64,000 bases of DNA, from NCBI GenBank assembly GCA_024401555.1, contig JAKSKV010000004.1:1-64000 (forward strand), in the 5' to 3' direction. Below are positions 1 to 64,000 of the stretch, piece by piece. The translations under genes were made by a program, and so were the position numbers. How positions within the stretch are numbered: the stretch's first letter is position 1; the number at the start of each line of letters is the position of its first letter. Source of the stretch: Paludibacteraceae bacterium (GTDB lineage: Bacteria; Bacteroidota; Bacteroidia; Bacteroidales; Paludibacteraceae). The notes below the pieces were generated by a model that did no database searches, had not been told where the DNA came from, and was given only the letters and a program-made list of their open reading frames with translations.

Positions 1-605
1 AGGAAATTACCACCACCAAGTTTGACGCTTCTGTTGATATTGATGTTCGCTTGGGCGTTGATCCAAGAAAGGCAAACCAAATGGTACGTGGCGTTGTTTC
101 ATTGCCTGCTGGTACAGGTAAGACTGTTCGCGTGTTGGTACTTTGTACTCCAGAGGTAGAGGCTGATGCTAAGGCTGCTGGTGCTGACTATGTTGGTCTT
201 GACGAGTATATCGAGAAGATCAAGGGTGGTTGGACTGATGTAGACAAGATTATCACTATGCCTTCTATCATGGGTAAAGTTGGTTCTCTCGGTAGAGTGT
301 TGGGTCCTCGTGGCTTGATGCCAAACCCTAAGGACGGTACTGTAACCAACGAGGTTGCTAAGGCTGTTAAAGAGGTAAAACAAGGAAAGATCGACTTCAA
401 GGTAGATAAGTCTGGTATCGTTCATACTTCAATCGGTAAGGTGTCTTTCACCCCTGAGCAGATTTATGACAATGCTAAGGCATTTATCGACACTTTGATT
501 AAGTTGAAGCCTACTACTTCTAAGGGTGTCTACATTAAGAGCATCTTCCTTTCTAGTACTATGAGTCAGGGTATTAAGGTTGACTCTAAATCTGTTGAAC
601 TTTAA
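1..605 (+). CDS. rplA: 50S ribosomal protein L1, 5' end cut by window
   Basis: This is the C-terminal four fifths of ribosomal protein L1, which binds 23S rRNA at the L1 stalk and helps release deacylated tRNA. The reading frame is open from base 3, so the true start lies upstream of the window. The visible protein begins [12 protein letters not shown] and contains the L1 hallmark block [12 protein letters not shown] followed by [14 protein letters not shown]. It ends normally at a TAA. rplJ begins only 11 nt later, in the usual L1-L10-L7/L12 order. In other bacteria L1 also represses its own operon by binding its mRNA, but that site would lie outside the window. Confidence 0.97.
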
Positions 606-616
606 TAATTTAGAGC

Positions 617-1123
617 ATGAAAAAGGAAGATAAAAATATCGTCATTGATCAGGTACTTGCTAACTTGAATGATTATAGTCATTTCTATATCGCTGATGCT
701 GCTGGTTTGACTGCTGATTTGACAAGTGATATTAGACGTGCTTGCTTCAAAAAAGAGATAAAGTTAATGGTCGTTAAGAACACTTTGTTGAAGAAGGCCT
801 TGGAGAAGAAGGGTGATTTCTCATCTTTGTATCCAGCTTTGGAAGGTCCTTCAGCCTTGTTCCTTTGCAACACAGGTAATGCGCCTGCAAAGTTGATCAA
901 GGAATTCAGCAAGGGAAACAAGGTAGGTAAACCGGTCTTGAAGGCCGCTTACGTTGAAGACGGTTTCTATGTAGGAGCCGATCAATTGGATACGTTGGCT
1001 GCTATTAAGAGCAAGAACGAACTTATCGGCGACATTATTACTTTGTTGCAGTCTCCAATGAGAAACATTATTTCAGCTCTTCAGAATAAAGAAAAGGAAG
1101 AGGTATCATCAAACAACGAATAA
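617..1123 (+). CDS. rplJ: 50S ribosomal protein L10
   Basis: Ribosomal protein L10 (168 residues) anchors the L7/L12 dimers to the ribosomal stalk. The N-terminal rRNA-binding half shows the typical helix-strand pattern (FYIADAAGLTADLTSDIRR, VVKNTLLKKAL, LEGPSALFL). The C-terminal helix that carries L7/L12 is at the end (LLQSPMRNIISALQNK). The ATG at 617 follows the rplA stop by 11 nt. In many bacteria a structured leader before rplJ binds the L10-L12 complex for feedback control. No such leader fits in this gap, so any autoregulation must act inside rplA or elsewhere. Confidence 0.97.
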   Translation: MKKEDKNIVIDQVLANLNDYSHFYIADAAGLTADLTSDIRRACFKKEIKLMVVKNTLLKKALEKKGDFSSLYPALEGPSALFLCNTGNAPAKLIKEFSKGNKVGKPVLKAAYVEDGFYVGADQLDTLAAIKSKNELIGDIITLLQSPMRNIISALQNKEKEEVSSNNE

Positions 1124-1147
1124 TTATAAATATTAAAGTATTATAAC

Positions 1148-1519
1148 ATGGCAGATTTGAAAGCTTTCGCAGAACAATTAGTTAACTTGACTGTAAAAGA
1201 GGTTAATGAACTTGCAGATATTTTGAAGAACGAGTATGGAATCGAGCCAGCTGCTGTTGCAGTTGCTGTTGCTGCAGGTCCTGCTGCTGGTGCTGCTGAG
1301 GAAGAGAAGACTTCATTCGATGTAGTCTTGAAGTCAGCAGGTGCAAGCAAGCTCGCTATTGTTAAGTTGGTTAAGGAGTTGACTGGTCTTGGCTTGAAAG
1401 AGGCTAAGGATATGGTTGACGGTGCTCCTAGTACTATTAAAGAGGGTCTTGCAAAGGCTGACGCAGAAGGTCTTAAGAAGCAACTTGAAGAGGCTGGAGC
1501 TGAAGTTGAACTTAAATAG
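1148..1519 (+). CDS. rplL: 50S ribosomal protein L7/L12
   Basis: Stalk protein L7/L12 (123 residues) recruits translational GTPases. The N-terminal dimerisation helices (residues about 1-35, [20 protein letters not shown]) are followed by an Ala/Gly-rich hinge ([19 protein letters not shown]). The globular C-terminal domain contains the conserved [15 protein letters not shown] and ends VELK. It lies 24 nt after rplJ. A strong hairpin with a T tract follows within 25 nt of the stop, so many transcripts may end here and give more L7/L12 mRNA than rpoBC mRNA, as the 4:1 stalk stoichiometry would want. Confidence 0.98.
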
Positions 1520-1543
1520 TACAGGTTCTTTTTTAAGAACTTT

Positions 1544-1580
1544 GGTATAGAACCTTGTGTAAAGGTTCTATACCTTTTTA
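1544..1580 (+). terminator. Intrinsic terminator or attenuator between rplL and rpoB
   Basis: A perfect 13-bp stem (GGTATAGAACCTT at 1544-1556 and AAGGTTCTATACC at 1562-1574) with a 5-nt loop is followed by TTTTT. rpoB starts 42 nt beyond with no clear promoter between. By analogy with the partial attenuator in the E. coli rplL-rpoB gap, this is inferred to be a partial terminator that lets some transcripts continue into rpoBC. Confidence 0.85.
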
Positions 1581-1621
1581 TGTCTATATTCTTTTTAGAG
1601 TTCACTTAATATCTTCGATAA

Positions 1622-4600
1622 ATGTCTTCTATTGATAATAAACAAAGAGTTAGCTTTGCCTCTGTCAAGAAACCTTTCGAATATCCGGATTTTCTTGATG
1701 TGCAATTAAAGTCTTTTAGGGATTTCTTCCAGTTGGACACACCCCCTGAGCAAAGAAAGAACGAGGGTATGTTCAAGGTATTTGCGGAAAACTTCCCAAT
1801 TGCCGATACACGTAATAATTTTGTCCTTGAGTTTTTGGATTATTATATTGATCCATCTCGCTATACCATCGATGAGTGTATCGAAAGAGGCCTTACATAT
1901 TGTGTGCCTTTGAAGGCTAAATTAAAATTATATTGTACTGATCCTGATCACGAGGATTTTGAGACAATTATCCAAGACGTATATTTGGGTCAAATCCCAT
2001 ATATGACGGATAAAGGAACTTTTGTAATCAATGGTGCTGAGCGTGTCGTTGTATCTCAGTTGCACCGTTCTCCAGGCGTTTTCTTCGGCCAGAGCATGCA
2101 TGCAAATGGTACTAAGCTCTATTCCGCTCGTATCATTCCGTTTAAGGGTTCTTGGATCGAGTTCGCTACCGACATCAATAACGTGATGTACGCTTACATC
2201 GATCGTAAGAAGAAGTTACCGGTAACCACTCTTTTGCGTGCTATCGGATACGAAAGTGATAAGGATATTCTCGAGATCTTTGGTCTTGCTGAGGAAATCA
2301 AGGTTTCTAAGGCATCTTTGAAGAAGGTTGAGGGCAGAAAGTTAGCCGCACGTGTTTTGAAGGCATGGGTAGAGGATTTCGTGGATGAAGATACAGGTGA
2401 GGTTGTTTCTATCGAGCGTCACGAGGTTGTGATCGATCGTGAAACTATCTTGGAGAAGAGTCATATCGATATGATTCTTGAGTCTGGTGTTCAGACTATC
2501 TTGCTTCACAAAGAGGATCAAAACCTCTCTGATTACGAGATTATCTATAACACATTGCAAAAAGACTCTAGTAACTCTGAAAAGGAGGCTGTTTACTATA
2601 TCTATCGCCAATTGCGTAACGCTGAGCCAGCTGATGAGAATGCTGCTCGCGAGATCATCCAAAGCTTGTTCTTCTCTGAGAAGCGCTATGATTTGGGTGA
2701 GGTTGGTCGTTATAGAATCAATAATAAACTTGGTCTTAAGACCGATATGAGCGTTGGTGTCCTTACTAACGAGGATATCATCGAAATCATTAAATATTTG
2801 ATCGAGTTGATCAACTCAAAGGCTGATGTCGATGATATCGACCACTTGAGCAACCGTCGCGTACGTACAGTAGGTGAGCAGTTGTACAATCAATTCGGTG
2901 TTGGTTTGGCTAGAATGGCTAGAACCATTCGTGAGCGTATGAACGTTCGCGATAATGAGGTGTTTACTCCAATTGATTTGATCAATGCGAAGACTATCTC
3001 TTCTGTGATCAATTCATTCTTTGGAACAAACGCCCTTTCTCAGTTTATGGACCAAACAAACCCATTGGCTGAGATCACTCACAAGCGTCGTTTGTCAGCG
3101 CTCGGTCCTGGTGGTCTTTCCCGTGATCGCGCAGGTTTCGAGGTGCGTGACGTACACTATACCCACTATGGTCGTCTTTGTCCTATTGAGACTCCGGAAG
3201 GTCCGAACATCGGTTTGATTTCTTCTTTGTGTGTTTACGCGAAGATCAATGACCTTGGATTTATCGAGACTCCTTATCGTATCGTAAAGGATGGTAAGGC
3301 CGATATCTCTGAAAATGGTGTTCAGTACATGACCGCCGAGGAGGAAGAGGGTAAGGTGATCGCTCAAGGTAATGCTCAGTTGAACGAGGACGGAAGCTTC
3401 GTTTCCGATAAGGTTAAGGCTCGTAAGTTGGGTGACTTCCCAGTTGTGGCTCCTAGTGAGTTGGATTTGATGGATGTCGCTCCTGCTCAGATCGCTTCAA
3501 TTGCAGCCTCTTTGATTCCGTTCCTTGAGCATGATGATGCTAACCGTGCATTGATGGGATCTAACATGATGCGCCAGGCAGTTCCATTGTTGAGAACTGA
3601 GTCTCCAATCGTCGGTACTGGTATCGAGGCAAGATTGGCACGTGACTCACGTACTCAAATCGCTGCGGAAGGCGCTGGCGTGGTAGAGTTTGTAGATGCG
3701 AGCGTTATCAAAGTACGTTACGATAGAACAGAGGATGAGGAGTTCGTTAACTTCGATTCTTCCTTGAAGGAGTACCGCATTCCTAAGTTCAGAAAGACCA
3801 ACCAAAGCACCACTATCGACTTGCGTCCAATTGTTACGAGAGGACAGCGCGTTGAGAAGGGTCAAATCATGACAGAGGGGTATTCAACCCAAAACGGTGA
3901 GTTGGCTATCGGTAAGAACTTGTTGGTTGCCTTCATGCCTTGGAAGGGTTACAACTACGAGGATGCTATCGTTATCAATGAGAAGGTTTGTAAATATGAT
4001 ATATTCACTTCCGTACACGTTGACGAGTACCAATTGGAGGTTCGTGAAACCAAGCGTGGTATGGAAGAGCTTACCGCTGATATCCCTAATGTAAGTGAAG
4101 AAGCTACACGCAACTTGGATGAGCATGGTATCATTCGTGTGGGTGCGGCTGTTGAGCCAGGTGATATCTTGATCGGTAAGATCACTCCTAAGGGAGAGTC
4201 TGATCCTTCGCCAGAGGAGAAGTTGCTTCGTGCCATCTTCGGTGATAAGGCCGGCGATGTGAAGGACGCGTCTTTGAAGGCTACTCCGTCATTGAGAGGT
4301 GTCGTTGTAGATCAGAAGTTGTTCTCTAAGGCAATGAAGACCCGCAAGGAGCGTATGTCTGAGAAGAACAACCTTACCTCAATTGAGGAGGAGTTCAATG
4401 CAAAAGCTGCTGAGTTGAAGAATATCTTGATCGAGAAGCTTCAAGTTTTGACCAGCGGTAAGACATCTCAAGGTGTGAAGGATTTCTTGGGAACTGATGT
4501 GATCGCTAAGGGCGCTAAGTTCTCTAAGAAGGCATTGGAGGAGCTTGATTATACAACTATCCAGTTGAGCAAGTGGACTTCAGATCCTCATAAGAATGAT

Positions 4601-5434
4601 ATGATCCATGACTTGATCATGAATTATGTCAGAAAGTACAAAGAGTTGGATGCTGCGAACAAGCGTAAGAAGTTCAACCTTATGATTGGTGATGAGCTTC
4701 CTGCAGGAATTGTTCAATTAGTAAAGGTTTATATCGCTAAGAAGCGTAAGATCCGTGTAGGTGATAAGATGGCAGGTCGTCACGGTAACAAGGGTATCGT
4801 CTCTCGTATCGTAAGACAAGAGGATATGCCATTCTTGGCAGATGGTACGCCAGTGGATATCGTTTTGAACCCGTTGGGTGTGCCTTCTCGTATGAACTTG
4901 GGTCAGATCTTTGAGACTGTCCTTGGTTGGGCAGGAATGAAGTTAGGTCACAAGTTCGCAACCCCTATCTTCGATGGTGCTACATTGGATGATTTGAACG
5001 AGTGGACAGACAAGGCTGGTCTTCCAAGATATGGTAAGACTTACTTGTGCGATGGTGGAACTGGTGAGCGTTTTGACCAACCAGCTACTGTAGGTGTTAT
5101 CTACATGTTGAAGTTGGGTCACATGGTCGATGATAAGATGCATGCTCGTTCTATCGGTCCTTACTCACTCATTACCCAACAACCTCTTGGTGGTAAGGCA
5201 CAATTCGGAGGTCAACGTTTCGGAGAGATGGAGGTTTGGGCACTCGAGGCGTTCGGTGCATCAAATATCCTTCAAGAGATTTTGACTATCAAGTCTGATG
5301 ATGTCACAGGACGTGCGCGCGCTTACGAGTCTATCGTTAAGGGTGAGCCAATGCCACCAGCAGGAATCCCAGAGTCTTTGAACGTGTTGTTGCACGAGTT
5401 GAGAGGTTTGGGCTTGAGTATTACGCTTGATTAA
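1622..5434 (+). CDS. rpoB: DNA-directed RNA polymerase beta subunit
   Basis: The 1270-residue beta subunit of RNA polymerase forms one pincer of the active-site cleft with beta'. The rifampicin-binding cluster is visible ([18 protein letters not shown], then [15 protein letters not shown]). It has the sensitive-type Asp, His and Ser at the residues most often changed in resistance, so the sequence predicts rifampicin sensitivity. Downstream are the conserved [14 protein letters not shown] block and [12 protein letters not shown] near the active site. The C terminus has [20 protein letters not shown], which pairs with beta'. The ATG at 1622 is 42 nt after the attenuator T tract, and rpoC begins 27 nt after the stop. 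Confidence 0.99.
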
Positions 5435-5461
5435 TTAGTATAACTCTTTTCAATATATATT

Positions 5462-8400
5462 ATGGCTTTTAAAAAAGATAGTAAGATAAAGAGTTCCTTC
5501 ACCAAGATTTCAATTGGTTTGGCTTCTCCTGAGGAGATCCTCGAGGAGTCAAGCGGTGAGGTTCTAAAACCAGAAACCATCAATTACAGAACTTATAAAC
5601 CAGAGAGAGATGGTTTGTTCTGTGAGAGAATCTTCGGTCCAGTGAAGGATTACGAATGCCATTGCGGTAAGTACAAACGTATCAGATACAAGGGTATCGT
5701 TTGTGACCGTTGTGGTGTGGAGGTTACCGAGAAGAAGGTGCGTCGCGAGCGTATGGGTCACATCCAACTCGTTGTCCCAGTAGCGCACATTTGGTACTTC
5801 CGTTCTTTGCCAAATAAGATCGGTTATTTGTTGGGTATGCCAACAAAGAAGTTGGATGCGGTTATCTACTACGAGCGTTATGTCGTTGTTCAACCAGGTA
5901 TTATGGAGAACGAGGGCGTCGCTGAGCAAGATTTGCTTACCGAGGAGGAGTACTTGGACATTTTGGACAAGCTCCCTAAGGAGAATCAATTGTTGGAGGA
6001 TACCGATCCTAATAAGTTCATCGCTAAGATGGGTGCCGAGGCTATCTACGACATGTTGCAACGTGTCGACCTCGACTCTCTCTCTTACGAATTGAGAAAC
6101 CGCGCAGGCCAAGAGTCTTCTCAACAACGCAAGACTGAGGCTTTGAAGCGTCTTCAAGTGGTAGAGGCATTCCGTGCTTCTAACGGTAGAAATAAGCCAG
6201 AGTGGATGATCGTCAAGATCGTTCCGGTTATTCCGCCTGAGTTGCGTCCATTGGTTCCATTGGATGGTGGTCGTTTCGCCACTTCAGACTTGAACGATTT
6301 GTATCGTCGTGTGATCATCAGAAATAATCGTTTGAAGAGATTGATCGAGATCAAGGCTCCTGAGGTGATCCTCCGTAACGAGAAGCGTATGTTGCAAGAG
6401 GCTGTTGACTCTTTGTTCGACAACTCTCGTAAGTCAAGCGCCGTTAAGACCGAGGCTAACCGTCCATTGAAGTCATTGTCCGACTCTTTGAAGGGTAAGC
6501 AAGGACGTTTCCGTCAAAACTTGTTGGGTAAGCGTGTTGACTACTCTGCTCGTTCCGTAATCGTCGTTGGTCCTGAGTTGAAGATGCACGAGTGCGGTCT
6601 TCCTAAGTATATGGCCGCTGAGCTTTACAAGCCATTCGTTATCCGTAAGTTGATCGAGCGTGGTATTGTAAAGACCGTTAAATCCGCTAAGAAGATTGTT
6701 GACCGTAAGGATCCTGTCGTTTGGGATATCTTGGAATATGTGATGAAGGGTCATCCAGTTCTCTTGAACCGTGCTCCTACTTTGCACCGTTTGGGTATCC
6801 AAGCGTTCCAACCAAAGATGATCGAGGGTAAGGCTATTCAACTTCACCCATTGGCTTGTACCGCGTTCAACGCCGACTTCGATGGTGACCAGATGGCCGT
6901 TCACTTGCCATTGGGTAATGAGGCAGTCTTGGAGGCTCAAATGTTGATGCTTGCATCTCACAATATCTTGAACCCAGCTAATGGTTCTCCTATCACCGTC
7001 CCTTCTCAGGACATGGTTTTGGGATTGTACTACATCACCAAACCAAGAGCAGGTGCTTTGGGAGAGGGCTTGACATTCTACGGTATTGAAGAGGCTAAGA
7101 TCGCTTACAATGAGAAGAAGGTGGATCTCCACGCTCCAATCAAGGTAATCGTTAAGGATTTGAACGAGAACGGAGAGTTGGTGGATACCATGAAAGAGAC
7201 TACAGTGGGCCGTTTGATTTTCAATGAGAACGTTCCTTCTGAGGTCGGATATGTAAATACTTTGATCACAAAGAAGTCTCTCCGTGAGATCATCGGTAAC
7301 GTGATTAAAGTTTGTGGAGTGGCTCGTACCGCTCAATTCCTTGATGATATCAAGAACTTAGGTTACTATATGGCGTTTAGAGGTTGCTTGTCATTTAACC
7401 TTGAGAACGTGATTATCCCTAAGGAGAAGGATGAATTGGTGCAAAAGGGTTACGCAGAGGTTGAAGAGATCATGAATAACTATAACATGGGATTCATCAC
7501 TTACAACGAGCGTTACAACCAGATCATCGATACTTGGACTCACATCAACGCTGAGTTGTCAAATATCTTGATGAAGACCATTTCTTCAGATGACCAAGGA
7601 TTCAACTCTGTATATATGATGCTTGACTCTGGAGCCCGTGGATCTAAGGAGCAGATTCGTCAGCTTTCCGGTATGCGTGGTTTGATGGCTAAGCCTCAGA
7701 AAGCAGGTGCAGAGGGTGGTCAGATCATCGAGAACCCGATCCTTTCTAACTTTAAGGAAGGTTTGTCAGTGTTGGAGTACTTTATCTCTACTCACGGTGC
7801 TCGTAAGGGTCTTGCCGATACCGCTTTGAAGACTGCCGACGCAGGATACTTGACTCGTCGTTTGGTGGATGTATCACACGATGTGATCATCAACGAGGTG
7901 GATTGCGGTACATTGCGTGGTCTTGTCTGCACAGAATTGAAGAATAACGAAGAGGTTGTTGCCTCTTTGTATGAGAGAATATTGGGTCGTGTATCTGTTC
8001 ACGATGTGATCCATCCATTGACTGGCGAGGTGATCGTTCGCTCTGGTGAGGAGATCCGTGAGGATGCCGCTCAAATTATCCAAGATTCACCAATCGAGCG
8101 TGTTGAAATCCGCTCCGTATTGACTTGTGAGTCTAAGAAGGGTGTATGTGCTAAGTGTTACGGACGTAACCTTGCTACTGGACGTTTGGTTCAGAAGGGT
8201 GAGGCTGTCGGTGTCATCGCCGCACAATCAATCGGTGAGCCAGGTACTCAGTTGACATTGCGTACGTTCCACGTCGGTGGTGTCGCTGGTAACATCGCCG
8301 CTGAATCAAGCATCACTTCCCGTTACGAGGGTAACGTCGAAATCGATGAGCTTCGTACCGTTGATTCTGAGGATGAAAACGGCAACCCAGTTCAAATCGT

Positions 8401-9745
8401 TGTAAGCCGTTACACTGAGATGAGAATTGTTGATCCTAATACCAAGATCGCCTTGACAACCGCTAACATCCCTTATGGTGCTAAGTTGTTCGTGAAGGAT
8501 GGCCAAAAGGTGACCAAGGGTGATAAGGTCTGCGAGTGGGACCCATTCAACGCTGTAATCATCACTGAGGTGGCCGGTAAGATTTCCTTCGACAATGTCA
8601 TCGAGAATGTCACTTATAAGACTGAGTCCGATGAGACAACCGGTTTGAAGGAGAAGATCATCATCGAATCCAAGGATAAGACTAAGGTGCCTGAGGCTCG
8701 CATCGTCGATTCGAAGGGTAACATCGTTAAGTCTTACTCATTGCCAGTGGGTGCTCACGTTATCGTGGACGATAAGGAGGCTGTTAAGACTGGTCAGTTG
8801 TTGGTTAAGATCCCAAGAGCTGTCGGTAAGGCAGGCGATATCACGGGAGGTCTTCCTCGTGTTACTGAGTTGTTCGAGGCTCGTAACCCATCTAACCCAG
8901 CTGTTGTGGCTGAGATCGACGGTGAGGTTACATTCGGTAAGATCAAGCGTGGTAACAGAGAGATCTCTATCACTTCAAAGACTGGTGATGTACACAAATA
9001 CTTGGTTCCATTGTCAAAGCAGATCCTCGTACAGGAGAACGACTACGTTCGTGCTGGTACAGCGCTTTCAGACGGTGCGATCACACCATCGGATATCTTG
9101 GCAATCAAGGGTCCTACCGCTGTTCAAGAGTACATTGTGAACGAGGTACAAGATGTGTATCGTCTTCAAGGTGTGAAGATCAACGATAAGCACTTCGAGG
9201 TTATCGTTCGTCAAATGATGCGTAAGGTAGAGATCGAGGATGCTGGTGATACTCGCTTCCTTGAGAAGGAAATCGTCGATAAACTCGAGTTTATGGAGGA
9301 GAACGATAGAATCTTCGGTAAGAAGGTTGTCGTTGACGCTGGAGACTCTGAGAACTTAAAGGCAGGTCAAATCGTGACTGTCCGCAAGTTGAGAGACGAG
9401 AACAGTACCTTGAAGCGTCGTGACTTGAAGCCAGTTGAGGTTCGTGACGCAGTTCCTGCGGTATCTTCTCAAATTCTTCAAGGTATCACTCGCGCCGCAT
9501 TGCAAACGACCAGCTTCATGTCAGCTGCATCATTCCAGGAGACTACTAAGGTCTTGAACGATGCTGCGATCCGTGGAAAGGTTGACTACTTGGAGGGTAT
9601 GAAGGAGAATGTGATCTGTGGTCACAAGATTCCTGCAGGTACCGGACAACGTGATTTCGATAGATTGATCGTTGGCTCTAAGGAGGAGATGGAACCTCTA
9701 TATGGTCCTCAAAGCAATGAAGAGGCTGTAGAGGAAGAGGCTTAA
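5462..9745 (+). CDS. rpoC: DNA-directed RNA polymerase beta' subunit
   Basis: The 1427-residue beta' subunit carries the catalytic magnesium site. [12 protein letters not shown], with its three Asp residues, is at about residues 473-484. The N-terminal zinc finger has four Cys (CHCGKYKRI then CDRCGVEV, residues about 61-79). The second zinc site is [19 protein letters not shown] at about residue 890. A trigger-loop/bridge-helix region is present ([19 protein letters not shown]). The length matches Bacteroidales beta'. It ends EEAVEEEA, an acidic tail. A terminator begins 25 nt after the stop and closes the ribosomal protein-RNA polymerase unit. Confidence 0.99.
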
Positions 9746-9770
9746 TAGCTTATTCATAGTAATAAATAGT

Positions 9771-9806
9771 AGAGAGGACTGACTTTATGGTTGGTCCTCT
9801 CTTTTT
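9771..9806 (+). terminator. Intrinsic terminator after rpoC
   Basis: The 9-bp perfect stem AGAGAGGAC (9771-9779) and GTCCTCTCT (9794-9802) runs straight into a T tract. It ends 15 nt before the most likely start of the next gene, so that gene is either read through or has a promoter hidden in this stretch. Confidence 0.85.
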
Positions 9807-9820
9807 AAATGCTAAATAGT

Positions 9821-10141
9821 ATGGAAGATCAAAACGATAAGAAAAAGTTTAATATTGAGATCACGGAAGATGTGGCCGATGGTATCTATTCCAATTTTGC
9901 GATCATTTCACATTCCGCTTCAGAATTTGTCTTGGATTTCGTGAGAATAATGCCTAATACGCCCAAAGCCAAGGTGAAATCACGCGTTATTATGTCGCCT
10001 GCCCATGCGAAACTTTTGATGACTGCTTTGCAGGAGAATGTCAGGAAGTATGAGCAACAATTTGGTCGTATCGATGGCTCGCAAGCTCCTCATGGTATTG
10101 ATCGGTTTAAATTCAGTGGATTTGGGGGCGGTGAAGCTTGA
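9821..10141 (+). CDS. DUF3467 family small protein
   Basis: A 106-residue cytoplasmic protein of the DUF3467 family, common in Bacteroidota just after rpoC. The family core is visible: ITEDVADGIYSNFAIISHSASEFVLDFVRIMP, then a region ending in SPAHAKLLMTALQENVRKYEQQFG. No membrane segment or signal peptide is seen. An ATG at 9809 is also in frame but sits against the terminator T tract. The ATG at 9821 gives MEDQNDKKKFNIEI, like family members. Its position next to rpoC suggests a link to transcription or growth, but the function is not known. Confidence 0.85.
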   Translation: MEDQNDKKKFNIEITEDVADGIYSNFAIISHSASEFVLDFVRIMPNTPKAKVKSRVIMSPAHAKLLMTALQENVRKYEQQFGRIDGSQAPHGIDRFKFSGFGGGEA

Positions 10142-10212
10142 TGGGACTCTCCATTTATGATTTGTGGATGGAAGAGTTTCGTTTCTTCATCTTGTAAGAA
10201 AGAAATAGAGGG

Positions 10213-10243
10213 AAAATCCTTTGCCTAGGGGCGGGATTTTTCT
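10213..10243 (+). terminator. Probable terminator after the DUF3467 gene
   Basis: AAAATCC (10213-10219) pairs with GGATTTT (10234-10240), with an inner GCC/GGC stem and a T-rich end. The stem is AT-rich at its base, so this is only moderately certain. Confidence 0.5.
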
Positions 10244-10686
10244 TCTCATCCGATTGGGTTTGGAACGTGTCTTTCCCTTTCGGAATGAAATCTGTGTTTG
10301 ATTTTGTGGTAATATGTTGCACCTGTTTATTACTTGCGATTGTTGGCTGGCATTTATGCGAGTTGTCAGATAGCTGTATGGTTTGATTTTAGATAAAAAG
10401 GGCAATGCGAGAGTGTGTCTTTGTAGTCGTTTAGCATTGTTGTTGATAGTAAATGATAGTGGCGGAATGGTCAATTTTTCCACTTTGGGGCGAAAAATAA
10501 GTTAAAAAACACTTTTTTTGGGCAATTATATTGACTAATTTCGCATCGGTTTTTCCAGAAAAGAGTGTTTCTTGAATGTGGATGGCTTGTAAATGCTTGA
10601 TACATAGTACGCTAAAAAGGTTTATGTGTGACTGAGAAATTACAGAATTTCCTGGAGTTTTATTGAGTGGACGTAATTCATATACG
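10244..10686 (+). promoter_or_regulatory. 443-nt intergenic region with likely promoter of the giant-protein locus
   Basis: No convincing gene lies between the DUF3467 gene and the beta-helix gene; the minus-strand open frame here looks like chance. The best promoter candidate is TTTG at 10517-10520, 15 nt, then TAATTTCG at 10536-10543. This resembles the Bacteroidota -33/-7 elements (TTTG and TAnnTTTG), but the spacing is short and one base is off. It would give a leader of about 140 nt before the ATG at 10687. Confidence 0.45.
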
Positions 10687-13600
10687 ATGAGAAGAATTTT
10701 TTCTTTGTTGATATTGTTGACGGTGGTACGTATGGTGTGCTTTGCCGTCGGTGGTGATATTGTGATCGATCCAACCGTTAAGAATTATTTTGTCAAGACG
10801 GAGAGCTCGGGAACAGGTGACGGTAAAACTTGGGACGACGCTATGAGTGGCGAAATGTTCGCACAATATTTGCCGTTGGTTGGAAATGGCGTGACATTCC
10901 ATTTGGCGAAGGGAGACTACATGCCGCCATCGAGTGATGATTTGATCTCCAATGCGGAGGATGCTAATCTTGAGGGGAGAAACTTTGATATTTCATATAG
11001 TGTAAATACCGTGGTTTCCATAATCGGAGGATACCCTGAAAATCCTGATGAGAATAGCACTCCTGATTATAAAAAGAATGTGACTAGATTTGTTTGGAAC
11101 TCATTGTCCACGCATCAACATTTTTTTGAACTGTCTCCTAATTCGCAGTTGAAATTATCCCATGTTTATCTGGACGGGAATAACTTGGTCATATGCTCCC
11201 CTTTTTATATTAGAGATGCGTCACTTTCAGTTGAGAACGCTGTAATATCATCTTTTAATGCCGGAATTACCAATGCTGCTACATGCGTGGGAGCTTGGCT
11301 ACAGGAGGATTGTGATGTGAGTTTCGAAAATGTGCTATTTAAGAACAATTTAAGTTCTCAAGGTCAAAGGGCTGGTATTATCTACTATGATGTAAATGCG
11401 ACGGAAAGCGTATCTTTCCGTAATTGTTCTTTTGAAAATAATAGTAGCACTATATCTTCCTCATCTTTGCTATCTCTTCACGGAAAGAACAATAGTTGTT
11501 CTTTTGAAAATTGCACGTTCTATAAAAATTCAAATCCGGAAGGATTCGTTCTATTTTCGGATGGCGGTTATTTGGAGATGGTAAATTCCACGTTCTATGG
11601 CAATACAGCTAAATCGAGTGATTTGTTGTACTCTTCCAGTGGATGTCAATCTTCGTTTTCCTATAACACCATCATTCAGGATGTGGATTCTGAAAACGAA
11701 CTGATTTTTTTAGGAGGTAACTCCAATATGTCCCTGTTCAATAATATAATCCTGAATTGGAGTAACGGGGCGTTCTACAGCACTGATGCGATAGCAGAAC
11801 TATCTTCATCCCAAAACCTTGTTTTCAATAGATCGTCGGAGACCGACATTCTGATAGGGACCGAGATTTCTGATATTCTTGATGGTGGAGCGGTAGGCGG
11901 AGTATGGACTCCGAATTTGGATTATCATGGTGGATTGACGAAATCTGTCGCCTTGAAAACCGATGCCTTGAAGGATGGAACTAGTATCAGGGTTACGAAG
12001 GCAAGAAAAGATCCTGGTATGGACCAAAGGGGATATCCCCGTATGAAATCAACGTGTGTGGGAGCATACGAGATATGTGAGCCTATAAGTGTTAACGTGG
12101 TTGACGAGATTTCCGTTGGAGAGGAATTCCTGAATAAGAAATATACCCAAATAGGGTTGTATTCTGGATTGGAGGAAGTTTTGGTCTCCTTCTATGGCTG
12201 CGATAGTGTCGTAAACCATACCCTTTTGGTCAAACCTGATCCTTCCGTTGTGGAATATTATGTCAAAGAGAATGGAAGTGGCGCTGGTAGTAGTTGGGAT
12301 GATGCGCTGAGTCCTAAGATGTTTAATTATGTACTAAAAAATCTTCAGGTAGATAACGTGACCTTTTATGTTGCGGGTGGAACCTATAAACCATATTATG
12401 ATTCTTATTCAATGGAGTCTACCAGCAGAAACAGAAACTGGTCAACGAACCATCCAGTTACAATTATAGGTGGTTTTTCTCCAAAATCTACAGGTAAAGT
12501 TAAATCGACAGATGTTCCGGATGTTAAAGCATTTCCTACATACTTAAGCGGAGATATTGACGGAGACGATAAGATTGTAGAGGGTGGTTGCTCATTCACT
12601 GTCGAGAATAAGGGAGATGATATTTTATCATCATTGCTTCATATAGACATGACGGAAAATGAGGGTATGTCGAAAATCTCGAATTTAATCTTGAAAGGAG
12701 TGTATGGTGATAACCGCAATTACCCGAAGGCAATAAATATATGGGGAAAACAATATTCTCAGTCCAGATTCGAAATGACATCGTGCATTGTTACGATGTG
12801 CGACGAAGCTCTTAGTACAACAAATATTGACTACTTGACGATTGATCATAGTGAATTTTCTTATGTTACTGGTGGAGCTGTCAACTCTGACGCTTCGACT
12901 AGTATCAACGCTTCCACTTTCAATTATTGTGGAAGCGCTATCAACTTAAGAAGCAACATAGGATCGAATGAGATTGTAAATTCAACTTTCGTGAACAACG
13001 GTAGTGATTTTAACTTGACCGGTAACGATGAGTTGGGAAGATCTTCGGATAAGATGTGTAACAATACATTCGTTTCATGCGACGGTAGTGGTACGTCTAC
13101 AATATCAGGCGCTAAACCGTTGTATTTGTATGGAAATATATTTGCGGGTTCACAATTGAGTGTATTAAATGATAGGGCAGGAATAATGCGAATCAGTGAT
13201 AATGTTTTTGTTACCCCTATCATAGGACATTCCATTGGCGACGATAATATCATGACCGATCGACAAACTTTGTTCGGCGGAACAATGGACGGAACTTACT
13301 CATCAAGTTCTGACGTCTTTTCTGCAAAACTATCCGAGGAACAGGGTTCTACACCGTTTATTGCTTTGTTGAAGGACGATTTGACTGATGGAACCTCCAT
13401 CCGTTTTGACAAACTAGCAGATCTGGATATAGACCAGAGGGGTAAGGAAAGATTGCTTAAGACATGTATGGGTTCTTATGAATTGCAATGTCCAGACGAT
13501 GTCAAAGAGGAAGCAAAGACAATTTATGTTGGAGAGTTGTTTAATGATGTTATTTATAAAACAGTAGGTGTTTATGTTGTTGACGTATACTCAATGAATG

Positions 13601-16600
13601 ACAATGGGTGTGAAAGTGTTACTAAATACACGTTAACTGTATTGCCAAAAGTATCTTCTTTCGGGGGGTATTATGTAAAGACTCAAAGTTCTGGATCGGG
13701 AGATGGAAGCAGGTGGGAAGATGCGATGAATGGAGAGGACTTCGCACGTTATCTACCTCTTGTGCCGGATGGAACAACATTCTATGTTGCTCAAGGACGT
13801 TATTCTCCGATTATGGACAAGAATTTCGAAACCGTGGACAATCTTCAATATACCGTTAACAGTTCCGTGTCGATAATAGGAGGATACTCTCCTGATGCTG
13901 AGACTGGGGCAGTCCCAGATCCGATTCAATACCAAACCGTCTTTACTGGAGATCCTTTGGGAGACGACGAGTGGGCTGATGATATTTACAAGGAGACCTA
14001 TTCCCGATTGAACGATCCAAGTGGTGATGACTTGAAGGTTACTACACTTTTCTCTGCAGATAAGTCGAAGGACATTTCTTTCTTCGGATGTGTATTCTCT
14101 GGCGTGTCCTCTTCGGTCAAAGTTGAGGGTGGATCCTTTTCTCTATCTTCTCCTCTTGAGTGCGGAAATGTAAAACTATCATATTGTACATTCGAAAAGT
14201 GTGGAACTATATGGTCCTCTTCAAATTATAAGCTTACCGCTGATAATTGTATCTTTAGGAATAGAACTAGTGTTGCTTCTCCTTCTTCCATATTCAAGCA
14301 AGGAGAGATTTATGTGGACAAATCTCTCTTTGAGAATATGGCCGGATCATCGGGAGGTAACTTTGGAGGCGTTTCAAGGATTGTAAAAGTCCAGAATTCT
14401 ATTTTCAATAACATGAGGAATACAAACGATGTTTTTGAATCGGCCAAAGAGGTGTACTTGTATAATAACTTGTTTGTCAACATGAGTTCTATCGCCGGCT
14501 TTAATTACTTGTTTAAGGTGACTGACAAAGCGGAGATAGTCGGAAACATCGTAAAGGGTTGTAAGTACAAGTATCTTGTTACCCCTTCAGAGAATTCTGT
14601 AGTTAAGCATAATCTTTGCGAGAACATAATAGGAACTGACGGGGATATTGTAAGTGAGGACTTTTCCGATTATGTTGTAGATGGTGTGTACGATAGCGAA
14701 GCAGATATTTTCACTCCGACGCTGACCGATTGGGGTGGTTATGTTCCTACCGTGGTTACCAAATCGGATAAATTGCCAGATGGAACCAGCATTCGGTTCC
14801 CTCTTGTGGAGACTATTGTTGAAACTGACCAACGTGGAGTTGACCGATTGTCCTCAACGTGCATGGGAGTCTATGAGATACCTTGCGATGAGGACGTAGT
14901 GGAGGTTAGTGAGACGATATTCGTGGGAGAAGAGTTTCATGGTAAAGTCTACTCTTCCGTTGGTCGTTTCATTGTGACGGAAACCGAAAAGAATGACCTA
15001 GGTTGCGAAAGCGTCGTTAAATACACATTGACAGTAAAGCCTAAAGGTTTGAATTACTATGTGAAGATGCATGGAACCGGAGATGGATCCAGTTGGAAGA
15101 ACGCTATGAACGGGGATGATTTCGCAAATCAATTGCCGATAGTTCCTGATGGTGCCACTTTCTATGTCGCAGAGGGTGAATATATGCCTAAGTACGGTCG
15201 TGATTTTTCCACCACTGAGAATTCAGCGGAGCGATGCTATGAAGTTAATTCCAAAGTTACCATCATAGGAGGATACCCGGATTATGCGGAGAATGACGAG
15301 AAGAGTGAGCCGGATAAGTTCGAGACTATCATTAATGGAGATGCTCTGAATGATAATGAGGAAGACTATAATGGTTCATATGGTGGAAAGTTGAACTTCA
15401 AAAATTATGAAGATAATGTCAAGGTTCTGTTTGCCCAAAAAGCCGACCTGAATCTATACGGCGTCAAGATTAAGGGTTGTTATGATCCAAATACAAATCC
15501 TCGTGGACCAATTGTGATGGAGAAAGATAATCTGAAACTTTCCCTGCGACTAGTCGATTTCATTGGAAACACAACCTGTGTCCAAGGTAGCGATAATTCT
15601 GAGATTTATGTTGACAGCTGCAGGTTTGAGAAGAATGTGGCGTGCGGAAGTAAAGCAGGCGCTATTGTCAACAATGGCACATTGGTCGTGAAGAACTCTG
15701 TATTCCGTCAATGTAACACTTGCAACTATGGTGGTGCGATCGTTTGCAACAGCGGTGCTATAGTTGATATAGAAAATTCGACATTTGATAATTGCTATGC
15801 ATATAATGGAGCCGCAGTGAGTCTGCAACAAAAGTGTCAGATGCGGTCGGTCAACTCCACTTATGTGAATAATTTTTCCGAAGTAGCTGTAATTTATGGA
15901 GTCTATACAGACTGTGAATTATATAACAATACGATCTTTTCCAACGAAGTTGACGCAAAGCATACGGTATATTTTGGCGGTAACGCTTCCTTGAAAATGG
16001 AGGGCAATGTCATAGATAATATTGAGGTTAGCGGATATAGTGGTCCAGTTTCATCTAAAAATAACATCTTCATGTGCGATTTGTCATCAAGAGGAAGTGC
16101 ATCTTCTTGGACTGGAGAGTCTGGTGCTATTGAGGTTAGTGACATGGATTGTTCTACATGCTTTGATGGAGTATACGATGCATTAAATGGAAGGTTTAAA
16201 GCTAATTTGCGGATGAATGGCGGTTTCACCCCTACGGTGGCGGTTATTAAGGATAAACTTCCTGATGCAACGTCGATCCGTTTCCCTCAAATCATAGGTA
16301 TTGATAAGGATGAACGTGGGGTCGAGAGATTAGATCAGACTTGTATCGGCGCTTATGAGTACGATGACATTGATTGGAAGGAAATGTGCGAAGATCCAGT
16401 ACTTTTGTTTAGGGAGGATTTTGGAAAGGGTGATCCGGATACGGATTATTCTTCTGAACAATTACCTGATGGTATTACAACTCTGATATTTCAGCCAAAT
16501 TTCCCATTAGCAACAAATAGTGGAAATTATCATAGTGACATTATGGGTTGTTATGATATTAGAAAGAATGGGTATCATCGTATTAATAGTAATGGTACTC

Positions 16601-19071
16601 CATTTACTTCCTGGTATATCGATTTTGATGACCATACTTCGCCTGATAATTTGCACGAGGGTAATTTGATGCAGATTGATATGTCGAGTGGACCAGCAGT
16701 GTTTTACACGTTAAAGATGGATAAGCTATGTGAGAATACACACTTGATTCTTTCTATGTGGGGGCATCCTGTAAATAAAGGTGTTGACACTGAGCTCAAA
16801 CTTTCAGTAGAAGACTTGCAAGGTAATCCTCTCATGGAACAACCTGTAGACGTCTCAATTGATGCGCGCAAAAATGAATGGCAACAATTTTTGCTTTATT
16901 TTACTGTGCCAGGTGGTGTAAATACAGCTATGTTCAAGATATATTCGGAAGGAGGTCATACCGGTAACGATTTTGCAATTGATGATATTGAAGTATATCT
17001 ATGTAAGCCGAGTGCTAAAGTGACAGCTCCGGATGGTGTTCTGTGTGAGGGTGGCAGTTATTCGTTGAGTGCCACTTACGACAAAGCCGATTTGGGTGGG
17101 TATATAGCGCCGGTCGAGTATACATGGTTCAAGAATGAGGGTGATCCTAATGATATCGATTCGTGGGAAAAGGTTTCAACCGGTAGCGATCTCTCTTTCA
17201 GCTCGTTCTCGTCAAAGGATAATGGATATTATAGGTGTGTGATATCTTCCAATGGAGTGGAAGCAGAAATTAACAATTGCAACTCAATGTCTGATCCTAT
17301 AGAGATGCGAATCTATCAACCACAAGTAGAAGAGAGATTTGTTACATTATTCCCAGGTGAGGAGTTTAATGGTGTGTCTTACTACCAACCTGGAACATAT
17401 GATTTATCAGAAAAGATTGAGAATGAATATGGTTGTTCTGATCTGCTAATTACTCATATTGTGGTAACGGAATTAAGGTCAGAGTATTATGTTAAGACGG
17501 AACGTCACTTGAAAGGAGATGGCTCCGATTGGGACAATGCTATGAACGGTTATGATTTCGCACAGGTTTTGCCTCATGTGAAAGACGGTACCACTTTCTA
17601 TATCGCCGATGGTACTTACCACCCTTATTTCAACTCCAATGGAGTCGAGTCCACTGGTGTTGACAGGCATTATGTCGCCAAAGCGGCGATCAATATCGTG
17701 GGTGGTTACTCCCCAGAGGCAACGGGAGACGCTTCGACAACGACTCCCGATCCGTTTACTTACCACACTGTCTTGAGCGGAGATTTCAAGGACGACGATG
17801 TATGGACGGTTGACGGTTGTGGCATGGTCCATGATGAGAATGTGGATGTCGACAACCTCAAGGGAGAGAGCCTTATGTTGGTTGATATGTCTAAACGGGG
17901 AGGAAAGTCCACCTTTAAGAATGTTGAGTTCACCGGTATGCGCTCAGGAAACGGTTCTCCAAGTCTGTTGACTGTTCATGGATATAATGGTGTAGGCTCA
18001 GTAGAGTCAAATGGTCTTGAGGTTTACAGATGTACGTTCTCACAAGCATACTCTGGAATTAGCTCATCAAAGGTTTCCGACGTGAACGTAAGTCAGTGTG
18101 AAATCTCCAAATTGCTGTTCTCGGGTATCTCGGTCAACTATGCCGACAAATCCATATTGGTTGACCGTACCACGCTTAGCTACTGCGGCGGATATGGTCT
18201 GGTGTTCAATGACAATAAGGCTGAAATCAAAGTCCGCAACAGCACGTTGGTGAACAACAGGACAGATTACAGCAACACCAGAAACACGGGAAGCATAAAC
18301 GTCTTCAACAATACCTTCTTGTCTTGTCAAGGCGCGCAAGATGTCCTGGTGGGTTCGTCCATGAACTACAACTTCGTGGGTAACATCTTCGCGAGCGGCG
18401 CTATGAATCCGGTTGTTGACGGTGACGAAAACGGAAATGTCACTTCCATCTGCAACATATACGTCGGATTCACTCCGACGTTCAAGGGGGAGAAAGATGT
18501 TCTGGCCTCCAGAGCCGCACTTCCAAGTTTCTTGGAGGGACAGGCGTCGGCTACTTCGTTCGTCCCTACGCTGAAACGCAATGACGGAGGTTTCACGACG
18601 ACTGTGGCGGTGACGAGTCCGTCATTCGTCAACGGCGCTGAAATGTCGACCATTCGATTCGCGATGTCAAATATGTTGGAGAAGATAAAGATCGATGAGA
18701 CTGGAAAGGTACGTCTATACAACACATGTATGGGAGCATATGAGTACATCGGCAACCTATGTGATGATCCGTATTACTCGATCACTTTCACCTCTAATCC
18801 TGTCACCAAAGAATCACATAGCGTCGATTTGGTCGTGCCATACGATGAGGTGCCAACCTTGATGCTCATGGATACCGAAGGTGAGGTCATCTCAAAGGGA
18901 TGGTATAACTGGTACAGTATCTCTGCAGTCGAGGAGAATAAGTATAAGATTGAATTCAATATGGCGACTTTGAGGCCTAAGAAGTTGGATCCTTTGACCC
19001 CGTTTGTGTTGATTGTGAAGCAAGGTGACAAATATGTAAAGATTGCTTACATGTATGTCAGCCGTATTTAG
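10687..19071 (+). CDS. Giant secreted protein with five right-handed beta-helix modules
   Basis: A 2794-residue exported protein. An N-terminal signal peptide (MRRIFSLLILLTVVRMVCF) supports the ATG at 10687 over an in-frame TTG at 10663. The body holds five modules of about 450 residues, each opening YYVKxxxSGxGDGxxWxxAMxG and continuing LPxVxDGTTFYVAxGxYxP. They start near bases 10777, 12253, 13663, 15049 and 17479. Each module then has short beta-helix coils rich in N, S and F and ends RFDxxxDQRGxxRLxxTCMGAYE. Linkers of the form VGExFxxxxYxxVGxY then NxxGCESVxKYTLTV separate modules. Between modules four and five lie a jelly-roll-like and an Ig-like region (CEGGSYSLSA, GYYRCVISS). No T9SS sorting signal is evident at the C terminus. 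Binding to polysaccharide or host surface is plausible but not shown. Confidence 0.85.
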   Translation: MRRIFSLLILLTVVRMVCFAVGGDIVIDPTVKNYFVKTESSGTGDGKTWDDAMSGEMFAQYLPLVGNGVTFHLAKGDYMPPSSDDLISNAEDANLEGRNFDISYSVNTVVSIIGGYPENPDENSTPDYKKNVTRFVWNSLSTHQHFFELSPNSQLKLSHVYLDGNNLVICSPFYIRDASLSVENAVISSFNAGITNAATCVGAWLQEDCDVSFENVLFKNNLSSQGQRAGIIYYDVNATESVSFRNCSFENNSSTISSSSLLSLHGKNNSCSFENCTFYKNSNPEGFVLFSDGGYLEMVNSTFYGNTAKSSDLLYSSSGCQSSFSYNTIIQDVDSENELIFLGGNSNMSLFNNIILNWSNGAFYSTDAIAELSSSQNLVFNRSSETDILIGTEISDILDGGAVGGVWTPNLDYHGGLTKSVALKTDALKDGTSIRVTKARKDPGMDQRGYPRMKSTCVGAYEICEPISVNVVDEISVGEEFLNKKYTQIGLYSGLEEVLVSFYGCDSVVNHTLLVKPDPSVVEYYVKENGSGAGSSWDDALSPKMFNYVLKNLQVDNVTFYVAGGTYKPYYDSYSMESTSRNRNWSTNHPVTIIGGFSPKSTGKVKSTDVPDVKAFPTYLSGDIDGDDKIVEGGCSFTVENKGDDILSSLLHIDMTENEGMSKISNLILKGVYGDNRNYPKAINIWGKQYSQSRFEMTSCIVTMCDEALSTTNIDYLTIDHSEFSYVTGGAVNSDASTSINASTFNYCGSAINLRSNIGSNEIVNSTFVNNGSDFNLTGNDELGRSSDKMCNNTFVSCDGSGTSTISGAKPLYLYGNIFAGSQLSVLNDRAGIMRISDNVFVTPIIGHSIGDDNIMTDRQTLFGGTMDGTYSSSSDVFSAKLSEEQGSTPFIALLKDDLTDGTSIRFDKLADLDIDQRGKERLLKTCMGSYELQCPDDVKEEAKTIYVGELFNDVIYKTVGVYVVDVYSMNDNGCESVTKYTLTVLPKVSSFGGYYVKTQSSGSGDGSRWEDAMNGEDFARYLPLVPDGTTFYVAQGRYSPIMDKNFETVDNLQYTVNSSVSIIGGYSPDAETGAVPDPIQYQTVFTGDPLGDDEWADDIYKETYSRLNDPSGDDLKVTTLFSADKSKDISFFGCVFSGVSSSVKVEGGSFSLSSPLECGNVKLSYCTFEKCGTIWSSSNYKLTADNCIFRNRTSVASPSSIFKQGEIYVDKSLFENMAGSSGGNFGGVSRIVKVQNSIFNNMRNTNDVFESAKEVYLYNNLFVNMSSIAGFNYLFKVTDKAEIVGNIVKGCKYKYLVTPSENSVVKHNLCENIIGTDGDIVSEDFSDYVVDGVYDSEADIFTPTLTDWGGYVPTVVTKSDKLPDGTSIRFPLVETIVETDQRGVDRLSSTCMGVYEIPCDEDVVEVSETIFVGEEFHGKVYSSVGRFIVTETEKNDLGCESVVKYTLTVKPKGLNYYVKMHGTGDGSSWKNAMNGDDFANQLPIVPDGATFYVAEGEYMPKYGRDFSTTENSAERCYEVNSKVTIIGGYPDYAENDEKSEPDKFETIINGDALNDNEEDYNGSYGGKLNFKNYEDNVKVLFAQKADLNLYGVKIKGCYDPNTNPRGPIVMEKDNLKLSLRLVDFIGNTTCVQGSDNSEIYVDSCRFEKNVACGSKAGAIVNNGTLVVKNSVFRQCNTCNYGGAIVCNSGAIVDIENSTFDNCYAYNGAAVSLQQKCQMRSVNSTYVNNFSEVAVIYGVYTDCELYNNTIFSNEVDAKHTVYFGGNASLKMEGNVIDNIEVSGYSGPVSSKNNIFMCDLSSRGSASSWTGESGAIEVSDMDCSTCFDGVYDALNGRFKANLRMNGGFTPTVAVIKDKLPDATSIRFPQIIGIDKDERGVERLDQTCIGAYEYDDIDWKEMCEDPVLLFREDFGKGDPDTDYSSEQLPDGITTLIFQPNFPLATNSGNYHSDIMGCYDIRKNGYHRINSNGTPFTSWYIDFDDHTSPDNLHEGNLMQIDMSSGPAVFYTLKMDKLCENTHLILSMWGHPVNKGVDTELKLSVEDLQGNPLMEQPVDVSIDARKNEWQQFLLYFTVPGGVNTAMFKIYSEGGHTGNDFAIDDIEVYLCKPSAKVTAPDGVLCEGGSYSLSATYDKADLGGYIAPVEYTWFKNEGDPNDIDSWEKVSTGSDLSFSSFSSKDNGYYRCVISSNGVEAEINNCNSMSDPIEMRIYQPQVEERFVTLFPGEEFNGVSYYQPGTYDLSEKIENEYGCSDLLITHIVVTELRSEYYVKTERHLKGDGSDWDNAMNGYDFAQVLPHVKDGTTFYIADGTYHPYFNSNGVESTGVDRHYVAKAAINIVGGYSPEATGDASTTTPDPFTYHTVLSGDFKDDDVWTVDGCGMVHDENVDVDNLKGESLMLVDMSKRGGKSTFKNVEFTGMRSGNGSPSLLTVHGYNGVGSVESNGLEVYRCTFSQAYSGISSSKVSDVNVSQCEISKLLFSGISVNYADKSILVDRTTLSYCGGYGLVFNDNKAEIKVRNSTLVNNRTDYSNTRNTGSINVFNNTFLSCQGAQDVLVGSSMNYNFVGNIFASGAMNPVVDGDENGNVTSICNIYVGFTPTFKGEKDVLASRAALPSFLEGQASATSFVPTLKRNDGGFTTTVAVTSPSFVNGAEMSTIRFAMSNMLEKIKIDETGKVRLYNTCMGAYEYIGNLCDDPYYSITFTSNPVTKESHSVDLVVPYDEVPTLMLMDTEGEVISKGWYNWYSISAVEENKYKIEFNMATLRPKKLDPLTPFVLIVKQGDKYVKIAYMYVSRI

Positions 19072-19095
19072 TTGAATAAAATAGAGAAACGATAT

Positions 19096-20931
19096 ATGAA
19101 ACGTAGTTTAGTTAGTTTATTAGCGTTGTTCGGTATGGGTGTGTCATACGCCCAAACCCCTGGTGGTGTCGGTACACCGGTCATTTGGTTGAAGACAATC
19201 CCTTCGAGCCAGGACTTGGATGGTAATTACGAGGTAGTCAATTCCGGTGCGGAGGCAATGAAGGTTTATGATATCGATGGAAAGGCCTTGCCGTCAGTTT
19301 CGCGTGAGAACGTCAACACGTATAACTTCAATCCCGCTTATCCGTTGGGACATGATGAAACCGATCAGTATGAGATCCCTGTTAAGGGTGGTGACCTCTC
19401 CCAGTCTACGGTTATCGGCGTTTGGGGCTATAAGCAACCTGACAATGCGATCGATCAATGCCTTTTCCGTATTGAGGCTCCTAAAGGCGAGGGTAGGATG
19501 ATGAGCCGTTCCGAACTATTCTATGCGGACGGAAGCGAGAAGGAGACATTCTCCTATAGCGGTTTCATAAGCAAGGCGACTGAATACAATAAGAAGGACG
19601 ACGAGAAAAGGGTGAAGATTGTCTCTTACGTCTCAGCGTCGCAACCAGACCATAGCCTTTGGGGTAAATCGTTGCAAAGCACGAAGTTCGACCTCGGCAA
19701 GGTGAAGGGAAGGAAAGGGGATAAGTCAACCTATGCTGAAGTTGAGACTCCCGATAATTTCTCAACCATTTCCTATATGCCTGAGTTGCTCGTGTACAAT
19801 AGGTTTTTGTGTGAGTCCGAGAGACTTCGTGTGGAGAGTTACTTGGCCATGAAATATGGTATCACCTTGAACAATTCGTATTTATCCAGTTGGTCGGATA
19901 TCATCTTTGAATCTGGTAATGGATATTTTAACCGTGTTTTTGCTGTGGGCCGTGATGACGTCAGCGGGTTTTATCAGACCCAATCCACATCGGCTTATCA
20001 GGAGAATGTCTACGCCTACGACGACACCTATGACAAGGGTGTTTCCTCCAAGGGGTTGTCGGGATGCCAGAACCTGTTGACGGTGGGATATCAGCCAGGC
20101 GCGGACGGATCGTATGCCATCACTGATGGAAACCTTATCCTATTGGGCGATAATAACGGATCTACGAAGCCCAAGGATCAACTGGCGGAAAATGCCACAC
20201 CCGAAGAGAAAGCAGCCTACGAGGGTTCATACCACCATATGGGACGTGTATGGAAAGTGAAAAGAGTAAGTAAGGCGGGCGCTTTCGATGATGTTAAGAA
20301 TTATTTGGAGCTTGGCTACGAGATGACGGAGGACGGAATCTTCGGCCAATACCGCAACAAAAAGATCTATCTGATGATAGATAGGTCCAATACCGGAAAC
20401 TTCAATGAGGAACCGATTCTTATGTCAGCGTTGGACGAGTCCCGTATGAAGGCGATTTTCAGTGACGTCGATCTGTTCGGCGATCCACAGAATGAAGAAG
20501 TTCTGATCACGTTCGCATATAAGGGCGTCGCGGAGGAGTATGAGTGGTCTGATTATGCCCAGAAGTTGTTGTTGGAAGGAACGGGTGAAACCGCTGAATG
20601 GAAAACTCAAAGTAAGAGCGACCCTAAGACCAGAGAGGGTATAGATAATCCTTATGTGGAGGATGTGGATAAATCGGCCTTCACTTGGATGATGTACCCG
20701 AATAAGGAAGCTGTTCACGGTTTTACCGTACGTCTGCAGATGGATGAACCAGAACCTGCCAGCGTTTTGGTGTTCAACGTTTCAGGTAACATGGTGGCCG
20801 AGAAACGTGTGAATGCGTCCGGTGGTGTGGGTGAGTGCGATATCAATGTCCCAGTTGGAGGCGTCTATATCGTCAAGTTGATAACGGAGCGTTCTCGCAA
20901 TGAGTTTAGCGGAAAGATTTTGGTACGATAA
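19096..20931 (+). CDS. Exported protein with T9SS type A sorting domain
   Basis: A 611-residue secreted protein whose start is set by a clear signal peptide (MKRSLVSLLALFGMGVSYAQ); an in-frame TTG at 19072 directly after the previous stop is less likely. The middle has RVESYLAMKYGITL followed by FAVGRDDVSGFYQTQSTS, a pattern I associate with lectin-like (LamG/DUF8202-type) surface proteins of Bacteroidota. The last 80 residues (MMYPNKEAVHGFTVRL, then VLVFNVSGNMVAEKRV, GGVYIVKLI, SGKILVR) match a T9SS type A C-terminal sorting domain, so export and surface attachment by type IX secretion are expected. It starts 24 nt after the beta-helix gene and is compositionally like the GC-richer parts of the locus. 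Confidence 0.8.
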   Translation: MKRSLVSLLALFGMGVSYAQTPGGVGTPVIWLKTIPSSQDLDGNYEVVNSGAEAMKVYDIDGKALPSVSRENVNTYNFNPAYPLGHDETDQYEIPVKGGDLSQSTVIGVWGYKQPDNAIDQCLFRIEAPKGEGRMMSRSELFYADGSEKETFSYSGFISKATEYNKKDDEKRVKIVSYVSASQPDHSLWGKSLQSTKFDLGKVKGRKGDKSTYAEVETPDNFSTISYMPELLVYNRFLCESERLRVESYLAMKYGITLNNSYLSSWSDIIFESGNGYFNRVFAVGRDDVSGFYQTQSTSAYQENVYAYDDTYDKGVSSKGLSGCQNLLTVGYQPGADGSYAITDGNLILLGDNNGSTKPKDQLAENATPEEKAAYEGSYHHMGRVWKVKRVSKAGAFDDVKNYLELGYEMTEDGIFGQYRNKKIYLMIDRSNTGNFNEEPILMSALDESRMKAIFSDVDLFGDPQNEEVLITFAYKGVAEEYEWSDYAQKLLLEGTGETAEWKTQSKSDPKTREGIDNPYVEDVDKSAFTWMMYPNKEAVHGFTVRLQMDEPEPASVLVFNVSGNMVAEKRVNASGGVGECDINVPVGGVYIVKLITERSRNEFSGKILVR

Positions 20932-20969
20932 TATGATCATGTAATTGACGAATAGTCATCGAATAGAAT

Positions 20970-23900
20970 ATGTGCGTAGATAAAAACATAAGGAGAGGCG
21001 TGTTTACGGTAGCTGTATCGTTGCTGTGGGGCATCGTTTCGGCCACTCCGTTCTCACAGGCTAACCATTCTCTTGTAAAGGATCCGGAAATTGAGGCTGC
21101 GGATTTCCAGCATATCGATGAGAAGAAGATCATCGATCAGTATCTCAAATTGCCTGAGATATCCAGTCCGATGGGTTTCACGCCCGATATGATGAATAAG
21201 GTTTCGCTGGCGAATCCAGCGGAAAAGGTGGGGCTCATACAACCTCCATATCCGAATAATCAGGGAGATTTGAGGTTGACCTATCCTTTGGAGTTCACGC
21301 CAGCCCGTATCCAGCCTTCTGTCGGTATCTCGTACTCAAGCCGGTTCGAGACCCGCAATATGGGCGAGGGATGGAATTTCGACGTGTTGCACATCTCGCT
21401 CGATACCATCCGCTATAAGAATCCTCAGGAGGCCCAGGAACTCGTCACTTGCCTTGTTGACGGTGTTCGTTATGTCTCGGCTGTGGAAGCGTGTGAAGGC
21501 GATTCTCTATTTTATTATGCTGAGACGCAACCAACATCATCTTATCTTGTACGTTATGAAAAGGAATTGAAGCATTACTATTGGAAATTAGTGAAGCAAG
21601 ACGGGTCTGTATCCTTTTTTGATTGGCGGGGAAAGAGCGATAAGGATGACGAGAATGACATTGTCTTGTGCGATGGTGCCCAATGCAAGGATAACGGTTC
21701 TCGTCTGACTGATATGGATAGGAGTCTTGCAGGAGAGTGGTATGTCACGCGACAGGAAGACCATTATGGTAATTATGTTAGCTACGTCTACAAGAATGTT
21801 GCTAACCGACCATATTTGGATTCCATTTTTGTTGGTAATAAAGGTTATGACCATTACCATACCTATTATACGTTCGGTTATGGCTTATATCAGTATACAG
21901 ATGAGGTTGAGAGTTATGGCTTTAAATCCGTATATACTCAACGACTTTCCTCTATGGAGGTGTATTTCATCAAGGATGAGGTAAAGGTACAAGAAATTGA
22001 ACATTCAACTAGTCAGAATCAACCAAGTTTATATGACAGATTAAGATCTTATTCTTTTGAATATTATCCTTTGTCTCAATACGATATCTTAAAGAATGCA
22101 AAAGAGCCAGAAGATCAAGGGAAAACCCTTCTGGCATCTATCTCTCAGGATGGTATAGGAAAACATAGGTTTGATTACTTTTATGACACAAAATTGATAG
22201 AGGATCGCCAGAACTATAGGAAATATATGGAACAGGATCCAAATGCCAAAGATGTTACACCCTACTTGGTGGATCGAACCAATAAACTTCATACAGTTCA
22301 CATACCTTTGGGTGGATGCTTCTCTGTAGATTATGATTGGATGTACTACCAGCTTCCTGATCCTACGATAGATGATGAATCATTCGTTAAAGAAGTTACT
22401 ATGAAGGAGGCCGAAAGTCTTGCCAAGGAGAATGTAAAGCATTTGTTAGTGCTGTCATATCTTCGTATCAATGATGGTGTTCTTGATAAGTCCTACAATA
22501 CGAACCATACATTCGCTTATGAAGGCGGTGTGTGGGATGACCAAGCGACTTGGTTTCATGGATTCAAAAAAGTCATTAATCAGAACCATGATGCGAATTT
22601 GGGTGATGATCCTTATCATGACGAGATGTTGTACCGTACATGGATTAAGGAGTATGGTACGGGCAAATTCGAGACGGAATCTAAAATAACCGGCGTTACT
22701 CTTCTTGATAAGGAAGGGAAAGAAAAGAAGTCTATTAAAATTTCGTACACAACAGGTTCTGTATATGGTTCGAATGTTCTTTTTAAGAATAAGGTTAATC
22801 ATACGGATACAAAGAACCAGAAGTTGTATTTACCTCGTGTGTCTTCTCAAGTAGTTTCTTGGGAAGGCGGACTAGTGGAAAAAATCTTTGCGTATAATAA
22901 TTCTGGCAATCTGTTCGATAATAACCGATGCATATATTTCACGGAGAGACCGAAAGGAACAAACGGTAAAACTGTAGAGCTCGTGTATGACAATATAACA
23001 TCGAATATAATGACAAGGGAATTACCTATGACCTTGAAACTTTGGAACGGAGGAATTGGAAGTGAACGATATGGGGCAATTAACCTCACTTATGAGGATA
23101 AGCACTCCCCGGAGAAGATCACGTCAGTGGAGGAGTCATATTTCAACCAAAAACTATCAAGGAAGATCAGTTACCAATATGATAAAGATGGTAATATGAC
23201 ACATATCATCTATCCTAAAGATGCGAACAATGAACAGAAGAAGGTGGATTTTCTATATGATAGACGTTTTAATATGTACTTGAACCGTATTGATAACAGT
23301 TTGGGATATCGTACGGAATTGGAGGATTATGATTACCGTTATGGTGTGGCAAGGACTATATTTGACCGTAATGGTGTCAGAATGAAGCGAGAGATTGATG
23401 ACATGGGGCGTGTAAGAAAGATAATTGCGCCGAATGAAATCGAAACTAACTCCCCTTATTCGGTTAAGTTTGAATATGTAAAGTTAAATAAGTTGGAGGA
23501 TATTCCGGACTATGTCTATTTTGAGGATCTATTACATGCGGAATTGTATCTCAATAAGACTGTTGAGAGTTTTCGTGAGGATGTCTTGAATAATAACTTT
23601 GCAAGTGTATTGGATGCGGTATCTCAAGCAACTGGTGTAGATGCTGAAAAGATTTGTACAGCCGACTGGACTTATCCTGAGGAGGCAATGGTGGATGAGG
23701 TGGACGCTGATGCGAGAAGATGTTTCTGTGTAGACCAGGCTCAACCTAATTATGCGCTCACTACGTTTAACCAATCTACTGGGCACAATACTTATACTTT
23801 CGTTGATGGATTTGGCCGAATAATCCAGTCAAAGGATCAACGGCTCGTAACCATGGACCAAAGTGGAGGAGGTGCGGGTAAGCATGATTTCATTGAGTCG

Positions 23901-26090
23901 GAGATGTATTTGGTCTCTGGCAGAACTGTGTACGATGGTTTCGGAAGAGAGATTCTGAAGAATTCGTATTTATTGGAGGAGAAGGGAGATGAAAAGGTAT
24001 ATACAGCTAAGGCATCCAAAACTATAGCTTTAGAACAAACATTTGACGAGTTGGACCGCATCCGCATGGTAGATGACGATAAGGCGAATAAAGTATATAA
24101 ATATCAGATGTCGGAGGATGGAGAACTCACAATGAATGAGACGGTGACTGAGCAATCCGGAAAGAGGTATGGTGTAGAGAATCGATATGATATAAGAGGA
24201 AATCTTGTGTACAATTTATGTGAGGATCCTGCAAAGTTGTGTTTTAGGGAAATAACATATAGGTATGATGCCTTAAACCATATCAATTCTATTTTTGGTC
24301 ATGGAACCTCAGTTTCCTATACATACGATGATTTGGGTAGAGCTATAACTCGTACAGAGAATGGTATGACAACAAAATTCGAATATGATAATGCGGACAA
24401 TCTTCTTTCTGAGTCCCGTCCAGATGGGACTCAGGTCTCATATGGATACAAGTTGGGCCAACTTAAAACGATTCAATATAAGAAGGGTGACTTAAGTGAG
24501 CTGGTGAAACTTGATTATGGTAAGAATAATGCAAAGCATAACCGAGTGGGGCTTTTGTGTTATGTCCAGGATGCGACGGGTGTTCAGGAGATGTATTATA
24601 ACAAAATGGGCGGAATTAGCAAGATACGAAAATCAATAGTGGCGCCTAATAAGGAGATAGAGACATACGAGATGAAATGGGATTACGATTCGTGGAACCA
24701 TCTTACTCAAGTCGTTTATCCTGATCAGGAGAAGGTGTCTTATTCGTATAATCTGAACGGATTGGTGACCTCCATCACAGGAGATAAATCATATACCTAT
24801 AAGTATGCACAGTCAATGGGTTATGATGAGTTGGGCAATTTGATCCATGTGCAATACAACAATGGAGACGACAACTACTTTTCATATCTGGAAAATACAT
24901 GTGATATGATATCGGCGTCTGTTTTTTCTGATAAGAAGAATGAAGATATCTTCGGAACAAGATCTATGGATGAGTCTTCCTCCGTTTATTTCGTAAATGA
25001 CGTCTTAGTCAGTAAAATGGTAAATTCCGTCGATCTGTGGGGGCGTGTATGGGATGCGTCAGGAGAGTACACTGAATTAGGTAATTCAAAGACTTCTTAT
25101 AATGTCTCTTATAGTTATGGTGGGTGGAATAAGAATTCTGCTGACGAATCCTATGTACATGAAAGCAATGGTGTCAAAGTATCGCTACATAAGCAATTAA
25201 AGTATAATTATGTCAACGCAGGCTGTCCGTATTTAGCTTCTGTGGAGGAGGAAATCACTCGTGACGGCGTAACGGAAAAGGCGACTAAAACAATTCAGTA
25301 TAATCCTAACAACGATATGTCTGATCAAGGATCAAATAGATATGTTTATGATTATAATAAAAAATTGTTAGGAGTGGTTGATAATGGCTATGTCTCTGTT
25401 TATTTCAATGATGCGTTTGGAGAGAACGTGGTGGCGATAAATGGGGGTGGCGAAAATGTATTCGTTAATTCGGAATGGCAGCAGGGAAATACTTCAATAG
25501 CCGAGCAGTTCCCTTTACGGTTGAATGCATTTTTCGAAATGGATGCAGACAGCAACTACTATAAGCATATCTTGTGGGACGATAAGGTTATAGTATCTAA
25601 ATTAGGTAATGCTAAGAGTTATGGAGAGAATGCAAGAAGGGAGGTTAGAGCTGGAGCTGACTATGATGGTGTAAAACCGGATTATAAGGTTCTGTATGAT
25701 CATGCATATGAAAAACTTGCTTCCACGTATGCTTTGCTTGGAGTTCCTTTCCAGGTAGAGAAGGTCGATTACAAGGAGCCTCAAGATGTTGTATTGAGAA
25801 GTTCGAATATCGGAACAGGGAATGATGAGTGTGAACCTACCCAGTATTATTATCATTGGTTGAGTGGTGACCGTTTGGTTTATTTGTCGGATATAGAGGG
25901 CGAGGTGACGGAGCTGGTTATGGAAAACCCTGAACGTCTATCGATATCAGTACAAAGGCCGTCTTGGTCTACTCCTTATAGAAGTAAGGATGGTTTTTAC
26001 GATATGATTCATCATTATCTTGTAAGAGATAATGTCTATGATCTTAATCTGGGCGTTCAGTTGAATGGCGTCGTTAACCTTGAGAAGTAA
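20970..26090 (+). CDS. RHS/YD-repeat exported protein with decayed core
   Basis: A 1706-residue RHS-type protein. The N terminus has a signal-like hydrophobic stretch (residues 10-26). An SpvB-like opening follows (NQGDLRLTYPLEFTPARIQP, then NMGEGWNFDV). Long YD-repeat regions include YRYDALNHINSIFGHGTSVS and YTYDDLGRAITRTENGM. The C terminus lines up with the RHS core of the next gene (YYYHWLSGDRLVYLSDIEGEV, then SWSTPY). It has lost the HxDHLGS motif, the GARYxxP motif and the DPxG cleavage site, and ends about 30 residues later with no separate tip. A base-composition break near 21500 separates a GC-richer export segment from an AT-richer body. It is probably a structural or degenerate partner of the next gene; no enzyme activity is visible. 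Confidence 0.8.
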   Translation: MCVDKNIRRGVFTVAVSLLWGIVSATPFSQANHSLVKDPEIEAADFQHIDEKKIIDQYLKLPEISSPMGFTPDMMNKVSLANPAEKVGLIQPPYPNNQGDLRLTYPLEFTPARIQPSVGISYSSRFETRNMGEGWNFDVLHISLDTIRYKNPQEAQELVTCLVDGVRYVSAVEACEGDSLFYYAETQPTSSYLVRYEKELKHYYWKLVKQDGSVSFFDWRGKSDKDDENDIVLCDGAQCKDNGSRLTDMDRSLAGEWYVTRQEDHYGNYVSYVYKNVANRPYLDSIFVGNKGYDHYHTYYTFGYGLYQYTDEVESYGFKSVYTQRLSSMEVYFIKDEVKVQEIEHSTSQNQPSLYDRLRSYSFEYYPLSQYDILKNAKEPEDQGKTLLASISQDGIGKHRFDYFYDTKLIEDRQNYRKYMEQDPNAKDVTPYLVDRTNKLHTVHIPLGGCFSVDYDWMYYQLPDPTIDDESFVKEVTMKEAESLAKENVKHLLVLSYLRINDGVLDKSYNTNHTFAYEGGVWDDQATWFHGFKKVINQNHDANLGDDPYHDEMLYRTWIKEYGTGKFETESKITGVTLLDKEGKEKKSIKISYTTGSVYGSNVLFKNKVNHTDTKNQKLYLPRVSSQVVSWEGGLVEKIFAYNNSGNLFDNNRCIYFTERPKGTNGKTVELVYDNITSNIMTRELPMTLKLWNGGIGSERYGAINLTYEDKHSPEKITSVEESYFNQKLSRKISYQYDKDGNMTHIIYPKDANNEQKKVDFLYDRRFNMYLNRIDNSLGYRTELEDYDYRYGVARTIFDRNGVRMKREIDDMGRVRKIIAPNEIETNSPYSVKFEYVKLNKLEDIPDYVYFEDLLHAELYLNKTVESFREDVLNNNFASVLDAVSQATGVDAEKICTADWTYPEEAMVDEVDADARRCFCVDQAQPNYALTTFNQSTGHNTYTFVDGFGRIIQSKDQRLVTMDQSGGGAGKHDFIESEMYLVSGRTVYDGFGREILKNSYLLEEKGDEKVYTAKASKTIALEQTFDELDRIRMVDDDKANKVYKYQMSEDGELTMNETVTEQSGKRYGVENRYDIRGNLVYNLCEDPAKLCFREITYRYDALNHINSIFGHGTSVSYTYDDLGRAITRTENGMTTKFEYDNADNLLSESRPDGTQVSYGYKLGQLKTIQYKKGDLSELVKLDYGKNNAKHNRVGLLCYVQDATGVQEMYYNKMGGISKIRKSIVAPNKEIETYEMKWDYDSWNHLTQVVYPDQEKVSYSYNLNGLVTSITGDKSYTYKYAQSMGYDELGNLIHVQYNNGDDNYFSYLENTCDMISASVFSDKKNEDIFGTRSMDESSSVYFVNDVLVSKMVNSVDLWGRVWDASGEYTELGNSKTSYNVSYSYGGWNKNSADESYVHESNGVKVSLHKQLKYNYVNAGCPYLASVEEEITRDGVTEKATKTIQYNPNNDMSDQGSNRYVYDYNKKLLGVVDNGYVSVYFNDAFGENVVAINGGGENVFVNSEWQQGNTSIAEQFPLRLNAFFEMDADSNYYKHILWDDKVIVSKLGNAKSYGENARREVRAGADYDGVKPDYKVLYDHAYEKLASTYALLGVPFQVEKVDYKEPQDVVLRSSNIGTGNDECEPTQYYYHWLSGDRLVYLSDIEGEVTELVMENPERLSISVQRPSWSTPYRSKDGFYDMIHHYLVRDNVYDLNLGVQLNGVVNLEK

Positions 26091-26115
26091 TAAAAGAAGA
26101 AGGATTTATATACAT

Positions 26116-29100
26116 ATGAAACGAATAGTTATCACGGTTTTATCCGCCGCATTTATGGTAGGTGCGGTTATTTACGCTAAGACGAATGGTGTTGCTCTAT
26201 TTGAGACAGCGGAGGGACAACAGCAAAAGAAGGGAAAGGTGTCATCCAATGTGATGGCGCAATCTCAAATCGAGGCGCTTCCTTTATCTGCGGACTCTTC
26301 AGAGAAGGTCGCTGTTTCCCAGGCAGTCCAACCAGTCATCTCCAAGGATGGAGCTATGACTTATTCCTCTATTCAAAAAGAGGCGGTCGTAGGATTGTAC
26401 GAAGGTCGTCATAGCGATAACCCCGCTGATAACATATTCGAGGTTGTCATCGACAAGAACCTGAAAAATACAGATATCGTAATGTTGTCGTACAAACTCA
26501 CCGGACTAGCTGATTTTGCAGGTGTCTCAATGAGCGTGAACGACCAGAAGTCCATGGGTGGTTATTTGGTCTCCAATGCCAAGGATACTGTTGCCCATAA
26601 CGAGCAGCTGAATCCCGCATGGTTGCGTAAGGGTATGAACCGTTTCTTGTTCAGTGTGCCCGCTCCTTCATATGGATATAGAATATCCGATTTGCAAGTG
26701 CGGATTATTCCTTCCGACAGTGAACAACCATTGGTTGTGACTGGTTCTACAATCTCATACGACAATAAGGCTTATGTGAGAGGTTATGTGACGGATCCGT
26801 CCATAAAAGTGGTTCGGGTCAATGGAAGGAGTGTTGATTTAAGTGACGGTGTCTTTGAGAGCGTTGTCGCTCTTCCGTCCGATCGCGCGGTTACTGTGGC
26901 GACTCTCTCTAACGGAAAGGATGTTGTGAAAAATGTCTTCGTAAAAAGTGGAGTTGGCGCAGATTATGTTTATGAGAAATCCAAGGATGGTTTCGAACTG
27001 GTGGCCCATATGGATACTGACAGTGATGGTTCTATTGTCGCTCCAACCGCTAGTTTGACGGTGAAATCCGGTGATATGAAGAAATCCATGGATTTGTCCG
27101 TATCCTCATTGATTGATAAGGATATGCCGTCGTTGGATTATGGCATGTATAACGTGACCGATAGTTTTAGCGGATATCGATTCTTGCCTCACGGTGAGTT
27201 GTTTGAGGGCGAGGGTGCAACTGTCGCGATGGGATATGACCGGACTAAGATTCCTAACGGATATACGGAGGATGATATCAAAACATATTACTTCGACTTG
27301 AACACGAAGCATTGGGTGGCGTTGAAGAGAGACAGCATCGATAAGGAGAAACGGATGATTCTCTCCAAGACCAACCACTTCACGGATATGATTAATGGTA
27401 TCATAGTTGTTCCTGAGTCTCCTGAAACTAATGGATTTGCCCCTACCATTATGTCGGATTTGAAACCAGCTAATCCAGTTGAGAAGGTTCAGTTAATCCA
27501 GGCTCCTACTGCGAATAGTCAAGGATCTGCTAACGTATCCTATAGTATAGAGATGCCTCCAGCAAGGAATGGAATGGCTCCTAATTTAACCATCCAATAT
27601 AGTAGTGATGGCGGTTCAGGATGGTTGGGAGACGGATGGGATTTGCGTGTTCCTACAATCTCTGTAGAGACAAGATGGGGTGTCCCAACTTATAATCCAT
27701 TGTATGAAACTGAAACATATTTATATGATGGGCAGATGATGATTGAGAATGGAGTGGGACTATCTCATCGTAATGCAGGCATGCCAAGGCAATCTGGAGC
27801 AGTATTGTTTTTCCCTAGAAGGGAGGGAACATTCTCTAAGATAGAACGTATAGGAGATGATCCTACAAATTATGTCTGGCAGGTGACTGACGCCAAAGGT
27901 GTTAAATATACTTTTGGAAGGCTTGTCAAATATATGGTTGACACAGAAGAAGTAGATGAGTCTGGAGTACCTGTGAAAAAAGAAAAAAGTCATGTCGAAG
28001 GGTCTATAAGTGGTTTGTCGCTAAATTATTCTCTTGGTTCTTTGAGCACAGATTCTGTTGTTTCAGAGTGGCGAGTCACCAGAGTAGAAGATGTGCATGG
28101 TGACTATGTAGAATACAAGTATAAGAACGTGAGCGAGAATATTTTGGGGAACGACCTAAAAGCATCAGCGTTGTATCTGGATTCTATATGTGTAGGAAAT
28201 GTAGGAGAAAAGCCGCATACTGTGGTCACGTTTAAGAATAGAGCATCTGGCAAGTTGAAAACTAGAAGCTCCGGTAATTATGGGTATCTTACATCTTCAA
28301 ACGCATTATTGGAGGATATCTCCATTTACTTTGAGGGCAAATATCTGAGAGGATATCATTTCCATTATAAGAAGGGCGACTTTTACGCTGATTTATTAGA
28401 CAAAATAACGCAGTTTGATGCGGATGGAAATGAATTTAATAGTCATAGCCTCGTATATAAGAGTATGTCTGGTATGCCACTCTATTCAGATAGAATTCAA
28501 GAATATAAATCCGAAAAGTCGATAAATGGCAATCTCTTTGAAAAACTTATGGAGAAATTCGATTCGTATGATCCGAAGATGTCCATGTTAAATGCTAACG
28601 GAACTGATTTCGCTTATTCGGCTGGTGGTGGCTTATATTTGGGATGGGGACCCTTAGCCGCTGGAGCGTCGTACTCATATATTTATGACAAGGTTTATGG
28701 AAAAGAGACGTTGATAGATATTGATGGAGATGGAATCCCGGATAAGGTCACTTGCGATGGTGGTAAAGTAAAATACCAGAAGGGTCTTGTAGGTACGAAA
28801 GATTTTGGCCGTGTAATACCAATTCCGACCCTCGGTAGTTTTTTTGAACACAAGGCATCTGGAAACGAGTGGGGAAATCAGGATGTTATTGGAGTCGGAA
28901 ACTTATCGACAGGGGTTAATTATACCTCAATGGTTGAGAAGAATCGTACTAGAATTTATTTTATGGATTTCAATGCTGATGGATTGGTGGACGTTGCTTA
29001 TAGAGGCACGGTCTATTTCAATAGAATTGGTCCAGATGGTGTTCCCTCCTTCTATCCATATTCGTATGATACTCCAAACGTTATGAGTAGGGCGAAACTT

Positions 29101-32100
29101 CCTTCATCCCTTGTGTTGACAACGGGGGAATATACAAAAGAACAAGAGGATGAGTCTCCACTCCTGGATGCGGTAAGAGTATGGAAAGCCCCTTTTAATG
29201 GAACTATTGATATTCAATCGGTGGTGAAAGTCGCTCCAAGTCAGACATCGCCTGAGGATAACCGTAAAAACTATGATGGAGTTCATTGCGCAATTCAAAT
29301 AGGAGGAGAAGTGGTTTTGCGAGAAAAAAACATAGGTCCAAGTGAGACGAGGTTTTTGAATGCAACCTCTAAGAATGTCAAAAAGGGTGATTATGTTTAT
29401 TTTAGAACTAATTCCATCAAGCAAGGAATAGGTGACTTAGTATCATGGGATCCGGTGATTACTTATCAATCTATTAGCTTAGATGGTGTAACCTATACTG
29501 GAACAGACATTGCATCGAATTTTGTTGATGAAAATGGATTAAGTTTGTTTCGTTATCGTGCGAGTGAGGATTATGTCTGGTCATTCTTCAATTGCTTGCC
29601 TGTGGAAAGTGGATCAGCATTGGAAATCAAAGGACTTCCAGTTAAGAACGTAGTTACCGATGCTGATGTTAAATTCGTCATTAAATATCGTTACTATAAT
29701 GGTGATGCTACGATCCAAGATCAAGTGCCTTTAGTTACGTTTGAGTACCCGCGAGAGGCGGTAACTTCAGCCGGAGGAGTGCCAGTGGTTTCGTACATAA
29801 ATCAAAATGCTTGTGAGATTGGAGGTGATGGAATTGTTAGAGTCACACTACCAGACGATGACAATAGCTATACGTTAGTATTCTCGATCGAATCGGATGC
29901 TCGCATTCCATTTGAGACAGACTTATCCAATGAGTCAAATGGAATATGGTGGAGGCCTGTTGTCTCCGGTTATGAAAATCTGACGATTCTGCCATCCAGA
30001 CCTTTGTATAACCATATTAACAGTTATGCGGTGCCTTCGACTCTCGTCGTTAAAGATCGCTTGTTAGAGGTTAAGTCAGAAAACCCAGGTAAGGATGTGA
30101 CTGCAGACAATAGCATATACGTTAAAGTTTCAGGTGAAACATCGGATATGAGTCTTTTCTTATACGCATCTGATGGTAGAAGCATTCGTTTGACTAATGG
30201 TTCCATGTTATCTTCAGATGAGATAGAATCTATAAGTGGCCAAAAAATTCGTTTAGTCGCATATAAGAACAAGAATTACACCGAACAAGTTAATGTAAAG
30301 GTTTCCTTTGAAAGAAACTATTTCATTAAAGAAAATAATACAATCATAAATAATTTATTAAGTGTTTCTGATGATTATGCTGTGACTGTATATGACAGTC
30401 ATAGCACATCCGATTTACAGTTAGGACTCCTATTCAGGGGATGGGGACAATTTGCGTATATGGGAAAAGACTCTGATGAAGGAGGTTTGTATGAGAGAAT
30501 TGATGATGGCAAGTGGTCGTCAGTTGTTTTAAGTGCCGATGAAATTCAGAACCAAATGGGAAACATGTCAACACTAGGTGTCGAAGGTGCCGAAGGTGAT
30601 GATGGTGGTGATTCGTCATTTGAGATGAAATTCCCAGATTTTCAAGCGATGACTTTCAAATTAGAGAATGGTGTGAGTGGATATTATGCGCCTAGTGTGG
30701 TGGATGAGTCGAAGAATGCTATAGGTGTTTTTGTAACTCGAGAGTCTCAGTCTTCGTCTCGTTATGTTAATCCGATCATAGAGGAATTGGAAGTCGGAAC
30801 AGAGGCAGTTGATGAATATTTGGGTCCATGGGATGCTATGTATATTCAAAGAAGGAATAGAATTAACGTATTTAGCGCGGGTGTTACTATCCCAAAAGGA
30901 ATGCCGAAGGTAAAAGATTTCTTGACTGGTGATTTTGCCGAGAATTTGGAAAAATACAAGGAGTATATCAAAAAAGTGAAGGAGAATGATGGTGTGGATG
31001 ATTGGTCAGGGGGATCAGATGGTTCAGGGAAATCATGGTCTTGGGTGTATTCTCATACAGTTACGAATGCCCTGGATTTGAATGGCGACGGATATCCTGA
31101 TGCTCTTCATTCGGGAGATTTTGATGATTATAAGAACAGTATAAACGTGTATTATACTACTCCCAATGGCTCTATCAGAGATTATCTAATCCCTTCTGCC
31201 TTTTTCTCAGACTCATATAATAAGACAAGAGGAAATGGAATTGTAAAATCAGAGCGTAGCGAACATGTGTTGACACTGCCTGTAGGAGGATTCTCACGTA
31301 GCGAGAATAATGCTTCGGAGTCAGCCGGTCAAAATAAAGAAATTGCTTATACTGTGACTTCTGCTGAATCGCAGGCAGTAAGTAACTCGAAGGCTGAGCA
31401 CGATTGGTATGATGTAAATGGTGATGGATTACCAGATATGCTTTTTAAAGAGGAAGTAGCATTTAATCTTGGGTATTGTTTTACCCCAAGAGTGCCATTC
31501 CAAAAAAATTCTGTATTAGCTGCATATTCATATGGTGATACGAAGGCTAAAGCTGTTTCGGTGCCAATTAAAGGTAAAGCATGCGTAGGAGCCGGATATA
31601 ATGTTGCAAAAAGTGGAACGGGAATGACCTCATATCTTTTGGATGTGAATGCGGATGGCTTACCTGATTTGATATATGCGAATTCCGGAAAAATGTACGC
31701 AAAGATAAATATAGGTAATGGATTTGGTGAATCTGTTTTAATCGCCGATAAAGCGTCTTCGGAGGAGTCTGTTTCAACCTCATTTGCGGCACATATAAAT
31801 GGTGGTGTGGAGATAGAGACTCCGTGGGGATTCACTATCACTCCGTTCCTTAATGGTTCTACATCGTGGGCAACTACCAGAACCACGTCTAGTTTCATGG
31901 ATTTCGATGGAGATGGATACCCTGATCAATTAACTTCGAATGACGAAGAATCAATGAGTGTAGTTTCCTCAAATATTGGTGCGACAAATAAATTGCAGTC
32001 AGTTATTAATCCGTTAGGAGGAAGTTTTGATATTGACTATACTCATACAGAAGCCTCGTACGACCATCCTTATGGTAAGTGGGTGATGTCTTCTCTTACG

Positions 32101-35100
32101 GTAAGTGATGGTGTGTCGGATAATGGACCTGATCAAAGATTCAGGTTTGAGTATTCAGGAGGAAAGACAGACCGAAGGAATAGAGAATTTTTAGGGTTTG
32201 GAAAAGTTAAGACTATCAATCTGGATGACGATGGGAACGACTATAGGAAGTGTATTCAACTGTATGATATCACTAACTATTTCACAGCGGGAGCTCCCAA
32301 AGAAACATTGATTTGCGGTGCGGATGAGTCTGTAAAGTTTATGAAATCCACCTCAGATTATAAACTTTATAAAGTTACGTCAGGAAAATCACTGTCTGAC
32401 CCGATAATAGAAGAGAATTCTAGTTATATATATTTGCCTACGTATAAGAAGATTGTTGCTTATGAGAATTTGGGTAAGGATAGCTTGGAACTTTCTGAGG
32501 AGTTGTATGAATATGATGAGACATATGCTCACTTAAGTAGTTACAAATTCAAGAATCTTACTGATAACTCTGGTTATTTAACAGTGACAAAATACATCGA
32601 TAAAGTTGATGATGATAACCACATTATTGGATTGCCTGTCAGTGTAAGCACAGTCGGATTGGATGGTGTTACTTATAGACATTCCGAAGCGACCTATGGT
32701 GATAAGTTTACTCCGTATGCGATTACTTCACTAAAGAAAACGCTTAACTCTGCAGGCGACGTGGCTGAGTATAAAATGATGTATGACAAAGTAGGAAATG
32801 TGATAACTCAGATACTTCCTGCAAATGACAGGCGTGAGTCGATGTCATATAAATATACGTACGATAGAAAGTATAATATGTATGTAGAGCGGGTGGAGGA
32901 TGCTTTTGGCTACCGTTCGGAGATGGAAGATTATGACTATAGGTTTGGTGTCCCTTTGACGGTGCGTGATATGAATGGTTATTCGTTTAAAACTGAATTG
33001 GATAATGTTGGTCGAGTTGTTAAGGTACTTGCTCCGAAAGAGCAGGAGGCTGGATCGGACTATACCGTCAAGTACGTTTACGAAATACATCCAAGCAGTG
33101 GCCACCCATATGTTGTTGCTGACCACTTCGATTTACAACATCCGGATGATCCAATTAGTGTAGTGACGATATCCGATGGAGTCGGAAGAATCCTGCAGAT
33201 GAAGATGGACGCCGAGATAACGGCTGTTAATGGAAATGTCTCTTCAGCGCCGGAAGTTAAAACTATTTCAAGTGGTTTGTTGAAATATGATGCTTTGGGA
33301 CGGGTTGTGGAGAGTTACCATCCAGTTGTTTCCGATAAGGGTTCGGTCTCTTTTGAGAACAGTGCAAAAGAATTAAAGGTAACATCTACGTATGATATAT
33401 TGGGTAGGCCTGTATTATCTAACATGTACGGAGAGAATGGTTCTTACGACCAAACTCAATTTGAATATTCTATAGAAGAAGGAAAGTTGGCATCTACTGT
33501 CAAATTTCCCAATGATTCCAAACAAAGACAGTTTATAGACGGTGCGGGAAGAGTGGTGAGAACTTCTCAGTATTACACACCTATGGGTACGGGTGCGACC
33601 GAGTCAGGATGGGTTGATGTTAATTATCATTATGATCCAATTAATCAGTTATCTTCCTATGATGATGCGGGAAACAACCATGTAGCGTATGAATATGACA
33701 TGGCAGGTCGTCCATTATCAGTCTCCCATCCATCTGTTGGTTCTATTTCTTTGGCGTATGATAATGCTGGCAATCTTATAAAACGAAGAACTCAGAAACT
33801 TACGGATGAGGGAAATGCAATTGAGTATGGGTATGAATATAACCGCTTGGTTAGTATATCATACAAGGATCATCCTGAGAATAATGTCTTTATCACATAT
33901 GGAGGTGTCAATGCCCATCATAACCGTATTGGTAAGGTTGCTCTCGTACAGGATGGAACGGGAGCCCAAGAGTTCTATTATGGCCGTCTAGGTGAACTGA
34001 CTAAAGTTCGTAGAACTATCGTCATTCCTAATAACGCAGTTGCAACATACACGACGGAATGGCAGTATGATACATGGAATAGGTTGATGCATATGGTATA
34101 TCCTGACGGAGAGTTGGTTAAATACAACTATGATCATGGAGGAAAACTGGTCTCTGTAGTAGGCGAGAAGGAAAATAAGTATACATATGTTCAGAACATA
34201 GGATATGATAAGTATGGACAAAGAGTTTATATGAAATATGGTAATGGTACGGAGACCTTCTATGGTTATGAGGATGTTCGTAGACGTATGAATAGTCTCC
34301 AGGTGTTTTCTCCTAGTAGCGGAGGTTTAATAATGAACAATCTGTATAAATACGACGCTCTTGATAACATTACTCAGATAAAAAATGAGGTCACTCCTCA
34401 GCTTGATGTGCTTGGAGGAAGGATGTCCACGGATTATACATATGACTGCTGGTCCCGTCTGATTTCTTCGCATGGCGAGTATACGGGGGCTCAGGGAGAG
34501 AATGGCGTAAAAAGCGCTTCTTATGATTTGTATATGTCATACGACAAATTGTATAACATTACAAACAAGTCATTAGATATGCATCAAACCAATATTCAGT
34601 TTGATGGCACATTACATGCCGGTCATGTTTTGAACTATTCTTATGATGAGTCTAATCCGTTTAAACTCATGTCTGTTTCCTCTAATGAGTATAGGACTGA
34701 AGACTTGGAGAAGAAGGATGAAAATACCGTAAGAACGAATGTTGCATATGATTTTGATTCAAATGGTAATTTGATAGAGGCCCGATCTGACAAAGTAACT
34801 GTTGGCAACACTGAAAGTGGTTATACAGAAGATAGTCGTGACGCTATTAGCAAGATCAACTACTTGTGGGATGATGAAAACCGACTTATAGCAATTAATG
34901 AAGGTGGTTTTGTTTCACGTTATTGGTATGACGCTAACGGAGAGCGTATTATCAAAATGTCTGGTGGAAAAGATGCGGTCTTCCTGAATGGCGCCATTTC
35001 CTCTGAGTCCTTGTCAGATATAGGCGTTAGGTTCACTGCCTATGTTTCCCCTTATATGGTTGCCTCTGAAAAAGGAAACTATACAAAGCATATTTATGTG

Positions 35101-36384
35101 GGACGGGAGCGTATTGTAAGTAAACTTGGAGATGTGCAGTCGTTTGGGGCTGATCCTCGTCGCGTTGCGAAAGCTGGAGATGATGTAGAGGAGCTGAAGG
35201 CTCCGGTTAACTTTGCGTCAATATATTCAAACCAGACTCAACAAATTCCGATGACTTATGATGTGTTCGAGCTGCCTTATAATGGTAAATCGAATGACGA
35301 TTATACTAATGGATCCTGTTGTGGTGGAGAAGAAGAGTCTTCTTCAGATAATATGGATGAGGGTGATAAGGTAAATGCTGAAAAAGAAATCTATTTTTAT
35401 CACTCTGACCATTTAGGTAGTTCCTCATATATTACTGATATTGATGGCGATGTAACTCAACACATTGAATACATTCCATATGGAGAGGTTTTTGTTGATG
35501 AACACAAGGGAGCGTGGAGTACCCCATATCTTTTCAACGCAAAGGAATTAGATGAAGAGACTGGGTTGTATTACTATGGAGCAAGGTATTTGAATCCTAA
35601 GGATACAAGATGGTTAAGTGTAGACCCTATGTTTGAGACATATCCGGGTATGAGTCCTTATAATTATTGTATGAACAATCCAATAAAATACATAGATCCA
35701 ACGGGCATGTTAACAGAAGATCAGGCAAACGAACGAATGCAGGAGCTGTTGACAAACGCGGACCCAAATAGTTATTTCTCAGTTGAAAAAGATGATAAAG
35801 GTGAGTATTATGTGGATTGTGGTGCTCATAATGGTTCTTCAAGAAAAGATTATGAATTGCCAACTTCGAGGTTGAACTCAAGTCCAGTTGAGAAAAATTA
35901 TACGCAAGAAGGAGGAGTATGGGTGTCTGGATTAATGACTTCGTCAGAAGAAAGGCAATCGCGATATGTTGATGGCAATATTGATAATTTTAATACGGCA
36001 TTCGTTCCTGGTACAGAACTTGGTTTGTTATTAGAATGGTTGTCTAAAGTATTGCCTAAGGGTCATTCAAGTAGTGATGGAAAATCCAAATTCGTTCCAA
36101 AAGAAGATTATGTCCGAACAGAAATCTCCTATGACTATAGGTTCACTACTATGGGAACAGACTCACGTGTTAGTGATTATAAGAAAGACGATATTACAAA
36201 GGTGGATAAGATCATGTGTGTACGGGAAATCACGTACGACGGTAAAACAGGGAAAGTAAAGTCCTGCAGATTATTATCTGAGGATGTAGTTCAGTCTGTT
36301 GATAACATTAAACCAGGTAAAAACTCTACTGGTAGGAATGCGGAGGATGTGTTCTACGAGGAATTGAATTCTAGAAATCCATAG
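26116..36384 (+). CDS. 3422-residue SpvB/FG-GAP/RHS protein with unrecognised C-terminal tip
   Basis: A giant exported protein built like the B component of Tc toxins. The start at 26116 gives a signal peptide (MKRIVITVLSAAFMVGAVIYA); an in-frame ATG at 26065 overlaps the previous gene. An SpvB-like domain starts at about residue 465 (SANVSYSIEMPPARNG, GDGWDLRVP). FG-GAP-like calcium loops DxNxDGxxD or DxDGDGxPD occur near residues 868, 951, 1653, 1765, 1842 and 1928. YD repeats run from about 2250 to 2960. The RHS core is intact (YHSDHLGSSSYITDIDGD, GLYYYGARYLNPKDTRWLS, then DPTGM ending at residue 3198). The 224-residue tip beyond it is Lys/Asp-rich, has two or three Cys, and matches no toxin I recognise. 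The next downstream gene is 520 nt away, so no immunity gene is obvious. Confidence 0.85.
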   Translation: MKRIVITVLSAAFMVGAVIYAKTNGVALFETAEGQQQKKGKVSSNVMAQSQIEALPLSADSSEKVAVSQAVQPVISKDGAMTYSSIQKEAVVGLYEGRHSDNPADNIFEVVIDKNLKNTDIVMLSYKLTGLADFAGVSMSVNDQKSMGGYLVSNAKDTVAHNEQLNPAWLRKGMNRFLFSVPAPSYGYRISDLQVRIIPSDSEQPLVVTGSTISYDNKAYVRGYVTDPSIKVVRVNGRSVDLSDGVFESVVALPSDRAVTVATLSNGKDVVKNVFVKSGVGADYVYEKSKDGFELVAHMDTDSDGSIVAPTASLTVKSGDMKKSMDLSVSSLIDKDMPSLDYGMYNVTDSFSGYRFLPHGELFEGEGATVAMGYDRTKIPNGYTEDDIKTYYFDLNTKHWVALKRDSIDKEKRMILSKTNHFTDMINGIIVVPESPETNGFAPTIMSDLKPANPVEKVQLIQAPTANSQGSANVSYSIEMPPARNGMAPNLTIQYSSDGGSGWLGDGWDLRVPTISVETRWGVPTYNPLYETETYLYDGQMMIENGVGLSHRNAGMPRQSGAVLFFPRREGTFSKIERIGDDPTNYVWQVTDAKGVKYTFGRLVKYMVDTEEVDESGVPVKKEKSHVEGSISGLSLNYSLGSLSTDSVVSEWRVTRVEDVHGDYVEYKYKNVSENILGNDLKASALYLDSICVGNVGEKPHTVVTFKNRASGKLKTRSSGNYGYLTSSNALLEDISIYFEGKYLRGYHFHYKKGDFYADLLDKITQFDADGNEFNSHSLVYKSMSGMPLYSDRIQEYKSEKSINGNLFEKLMEKFDSYDPKMSMLNANGTDFAYSAGGGLYLGWGPLAAGASYSYIYDKVYGKETLIDIDGDGIPDKVTCDGGKVKYQKGLVGTKDFGRVIPIPTLGSFFEHKASGNEWGNQDVIGVGNLSTGVNYTSMVEKNRTRIYFMDFNADGLVDVAYRGTVYFNRIGPDGVPSFYPYSYDTPNVMSRAKLPSSLVLTTGEYTKEQEDESPLLDAVRVWKAPFNGTIDIQSVVKVAPSQTSPEDNRKNYDGVHCAIQIGGEVVLREKNIGPSETRFLNATSKNVKKGDYVYFRTNSIKQGIGDLVSWDPVITYQSISLDGVTYTGTDIASNFVDENGLSLFRYRASEDYVWSFFNCLPVESGSALEIKGLPVKNVVTDADVKFVIKYRYYNGDATIQDQVPLVTFEYPREAVTSAGGVPVVSYINQNACEIGGDGIVRVTLPDDDNSYTLVFSIESDARIPFETDLSNESNGIWWRPVVSGYENLTILPSRPLYNHINSYAVPSTLVVKDRLLEVKSENPGKDVTADNSIYVKVSGETSDMSLFLYASDGRSIRLTNGSMLSSDEIESISGQKIRLVAYKNKNYTEQVNVKVSFERNYFIKENNTIINNLLSVSDDYAVTVYDSHSTSDLQLGLLFRGWGQFAYMGKDSDEGGLYERIDDGKWSSVVLSADEIQNQMGNMSTLGVEGAEGDDGGDSSFEMKFPDFQAMTFKLENGVSGYYAPSVVDESKNAIGVFVTRESQSSSRYVNPIIEELEVGTEAVDEYLGPWDAMYIQRRNRINVFSAGVTIPKGMPKVKDFLTGDFAENLEKYKEYIKKVKENDGVDDWSGGSDGSGKSWSWVYSHTVTNALDLNGDGYPDALHSGDFDDYKNSINVYYTTPNGSIRDYLIPSAFFSDSYNKTRGNGIVKSERSEHVLTLPVGGFSRSENNASESAGQNKEIAYTVTSAESQAVSNSKAEHDWYDVNGDGLPDMLFKEEVAFNLGYCFTPRVPFQKNSVLAAYSYGDTKAKAVSVPIKGKACVGAGYNVAKSGTGMTSYLLDVNADGLPDLIYANSGKMYAKINIGNGFGESVLIADKASSEESVSTSFAAHINGGVEIETPWGFTITPFLNGSTSWATTRTTSSFMDFDGDGYPDQLTSNDEESMSVVSSNIGATNKLQSVINPLGGSFDIDYTHTEASYDHPYGKWVMSSLTVSDGVSDNGPDQRFRFEYSGGKTDRRNREFLGFGKVKTINLDDDGNDYRKCIQLYDITNYFTAGAPKETLICGADESVKFMKSTSDYKLYKVTSGKSLSDPIIEENSSYIYLPTYKKIVAYENLGKDSLELSEELYEYDETYAHLSSYKFKNLTDNSGYLTVTKYIDKVDDDNHIIGLPVSVSTVGLDGVTYRHSEATYGDKFTPYAITSLKKTLNSAGDVAEYKMMYDKVGNVITQILPANDRRESMSYKYTYDRKYNMYVERVEDAFGYRSEMEDYDYRFGVPLTVRDMNGYSFKTELDNVGRVVKVLAPKEQEAGSDYTVKYVYEIHPSSGHPYVVADHFDLQHPDDPISVVTISDGVGRILQMKMDAEITAVNGNVSSAPEVKTISSGLLKYDALGRVVESYHPVVSDKGSVSFENSAKELKVTSTYDILGRPVLSNMYGENGSYDQTQFEYSIEEGKLASTVKFPNDSKQRQFIDGAGRVVRTSQYYTPMGTGATESGWVDVNYHYDPINQLSSYDDAGNNHVAYEYDMAGRPLSVSHPSVGSISLAYDNAGNLIKRRTQKLTDEGNAIEYGYEYNRLVSISYKDHPENNVFITYGGVNAHHNRIGKVALVQDGTGAQEFYYGRLGELTKVRRTIVIPNNAVATYTTEWQYDTWNRLMHMVYPDGELVKYNYDHGGKLVSVVGEKENKYTYVQNIGYDKYGQRVYMKYGNGTETFYGYEDVRRRMNSLQVFSPSSGGLIMNNLYKYDALDNITQIKNEVTPQLDVLGGRMSTDYTYDCWSRLISSHGEYTGAQGENGVKSASYDLYMSYDKLYNITNKSLDMHQTNIQFDGTLHAGHVLNYSYDESNPFKLMSVSSNEYRTEDLEKKDENTVRTNVAYDFDSNGNLIEARSDKVTVGNTESGYTEDSRDAISKINYLWDDENRLIAINEGGFVSRYWYDANGERIIKMSGGKDAVFLNGAISSESLSDIGVRFTAYVSPYMVASEKGNYTKHIYVGRERIVSKLGDVQSFGADPRRVAKAGDDVEELKAPVNFASIYSNQTQQIPMTYDVFELPYNGKSNDDYTNGSCCGGEEESSSDNMDEGDKVNAEKEIYFYHSDHLGSSSYITDIDGDVTQHIEYIPYGEVFVDEHKGAWSTPYLFNAKELDEETGLYYYGARYLNPKDTRWLSVDPMFETYPGMSPYNYCMNNPIKYIDPTGMLTEDQANERMQELLTNADPNSYFSVEKDDKGEYYVDCGAHNGSSRKDYELPTSRLNSSPVEKNYTQEGGVWVSGLMTSSEERQSRYVDGNIDNFNTAFVPGTELGLLLEWLSKVLPKGHSSSDGKSKFVPKEDYVRTEISYDYRFTTMGTDSRVSDYKKDDITKVDKIMCVREITYDGKTGKVKSCRLLSEDVVQSVDNIKPGKNSTGRNAEDVFYEELNSRNP

Positions 36385-36506
36385 GAATGAGTTTTTATAT
36401 GACAAAATTCATTGATTGTTTTCCTCGCTGGTAATTTTTGGAAATTTGCGTACACGCATAAAAGCAACATATTTCTAGACTTATTTTACGGGGAAATCTT
36501 ATGTTC

Positions 36507-36542
36507 GCCGCCTGAGTCAATCGCTCGGGCGGCTATTTTTTT
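36507..36542 (+). terminator. Intrinsic terminator closing the giant-protein locus
   Basis: GCCGCCTGAG (36507-36516) pairs with CTCGGGCGGC (36524-36533), a GC-rich 10-bp stem with one G-T wobble and a 7-nt loop, then a run of seven T. The 93-codon open frame that spans it is therefore unlikely to be a gene. No other terminator was seen in the 25.7-kb locus upstream. Confidence 0.85.
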
Positions 36543-36691
36543 GAGCGTGGTTCGGTCATCGGTTGGCGTAGATTCCTTCCTTTCCTTCCTCTATAGCAAG
36601 AGTACACTTTTTCTAATTTTTATAATATGTAGAACTACACTTTTTTATATCATTTTGGAGGTATGGACACGGGGACGAAACTGCATTGATT

Positions 36692-36771
36692 GATAGTGAG
36701 ATAGTAGAATAGTAAAATAATATAATAGTAGAATAGTAAAATAGTGGAATAGTAGAATAATGGAATAGTGA
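36692..36771 (+). repeat. Octanucleotide tandem repeat, ten copies
   Basis: Ten consecutive 8-nt units follow the pattern RATARTRR (most common forms AATAGTAG and AATAGTAA) with no phase slip over 80 nt. Substitutions fall mainly in the last two positions of the unit. It lies 137 nt upstream of the sigma-factor start in the 365-nt gap after the terminator; the rest of that gap (36543-36691, 36772-36881) shows no gene. Slipped-strand expansion could change spacing in this promoter region, which is an inference. Confidence 0.9.
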
Positions 36772-36881
36772 TGCGGAACTGGTTGATGGCATATATTGGA
36801 CAAATACTTATTCCGGATGTGGATTCCTGTCTTTTGTTGTTCATTTTTTGTGTGTAATCACAATCAAAAAGATATAATAAT

Positions 36882-36889
36882 TATATTTG
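36882..36889 (+). promoter_or_regulatory. Consensus -7 box upstream of the sigma-factor gene
   Basis: TATATTTG matches the Bacteroidota housekeeping -7 consensus TAnnTTTG exactly and is followed by C, as is usual. It ends 18 nt before the ATG at 36908. No good -33 TTTG was found at 18-20 nt spacing. Confidence 0.55.
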
Positions 36890-36907
36890 CGGAAAACGAA
36901 TTGTGAT

Positions 36908-37483
36908 ATGATGACACCGGAAGAGATAATGCGAGACACGGAGGATGGGCAGGTTTATACCGCCATCTTTGACACATTCCGTGTCCAGATGGAGCGTGTG
37001 CTGGGCAACTATTCGATAGAGTCCGCCGAGGAACGCTACGACTATCTGATGGATTTTTACCTTCATCTCCGCGACGACAAGAATGGCCCGTACCATGCCT
37101 ATCTGACGATCCGCGCCGAACATAAGGAGGCCTCCAGGGCCCAATGGCTCAGGACCACGTTCCGTAACTACATGAACCGTAGGTTTGTGGAGAAGCTTCC
37201 TTCTCTCGACGGGAACGAGGAATTGGTGGAAGAGGAGGATTCTTTCGCCGTGCGGGATGTCCGTATGGCTGTGGATGTGCTGGATCGTGTGAACAAGACC
37301 TTTCCAGCGCCGGAGCGTGTGGTCTTCTTCTATGATTTGTGGGCCGTCAGCTACGACGAGAAATTTCCTACGGAGAAGGTTACGGAGATGCTCTGTTGCA
37401 CGGAGGGGAATCTCAGGGTGATGAAGCATCGGGTGAGGAACAAGGTAAAAAGAGTAGTTAAAAGTTTGGAGGAACGGTTATGA
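36908..37483 (+). CDS. ECF-like RNA polymerase sigma factor
   Basis: A 191-residue protein with a two-part sigma layout and no membrane segment. The first half resembles sigma region 2 (YDYLMDFYLHLR, then WLRTTFRNYMNRRF). After an acidic linker, the second half resembles region 4 (PERVVFFYDLWAVSYDEKF, then a helix-turn-helix ending EGNLRVMKHRVRNKVKRVV). The ATG at 36908 is preferred over an in-frame TTG at 36887 that overlaps the -7 box. The stop overlaps the next start (ATGA), so the two genes are translationally coupled. Two identical ECF-type promoter boxes lie downstream, which are its most likely targets. The fit to classical ECF families is loose, so similarity searching could move it to another sigma-70-like group. 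Confidence 0.7.
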   Translation: MMTPEEIMRDTEDGQVYTAIFDTFRVQMERVLGNYSIESAEERYDYLMDFYLHLRDDKNGPYHAYLTIRAEHKEASRAQWLRTTFRNYMNRRFVEKLPSLDGNEELVEEEDSFAVRDVRMAVDVLDRVNKTFPAPERVVFFYDLWAVSYDEKFPTEKVTEMLCCTEGNLRVMKHRVRNKVKRVVKSLEERL

Positions 37484-37815
37484 ATCTGTGGTTAATGATG
37501 GAGAAGTTCGTCTATTTCGATGTAACTCCGGAAGAGAAGAAAATAATATATGAAAACGTGCAGAACGATTACGCCGTTCTGCTTGATTTGATTTACATCA
37601 TGAGAAAGAGGGCCGAGGAGGAGACAATGGGAGATTGCGCGAAACTGGCTCAAATGATGGAGAATGAGCCTGACAAGGATACTTTCGAAGTTGGATACAT
37701 AAAGCGGGATCCGAATGGAAGTTACGGAAAGTTGCGCGGCTTCTTCGACGACGAAACGAAACTGTCTGAGTTCGTGGACAACTTCAATAAGTACCTTAAC
37801 AAGAAGTCCGAATAG
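37480..37815 (+). CDS. Small cytoplasmic partner of the sigma factor, unknown function
   Basis: A 111-residue, mostly helical, charged protein that starts inside the stop of the sigma gene (ATGA overlap). No membrane segment is visible, so it is not a classical membrane anti-sigma factor. The segment DVTPEEKKIIYENVQNDYAV is amphipathic, and the C terminus GFFDDETKLSEFVDNFNKYL looks helical. The coupling suggests that it binds or modulates the sigma factor, but no family is recognised. A terminator follows 31 nt after the stop. Confidence 0.7.
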   Translation: MNLWLMMEKFVYFDVTPEEKKIIYENVQNDYAVLLDLIYIMRKRAEEETMGDCAKLAQMMENEPDKDTFEVGYIKRDPNGSYGKLRGFFDDETKLSEFVDNFNKYLNKKSE

Positions 37816-37845
37816 TAAAAAGATATATCAAAAAACTGGAGTAGG

Positions 37846-37878
37846 TCCCCATTCGCGAAAGGCGGGTGGGGATTTTTT
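37846..37878 (+). terminator. Intrinsic terminator after the sigma-partner pair
   Basis: TCCCCATTCGC (37846-37856) pairs with GCGGGTGGGGA (37862-37872), with two G-T wobbles, a GAAAG loop and six T. It separates the sigma operon from the next gene, which has its own ECF-type promoter box 10 nt further on. Confidence 0.85.
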
Positions 37879-37887
37879 ATCTTATTC

Positions 37888-37913
37888 TGTAACAAAACCG
37901 TTTCTGTTGTCTC
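37888..37913 (+). promoter_or_regulatory. ECF-type promoter box, copy 1
   Basis: TGTAAC (37888-37893), 15 nt, GTCTC (37909-37913). The AAC and GTC cores are typical of ECF sigma -35 and -10 elements. The spacer begins AAAA and ends TTTCTGTT, almost as in the second copy at 38580. It lies 41 nt before the ATG at 37954. Confidence 0.7.
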
Positions 37914-37953
37914 TATAGAATGAAACTAATTAAAGGAAACCACAGAGAATAGG

Positions 37954-38547
37954 ATGGAAGAAGTGAAGGAAACGGATTTTGATTATACGGAATGGAACGA
38001 GTCGTCGTTCAGTGATCCGACGGAATTGATGCGCAAGTTCAGGGAATTGAGGGTCGTCGGAAGGAAAATCGCGGGATTCAGGATTATAGGAATTGACTTC
38101 ATCGGTCGGACGACATCTCGCCATGCGGAGATAGACGAGCCATTTGTCATCATATTTGAAGACGGCGACGAGTTGGATGTCGATTACAGTTGCGAGGTCG
38201 TGAAGGTGGGTCTGAACGCCTTGCCCGAAGGAATGACGTCGTACCAAGGCGATAGTGTATGGTATGACGCCAACGTCAAATTCTCGAACTGTCTGGGGGA
38301 AACGATCGAATCCATTCATATAGAAACTGCCGATTATGCATGCGATTGGAGCGGAGAGATTATAGAATGTGACAGTCAGGCCCTGTTCATTCGTTCGTTT
38401 TCCTTCTGTCTCTCGTCGGGCGTCGAATTGGAGTTTTATCCCTTCTTTGATTTTGGAGAGGTGCGGGTTGTCGATTCCAAAGTCCGTGATGGTTTGTGTA
38501 TGAGAATGACGGGAAGTGAGGCTGAAAGGTATTGTCATCCGACTTAA
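37954..38547 (+). CDS. Hypothetical cytoplasmic protein behind an ECF-type promoter
   Basis: A 197-residue acidic protein of unknown family. The N-terminal half looks alpha-beta: helix FSDPTELMRKFRELRVVG, then the strand-rich RKIAGFRIIGIDFIGRT and EPFVIIFEDGDELDVDYSC. The C-terminal half repeats strand-rich stretches (SFSFCLSSGVELEFYPFFDF). The shape suggests a small-molecule or protein-binding domain rather than an enzyme. No signal peptide or membrane segment is seen. Its promoter box and position suggest that it answers to the neighbouring sigma factor. It ends 32 nt before the second box. Confidence 0.65.
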   Translation: MEEVKETDFDYTEWNESSFSDPTELMRKFRELRVVGRKIAGFRIIGIDFIGRTTSRHAEIDEPFVIIFEDGDELDVDYSCEVVKVGLNALPEGMTSYQGDSVWYDANVKFSNCLGETIESIHIETADYACDWSGEIIECDSQALFIRSFSFCLSSGVELEFYPFFDFGEVRVVDSKVRDGLCMRMTGSEAERYCHPT

Positions 38548-38579
38548 AAAAAGTTTTGAAAAATTTTTTTCGGAATTTT

Positions 38580-38605
38580 TGTAACAAAATGAATTTCTGT
38601 GTCTC
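38580..38605 (+). promoter_or_regulatory. ECF-type promoter box, copy 2
   Basis: TGTAAC (38580-38585), 15 nt, GTCTC (38601-38605), with the same spacing as the copy at 37888 and shared flanks (AAAA after TGTAAC, TTTCTGT before GTCTC, TAT and GAAAC after). The ATG at 38635 lies 29 nt downstream. Confidence 0.7.
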
Positions 38606-38634
38606 TATGGAGTAGAAACGTAAAAATAACGAGT

Positions 38635-39246
38635 ATGAAATCTAGATTGGTAATTTATTTCAGCGCCTTATGCAGCTGCTGCATGGCGAAGGATGTGATC
38701 GTGACTAAGGACGCCCAACAGATAGAGGCGAAGGTCACGGAAGTTTCGGAGACGGAGGTGAAGTACAAGAAAGCGAGCAATCCCAACGGACCGACCTTCG
38801 TGATGTCCACCGACAAGATCGCCACGGTCGTCTATGAGAACGGGGAGATACAAACCTTCCAACCAGCCGCGGGTCCGGCGCAGGAGGCTCAGCCGCAGAG
38901 TGCCGCGCCCTCAGGTGACGGCGATGGGAAGGCTTCCCAGGTGAAGAAGGCGTCGTCCCACCCTAAGATCCTCTACTCCAGAATCACATTGCCCGACGGA
39001 AGAAGGAGGAAGCGTTACCACAGCGAGGACAACTCCCTTATCATGAGAGGCTCTGAATTTAGTTCCTACTTGGCGGCTCATTGCCCTGAGGCGCACAGGC
39101 AACTGAGGAAATCCAACGGAACCGCGGTGGCTTCCATCTTCCTGGATTTCTTCTTCCTGCCGGCGGGTTTGGCATTGGCCATCGTGTCATCGGTTCAGTC
39201 CGAAAAGGTGCTGCCGATTTACAACGAGAAATGCGCCGAGGAGTAG
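38635..39246 (+). CDS. Exported or membrane protein of a Bacteroidota-specific family
   Basis: A 203-residue protein. The start at 38635 gives a short hydrophobic N terminus with Cys residues (RLVIYFSALCSCCMA), a signal peptide or lipoprotein-like leader. A small beta domain follows (DVIVTKDAQQIEAKVTEV, then VKYKKASNPNGPTFVMSTDK, then VYENGEIQTF), a pattern seen in many uncharacterised Bacteroidota exported proteins. A Pro/Ala/Gln-rich linker leads to a second region and one transmembrane helix near residues 160-185 (ASIFLDFFFLPAGLALAIVSS). It is the second gene with the ECF box and may be the envelope end of that response. Upstream starts at 38599 overlap the promoter box and are rejected. 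Confidence 0.65.
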   Translation: MKSRLVIYFSALCSCCMAKDVIVTKDAQQIEAKVTEVSETEVKYKKASNPNGPTFVMSTDKIATVVYENGEIQTFQPAAGPAQEAQPQSAAPSGDGDGKASQVKKASSHPKILYSRITLPDGRRRKRYHSEDNSLIMRGSEFSSYLAAHCPEAHRQLRKSNGTAVASIFLDFFFLPAGLALAIVSSVQSEKVLPIYNEKCAEE

Positions 39247-39340
39247 GGTAGAAGATATCTGTGCCCAGATGTTGTAGTCAAGCTTCCTGCCAATAAATCA
39301 ATCTTACGGTACGGCTTGGCGAAACGGAGGGTTGTAGGTG

Positions 39341-39377
39341 TGGGTAGTCTCAGGGAAATTAGTGCCCTGAATGCCCA
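39341..39377 (+). ncRNA. Hairpin motif copy A
   Basis: An inner stem CAGGG/CCCTG with an AAATTAGTG loop is surrounded by an outer stem TGGGTA (39341-39346) and TGCCCA (39372-39377). The 28 nt at 39345-39372 recur exactly at 40434-40461, but there the outer stem has a different sequence that still pairs. That is the signature of a conserved RNA or DNA fold rather than a plain duplication. Confidence 0.55.
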
Positions 39378-39623
39378 AACCCTTTGTGGCACCATAGTAA
39401 GGCTTGTCCGTTCGGATCTCCTGCTCGGGTGCGCAACATGTTGCGGGGGACGGAGCCGCCTATGCGGTAGTCTCTCGCTCTTAACAAGTTCTGACGTTTT
39501 ATCTCTCTCCTGAAGAAGGTGGCAAGATTGTAGGGCTGAGTTGCCCTGCGGACTACCCCGGCAGATAAGGTGGTTCGGAGATTCTGGCCAGGAACTTGGG
39601 GAATCGGAGTAACCTCCATGGCG

Positions 39624-39814
39624 CCACGCCTATGGTATGCGTGGGAGGCCGATTCCTGTCATCTGGAAATCCTACATTAGGAGCTACAGTCCCCACAGGC
39701 GATTCCCTCTGTAAGTGGTACAATGATAGGCTCTTCCTGATGACGGACCCGAACGTGGGGATTCGGGTCCTTTTATTTGTGAAATATCCGTCACGGAACA
39801 TCGATGGATAGGGG
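39624..39814 (+). ncRNA. Structured RNA-like unit, copy 1
   Basis: A unit of 191 nt, closely similar to 40186-40375 over its whole length. The 5' hairpin CCTATG/CGTGGG pairs with two G-T wobbles, where copy 2 has full Watson-Crick pairs (CCTACG/CGTAGG). A middle part has CCCCACAGGCGATTCCCTC. The 3' hairpin GGACCCGAA (39745-39753) and TTCGGGTCC (39762-39770) is followed by TTTT and looks like an intrinsic terminator. A last small hairpin ATATCC/GGATA lies beyond it. No promoter was identified. Confidence 0.6.
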
Positions 39815-39970
39815 TCGGAATCAGAGGAGTTTGTGTCCTGGATAGTCGTCAACCACATACATAGATGGATAATATACAAATACTTGCTCTTCGGAATAGC
39901 GGGGGAGAGTTACGGCACTCCAGATTGTCCAGCCGAAAAGCGGTAAAAGGATTATGCGCATGTTCTGACA

Positions 39971-40074
39971 CCCTGTAGGCGAGTGGCAGTCCCTATGGTC
40001 GATTTTCCCTGCCGGTGTAAACTTGGTGGCTCTGTCAGTGACATGAACTCAAACATAGGGATTTGAGTTTTTGC
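39971..40074 (+). ncRNA. Structured RNA-like unit, diverged partial copy
   Basis: A shorter relative of the two flanking units. It keeps GCGAG then GGCAGTCCC, a TTTTCCCT block, GGCTCT, and a T-tract hairpin AACTCAAA (40046-40053) and TTTGAGTT (40062-40069). That hairpin has a completely different stem from the other copies but almost the same 8-nt loop (CATAGGGA against CGTGGGGA). The 5' hairpin of the full units was not found here. Confidence 0.5.
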
Positions 40075-40185
40075 ATAATCTGATATAAAAAGGCGATGTA
40101 ATTCTTGTAAGATGCGAGCCGAGGTCTAGTGGTTGTGCTACGGCGTTTGAAGGTCTGAGTTTTTGCCTTTGATGAGAATCGTGTT

Positions 40186-40375
40186 CCACGCCTACGGTAC
40201 GCGTAGGAGGCCGATTCCTGTCATTGGGAAATCCTATATGCGAGCGACAGTCCCCACAGGCGGTTCCCTCTGGAAGTGGTACTGTATAGGCTCTTTCCTG
40301 ATGATGGACCCGAACGTGGGGATTCGGGTCCTTTTTTAGCGAAATATCCGTCATGGAACATCAATGGATATGGGG
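40186..40375 (+). ncRNA. Structured RNA-like unit, copy 2
   Basis: A 190-nt unit matching copy 1. The folding signals are clearest here. The 5' hairpin is CCTACG/CGTAGG. The nested central stems are CCTAT/ATAGG, ACAGT/ACTGT and CCAC/GTGG around a CCCTCTGG loop. The 3' terminator hairpin is GGACCCGAA (40306-40314) and TTCGGGTCC (40323-40331), followed by six T. Single-base indels relative to copy 1 rule out a shared reading frame. Confidence 0.6.
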
Positions 40376-40425
40376 CGGGTTGATTGCAACCCTACCGACG
40401 AAATGAAGACATATGTTTTGGAGTA

Positions 40426-40470
40426 CCGGCGGTTAGTCTCAGGGAAATTAGTGCCCTGAATAACCGTCGG
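40426..40470 (+). ncRNA. Hairpin motif copy B, upstream of the WG-repeat gene
   Basis: The outer stem CCGGCGGTTA (40426-40435) and TAACCGTCGG (40461-40470) has one wobble. It encloses the same GTCT-CAGGG-loop-CCCTG-AA core as copy A. It ends 43 nt before the ATG at 40514, so it could be a 5' leader element of that gene, or the end mark of the RNA array. Confidence 0.55.
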
Positions 40471-40513
40471 ACCCCATGACATGAACGAAATTTAATTTTA
40501 GAAAGGAATTGCA

Positions 40514-42079
40514 ATGGCAGAGTATAAGGTATATATGGATGAAAAACACCATCTTGGACTTGTAAGTGAGGATGGGAAGCACAGGACACCAGCTGTATAT
40601 GATGAGATTCAGACAAAAGAAGATGGTGTTTGGTATTGTCGAGCCTATACAAATTGGGATTATTTTTATCCTAAATCCGGCACGTTCAGCATGAAAAGCC
40701 GTTGTCATTATATGATAAGAGAAGAAATCGAAGTCGGTTACGATCCCACTACTCCGGCGGATAGAGAAGTTTATGATTCAATATCGGAATATGTGACCGA
40801 CCGGTACATCATCCTTTATAAAGATGGAAAGTTCGGCGTGAAATCTTTGGATGGCTCTGTCATCCTTGAGACCATATACGATGATGTCATTTTATGGTAT
40901 AAGGCCAATGTCATCCAGGTGCGAAAAGGAGATAAACATCTCTATTTCAACGACCGTAAGGAGCGTATTTTAACTGATGTGCTTCCATTTGAGGCGGGCG
41001 ATAAACCCTTCTGGGATGGAATCGGGAATGACCAGTTCGTTGTCAGGGAAATCGTGGAAAGTGCCACGGATAACCACACGTATGAATCGGAGGCTGGCAT
41101 GGTGAGGATTTATCCGCTGAAGGTACGGGAGGTCGCTGATTTGTTGGAAACCAACTGTGAGCGTATCCCTATGGATTCTGAAGTCATCAAGGATTTGACA
41201 GACCAGTACAGTTACGAATTCGGAATGTCGATCATAAAGGTCAAAGCCGATGCTGACGGCGTAATCTCAGACGAGGTGTGGGAGGAAGGTATGGAAAAGC
41301 TCGGCATGCTGCATGGGTTTGGCAATAGTTGGTACTACATCGATAAGTTCCTCACGAACAGCAAAACCAAACTGTCGGTTAAGAGCCTTTATTGGCTCAA
41401 ACATAGATATGAAATGAAGTACCAAGTCCTCAATAAGTCTCTCTCGTATGGTATAGACGATACCCTCGCTGACGGAGAGGTGAAATGGATTCATGTGAAA
41501 CACTACAATGAGCATTGTTTCCCGGAGGATTATGGCGTCAGCGACGCCATGAGGAATGGAACGCTCGAAGAGTTGAAGGAGATAATCGAGACGCATGACT
41601 GGCAGGCTCAAGGAGATCCCTATGGAGGATGTTTCTTTGGATATAGAAACATCTGCTACTTCCAAGGAAGACCTTGGCGCGAGACGGAGAGAATACTGAA
41701 CTATATGTATGAACTCGGGCATAAACCCAAGTCTCTTATTGCCTGCGCCATCGAACATCTGTATTACGGCAGTCTTGGGGACTTTTGTGGTATTGGTGTT
41801 AGGGAGTTGACCTTCTGGAAAAGATGCGTGATGTGGGCTCTTCGCAGAGGAGATTTCCCTAATTCCCTGAGTGAAGGGGAAACTCGTTATGACCTGTTCT
41901 TGAAATCTAAGCTTTATTCCGGCAAGACAGCCCAAAGGATAATAAAGGAGATAGGAGATGCTTTCCTAGCCCATGGAGCAAGGACGGGCGAGCAGCAGAT
42001 AGAATTCGGTTGGCAACAAGTTAATGCTATCCCCGATCCGTATGACTATTCGATAGCGGACTCCTTGTTAAACAAATAA
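40514..42079 (+). CDS. WG-repeat-like protein of unknown role
   Basis: A 521-residue cytoplasmic protein without a signal peptide. The N-terminal third has WG/KWG-like repeats (HHLGLVSEDGKHRTPAVYDEI, then DGKFGVKSLDGSVILETIYDDV), a beta fold common in Bacteroidota proteins. The rest is helical; one stretch (GTLEELKEIIETHDWQ) looks like an ankyrin helix pair, and LNYMYELGHKPKSLIACAIEH resembles another helical repeat. No catalytic motif is seen. AAAGGAAT lies just upstream of the ATG, a fair ribosome site. In Bacteroidota, WG proteins often sit near RHS or polymorphic toxins, so an immunity or accessory role for the upstream locus is possible but unproven. Confidence 0.65.
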   Translation: MAEYKVYMDEKHHLGLVSEDGKHRTPAVYDEIQTKEDGVWYCRAYTNWDYFYPKSGTFSMKSRCHYMIREEIEVGYDPTTPADREVYDSISEYVTDRYIILYKDGKFGVKSLDGSVILETIYDDVILWYKANVIQVRKGDKHLYFNDRKERILTDVLPFEAGDKPFWDGIGNDQFVVREIVESATDNHTYESEAGMVRIYPLKVREVADLLETNCERIPMDSEVIKDLTDQYSYEFGMSIIKVKADADGVISDEVWEEGMEKLGMLHGFGNSWYYIDKFLTNSKTKLSVKSLYWLKHRYEMKYQVLNKSLSYGIDDTLADGEVKWIHVKHYNEHCFPEDYGVSDAMRNGTLEELKEIIETHDWQAQGDPYGGCFFGYRNICYFQGRPWRETERILNYMYELGHKPKSLIACAIEHLYYGSLGDFCGIGVRELTFWKRCVMWALRRGDFPNSLSEGETRYDLFLKSKLYSGKTAQRIIKEIGDAFLAHGARTGEQQIEFGWQQVNAIPDPYDYSIADSLLNK

Positions 42080-42108
42080 AGATGGGTTGCTTTCTCATGC
42101 CCAGCCTA

Positions 42109-42402
42109 TCAATCTGCGCCTCTAACCGATAGACAGGGGCTTAACTCCTCTTTGAGCTGCTCGAAGTCCCTCATCATGCTCTCCTCCGAAGTGATGTGCC
42201 TTTGGTGTGGGTTGGCGGTGTTTCCTTGCCTCTCGGTTTCCTTGATGAAGTCTTCTATGACGCATGACTGTAGCCTATTGTAGGTCGCCAACCTTGAATA
42301 TTCCGGTTCTTCGCTGTCTCGTGTGCATAGTTCCAGAAAGCCTAGGTACAGGGAACACATCATCTGCTTGATGTCGCACCATTCGTAGGGTGTGTTTGGA
42401 AT
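42109..42402 (-). pseudogene. Possible gene remnant without a clear start
   Basis: An open minus-strand frame of 98 codons runs from a stop-bounded ATT near 42402 to a TGA at 42109. The inferred protein looks natural, with NTPYEWCDIKQMMCSLYLG and IEDFIKETERQGNTAN, and mixes charged and hydrophobic residues as real helices do. An internal ATG at 42363 would give 84 residues. The protein-like sequence extends upstream of it with no start codon, which suggests a 5'-truncated gene. No family is recognised and no promoter is seen. The rest of the 517-nt gap (42403-42540) shows nothing. Confidence 0.3.
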
Positions 42403-42540
42403 TCAAATCAAGTGTGGTAAGTTTAAATATACAATTGGTGTTATTGTAGCATCTCGATTAGAATCTTTTCGCAGATGTTTTTGAGACTGACGATTATTGG
42501 TGTGGTTAGTTGATTGGTCGTCTGAAATCCCTTCGATTTA

Positions 42541-42571
42541 TTTGCAAGTTTTGAAAATATTGCTAAATTTG
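42541..42571 (+). promoter_or_regulatory. Consensus Bacteroidota promoter
   Basis: TTTG (42541-42544), 19 nt, TAAATTTG (42564-42571): both boxes match the -33/-7 consensus with ideal spacing. It would start transcription about 17-20 nt before the ATG at 42597. Confidence 0.75.
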
Positions 42572-42596
42572 CCCCAATAATTAAAACGTCTAAGTC

Positions 42597-42956
42597 ATGA
42601 AGAAATTAATTTTAACGGTGTTGGCTGGTTTGACGGCTACATTCGCTTTTTCTGAGGAAGGTGAGTTCATGAAGGTCTCTGGAGATCAGATTCTTGTGGA
42701 CGGATCAAAATATTGCTATCAAATTCGTAAAGGACACGCAAGACGTGACAATGCGGAGTGGACTACATATTGTGGCGATTTCACAAACTTCTTCTACGAG
42801 AAGGGATACCAATACACTATGTTCGTTGAGAAGTATGATCCACAAGCTGATTCTATCCGTGTGATCAAGACCATCGCTCGTGATAACAGTGAGGAGTATT
42901 TCCGTTTGCAGAAGTTGCGTGAAAAGCAAAAGGCGTCACAAGCTAAGAAGAAATAA
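42597..42956 (+). CDS. Small exported DUF4377-like protein
   Basis: A 119-residue protein with a signal peptide (MKKLILTVLAGLTATFAFS). The mature part has the pattern YCYQIRKG, then AEWTTYCGDFTNFFYEKGY, then QYTMFVEKYDPQADSIRVIK, which resembles the DUF4377 family (small periplasmic domains linked to META/HslJ proteins). The C-terminal tail is Lys-rich (EKQKASQAKKK), unusual for the family. It has its own consensus promoter and terminator, so it is a single-gene unit. Its function is unknown. Confidence 0.7.
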   Translation: MKKLILTVLAGLTATFAFSEEGEFMKVSGDQILVDGSKYCYQIRKGHARRDNAEWTTYCGDFTNFFYEKGYQYTMFVEKYDPQADSIRVIKTIARDNSEEYFRLQKLREKQKASQAKKK

Positions 42957-42981
42957 TTCCGAAATGTGATGAACGTCATAT

Positions 42982-43010
42982 AGGGTGTATCTTTGGATGC
43001 ACCCTTTTTT
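42982..43010 (+). terminator. Intrinsic terminator after the DUF4377-like gene
   Basis: AGGGTGTATC (42982-42991) pairs with GATGCACCCT (42996-43005), with one internal mismatch (T-G), followed by TTTTT. Open frames of the following ABC gene that begin inside this hairpin (for example the TTG at 42993) are therefore not the true start. Confidence 0.85.
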
Positions 43011-43070
43011 CGTTTCCCGCTTCTGCAAGTAGCGGAATTTTCTTATATTTACTATCTATTTAGTGAATTA

Positions 43071-44795
43071 TTGGAAGAACTAAAACAAATATTACATTAT
43101 CTCAAACCTCATTGGCGTTGGGCTGTGTTGTCTCCGGTCTGTGTGGCGACTGAAGTGGTGGCGGAATTGTTTCAGCCCCATATTATGTCGGTCATTGTGA
43201 ACGAGGGTATCTTGGCTGGCGACTCTTCTGTGATTTATACACTGGGTGTCCGGATGGTTGTCGTGGTCCTTATCGGCATGTTGGGCGGTCTGCTCTCCAT
43301 TTTTGCGGCGGGTACGGTCTCTTATCGTATGGGTGCGGATCTTCGTTCCTCGCTCTTCCGGAAAATCATGGGGTTACCCTTCCGTCAGGTGGATAAATTG
43401 CAGACGGGTTCCCTGATTACAAGGATGACGGCTGATGTGCAGCAGGTGCAGAGCGTCGTGCAGGCCTCCATGCGTTTGTTGTTCCGTTCGCCTATTCTTT
43501 TTGTGGGGGCTGTCTCTATGATGCTGATGATCCATTTGCGTCTTTCGTCGATCCTTTTGGTGATTCTCCCTTTGTTGATTTTTATTGTAGCCTTCATCCT
43601 GAAACGTGCTTTCCCTCAATTTTTGGCTATCCAGCAACGGGTGGATCGGCAAAATACGATTGTCCAGGAGTATGTCTCTGGTATCCGAGTGGTGAAGTCG
43701 CATGTCAATGAGGCGGGCGAATACGATCGTTTTAAGCAAAACAATGATGACTTGGTGGCTCGTTCGTTACGTGTTACCCGCTGGGTGGTGCTATTGGGAC
43801 CTGCTATGTCGCTCTTGCTGAATATCGGAATTGCGGTGATTGTCTATTATGGCGCTATCCTGCTGGGTGAGGGCGAGGTGAATGTAGGCGATATCATGGC
43901 GTGCGTGAATTATATGGCGCAAATTCTCCTCTCCTTGATGATGGGTTCCCGAATCATTATGTCTATGACTGAGGCAAGCGCCTCTATGCGACGTATAGAT
44001 GAGGTGTTGTTGTCTGACGGGGAGTCGGTTGCGGCTTCAGATTCATCACTTCGACCTGCGGACGAGGCCATCTGTTTTGATCATCTCGCCTTCTCTTATG
44101 AGGAGGATCCCAAAGGTGCGAGGGAGGTGCTTTCTGACCTTTCCTTTTCTATCAATAAGGGAGAAACATTGGCGATTGTGGGTGGAACGGGTTCCGGAAA
44201 GAGTACCGTGGCCAGTTTGTTGGCCCGATTCTATTATCCTTCCGCCGGCCATCTGTATCTCAACGGAAAGGATATAGCCTCATACGATGAGGAGTCTCTG
44301 CGCCGATGTGTCGGTATGGTGATGCAAGAGACGCTTCTTTTTCATGGCACTTTGCGGGATAACTTGAGTTGGGGGAACCTCTCCGCGAACGATGAGGATA
44401 TGCTCCGAGCCTGTGAAAAGGCGCAGATCCGTGATTTTGTGGAGGCGCAACCGGAGGGGCTTGGTTATGAGGTGAGCCAGAAGGGACTCAATCTCTCCGG
44501 TGGTCAGCGTCAACGTTTCTCGATTGCCCGCACATTGCTTGGTCAGCACGAAATTCTGGTGTTGGATGACTGTCTAAGTGCGATAGATTTACAGACGGAG
44601 GCGAAGATTAGGAGAGCCTTGAACGACATAAAAGCCACGAAGGTGATTATCTCCCAACGGATGAGTTCCATCCGCCATGCGGATAAAATATTGGTTTTGG
44701 AGCAGGGAAAACTCCTTGGGTGCGGCACTCACGAGGAGTTGTATGTTTCCTGCTCGTTGTACAAAGAGATGTGTGATCGACAAAGGAGTGAGTGA
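43071..44795 (+). CDS. ABC exporter half-transporter, degenerate catalytic site
   Basis: A 574-residue fused membrane-ATPase ABC exporter. Six membrane helices span roughly residues 15-310, followed by an ATPase domain with Walker A GGTGSGKST (about residue 371), signature LSGGQRQR (about 475) and Walker B ILVLDD. The catalytic Glu is replaced by Asp (about residue 500, LDDCLSAID), as in the non-catalytic half of heterodimeric exporters such as TM287/288. No ATG fits. The TTG at 43071 gives MEELKQILHYLKPHWRW, like homologues, and lies beyond the upstream terminator, with a TATATTTA box 20 nt before it. It is 2 nt from the next gene, its likely partner. Confidence 0.88.
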   Translation: MEELKQILHYLKPHWRWAVLSPVCVATEVVAELFQPHIMSVIVNEGILAGDSSVIYTLGVRMVVVVLIGMLGGLLSIFAAGTVSYRMGADLRSSLFRKIMGLPFRQVDKLQTGSLITRMTADVQQVQSVVQASMRLLFRSPILFVGAVSMMLMIHLRLSSILLVILPLLIFIVAFILKRAFPQFLAIQQRVDRQNTIVQEYVSGIRVVKSHVNEAGEYDRFKQNNDDLVARSLRVTRWVVLLGPAMSLLLNIGIAVIVYYGAILLGEGEVNVGDIMACVNYMAQILLSLMMGSRIIMSMTEASASMRRIDEVLLSDGESVAASDSSLRPADEAICFDHLAFSYEEDPKGAREVLSDLSFSINKGETLAIVGGTGSGKSTVASLLARFYYPSAGHLYLNGKDIASYDEESLRRCVGMVMQETLLFHGTLRDNLSWGNLSANDEDMLRACEKAQIRDFVEAQPEGLGYEVSQKGLNLSGGQRQRFSIARTLLGQHEILVLDDCLSAIDLQTEAKIRRALNDIKATKVIISQRMSSIRHADKILVLEQGKLLGCGTHEELYVSCSLYKEMCDRQRSE

Positions 44796-44797
44796 AA

Positions 44798-46630
44798 ATG
44801 GCTGAACATTTGACGGCATCGGGCGGACAGCGGCGGTTGAAATCGCTTGGGGCATCTGTGGATAAGGCTGCGGATCCCAAGGGAACAGTGCGCCGTATTT
44901 TGTCCTACTGGAAAGGGGAGAAGTGGCTTCTCTCCCTGTTGATCCTGCTCTCTCTCCTGTCGGTAGTCTGCACGTTGCTTTGCCCCTATTTATTGGGTAA
45001 GACGGTGGATGATTGCATCGGACTGGTACGCTCCGATGACTCGTTTTCCGCAGAGTCGCTCTTCCTTCATTTGGGGATCTTTGTCCTCTTCCATTTCCTC
45101 TCGGCTCTCTTCACGTGGATTCATGAGTATGGCATGGGGCTCTTGGCGCAACGTCTGCTCCGTAATTTGAAGGAGAGTATGACGAGAAAGCTCCTCTCTT
45201 TGAGCCCTCGATTTTTCAACGAACACTTATGTGGTGATTTGATGAGCCATTTCACCAGTGACGCGGAATTGGTGAAGAACGCTTTAGGGGATACTTTGGT
45301 GCAGATCATCACCAGTATGCTCACCTTGGTCGGTTCCGTCGTGATTATGTTGCGTCTAAGTTGGCAACTGACCATTGCCACCTGTCTGACCGTTCCTTTT
45401 GCGGTCTTGTTGAGCCGATTTGTGATGCGTCATACCCGAAAGCACTTCTCTCGTCAACAACAGGCCTTGGGTGAGATGAATGGCTTGGTGGAGGAGTCGG
45501 TGGGCGGTATCAAGACCATCCGTTGTTTCGGAAGGGAAGAGGCGCGTATCGCACAATTCGAACAGTATAATAAAATTGTCTGCGAAACGGGAAGGAAGGC
45601 GCAAATCTATAGCGGCGTTTTGATGCCGATGATGAGGGTGTTGGACAATTTCTCCTATATTTTGGTGACGATTATAGGTGCTTTCTTGGCGTTCGGAGGA
45701 TCCATTACCGTGGGAGTCGTTCAGTCCTTTTTGCTCTATACGAAGAATTTTCAACGTCCGATCAACTCCATCGCCACGCAACTTAATACAATCCAATCGG
45801 CCATTGCGGGTGCGGAGCGTGTCTTCCGTCTTTTGGACGAGCCTTTGGAAATAACCGAGGCGGAGAATCCTGTGGTGATGAAGGCTACGAAGGGAAGAAT
45901 CGATTTTGATCATGTCAGTTTCGGATATGGCGACCAGTTGGTCTTGAAGAATGTGAGTTTTACGGCGATGCCGGGAGAGGTGGTCGCCGTGGTGGGATTC
46001 ACGGGTGCGGGCAAGACTACGATCATTAATCTCTTGAACCGTTTTTACGACGTGAGCGAGGGGCGCGTGAAAATCGATGGGGTGGATGTGCGGAACATTT
46101 CGCTCTCCGATTTGCGTCAAAGCATAGGTTTGGTGCAACAGGAGCCTTTCCTCTTCTCTGACACTTTGAGTTACAATGTGGCCTATGGGGATAGAGACGC
46201 GAAGGTGGATAGGGTTAAGGAGTCCGTGCGTTTGGCGAATGCGGAGGCCTTGGTGGATAGAATGTCGGATGGTTATGAAACATCCCTGTTGGAGCAGGGT
46301 GCGGGCATCAGTCATGGACAAAGGCAGCTGCTTACCATCGCACGCGCCATCTATAAGAATGCGCCGATATTGGTTTTGGACGAGGCTACCAGCAACATCG
46401 ATACCCGAACGGAATTGTTGATTCAGAACGCAATCTCGACGTTCTCTAAAGGACATACTTGCCTCTTTATCGCACACCGTCTTAGCACCATTAAAAACGC
46501 GGATAAGATTTTGGTGTTGGATGATGGCGCCATTGTGGAACAGGGACGCCACGAGGAGTTGTTGGCGAAGCGGGGCGTTTATTGGCGGATCTATAATAGT
46601 CAGTTCGTTGTGGAAGATGATGTCGTGTGA
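44798..46630 (+). CDS. ABC exporter half-transporter, catalytic partner
   Basis: A 610-residue membrane-ATPase half-exporter. The membrane domain is followed by Walker A GFTGAGKTT (about residue 400) and Walker B LVLDEATSNID with the catalytic Glu at about 529. The signature motif is altered (GISHGQRQ in place of LSGGQ). With the previous gene, a heterodimer forms one full and one weak ATP site: good Walker motifs here with the good LSGGQ of the partner. The ATG at 44798 has AAAGGAG 9 nt upstream; a GTG at 44792 overlapping the partner's stop is the alternative. Substrate unknown; homologues export drugs, lipids or peptides. Confidence 0.88.
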   Translation: MAEHLTASGGQRRLKSLGASVDKAADPKGTVRRILSYWKGEKWLLSLLILLSLLSVVCTLLCPYLLGKTVDDCIGLVRSDDSFSAESLFLHLGIFVLFHFLSALFTWIHEYGMGLLAQRLLRNLKESMTRKLLSLSPRFFNEHLCGDLMSHFTSDAELVKNALGDTLVQIITSMLTLVGSVVIMLRLSWQLTIATCLTVPFAVLLSRFVMRHTRKHFSRQQQALGEMNGLVEESVGGIKTIRCFGREEARIAQFEQYNKIVCETGRKAQIYSGVLMPMMRVLDNFSYILVTIIGAFLAFGGSITVGVVQSFLLYTKNFQRPINSIATQLNTIQSAIAGAERVFRLLDEPLEITEAENPVVMKATKGRIDFDHVSFGYGDQLVLKNVSFTAMPGEVVAVVGFTGAGKTTIINLLNRFYDVSEGRVKIDGVDVRNISLSDLRQSIGLVQQEPFLFSDTLSYNVAYGDRDAKVDRVKESVRLANAEALVDRMSDGYETSLLEQGAGISHGQRQLLTIARAIYKNAPILVLDEATSNIDTRTELLIQNAISTFSKGHTCLFIAHRLSTIKNADKILVLDDGAIVEQGRHEELLAKRGVYWRIYNSQFVVEDDVV

Positions 46631-46634
46631 CAAT

Positions 46635-46670
46635 AAAAAACTCTCCCTCTGATAGGAAGGAGAGCTTTTT
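46635..46670 (+). terminator. Bidirectional terminator between ABC pair and galE
   Basis: A run of A, then CTCTCC (46641-46646), a loop, GGAGAG (46659-46664) and CTTTTT. It can end plus-strand transcripts from the ABC genes and minus-strand transcripts from galE, which converge here. Confidence 0.8.
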
Positions 46671-46692
46671 CCCGTATGGTGGGAAGCGTAGA

Positions 46693-47736
46693 TTATTCTT
46701 CTTTATTCTTCGCCATTAGCTTCTCTTGCCACTTCCAAGCGGACTTCAAGGTGTTTTCGAGGGTTTCCTCCGCCTTCCATCCCAACTCTTTGTTAGCCAA
46801 AGATGCGTCAGCCCAAACTTGCTCGATGTCGCCAGCGCGACGTGGAGCGATCTCGTAAGGAACCTTGACACCTGTCGCCTTCTCGAATGTGTTGATGATC
46901 TCCAAAACGGAAACGCCATTGCCTGTTCCCAAGTTGAATACTTCGATGTTCTTTTTGCTCTTCTTCTCCAATACACGGTTGATGGCGCACACGTGGGCCT
47001 TCGCCAAATCCACCACATTGATGTAGTCGCGGATGCAACTTCCGTCTGGTGTGTTGTAGTCGTCACCGAACACTCTCAACATCTTTCTGATGCCAGCTGC
47101 TGTTTGTGTGACATAAGGCAAAAGGTTGTTAGGCACTCCGTTGGGCAACTCACCGATTTCAGCGGAAGGATGAGCTCCGATTGGGTTGAAGTATCGCAAA
47201 AGGACAACGCTCAAGTTCTTGTCGGCAACAGTTGCGTCACGCAAGATGGTCTCGCTCATCTGTTTGGTGCTTCCGTAAGGGGATGTGGCCGGTTGAATAG
47301 GGGATTGCTCCGTGACAGGAAGAATCTCCGGTTGTCCATAGACTGTACAAGAGGAGGAGAATACGATGTTGTTGATGCCGAACTTAGGCATCAACTGCAA
47401 CAAGTTAATCAGGGAAACGATGTTGTTTCTGTAGTAAACCAATGGTTGCTCCACCGATTCGCCGACTGCCTTTGATGCTGCGAAATGGATCACCGCCTTG
47501 ATGTCGGAATGTTTCTCGAAGAAACGCTCCAAAGAGTTGTAGTCTTTGCAGTCGATGTTCTCGAAAACGGGAAGAGATCCTGTAATCGCTTTGATACCGT
47601 CTATCACACCAATGTTGGAGTTGGACAAATTGTCGATGACGACAGGTTCGTAGCCTGCGTTAAACAATTCCACCACGGTGTGGGAACCGATGTAACCCGT
47701 ACCACCGGTCACTAATATTTTTCCTTTATTAGCCAT
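46693..47736 (-). CDS. galE: UDP-glucose 4-epimerase
   Basis: A 347-residue short-chain dehydrogenase-type epimerase that interconverts UDP-glucose and UDP-galactose with bound NAD. The N-terminal GGTGYIGSH is the dinucleotide loop. The SSSCTVYG segment and YGSTK give the Ser/Tyr/Lys catalytic set. FNPIGAHPSAEIGE and NLGTGNGVSVLE are typical GalE blocks. It lies 14 nt downstream of the nucleotidyltransferase gene on the same strand, so both probably supply nucleotide sugars for surface glycans. A UDP-GlcNAc-type substrate cannot be excluded from sequence alone. Confidence 0.93.
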   Translation of the reverse strand: MANKGKILVTGGTGYIGSHTVVELFNAGYEPVVIDNLSNSNIGVIDGIKAITGSLPVFENIDCKDYNSLERFFEKHSDIKAVIHFAASKAVGESVEQPLVYYRNNIVSLINLLQLMPKFGINNIVFSSSCTVYGQPEILPVTEQSPIQPATSPYGSTKQMSETILRDATVADKNLSVVLLRYFNPIGAHPSAEIGELPNGVPNNLLPYVTQTAAGIRKMLRVFGDDYNTPDGSCIRDYINVVDLAKAHVCAINRVLEKKSKKNIEVFNLGTGNGVSVLEIINTFEKATGVKVPYEIAPRRAGDIEQVWADASLANKELGWKAEETLENTLKSAWKWQEKLMAKNKEE

Positions 47737-47750
47737 GTCTGATTTTCCGA

Positions 47751-48656
47751 TTAAAACAATTTGTTAGGGTAAACACCCTCGTTGATGAGTTGTTGGATCT
47801 TCGCCACCACGGATGGTCTGTCCTCTTTGTAAGTGACACCGAACCATTTGCATGGAGTCTCCAGCACGTCGATGGTGGAGGTGCCCTCTTGAATCAGTCT
47901 GTTTACCATCGTAGGAATACCGTACTCGGCCTTGATGTTGTCGGCGTTCTTGGTCAAGAACTCTTTGAAATCAGCCTCTGAGTGTTCGAAATAGTCTGGT
48001 GTGAATCCCCACATATTCATGGAAACTGGCAAGTTCTCGTCGATGGAGTCGTAGTTGCCGGTCTCTTGGTTCTTGAAAACGACCTCATTGCCCTTGCGTT
48101 GTACCTCGTAGTGCTCCACAACGGTGGTGAGGTGGTTTTGCGCATTTTTGTTGCAGACACCGCGCGACACGTGGCCGCTCTCGGATAGAGTATTGCCCAA
48201 ACGGTAAGCCACCATGCAGTATTGGTCTCTCTTACCCTCCATCTTCTTCAAGGCATCCGCCAAAATTTGGAAGCTCTCCTTGCCGTAGAAGTCGTCTGCG
48301 TTGATCACTGCGAAAGGCTCCTTGACAGCCTCCTTGCCCATCAAGATGGCGTGGTTGGTACCCCAAGGCTTTACTCTTTCAGGGTGCAAAGAGAATCCTG
48401 CTGGAAGTGAGTCCAACTCTTGGAACACGACCTCGACATTGATCGCATCTTTATATTTGCTGATTACCTTCTCTCTGAAATCCTGCTCGAATGCGTGGCG
48501 GATGACGAAAACCACTTTGCCGAAGCCTGCGCGTGCCGCATCGAAGATGGAGAAGTCCATGATTGTCTCTCCGTTAGGACCAAGCCCATCCAATTGCTTC
48601 AATCCTCCATAACGGCTACCCATTCCGGCAGCCAAAACCAATAATGTAGGTTTCAT
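47751..48656 (-). CDS. Sugar nucleotidyltransferase-like protein
   Basis: A 301-residue NTP-transferase-fold protein. The nucleotide-binding start LVLAAGMGSRYGGLKQLD corresponds to the GxGxR(x)K loop. The later VINADDFYG fits the metal-binding Asp region, and ERVKPWGTNHAIL fits the sugar-phosphate side. It likely joins a nucleotide to a sugar phosphate, but the exact sugar is not clear. The ATG at 48656 follows a consensus -7 box by 44 nt, and galE follows after 14 nt in the same operon. Confidence 0.8.
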   Translation of the reverse strand: MKPTLLVLAAGMGSRYGGLKQLDGLGPNGETIMDFSIFDAARAGFGKVVFVIRHAFEQDFREKVISKYKDAINVEVVFQELDSLPAGFSLHPERVKPWGTNHAILMGKEAVKEPFAVINADDFYGKESFQILADALKKMEGKRDQYCMVAYRLGNTLSESGHVSRGVCNKNAQNHLTTVVEHYEVQRKGNEVVFKNQETGNYDSIDENLPVSMNMWGFTPDYFEHSEADFKEFLTKNADNIKAEYGIPTMVNRLIQEGTSTIDVLETPCKWFGVTYKEDRPSVVAKIQQLINEGVYPNKLF

Positions 48657-48700
48657 AATATGTTTACTCTTTTTGTTGAATTCTTTTTAATAATAGTTTG

Positions 48701-48708
48701 CAAAGATA
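48701..48708 (-). promoter_or_regulatory. Consensus -7 box of the nucleotidyltransferase-galE operon
   Basis: Read on the minus strand this is TATCTTTGC, an exact TAnnTTTG match 44 nt before the start codon. No convincing -33 box was found upstream of it. Confidence 0.6.
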
Positions 48709-48780
48709 ACAAAAGAATTAAGAGTAGGGAATGAAGAGGGAATAATAAATAGGGGCGTGTTATAAAACCAAACTTTTTGC

Positions 48781-48810
48781 TTTGATTTTTCATTAATATT
48801 TATAACTTTG
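48781..48810 (+). promoter_or_regulatory. Consensus promoter of the coiled-coil/zapA genes
   Basis: TTTG (48781-48784), 18 nt, TAACTTTG (48803-48810) and then C. The ATG of the coiled-coil gene lies 16 nt further. It is divergent to the nucleotidyltransferase promoter about 70 nt away. Confidence 0.75.
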
Positions 48811-48826
48811 CGAAAAATTTTGGCAA

Positions 48827-49126
48827 ATGGCAGTTTCGCAGAACGATTTGTTGAATGGGTTGGAATCGAAGGTCCGATTTCTGATGTCTCGTTACGAAGA
48901 GATGGAAAAAGAGAATTCGGCGTTGGAGGAGGCCTTGCGAAAGTGTGAAGAGGAACGGGATTTGGCGAGGGTGATGGAGCGCAACTGGCGCGGGAGATAT
49001 CACGATTTGTTAATCGCCAGAACCATCTCATCCTCCGAGGAGGACACGAAAAAGACGTTGTCCCGTTTGTCGAATTTGGAGCGGGAGATAGATAAGTGCA
49101 TTAATATGCTGCTTGAGGATAAATAA
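48827..49126 (+). CDS. Small coiled-coil protein, likely cell-division partner of ZapA
   Basis: A 99-residue protein that is almost wholly coiled coil. Heptads run through NDLLNGLESKVRFLMSRYEE and NSALEEALRKCEEERDLARV, with a second helix SRLSNLEREIDKCINMLLE at the end. There is no signal peptide or membrane segment. It is 39 nt upstream of zapA under a shared promoter. The size and form resemble ZapB-like proteins, which bridge ZapA at the division ring, but sequence similarity to E. coli ZapB was not established. A role with ZapA is inferred from position. Confidence 0.65.
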   Translation: MAVSQNDLLNGLESKVRFLMSRYEEMEKENSALEEALRKCEEERDLARVMERNWRGRYHDLLIARTISSSEEDTKKTLSRLSNLEREIDKCINMLLEDK

Positions 49127-49165
49127 TTATGATTTTTTAAATCGTGACATTTTAAAATTGTGATT

Positions 49166-49465
49166 ATGGCCGAAAAGATGATTACTATCAACCTGGAGTT
49201 GCTTGGTCAAAGATACTCTATGCAATGTGTCCCAGAAGAAGAACCTTTGTATCGAGAGGCCGCGGCTCTGATAAAAGATGAATATCAAAGTTTAGTGAAT
49301 AGATACGGCAACAACGCGTCTGTAAAAGAGTCCCATTTGGCGGCCTATACATTGTTACAGTTGGCGTTGAAGTTGAAAGCCCTCGAACAGGACTCCAATA
49401 GCACGTCGAAAAGGCTCGCCTCCCTGGACGGGGAGATGTCCGAATTCCTGAATCATCGTAAGTGA
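49166..49465 (+). CDS. zapA: Cell division protein ZapA
   Basis: A 99-residue ZapA family protein that crosslinks FtsZ filaments at the division septum. The N-terminal beta part (ITINLELLGQRYSMQCVPEE) and the following helix (LYREAAALIKDEYQSL) are typical. The C-terminal helix has LAAYTLLQLALKLKALEQDS. The ATG at 49166 gives the usual family length; a GTG 6 nt upstream is in frame but less likely. A terminator follows within 30 nt of the stop. Confidence 0.85.
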   Translation: MAEKMITINLELLGQRYSMQCVPEEEPLYREAAALIKDEYQSLVNRYGNNASVKESHLAAYTLLQLALKLKALEQDSNSTSKRLASLDGEMSEFLNHRK

Positions 49466-49491
49466 TACCATCTTTTTTGGTGAAGATAACC

Positions 49492-49535
49492 CGCATTTCT
49501 CTTGAGTTTAGCCCTCAAGGGTGATGCGATTTTTT
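49492..49535 (+). terminator. Intrinsic terminator between zapA and rny
   Basis: Two stacked stems, CGCAT/ATGCG (49492-49496 with 49524-49528) and CTTGAG/CTCAAG, with a TTTAGCC loop, are followed by ATTTTTT. The 95-nt gap is too short for a 6S-type RNA. Confidence 0.8.
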
Positions 49536-49560
49536 ATATATATATTTTATTTTAATTCAT

Positions 49561-51090
49561 ATGAATATCGTATTAATAATTGCCGGAATCGTCGTTGGTG
49601 GCGTGGTGACATGGGTCGTGTTGAACACGATTATGAAATCGCGTGCCGAGAAGATTTTGAAGGATGCCGAGAGTGAGGCGACGAAGATGCGCGAAGAGAA
49701 GATTCGCGAGGCGAAACAAAAGTTTCAAGAACTTAAAAATGAGTATGATTCGCAATGTAACCAACATAATGCGAAGATGCAACAGTTTGATTCTAAACTC
49801 AAACAACGCGAGATGCAGTTGAAACAGTTCGAGTCGGAGTTGCAAAAAGGAAAGACTGAGAATGAAAATTTGAAGGAGAGCCTTAACAATCAGTTGGATA
49901 TCGTAAATTCCCGCAAGCAGGAGTTGGAAAAGTTGAACCGTATGGCCAGTGAGCGTTTGGAGACCATCTCCGGACTTTCTGCGGCTGAGGCGAAGGAGAA
50001 GTTGATCGAAGCTTTGAAAGAGGAGGCTAAGACCGATGCGATGTCTTATGTGAATGAGATCATGGAGGAGGCGAAGATGACCGCCAATAAGGAGGCGAAG
50101 AGAATTGTGGTGCAAACCATTCAACGTGTCGCTACTGAGGCCGCTATTGAAAACTCCGTAACTGTATTCAATATCGATTCTGATGAGATCAAGGGCCGTA
50201 TCATCGGTCGAGAAGGCCGTAACATTCGTGCCTTGGAGGCCGCTACAGGTGTTGAGATCATTGTCGATGATACTCCTGAGGCTATTGTCCTCTCTGCATT
50301 TGATCCAGTTCGTCGTGAGGTGGCTCGTTTGGCGCTTCACCAATTGGTTACCGATGGTCGTATCCACCCTGCCCGTATCGAGGAGGTGGTTGCCAAGGTG
50401 AAGAAGCAAGTGGAGGAGGAGATCGTCGAGACTGGTAAGCGTACCACGATCGATTTGGGAGTCCATGGATTGCACCCTGATTTGGTGAGATTGATCGGTA
50501 AGATGAAATACCGTTCTTCATACGGACAAAACTTGTTGCAACACGCCCGTGAGACCGCTAACCTTTGTGCGGTGATGGCTTCTGAGTTGGGTCTTAACCC
50601 TAAGAAGGCGAAACGTGCCGGTTTGTTGCACGATATTGGTAAGGTGCCTGATGATGAGCCAGAGTTGCCACACGCATTGTTGGGTATGAAGTTGGCTGAA
50701 AAGTATAAGGAGAACCCTGAGATCTGCAACGCGATCGGTGCCCACCACGAGGAGATCGAGATGAAGAGCCTTCTCTCTCCAATTGTTCAGGCTTGTGATG
50801 CTATCTCTGGTGCAAGACCAGGTGCGCGTCGTGAAATCGTTGAGGCTTACATCAAGCGTTTGAATGACCTTGAGAAGTTGGCGCTCTCTTATCCAGGTGT
50901 TGTGAAGACATACGCTATCCAAGCTGGTCGTGAGCTCCGTGTGATTGTGGGAGCCGACAAGATTGACGATAAGGAGATCGACACATTGTCTTGCGAGATC
51001 GCTAAGAAGATCCAAGACGAGATGACTTATCCGGGACAAGTGAAGATCACGGTGATCCGTGAGACCCGTGCGGTAAGTTTCGCAAAATAA
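49561..51090 (+). CDS. rny: Ribonuclease Y
   Basis: A 509-residue membrane-anchored endoribonuclease that starts mRNA decay. One N-terminal transmembrane helix ([18 protein letters not shown]) is followed by a long coiled coil (residues about 30-190). A KH RNA-binding domain comes next ([20 protein letters not shown]), then an HD metal phosphodiesterase domain (LLHDIGK with the HD pair; GAHHEEIE). It ends TRAVSFAK. Length and order match RNase Y throughout. An AT-rich stretch (TATATATATT) before the ATG may hold a promoter, but no consensus box is exact. Confidence 0.96.
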
Positions 51091-51110
51091 CAATGATGTA
51101 TATTGTTTCA

Positions 51111-51138
51111 AAGGGTGCTGTGGCGACATGGCACCCTT
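51111..51138 (+). terminator. Hairpin after rny
   Basis: AAGGGTGC (51111-51118) and GCACCCTT (51131-51138) form an 8-bp perfect stem, but the T tract after it is poor (ATTGT). It is a weak or Rho-assisted terminator, or a 3' stabilising stem. Confidence 0.6.
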
Positions 51139-51171
51139 ATTGTATGAATAAGGTTTCTAATTTGTTTTTAT

Positions 51172-52119
51172 ATGCTGATTAATATTGCATTCATATTGTT
51201 GGGTTTCCTCATCTTGGTGAAGTGTGGAGACTATTTGGTGGATGGAGCGGTAGCCATTGCCCGCCGTGCGAAATTGAGCCCGATGGTGATCGGTTTGACG
51301 GTGATCGGCTTTGGAACTTCCACGCCTGAGTTGTTGGTGAGTTTGAATGCCGCCTTGGCGGGAAGTCCCGGTATCGCGGTGGGAAATGTGGTAGGTTCCA
51401 ATATCGCGAACATCGCCTTGATCTTGGGTGCGACAGGTTTGATCGTGGCATGTAAGACAGATGACCGTACGCTGAAGATTGATATGCCTTTCATGGTGGG
51501 TGCGTGTTGTTGCTTAGCCTTCATCGGAATGACGGGAACGATAAGCAGACCTGCCGGTATCATCGGTTTCTTGATGTTGGTGGCCTTCGTGACCTACCAA
51601 ATCCGCTCGTCCCGAAAGAGAAACGAGGCGAAGAGCGAAGCTGATGCCAGTGTGGAAAAACCGATGGCATTGTGGTTGGCAATCGTGATGGTGGTCTTTT
51701 CGATCGCCGCGATGATTGGCGGCGCGCATCTTTTGGTAAGGGGCGCCAGAGAGGTTGCCTTGGCTTTGGGTGTTCCTGAGAGAGTGGTGGGCTTGACCGT
51801 AGTGGCTGTGGGCACAAGTCTTCCTGAACTTTTCGCCTCCGTGATGTCCGCACGAAAGGGCGAGACGGATATGGCGATCGGTAACATCATCGGAAGTGTT
51901 TCCTTCAATGTTTTGAGTGTGGTTGGCTTGTCGTCTGCCATTTGCCCTATTGTGGGTAGTGACGAGGGCTTTTTGATCGATTATGCCTTGATGGTCTTCT
52001 TGGCCTTCCTTTTGTGGCTTTTCTTATGCACCAAACGGACTTTGGAGCGTTGGGAGGGTGCCGTTCTGCTCTTCATCTATGTCGGATATATCGCCTATAC
52101 GGTGGTTACGGCTGCCTAA
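51172..52119 (+). CDS. Calcium/sodium antiporter, CaCA family
   Basis: A 315-residue inner-membrane antiporter with the two inverted alpha repeats of the CaCA superfamily. The first has GFGTSTPELLVSLNAALAG and GNVVGSNIANIALILG. The second has AVGTSLPELFASVMSARKG and GNIIGSVSFNVLSVVG. The paired Glu of each PELxxS motif bind the cation. About ten hydrophobic helices are visible, with a charged loop in the middle (SSRKRNEAKSEADASVEK). It resembles E. coli YrbG in size. The gene is a single unit, flanked by hairpins on both sides. Confidence 0.9.
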   Translation: MLINIAFILLGFLILVKCGDYLVDGAVAIARRAKLSPMVIGLTVIGFGTSTPELLVSLNAALAGSPGIAVGNVVGSNIANIALILGATGLIVACKTDDRTLKIDMPFMVGACCCLAFIGMTGTISRPAGIIGFLMLVAFVTYQIRSSRKRNEAKSEADASVEKPMALWLAIVMVVFSIAAMIGGAHLLVRGAREVALALGVPERVVGLTVVAVGTSLPELFASVMSARKGETDMAIGNIIGSVSFNVLSVVGLSSAICPIVGSDEGFLIDYALMVFLAFLLWLFLCTKRTLERWEGAVLLFIYVGYIAYTVVTAA

Positions 52120-52152
52120 GGCATTTTGTGAATAGAATAATGAGAATAGAAT

Positions 52153-52186
52153 AAGCGGTGAGGAATTGCCTTCACCGCTTTTTTTG
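52153..52186 (+). terminator. Intrinsic terminator after the antiporter gene
   Basis: AAGCGGTGA (52153-52161) pairs with TCACCGCTT (52172-52180), followed by TTTTT. A longer open frame for the next gene that begins inside this hairpin (52158) is therefore rejected. Confidence 0.9.
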
Positions 52187-52210
52187 TCTTCCCCTTTTGT
52201 GGAAATATGC

Positions 52211-52218
52211 TATCTTCG
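52211..52218 (+). promoter_or_regulatory. Probable -7 box of the first GH8 gene
   Basis: TATCTTCG, one base from TAnnTTTG and followed by C, 29 nt before the ATG at 52248. A TTTG at 52196-52199 is too close for the usual -33 spacing. Confidence 0.45.
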
Positions 52219-52247
52219 CGGTTATAACACTTATTGAATTTTTGACC

Positions 52248-55200
52248 ATGTTTCACTTTAATTTAAAAAGAACAATAGTTGGCGCAACCGTGGCGGTGTT
52301 AAGTTCCGCATGGGTGTCCGCAGCGGTTCCGGTTCATATCAATTCGGGAAATCCCGCCTATCCATTCCCGCAGTTCCTTGAGTATGCTTGTGGTGGTAAT
52401 TTGGGAACCGAAAATCCTGAGGGATTGACGCATATCGAAATGGAGCGTTACATCCGTACCGCTTACCAACAGCATGCTAATGAGTTTGAGTACACAGGTG
52501 AAGAGCATGAAGGGATTAAATATATCTGGACGCCTTACAAAGCTGCGTATGACTGCTCTGAGGGTGATGGTTACGCATTGCTTGCCGCCGCATACATGGC
52601 GGATAAGGTGACCTTCGATGGCTATTGGATGGCTACCCACGACAAGCGTCGTGTGAAGACGAAGCGTTATAAGGATTGTTCTGACAATGCGCCCAATTAC
52701 GAGTTCAGTGATTATTCCATCAGTGATGGCGCTGATGAGGGAGGCGATACCGCTGCGGATGGAGACGTCGATATCGCTTTGGCGCTCTATGTGGCTTATA
52801 AGCAGTGGGGTGAGTTTATGCTCAATAGCAAAGGGGAGAAGGTGTTGGACGCTTGTGGCGAGCCTATTAGTTATAAGAAAGAGATGATAGAGGTCATCCG
52901 TGGTTTGGTGGCTTTGAGCTTTGCGGATAAGGGGAAGAACCCTGCGCGGGTGAATACCGGTCTGATTGGTTTGGATGGTTATCCCCGTGGTGGAAATACA
53001 TGGAAAGAACAGACGGATTGGGCTTTGCAAGAGGCTAATTACGCTACAGTGGACGGTGTGAAGGTTTACCCGCTCTTCGCTGCGGAGGGTGGAGAGAAAC
53101 AACACATCGATTATTGTGCGCCAGCCTATTTCCGTGAGTTCCACGATTTGTTGTTGGAGATGTCCAGTGAGGTAGGTGCTACCGCTGAGTGGGAGGCTGA
53201 GCAGTTCCGTCGTGGTGAGGCCGCTTCGGATTGGCTGATCGGCGATTTGATCGGAAAGAGCAAAACTTCCCTTCCTACGGCTGGCTGGAATACGGTGAGC
53301 CGTGACGGCAAGCAGACTACCTACAGCAATTTCCAAGATGGAGAGGATTACCGTTGCCCTTGGCGTACCATCAGTAACTATGTTTGGCATGGCCATCCGG
53401 GGTATACATGGGATCCTTCCGCTCATCAGGTGACGGAGGGAGGCAATAAGTATGAGTATGACGCCGCCATGAAGATGTCCGATTATATGCGCGATCCGGC
53501 CCATTGGGGTGCCGCATCCAACTGCTACACCAAAGGCGATAAGAAGATCCCTTATTCAGGACCGAGAATGATGAGTTGGCAAATCGATCCGATCACGGGA
53601 GAGACATTGGACGATAAGAATTCCTCCGCTTTGGGTATGCAAAAGGGTGCCGCCGCGTTTGCCGCTGTCGGTGCGCAGGATTACGAATTGATGGGCGACC
53701 TCTTCAAAGTCATTTACGAGAACTGGGATGCCAGTGGCAAGACGGATGATGGCCAATGGATCTCCAACTATATGAGTGGATGGTTCCGCCAGACGGGTTT
53801 GATGGCCCTGACAGGAAATTATCCCGCCCCTTCCCAAATGGTCGTTCAACCTAATTTGAAGATTTACAAGGCGATCAAAGATAGCATGTCGGTTTGCCAT
53901 GTGGGAGATACGGTCACGTATTTGCTCTCTATCCGTAATTTCGGTTCCGTGGATGCGGAGCAGGTCGTGGTGGAAGAACAGTTGGCAAGCGATTTCATCT
54001 ACTTGGATGGGGATGGCAACTACGATGCCTCCACCCATACTGTGACGTGGAACATAGCGACCGTCGCTGGGTTCAGGAGTGATGATGTGGTGGGTGATGC
54101 GTTGGATCTTTCCACCCCTAATATGGTGAAGACCATGCGCCACTTCTCTTACCGCTGTGTGGCGAAACCGGGCGCTAGAGGCACTTATAAGACGGTGACA
54201 AAAGTTTCGTGCGCCAATGGTTTGGGAAGTGAGAGCAATGAGTATCCCAACTATGCGACCGCTACCATGCAACGCAACCTTATCGAGGTGATTCCTACTG
54301 GATTGCGTGTGGAGAAATCAGCAGACAAGACCACGGTGACCAAGGGAGATTTGATCAATTTCGAGGTGAAGATTTCCAACGATACCATCCCTGATTTGGT
54401 GGGTGGCCGTTCCCATGTCAATGTGGCGGTGGCTGATATCGATAAGGGGGCTCAATATAATTTGATGTTTAAGATCTACCATGATGCGGTGGAGCCTTAC
54501 ATCGACAATGGTAATTATCGTGTGACCGTTTTCAAAGATTTGAAGGACGCTACCAACCTGCAATGCAGTTTCGATCTGTTGGAGGGTACCCAAAACGGTG
54601 CGACAATGGGAAGCAATGCGTCCGATTTTAAGTTTAAGGATGAGGTGTTGCCGGATGGAACCCATATGTTCTTTGTCCAATTCCCTCACGCATTGGCCGC
54701 CTCCACCTACTTCTTGAATGAAATGGCGGGCGCCGCAAAGTTTAATTGCGAAGGAACTAAATATCCGTTGCGTGTCGTGGCTCGCTTCTACGACGCAAGT
54801 TGGAAGAGCCTGGATTGGTCGAAGGGGTGGTCTGTGCTGCATACTGATAGCGATGAAGGTTATTTCTTCCCTGTGACACCCTCTTATCAATCCTCCGCGG
54901 ATCCACAGCCTGTGGATAAGTTGTTGCGTACGGCTTGCGATGATGTCTCGAAGTTGACCAAGAATGTCTTGGTGGAGGAGTTCGACGGCTATGTTTGGCG
55001 AAAGGTCTTGGGAGACTCTCCGTTCATCAATGGCTCCGATGCGAAGAGCGTGGTGGTGAAGGATACCATTCCGTTGGGATATCGATTGAAGGATTTGAAA
55101 GAGACGGCAGGCCTCTCTTATGAGGAGGCTGATGGCAAGCCTTATGCGGGTATCGTTACTTATACAAGACCAAGTGTGCTGCCTTTGGGTGGAGAGGATA

Positions 55201-55487
55201 AAATCTCTTATACACTCCTTTACGAAGGTGCGAACTCTGCTAGTAGCGCCGCTGGTTGCCTTGTCACTTCGGACAAAGAGCGGGTGAATGCTGTCCCTGT
55301 GGTGCTCACGGATAGCGAGTTGACCGGTGTGGAGGATGCTGTCGCTGCGGAAGAGTCTTGCGTGGATGTCTATAATGCCCATGGTGTTTTGTTGAAACGC
55401 CAGGTCTCTTCGGCCTCCGCTATGGATGGTTTGGAGCCTGGCTTCTATGTTGTGGGTGACAAAAGACAACTGAAGCTGAAAGATTAG
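52248..55487 (+). CDS. Secreted glycoside hydrolase family 8-like protein
   Basis: A 1079-residue exported enzyme. The ATG at 52248 gives a signal peptide (FNLKRTIVGATVAVLSSAWVSA). The GH8 domain fills about residues 30-520. SEGDGYALLAAA has the catalytic acid Glu at residue 105, and AADGDVDIALALYVAYKQW fits the GH8 Asp signature (Asp 171). GH8 enzymes cut beta-1,4 glucans, xylan or chitosan; which one is not decided here. Two conserved extracellular repeat domains follow (DTVTYLLSIRNFGSVDAE, VEKSADKTTVTKGD). The end (VDVYNAHGVLLKRQV, GLEPGFYVVGD) resembles a T9SS type A sorting signal. The next gene is a longer relative. Confidence 0.85.
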   Translation: MFHFNLKRTIVGATVAVLSSAWVSAAVPVHINSGNPAYPFPQFLEYACGGNLGTENPEGLTHIEMERYIRTAYQQHANEFEYTGEEHEGIKYIWTPYKAAYDCSEGDGYALLAAAYMADKVTFDGYWMATHDKRRVKTKRYKDCSDNAPNYEFSDYSISDGADEGGDTAADGDVDIALALYVAYKQWGEFMLNSKGEKVLDACGEPISYKKEMIEVIRGLVALSFADKGKNPARVNTGLIGLDGYPRGGNTWKEQTDWALQEANYATVDGVKVYPLFAAEGGEKQHIDYCAPAYFREFHDLLLEMSSEVGATAEWEAEQFRRGEAASDWLIGDLIGKSKTSLPTAGWNTVSRDGKQTTYSNFQDGEDYRCPWRTISNYVWHGHPGYTWDPSAHQVTEGGNKYEYDAAMKMSDYMRDPAHWGAASNCYTKGDKKIPYSGPRMMSWQIDPITGETLDDKNSSALGMQKGAAAFAAVGAQDYELMGDLFKVIYENWDASGKTDDGQWISNYMSGWFRQTGLMALTGNYPAPSQMVVQPNLKIYKAIKDSMSVCHVGDTVTYLLSIRNFGSVDAEQVVVEEQLASDFIYLDGDGNYDASTHTVTWNIATVAGFRSDDVVGDALDLSTPNMVKTMRHFSYRCVAKPGARGTYKTVTKVSCANGLGSESNEYPNYATATMQRNLIEVIPTGLRVEKSADKTTVTKGDLINFEVKISNDTIPDLVGGRSHVNVAVADIDKGAQYNLMFKIYHDAVEPYIDNGNYRVTVFKDLKDATNLQCSFDLLEGTQNGATMGSNASDFKFKDEVLPDGTHMFFVQFPHALAASTYFLNEMAGAAKFNCEGTKYPLRVVARFYDASWKSLDWSKGWSVLHTDSDEGYFFPVTPSYQSSADPQPVDKLLRTACDDVSKLTKNVLVEEFDGYVWRKVLGDSPFINGSDAKSVVVKDTIPLGYRLKDLKETAGLSYEEADGKPYAGIVTYTRPSVLPLGGEDKISYTLLYEGANSASSAAGCLVTSDKERVNAVPVVLTDSELTGVEDAVAAEESCVDVYNAHGVLLKRQVSSASAMDGLEPGFYVVGDKRQLKLKD

Positions 55488-55510
55488 AATTTAGGCTATC
55501 GTGATATGGG

Positions 55511-55540
55511 GAAGGGCGGTCTTTGATCGCCCTTCTTTGT
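55511..55540 (+). terminator. Intrinsic terminator after the first GH8 gene
   Basis: GAAGGGCGGTC (55511-55521) pairs with GATCGCCCTTC (55525-55535), an 11-bp stem with one wobble and a tight TTT loop. The T tract that follows is short (TTTGTTG). Confidence 0.75.
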
Positions 55541-55647
55541 TGTGGATTATGTCGTTTGGGAAGCGACGTTAGACATTATTTTGTGCTAATGTGATATAAC
55601 GCAATAAAATGAGTTGTTAAAAATCATTAACCTTTGTCTGAAAATAC

Positions 55648-55655
55648 TATATTTG
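55648..55655 (+). promoter_or_regulatory. Consensus -7 box of the second GH8 gene
   Basis: TATATTTG followed by C, an exact TAnnTTTG match, 44 nt before the ATG at 55700. No TTTG lies at the usual -33 spacing; the nearest is only 11 nt upstream, the same distance as in front of the first GH8 gene. Confidence 0.6.
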
Positions 55656-55699
55656 CAATTTATAAGGAATATAATAGGACGTCTAAACTTTTTGACCAT

Positions 55700-58600
55700 A
55701 TGGTACATTATAGCTTTGGTAAGAAAATAGTCTTTTTGTTGTCGCTCCTCATGTTTGCGACGGTTAATATGAATGCTGTGGTTCCTGTCCATATCAATTC
55801 GGGAAACCCAGCTTATCCATTCCCGCAATTTTTGGAATATTCCTATGGATCCTCTCATAAGTTGGATAATTTGGGAACCATTAATCCAGAGGGTGTGGTT
55901 CATGCGGAGATGGAGCAAGATATCCGTGACGCTTATCAGATTTTCGCAAATGAGTGGAAATACACGGGCGAAGTCTTGGATGGTGTCAAATATATCAGGG
56001 GTAATTATGGTTGCCCTTATGATTGCCGTGAGGGTGATGGTTATTCTATGTTGGCTGCGGCTGTGATGGGTGACAAGGCCTCTTTCGACGGATTGTGGTT
56101 CAGAATCCACGATAGTTTCCGCCCGGGCTCTAAAAGTTATCTTACAGGAGAGACAATTGGAGGAGGCGGATATGGCGATCTGATCATAGGTGACCAGGCT
56201 AATACTTGTTCTGCTACCGACGGTGATAATGAGGTTGTATTGGCGTTGTATATCGCTTGGCGTCAGTGGGGTGATAACAGTGGACACAAGGCAAAAAACG
56301 GCGATGCGATTTCCTACAAGAAGGACTTGATTGAGGTTACCCGTGGTCTTGTTGCTATGTATGAGGAGAATTTCAAGACGGAGAACCCTCGTCGTGTGAC
56401 GACAGGAGATGTCGGATTGGATGGTTATCTTAAGAATGGTACTACTTGGCCTGAGGTGACTGACTGGGCTAATACAAACTTCACAACTATGAATGGTGTG
56501 GATTATAAGCCTGAGTATGCTGGCCCTGTTAAAATGCATACCGATTATAGTTCTCCTGCCTATTTCCGTGAGTTTTATGATTTGATCATGGAACTTGACG
56601 TTCCTGAGTCTTCCGAGTGGGAGAGAGAGCAATACCGCAGATGTGAGGCCTCTTGCGATTGGATGGTAGGCAATTGGTTGAGCCAAAATGCCAAGAATAT
56701 CTTCTGGGGAGAAGAGGCGACTATCTCCGCCAATAATGTTGTTTCGATGGATGCGGGAAATCAAGGTGGACGTTTCCGTGCGGCATGGCGTACCGCTTTG
56801 AACTATGTTTGGCACGGAAATCCAACTTATACGTGGGATCCTGTGACCCATACCGTGAAAGAGGGAGGTAATTCATATGAGAAGGAGTCATGCGAGAGAA
56901 TCGCAGCCTTTATGAATGATCCTCAAGGATGGAATGGCCCTTCTCCTTGTACCGATTTCGGAGGCGGACCGGATGTGACATACAAAGGACCTTCTGTCCT
57001 CCACTGGGATATTAATCCTGATGGTACATTCCCTAAAAGTGAATTTACGCTTAACTGGCAGATGGGAACCGGTATGCCTTCTGCCATAGGTGCGCAAGAT
57101 TTGGATTTGGCTGGTATCCTTTATCGTCAGTGTAATATTGAGTGGGATTGTGATGACTTCGGAGATGGATATCTGACTTCTGTCCCTCACTATTTTCACG
57201 GATTCTTCCGTTGGTTGGGTATGATTATCGCGACAGGAAACCATACTGCACCAGGTCAAATTAAGGCGGGTGCTAACATGAAGGTCTATCGTGCGATTAA
57301 GGATAGTGTAACTTACGCTTATACGGGTGATGAGATTACTTATTTGCTTGATTACAGAAATTATGGTACAGTGGATGCAACGGATGTTGTCATCGTGGAG
57401 AATGTGCCTGCCGACTTTGTGTTTGTAAGCGCAACCAATGGTGGTGTTTACGATGCGGGAAGTCATACTGTCACTTGGAAAATTGGAAAGGTAGCAGGAT
57501 TCAAGAGTGATGACACCGAAGGCCCTGCGTTGAATTTGAAGTCTGGTAATTTGGCTAAGACCGTTGGCCAAGTTTCTTATACTTGTAAGATCGGATCGAA
57601 TGCGTTTGGCCGATATTGCACCACTGCGGATATCACTTGCTCTAATGGTTCGGGATGGACAACGAACGAGTATCCTAACTATGTGACAGCCACTATGCAG
57701 CGAAACTGTGTGGATGTGATCAAGCGTGCTTTGAAGATAGAGAAGAGTGCGGACAGAGAGAAGGTTAATCCTGGAAATATGGTGAAGTACAAGATTGACT
57801 TTGAGAACTCTTCCGAGGCGGGTTGGTTGGATGGTGGTCGTCCGAGAGTGACCATGGCCATGTCCAACAATTTGGACGGATCTCAGTTGTGGTTGCGTTT
57901 TAGACTATACAACGATGCGATTGAACCTTACATCAACTATGGTAACTATCGTATCGCATACTACATGTATGATTCCGGTATTGATTGCTTGGCAGGTGAA
58001 GAGGGTTGCTCAAGAGGTTGGCAATGGAATACTTCCATTTATGAAGGAAGGAGAACTACGTCTGATAAAGTGACAGTGACTCATGAGACGATTGTCGAGG
58101 GAAAAGATGATTTTGGCGCATGGAACCAGAGATTGTGTATCCAGTTCGCTCCATTGTTGGTGACCACGACAGCACACATCTCCAACTATATGCAACCGGG
58201 CCGTGTCCATAAGGGAGGAACCTTCCCTCTTCGTTTGGCTGGTTATTTGAATATGAGCGACTGGAGTTCGCCTAATTACAAAGATGATTGGTCATGGAAT
58301 GCGGGTGCTGCGGATGCGGAAGATGGAAATTATCACTTGATATCACCAAGTTGGCAAACGATTGATCCGTTGACAGGTAAATCCATAGAACAACCGATTA
58401 CCGAGTATTTGCCAAGTATTTGTGAGGAACCAAGCAGTTTGATAGAAAACGTCTTGGTGGAAGAGTATGATGGCTATGCTTGGCGCCGTATCCTAGGAAC
58501 AGGTCCGATGGCTGGTCGTGAGGCTCGTAATGTTGTCGTTATCGATACATTGCCTAAGGGAATGGAGTTCCAAGGTTTCTTGAATGAGTGCCCATTGAAA

Positions 58601-61600
58601 GAGTACAAGGCAAGCTGGGATAGTTATCAAATTGCGGATGGACGCTGGTGCGTGAAATGGGAGATCCCTGTGATGCAGGTAAAGCAAAAGGGAACAATCG
58701 AATACTCCGCTATGGCAAGTTTCCCATCTGGTGCGGAGTGTGAGACCCCTGATGAGTTGACTCAGAATGTGGCATGGATTCTTGCTGAAAAGAATTCTCC
58801 TTTGGCTGACACTGCGGAGGTGACGGTCACCTGCGCGAAGGTTCCTGAACCTATTATCCCAACAACACTTGTGAAAACTGTGGATAAGGAGAACGTTCAA
58901 CTCGGTGATGATGTGACGTATACCATCGAGTACGAACAAACCCATGGTGCGATTTTTGATGATGCGGCGGCTAAAACAACTGATTGGACTTTGTCTGGAG
59001 CCTCTATTTCAGGTGGTGTGCTTACAACATCCCAAGGAGAGTCTGCTACATTCAAAAATTCACTTTCAGTCAATATGTATGCTGAGTTTGACGCGAATAT
59101 CGTATCATACCAAGAGGGAGAGTTCTTTGTTCGTGATGATATTAGAATACAATATAAGTTTAATGAGTCCACCGGTTTGTCTGTGACTTGCTATGAGGGT
59201 TCTCGTAAGGTTACGGATGCGACTTGCGCTTTGAAGAACAATCCGTCACGTTGGAAAGTGAAAATCACGGATGATGTACTTCAGGTGTGGTTTGGAAAAG
59301 ATACTTCGGCCTCTCCTGCATTTACAGCAGAAGGTTTGAAAGTTAAAGAGGGCCGTATGGGCTTCAGGGGTGTTGGATATGGTGCCCATAAATACTCTAA
59401 TATCCACATTCATACCGATTATGCCTATGATTTGACTATAGTTGACCGTAAGCCAGCGGAGATTGCTTTTAACTCTGCGGATAATGGTGGCGAATTGTTA
59501 GGTGATTCCATCGTTTGGAAATTCGAGCATGGTATGGATAATCCTATTCCTTTCGGTACGAAATATAAGGTGACGTGGAAGGGAACAGTGGATGAGTGTA
59601 ACGAATCGATCATCAATATCGCTTACGCAAAGTTGCTTGGCCATGCCGACAACGAAATCATGGCGCAGGCAGTATCCGGTTGCGGAGAGGAGTGCCCGTT
59701 GCCGAATGTGACATTGAAACTCTCTCAGGATGAGATCTGTGCGGGTACGGGAAGCGTTACCTTGACCGCTGGTCCTACCGGTCATTACAAGTACCAGTTC
59801 TTTGAGGATGGAGAGCCTGTTACGGAGGAGACGGAAGAGAACACCTATGAGATATCGGCGAATATTGCTGGTAAGAAGACATATAGTGTGATTGTCACCT
59901 CTGGTACGACAGCCTTGCCTTGCTATTCTCCAAGTGAACCTGTGGTGTTGACTGTCAACAAACGCCCAGTAGGCTCTGATTATGATTTCGGCACCTTCTG
60001 TCCTGGTAATGCCGATATTGCGGAGTTTGAAAAGAAGTTCGCCTCATTTGCAGATGAAGGTATTGTCGCATCGTGGACCGATTCGGATGATGAGGATGTC
60101 GATATGCCATCCGTCAATGATATAAAGAAGGCAGGAACCTATACCTATCGATATAAGTTGACCTCGGAGGAAGGTTGCGAAAGCAAGAATGATTATAAGG
60201 TCTCTTTCGAAGTGAGGGTGATCTCTGGTCCGACTGGAACGGGACAGGTCTCTTATTTGTTGAGCGATACCGCCTCAAACGGATTGTTCGACAAGAATCT
60301 GTTGCAGATGGATCCTTCTGTCGTTGAGATAGAATCTGGATACAAATATATTTGGTACGACGAGAGTGGTAATGAGTTGGGGACGGTTGCTCCGACTCCT
60401 GATGTTCCTGCTCCGGGTGTTACCAAGATCCTCACCTATTATGTAAACCGAACCCAAGCTGGAGGTTGTGTTAGTGACACGATGGAGGTTTCCGTTATTG
60501 TCAGCGGTACGGTGGTGCCTGTTCCGAACAATGTTACTTTCTGTCTGAATGAGGAGGCTACGCCTATCACAGCCGAGTTAGGCAAAATGGAGGAGAGCGA
60601 TCCTAGCAAGTGGGAGATCGTTTACTACGATGAGTATGGTAATGTGTTGAGCGAGGCGGAGCGTACGCCAAAGACGAACAAGGGAGGTAAATTTACCTAT
60701 TATGTAACGCAACGTGAAATCGCCAATCCTTCAAACGAGAGCGCGAAGGTGCCTTTGACGGTGACGGTGGTCGATATTCCTCAACCAAATGTTTCGATGA
60801 ACCGTACCCAGTATTGCAAGGGTGAGGAGTATGAGCAATTGTTGGTGGAGAGCGCTGCGACACCAGCCCTTAAGGGATCTACTTTCAACTGGTCAATCGA
60901 CGGAAAGAGCGTAGAGGGAGTTCCAGTCGCTCAAACTCAGGTGGAGACTATTACCTATGGTGTTGTGGAGAGTTATAAGATCGACGAGGATCATGTCTGC
61001 CAAAGTGATACGGCTAAGTTGATCGTCAAGACCACGTTCGTTCCGAAACCAACGGGTTCGCTCATCGTGAACTATCTGAAGGAGGATGCCGACGACAATG
61101 GCCAATTTGAGCCTTTGTTGATCAAGAATTCGACATTGGTGGCGCCTGCTGATTTGACAGAGTATGAATTGATGTGGTATGACTTGAAGGAGAATGCGTT
61201 GGATGAAACGGATCAAGCCTTTGGTCCTATCATCACCAAGGATCCTTCTTGGAAGGAGAATGAGGATGTGAAGTTCTCTTATTATGTACGCCAAAGACAC
61301 TTGGAGAGTGGATGTGTCAGCGATACGGTCCGCATTACGGTTGTCATCAGCGACGCGTTGATTCCGAACACCTATCCGATGAACTACTGCCATAAGGCTA
61401 AGGCCATCTCTTTGGATAATAGCGCAAGCATCAATACCAATAATGGTCAGGTAAAGGATATAGACTACGAATTGTTGTGGTTCTCGCCAGAGGACAACTA
61501 CGAAAAGCCACTTGCGGAGGCTCCGGTGCCAAGCACTGAGACGGTGGGTGAAACCATTTACAAGGTGGCTCAGTTGAATGTGAAGGATGGCAAGTATGGC

Positions 61601-64000
61601 GCTAAAGCTGACTTGAAGGTAACCATCTTCCCTAATCCAGAGTTGAAGGTGGATAAGTTGCCTCAGACTTGTGGTAAGGAGATCTTGATTTCCAAGTACA
61701 TCCATTTGGTGAATACGATCGACACTTCGTTGTTGAATTTCTATTATTACCAAGATAAGGATTGTACAAAACCGCTTGAGGATATGAAATTCACTGAGAG
61801 TGGTACCCTCTATGCGAGCGCATACTACACGATCTTCTCCGAACCGAATATCGTCGGCGTTTGTGCTTCCGACACCATGGAGATCCATGCGACCATCGAC
61901 GATTTGACTGATTTGAAGGTGGATGCTCCTAATAGCGTCTGTCCTAACGGGGAAATTGAGTTGTCCGCTACCGCAAAAAGTACAACGACCGAGGATGTTA
62001 CATTTGAATGGAGCGGTGATGCTACGAGCAGTGAGCCTTCATTCTCCGTTACGGATAAAGTGGGTACGTTTGGCCATGAATACACCTTTAAGGTGGAGGC
62101 ATCAGCCGGCGCTTGCCATTTGGATACGACGGTGACGGTGAAGGTTGGTCAGGGTGAGTTGACAGGTGCTATGCTTGTGAATGGTACGGAGACTAACCTC
62201 TTCAAGACATGTGGTGATGAGGAGATAACCCTCTCTACTTCCCATACGGGAACCGACTTCAAGTGGAGCGATCTCGACGGAAACGAACTGGGCGAGGGTA
62301 GCGAACTCTCTTTGACACCAGAAAAGGATAACACCTATATCGTCTCGTTGATTAACAAGTGTGAGGCGACCGACACCATTGTCGTCAAGGTATATCCATT
62401 AACGCTTACCGCTGACTTCGAGAAGTTGGATACAGATGTTTGTCTCAATTCCGACGCTTCCGCCACATTGACGATCAAGGGCTATGACAAGAGCATGGCT
62501 GGATCTTACATCAAGTGGTTCCGTGATGGTAACGAATTGAATGAATTCCGTGATAAGACGACATTGTCTTTGAGTAAGGTTCAATTGACGGATGGTGGCG
62601 TCTATAGTTATGAGGTCAGCAACGGTATTTGTCTCGCAAAGAACGATGATGAACGTTTGACCGCTACCCTCAAGGTGAAACCGTTTGTCACTTTCGACGA
62701 ACCGTTGACTTATGAGGTGCCTCGCGGTGAGGATGCTCGTCTGGAATTGTTGAATGTTGTGCCAAGCGGTGCGACACTCTCTTGGAAAGGCAGTGATCAC
62801 GAAGGAATTGGTAATCCGTTCGAGGTGAAGAGTGTCACATCTGACGAAAAGTTTGAGGTAACTCTCTCTGCGGATGATTATTGCGATGCTGAAACCAAAG
62901 TACAACTGTTGGTGGATGCCAAAGTGATGGTGACGGTTGAGGCGGATAAGGATTTGGTTTGTGTGGACGATGCTGTGGTGTTAACTGCGGACACGACGGG
63001 AACTGGCAAGGTGCTGCATCCTCAAAACTATAAGATCGAGTGGTTCGCCGTAGCGGCGGATGGCTCCGAGAAGAAGTTGACCGCTTCAGGTCTGAAAGCG
63101 ACCGATATGCCAAGCTCTGCCACACAATACTATGCGGCTGTCACGTATGGTCCGCAAGAAGAGAAGAGTGAGCCAGTGGATGTGGATGTGGTTTCACCAG
63201 CCCAATATACGAAGTCTGAAAATGTGGTCTCTTGCTCAGGCGAGAGTGTTGATATCAATGTTCAGATAGAGGAGGGCGAAGAGCCTAAGATTAAATGGCG
63301 GGATTCTCCATCTTCCGAGTTCACACTTTCTGTGGCGCCAAACGCCACAAGACTTTATGATTTTGAGATAACCACCAAGGGATTGTGCCCTGTGACCGAT
63401 GCGATAGAGGTGAATGTCAAAGAGAAACCTTCTGTTACGGTCAAGGAGTCAGTGAAGGCTTGTGAAGGATCCGAAATCTCCGTTTTGGCGAATGTGAAGG
63501 GTGATGATATCGAGACCATCGTTTGGAAAGATCCTCAGGAAATCGTTATCTCGGAGGAGAAACGTTTGGCCATCACGCCGGAAAAAGCGGGAACCTATAC
63601 CGTAGAGGCGAACTCTACCGCTTGCGGTAGCGCTGAGGCTGCTGTTGAGGTGGAAGTGGTGCCATTGCCGGTGATTGAACTGGAAGAGGTTACCTTCTCA
63701 TCCCGTTTGGCGAATGTCGTGGATGCCGAGGGCGTCTATGAGTATAAATTGGATCAGAAGGATTGGCAAACCGATAACTTGTTCGAACACTTGTCGTTTA
63801 ATGTCTTGCATACCATCTTTGCCAAGGATGAGAATGGATGTGTCGGAATGATTGCCTTTAATGTAGAGCAACCGCCAATTCCTATTCCAGACTACTTTAC
63901 CCCAGATGGTTCAGGTCAAAACGATACCTGGGATCTCACCACGATCATGGATTCTTATCCTAAATCAACCGTGAAGATTTATGACCGTACAGGTAAGGTG
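55700..64000 (+). CDS. Giant GH8-like secreted protein with T9SS type B signal, 3' end cut
   Basis: An open frame of 2767 codons that reaches the last base of the window. A signal peptide (KKIVFLLSLLMFATVNMNA) and the start IPV-like block VPVHINSGNPAYPFPQFLEY match the gene before it. The GH8 domain keeps the catalytic Glu (DCREGDGYSMLAAA, residue 111) and the Asp signature ATDGDNEVVLALYIAWRQW (Asp 174). DUF11-like extracellular repeats follow, then more than ten Ig/PKD-like domains with CxGxxxxL and CVSDT patterns. From about base 63880, YFTPDGSGQNDTWDL and YPKSTVKIYDRTGKV are the start of a CHU_C-type T9SS type B sorting domain, so fewer than about 60 residues are probably missing. Confidence 0.88.
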   Translation, partial: MVHYSFGKKIVFLLSLLMFATVNMNAVVPVHINSGNPAYPFPQFLEYSYGSSHKLDNLGTINPEGVVHAEMEQDIRDAYQIFANEWKYTGEVLDGVKYIRGNYGCPYDCREGDGYSMLAAAVMGDKASFDGLWFRIHDSFRPGSKSYLTGETIGGGGYGDLIIGDQANTCSATDGDNEVVLALYIAWRQWGDNSGHKAKNGDAISYKKDLIEVTRGLVAMYEENFKTENPRRVTTGDVGLDGYLKNGTTWPEVTDWANTNFTTMNGVDYKPEYAGPVKMHTDYSSPAYFREFYDLIMELDVPESSEWEREQYRRCEASCDWMVGNWLSQNAKNIFWGEEATISANNVVSMDAGNQGGRFRAAWRTALNYVWHGNPTYTWDPVTHTVKEGGNSYEKESCERIAAFMNDPQGWNGPSPCTDFGGGPDVTYKGPSVLHWDINPDGTFPKSEFTLNWQMGTGMPSAIGAQDLDLAGILYRQCNIEWDCDDFGDGYLTSVPHYFHGFFRWLGMIIATGNHTAPGQIKAGANMKVYRAIKDSVTYAYTGDEITYLLDYRNYGTVDATDVVIVENVPADFVFVSATNGGVYDAGSHTVTWKIGKVAGFKSDDTEGPALNLKSGNLAKTVGQVSYTCKIGSNAFGRYCTTADITCSNGSGWTTNEYPNYVTATMQRNCVDVIKRALKIEKSADREKVNPGNMVKYKIDFENSSEAGWLDGGRPRVTMAMSNNLDGSQLWLRFRLYNDAIEPYINYGNYRIAYYMYDSGIDCLAGEEGCSRGWQWNTSIYEGRRTTSDKVTVTHETIVEGKDDFGAWNQRLCIQFAPLLVTTTAHISNYMQPGRVHKGGTFPLRLAGYLNMSDWSSPNYKDDWSWNAGAADAEDGNYHLISPSWQTIDPLTGKSIEQPITEYLPSICEEPSSLIENVLVEEYDGYAWRRILGTGPMAGREARNVVVIDTLPKGMEFQGFLNECPLKEYKASWDSYQIADGRWCVKWEIPVMQVKQKGTIEYSAMASFPSGAECETPDELTQNVAWILAEKNSPLADTAEVTVTCAKVPEPIIPTTLVKTVDKENVQLGDDVTYTIEYEQTHGAIFDDAAAKTTDWTLSGASISGGVLTTSQGESATFKNSLSVNMYAEFDANIVSYQEGEFFVRDDIRIQYKFNESTGLSVTCYEGSRKVTDATCALKNNPSRWKVKITDDVLQVWFGKDTSASPAFTAEGLKVKEGRMGFRGVGYGAHKYSNIHIHTDYAYDLTIVDRKPAEIAFNSADNGGELLGDSIVWKFEHGMDNPIPFGTKYKVTWKGTVDECNESIINIAYAKLLGHADNEIMAQAVSGCGEECPLPNVTLKLSQDEICAGTGSVTLTAGPTGHYKYQFFEDGEPVTEETEENTYEISANIAGKKTYSVIVTSGTTALPCYSPSEPVVLTVNKRPVGSDYDFGTFCPGNADIAEFEKKFASFADEGIVASWTDSDDEDVDMPSVNDIKKAGTYTYRYKLTSEEGCESKNDYKVSFEVRVISGPTGTGQVSYLLSDTASNGLFDKNLLQMDPSVVEIESGYKYIWYDESGNELGTVAPTPDVPAPGVTKILTYYVNRTQAGGCVSDTMEVSVIVSGTVVPVPNNVTFCLNEEATPITAELGKMEESDPSKWEIVYYDEYGNVLSEAERTPKTNKGGKFTYYVTQREIANPSNESAKVPLTVTVVDIPQPNVSMNRTQYCKGEEYEQLLVESAATPALKGSTFNWSIDGKSVEGVPVAQTQVETITYGVVESYKIDEDHVCQSDTAKLIVKTTFVPKPTGSLIVNYLKEDADDNGQFEPLLIKNSTLVAPADLTEYELMWYDLKENALDETDQAFGPIITKDPSWKENEDVKFSYYVRQRHLESGCVSDTVRITVVISDALIPNTYPMNYCHKAKAISLDNSASINTNNGQVKDIDYELLWFSPEDNYEKPLAEAPVPSTETVGETIYKVAQLNVKDGKYGAKADLKVTIFPNPELKVDKLPQTCGKEILISKYIHLVNTIDTSLLNFYYYQDKDCTKPLEDMKFTESGTLYASAYYTIFSEPNIVGVCASDTMEIHATIDDLTDLKVDAPNSVCPNGEIELSATAKSTTTEDVTFEWSGDATSSEPSFSVTDKVGTFGHEYTFKVEASAGACHLDTTVTVKVGQGELTGAMLVNGTETNLFKTCGDEEITLSTSHTGTDFKWSDLDGNELGEGSELSLTPEKDNTYIVSLINKCEATDTIVVKVYPLTLTADFEKLDTDVCLNSDASATLTIKGYDKSMAGSYIKWFRDGNELNEFRDKTTLSLSKVQLTDGGVYSYEVSNGICLAKNDDERLTATLKVKPFVTFDEPLTYEVPRGEDARLELLNVVPSGATLSWKGSDHEGIGNPFEVKSVTSDEKFEVTLSADDYCDAETKVQLLVDAKVMVTVEADKDLVCVDDAVVLTADTTGTGKVLHPQNYKIEWFAVAADGSEKKLTASGLKATDMPSSATQYYAAVTYGPQEEKSEPVDVDVVSPAQYTKSENVVSCSGESVDINVQIEEGEEPKIKWRDSPSSEFTLSVAPNATRLYDFEITTKGLCPVTDAIEVNVKEKPSVTVKESVKACEGSEISVLANVKGDDIETIVWKDPQEIVISEEKRLAITPEKAGTYTVEANSTACGSAEAAVEVEVVPLPVIELEEVTFSSRLANVVDAEGVYEYKLDQKDWQTDNLFEHLSFNVLHTIFAKDENGCVGMIAFNVEQPPIPIPDYFTPDGSGQNDTWDLTTIMDSYPKSTVKIYDRTGKV

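Follow-up and report, generated by a model that had tools for sequence, protein, structure and literature searches.

Several described RNAs share part of their design with the locus reported here. In the cobalamin riboswitch, a kissing loop joins the core to the expression platform. ToxI, the antitoxin RNA of type III toxin-antitoxin systems, is pseudoknotted, occurs in tandem with a unit of about 36 nt and ends in a terminator. In Bacteroidota, GibS of Bacteroides thetaiotaomicron is described as a 145-nt intergenic stand-alone sRNA with identified target genes (PMC7366714).

The window (the whole stretch of 64,000 nucleotides from a Paludibacteraceae genome that was analysed) holds three copies of a structured RNA unit of about 119 nt. 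Apparent in the sequences are a fold, the complementarity of a clasp within it, a strand bias, terminator-like ends, a promoter-like box in two genomes and a patchy presence. We consider it reasonably probable that the units represent a new family of small noncoding RNAs of about 120 nt, with the 3' hairpin clasped to the core, that likely act in trans.

Results

Three copies of the unit in the window

The three copies, u1, u3 and u2 in map order, lie in a stretch without a convincing gene (39247-40513) that is flanked by two plus-strand ORFs (Table 1). The first-pass annotation, made from the letters alone, had described three units with shared blocks ending in terminator hairpins; the blocks were found where it had placed them, and the stems and loops are as it quoted them. 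Its unit length of about 190 nt fits u1 and u2, which are 88% identical as stretches of about 195 nt, but the unit common to all copies is shorter. Likewise, its tandem array exists in the window but is not a property of the family, there being one copy per Salinivirgaceae genome. The diverged short copy u3 gave a 61% match over 41 nt in sequence comparison and was matched over its whole length by the covariance model (E 1.2e-22), in whose training set it is included. A blastn search of the source genome (G000) with u1 returned u2 together with another copy, which lies on contig C122 (6880-7004, minus strand), and the covariance model found four copies in this genome and none further up to E 10.

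Table 1. Features of the array and copies in other genomes (positions refer to the window)
Feature	Position or contig	Strand	Remarks
Element V before u1	39624-39655	+	weak hairpin, outside core RNA
RNA unit u1 (P1-P2-P3-P3b-P4)	39656-39775	+	covariance model, 100 bits
u1 bulge L3 TCCCCAC	39690-39696	+	
u1 P4 stem	39745-39753/39762-39770	+	T-tract after 39770
u1 loop L4 GTGGGGA	39755-39761	+	
3' tail of u1	39772-39818	+	85% over 47 nt common to u1/u2; weak hairpin, z -0.7
RNA unit u3 (diverged)	39958-40075	+	covariance model, 106 bits
u3 bulge L3 TCCCTATG	39990-39997	+	
u3 P4 stem	40046-40053/40062-40069	+	short T-tract
u3 loop L4 CATAGGGA	40054-40061	+	
Element V before u2	40186-40217	+	
RNA unit u2	40218-40336	+	covariance model, 127 bits
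u2 bulge L3 TCCCCAC	40251-40257	+	
u2 P4 stem	40306-40314/40323-40331	+	T-tract after 40331
u2 loop L4 GTGGGGA	40316-40322	+	
3' tail of u2	40332-40378	+	z -1.2
Repeated hairpin D2, copy 1	39342-39372	+	z -3.0 for 39330-39385
Repeated hairpin D2, copy 2	40431-40461	+	z -5.2 for 40418-40475
L008, copy in G008			3' half gone (broken copy)
L012	JAGCFC010000139.1		Salinivirgaceae, yak omasum MAG; single copy
L018	JAFYYA010000138.1		Salinivirgaceae, water buffalo omasum MAG; single copy

A rod with a clasped 3' hairpin

The RNA would fold as a rod of P1 (8 or more bp), P2 (6-8 bp), P3 (4 bp) and P3b (3 bp, closed by a hexaloop), followed by the 3' hairpin P4. A 7-nt bulge between P3 and P3b (L3) is predicted to pair with the P4 loop over 7-8 bp, which would clasp the 3' hairpin onto the core. 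All six helices, that is P1, P2, P3, P3b, P4 and the clasp, are backed by paired changes.

The compensatory changes proposed in the first-pass annotation were borne out in two alignments. In a model-fitted alignment of seven rows, which includes the broken copy of the congener G008, 94.4% of 250 cells pair and 20 of the 37 pairs are changed on both sides. Its covariation score of 0.452, compared with 0.191 ± 0.027 in shuffles, was reached by 0 of 500 of them; double-change cells number 41 versus 12.6 in shuffles, and pairing falls to 30-48% when partners are slid by 1-3 columns. A five-row MAFFT alignment made from sequence only, on which the scored structure was one chosen by inspecting those same rows, pairs in 90.8% of 184 cells with double changes at 18 of 37 pairs, and again none of 500 shuffles reached the score. 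The count of further pair types, a weaker measure, was reached by 5 of 500 shuffles for the seven rows and by 37 of 500 for the five. RNAalifold recovered P1, P2, P3, P3b and P4 unaided from the five-row alignment, and 18 of its 33 pairs are compensated. A comparison of the two Salinivirgaceae orthologues shows 4 pairs that changed on both sides and were kept, against 0.64 expected (34 of 20000 as high), and 3 that are intact in only one of them; in u3, 4 of 36 pair cells are non-standard, two of them in P2. The sample is small, with six intact copies in three genomes, u1 and u2 being near-duplicates. We regard it as highly probable that this is a real conserved RNA structure.

As to the strand, RNAalifold scored the minus strand worse (-25.0 versus -27.7, with covariation terms of -1.5 and -4.4). 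The 220 cells of the six full rows comprise 197 Watson-Crick pairs, 12 G-T, 1 A-C and 10 others; the surplus of G-T over A-C (one-sided binomial for at least 12 of 13, 0.0017) leans towards a plus-strand RNA, and leans only, since the alignment was itself fitted on that strand. Folding energies of the plus strand are modest (z -2.2, -0.2 and -2.7 for u1, u3 and u2), and z is lower for the minus strand in all three (-4.5, -1.2 and -4.4). ViennaRNA, which folds without pseudoknots, preferred a different fold to the consensus in 7 of 7 rows.

The clasp itself would join the P4 loop GTGGGGA to the complementary upstream bulge TCCCCAC. In u3 both sides have changed together, CATAGGGA with TCCCTATG, so that two positions per side differ from the other copies and an eighth pair is gained; L012 also gains an eighth pair. 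Since u3 is the only source of variation inside the 7-bp clasp, this amounts to one or two events. Pairing of the clasp holds in every lettered cell of the seven-row alignment, with duplex energies of -11.0 to -14.4 kcal/mol. The complementary run between L3 and the 8-nt loop is 7-8 nt long in all six full copies, a length matched by 13 to 120 of 20000 loop shuffles. The first-pass annotation had quoted the P4 loops correctly and called them nearly the same, but missed their significance, which is that the differences are compensated in the upstream bulge.

The unpaired letters around the clasp are nearly invariant. GAG before P3 and GGCTCT after P2 occur in all six full copies and AAGTG after P3 in five, AGTG being replaced by GGTG in u3; the hexaloop reads CGATTC in four of the six. 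On account of this near-invariance, we read these letters as a putative binding face for a protein or another RNA. A hammerhead-like CTGATGA in u1 and u2 was also considered and set aside, as it is absent, by reading, from C122 and the Salinivirgaceae copies.

Ends of the RNA and its neighbours

Both Salinivirgaceae copies (L012 and L018) carry TATCTTTG just before P1. This matches TAnnTTTG, published as the -7 box of the phylum (PMC7366714). No TAnnTTTG box occurs on the plus strand of window positions 38501-41000, and the window copies may therefore be parts of longer transcripts.

At the 3' end, the first-pass annotation had taken P4 for a terminator. This agrees with the T-tracts in the window but would cover only part of the role of P4, because P4 of the Salinivirgaceae copies lacks a T-tract, and directly behind it stands another hairpin, with T6-T7. 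A terminator scan called u1 and u2, with shuffles giving 1.7 such sites on average, and left u3, which has a short T-tract only, uncalled; the terminator-like ends of C122, L012 and L018 were identified by reading. The probable stop of transcription is P4 in the window and C122 copies, which have a T-tract there, and the separate terminator-like hairpin just behind P4 in Salinivirgaceae. That the units are ordinary duplicated terminators of a gene array, kept by recent duplication only, was already disfavoured and is the least probable of the explanations weighed here. It would account for the near-identity of u1 and u2 and their scoring as terminators, but the core rather than the hairpin is most conserved (up to 97% over 37 nt with another family), stems have changed in pairs, and the Salinivirgaceae P4 is free of a T-tract.

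The surroundings of the copies differ. By Pfam, the Salinivirgaceae copies lie between a divergent rimP, followed in L018 by nusA and infB, and a convergent topoisomerase gene. On the RNA strand, no likely gene was found within about 1.3 kb downstream in L018 or 0.6 kb in L012, where the only ORFs are mechanical ones in repeats or antisense to the topoisomerase gene. The C122 unit lies between two ORFs without a family match. These neighbourhoods bear on a cis-acting leader, an attenuator or riboswitch-like element in which the clasp between L3 and the terminator loop would gate passage past P4 into the next gene, three of them standing in series before ORF 40514 in the window. The window and C122 units do lie between co-directional ORFs with T's after P4, the conserved unpaired letters resemble a binding site, and cobalamin riboswitches use such a core-to-platform kissing loop. 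We nevertheless consider a leader rather unlikely: both Salinivirgaceae copies are followed by a terminator-like hairpin and by no likely same-strand gene over the distances given, the ORFs that follow the units in the window and in C122 do not resemble each other and have no family match, and no antiterminator competing with P4 was seen by eye. The conserved unpaired core, the variable stems, the terminator-like ends and the lack of a likely downstream gene in Salinivirgaceae together speak for a trans-acting RNA rather than a switch controlling the next gene.

In the window, the array lies behind giant proteins with RHS, SpvB and TcdB-middle matches (20970-36384). There are two such RHS-repeat proteins, the second of 3439 aa and the one that also matches SpvB and TcdB-middle, and they lie behind rpoB/rpoC and two large ORFs. 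The small ORFs before the array have no Pfam match, one of them (36887-37483) giving a sigma-70 ECF match below the cut-off. No reverse transcriptase or RNA-guided nuclease was found among the scanned proteins, 16 in the window plus neighbours of the other copies. The earlier statement that no such gene lies nearby thus holds for the 16 window proteins, except for the housekeeping RNase Y (49561-51090), 9 kb from the array. A group II intron or retron RNA was rejected, given no reverse transcriptase by Pfam among the 16 window proteins and no Rfam match.

The RNA could instead be the partner (a guide, antitoxin or decoy) of a toxin, nuclease or reverse transcriptase encoded elsewhere in the genome. 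A compact pseudoknotted RNA with invariant unpaired letters and a patchy distribution is what such a partner might look like, and the window copies stand behind giant Rhs/SpvB-like proteins. We hold this to be distinctly improbable, as the scanned proteins beside the copies, a subset of the ORFs, include no reverse transcriptase or RNA-guided nuclease and the Salinivirgaceae copies sit among housekeeping genes.

Flanking elements

The 5' hairpin that had been counted as part of the unit did not hold up in that capacity. This element V precedes both u1 and u2, and weak relatives of it occur in C122 and G008 (E 0.008 and 0.002); sequence comparison gave nothing matching it at u3 or at either Salinivirgaceae locus. 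When folded by itself, the element does not outperform shuffles in u1 (z -0.20) or u2 (z -0.42) and does so modestly in G008 (z -1.88); we treat it as a separate, weakly supported element. Weak similarity (71% over 90 nt, E 0.002) links window positions 39569-39655, ahead of u1, with the leader of the G008 copy (L008 4060-4148), and a longer non-coding transcript may accordingly be conserved.

A 31-nt hairpin, D2, occurs on both sides of the array with 97% identity, and its outer stems differ between the copies and pair in both. Its exact core is absent from 63 of the 71 loci compared, the eight with a match all overlapping the window, and a looser pattern gave no match in viral contigs. Further upstream, a recurring stretch, GTAACAAAA...GTCTCTATAGGGTAGAAAC, is found at window positions 38578-38619, in L008 (2527-2577 and 3915-3965), at the end of L004 near 9021 and on contig C72 of G000 (60-110). 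Its copies are 86% identical, the window copy 79% at E 0.002, and it presumably resembles an ECF-sigma promoter. In G008, an AAA ATPase ORF (L008 2715-3887) that weakly matches IetA, a defence ATPase model (E 0.0007), lies between two of these promoter-like stretches.

Distribution

Among 61 genomes, comprising its own and relatives, u1 matched two, G000 and the congener G008, and it matched the same two among 16 genomes of the genus. A core pattern run over the genome contigs of 84,980 species returned 12 stretches, of which three are true copies (L008, L012 and L018); the other nine, among them three instances of one repeat in a Petroclostridium genome, were discarded because inspection showed the surrounding helices to be missing. 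Searches with the covariance model matched 1 of 393 genomes of the order (the source genome itself), 2 of 20 of the family of G062, and 6 of 358 of the source family at E up to 1; of these six, G000 and G008 are real and four (E 0.3-0.9) were judged chance. At class level, 2 of 395 genomes matched at E up to 0.1, the source genome and L071 (30.7 bits), which was rejected as its core is missing. Among weaker matches, L036-L039 (17-20 bits) were judged chance, as was L040 (24.5 bits), which looks coding; L041-L043 scored 14-17 bits. Because searches over 40 genomes scored only 9-10 candidates per genome, and because the order, Salinivirgaceae-family and family searches used a model of lower sensitivity in which P2 was off by one column, more remote members could have escaped detection. 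In phage and plasmid records, blastn found no match to the window stretch or the Salinivirgaceae RNA gene, and each of five unit patterns gave no match in viral contigs.

Homologues with preserved pairing are thus present on C122 of G000 and in two Salinivirgaceae genomes, and the proposal of an RNA family did not founder on a lack of them. The best reading is a rare, patchily inherited family, with intact copies in three genomes and a broken copy in one among those searched.

Gain, loss and rearrangement

In the family of the Salinivirgaceae carriers, rimP was found in 19 of 20 genomes. Among the nine nearest rimP loci, which were read, the gene on the far side is common to four: G061 and G062, which carry the RNA, and G444 and G441, which lack it. 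In an alignment with G062, identical bases in the left flanks of G444 and G441 number 98 and 109 (over the first 104 and 117 of 178), and in the right flanks, where the match begins 155 and 105 nt beyond the RNA, 375 and 469. Immediately next to the RNA site the sequences differ, the RNA gene itself gives only 9-10-base matches, and TATCTTTGCAG is missing at that locus in both RNA-less genomes. In a tree of rimP and part of nusA (12 rows from 11 genomes, rooted for drawing only, leaving out G434, seven more distant genomes and one genome without a rimP match), G061 and G062 are not sisters, and the RNA-less G442 is placed with G062 (98/99). This leaves two histories, repeated loss of an old gene or movement of the gene. 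A 20-base flanking repeat occurs one to four times per genome in G061, G062, G444 and G441, in G441 on another contig, and these low numbers speak against a multicopy element there.

Between C122 and G008, gene content differs at non-coding repeats. One change breaks inside the unit, L008 matching C122 up to 4314 and again from 4514; the other coincides with a different inverted repeat (L008 4145-4245, z -5.2). This repeat lies directly upstream of the unit at L008 4145-4245 and at L004 7005-8781 (minus strand). By reading, its arms enclose two ORFs of more than 180 aa and perhaps a small one in C122 and are joined as a short hairpin in G008. With element V on one side and element U on the other, it has the look of an inserted cassette or MITE-like element.

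Such rearrangements raise the prospect of a DNA element, a folded single strand or repeat serving recombination between gene cassettes like an integron attC site. The break inside a unit, the patchy copies and the lower z of the minus strand would suit it. Yet the G-T bias and the weaker covariation of the other strand argue for a one-strand RNA, as a leaning given the plus-strand fit of the alignment, the second C122/G008 change goes with the different inverted repeat, and the Salinivirgaceae copies have promoter-like and terminator-like ends. We therefore think a DNA element improbable.

Discussion

Our preferred reading remains a compact, end-protected RNA that most likely works in trans. 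We infer from the sequences that it is transcribed, acts in trans and has a binding partner. Our confidence in the full reading is moderate because independent sequences are few, the window has no promoter box, plus-strand folding is modest with lower z on the minus strand, a break falls inside the unit in G008, and close relatives are without the RNA. A bolder version would see a new RNA fold class with copy-specific clasps, spread between gut Bacteroidales families and multiplied behind Rhs-type giant proteins, possibly as RNA-based immunity or a decoy against an RNA-acting toxin; this would be a long shot.

What the locus would offer is a defined, testable new RNA family with a 3'-loop-to-core clasp, from bacteria whose RNAs have been little studied. 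Should the clasp turn out to control termination or to shield the RNA, the design would be simple and directly probeable.

The first-pass annotation had not recognised the RNA as any known family, and the Rfam results agree: at gathering threshold, Rfam 15 gave no match in the window, L004, L008, L012 or L018. Lax searches gave seven matches up to E 10 in window positions 39200-40550 and four up to E 2 in L012 and L018, all sub-threshold and none over the L3/P3 core. A literature search, with supplements such as the 3161 candidates of PMC8040213 outside its scope, found no description of the RNA. Its rarity may explain its absence from Rfam.

The best sub-threshold match, to the Bacillus sRNA ncr1241 (27.2 bits, E 0.05, at 40284-40337), is well below the gathering score of 60 and covers the 3' half with P4, without the bulge and P3. 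The RNA differs from ToxI in its unit of about 120 nt, in existing also as single copies and in having no adjacent toxin gene found, with no match to a ToxN-like gene among the scanned neighbour proteins; like ToxI, it would be a pseudoknotted RNA, in tandem in the window, that ends in a terminator. It differs from the cobalamin riboswitch in lacking an Rfam match, in its core and in having no likely downstream gene in Salinivirgaceae, and resembles it in that a core loop would kiss the loop of a 3' hairpin. For GibS, compared by description and not by sequence, a bulge-to-loop clasp is not mentioned in the available part of the report (PMC7366714). With the GibS-type sRNAs of Bacteroidota it shares a similar length and an intergenic position, and its Salinivirgaceae copies combine the phylum-type -7 box with a terminator-like end.
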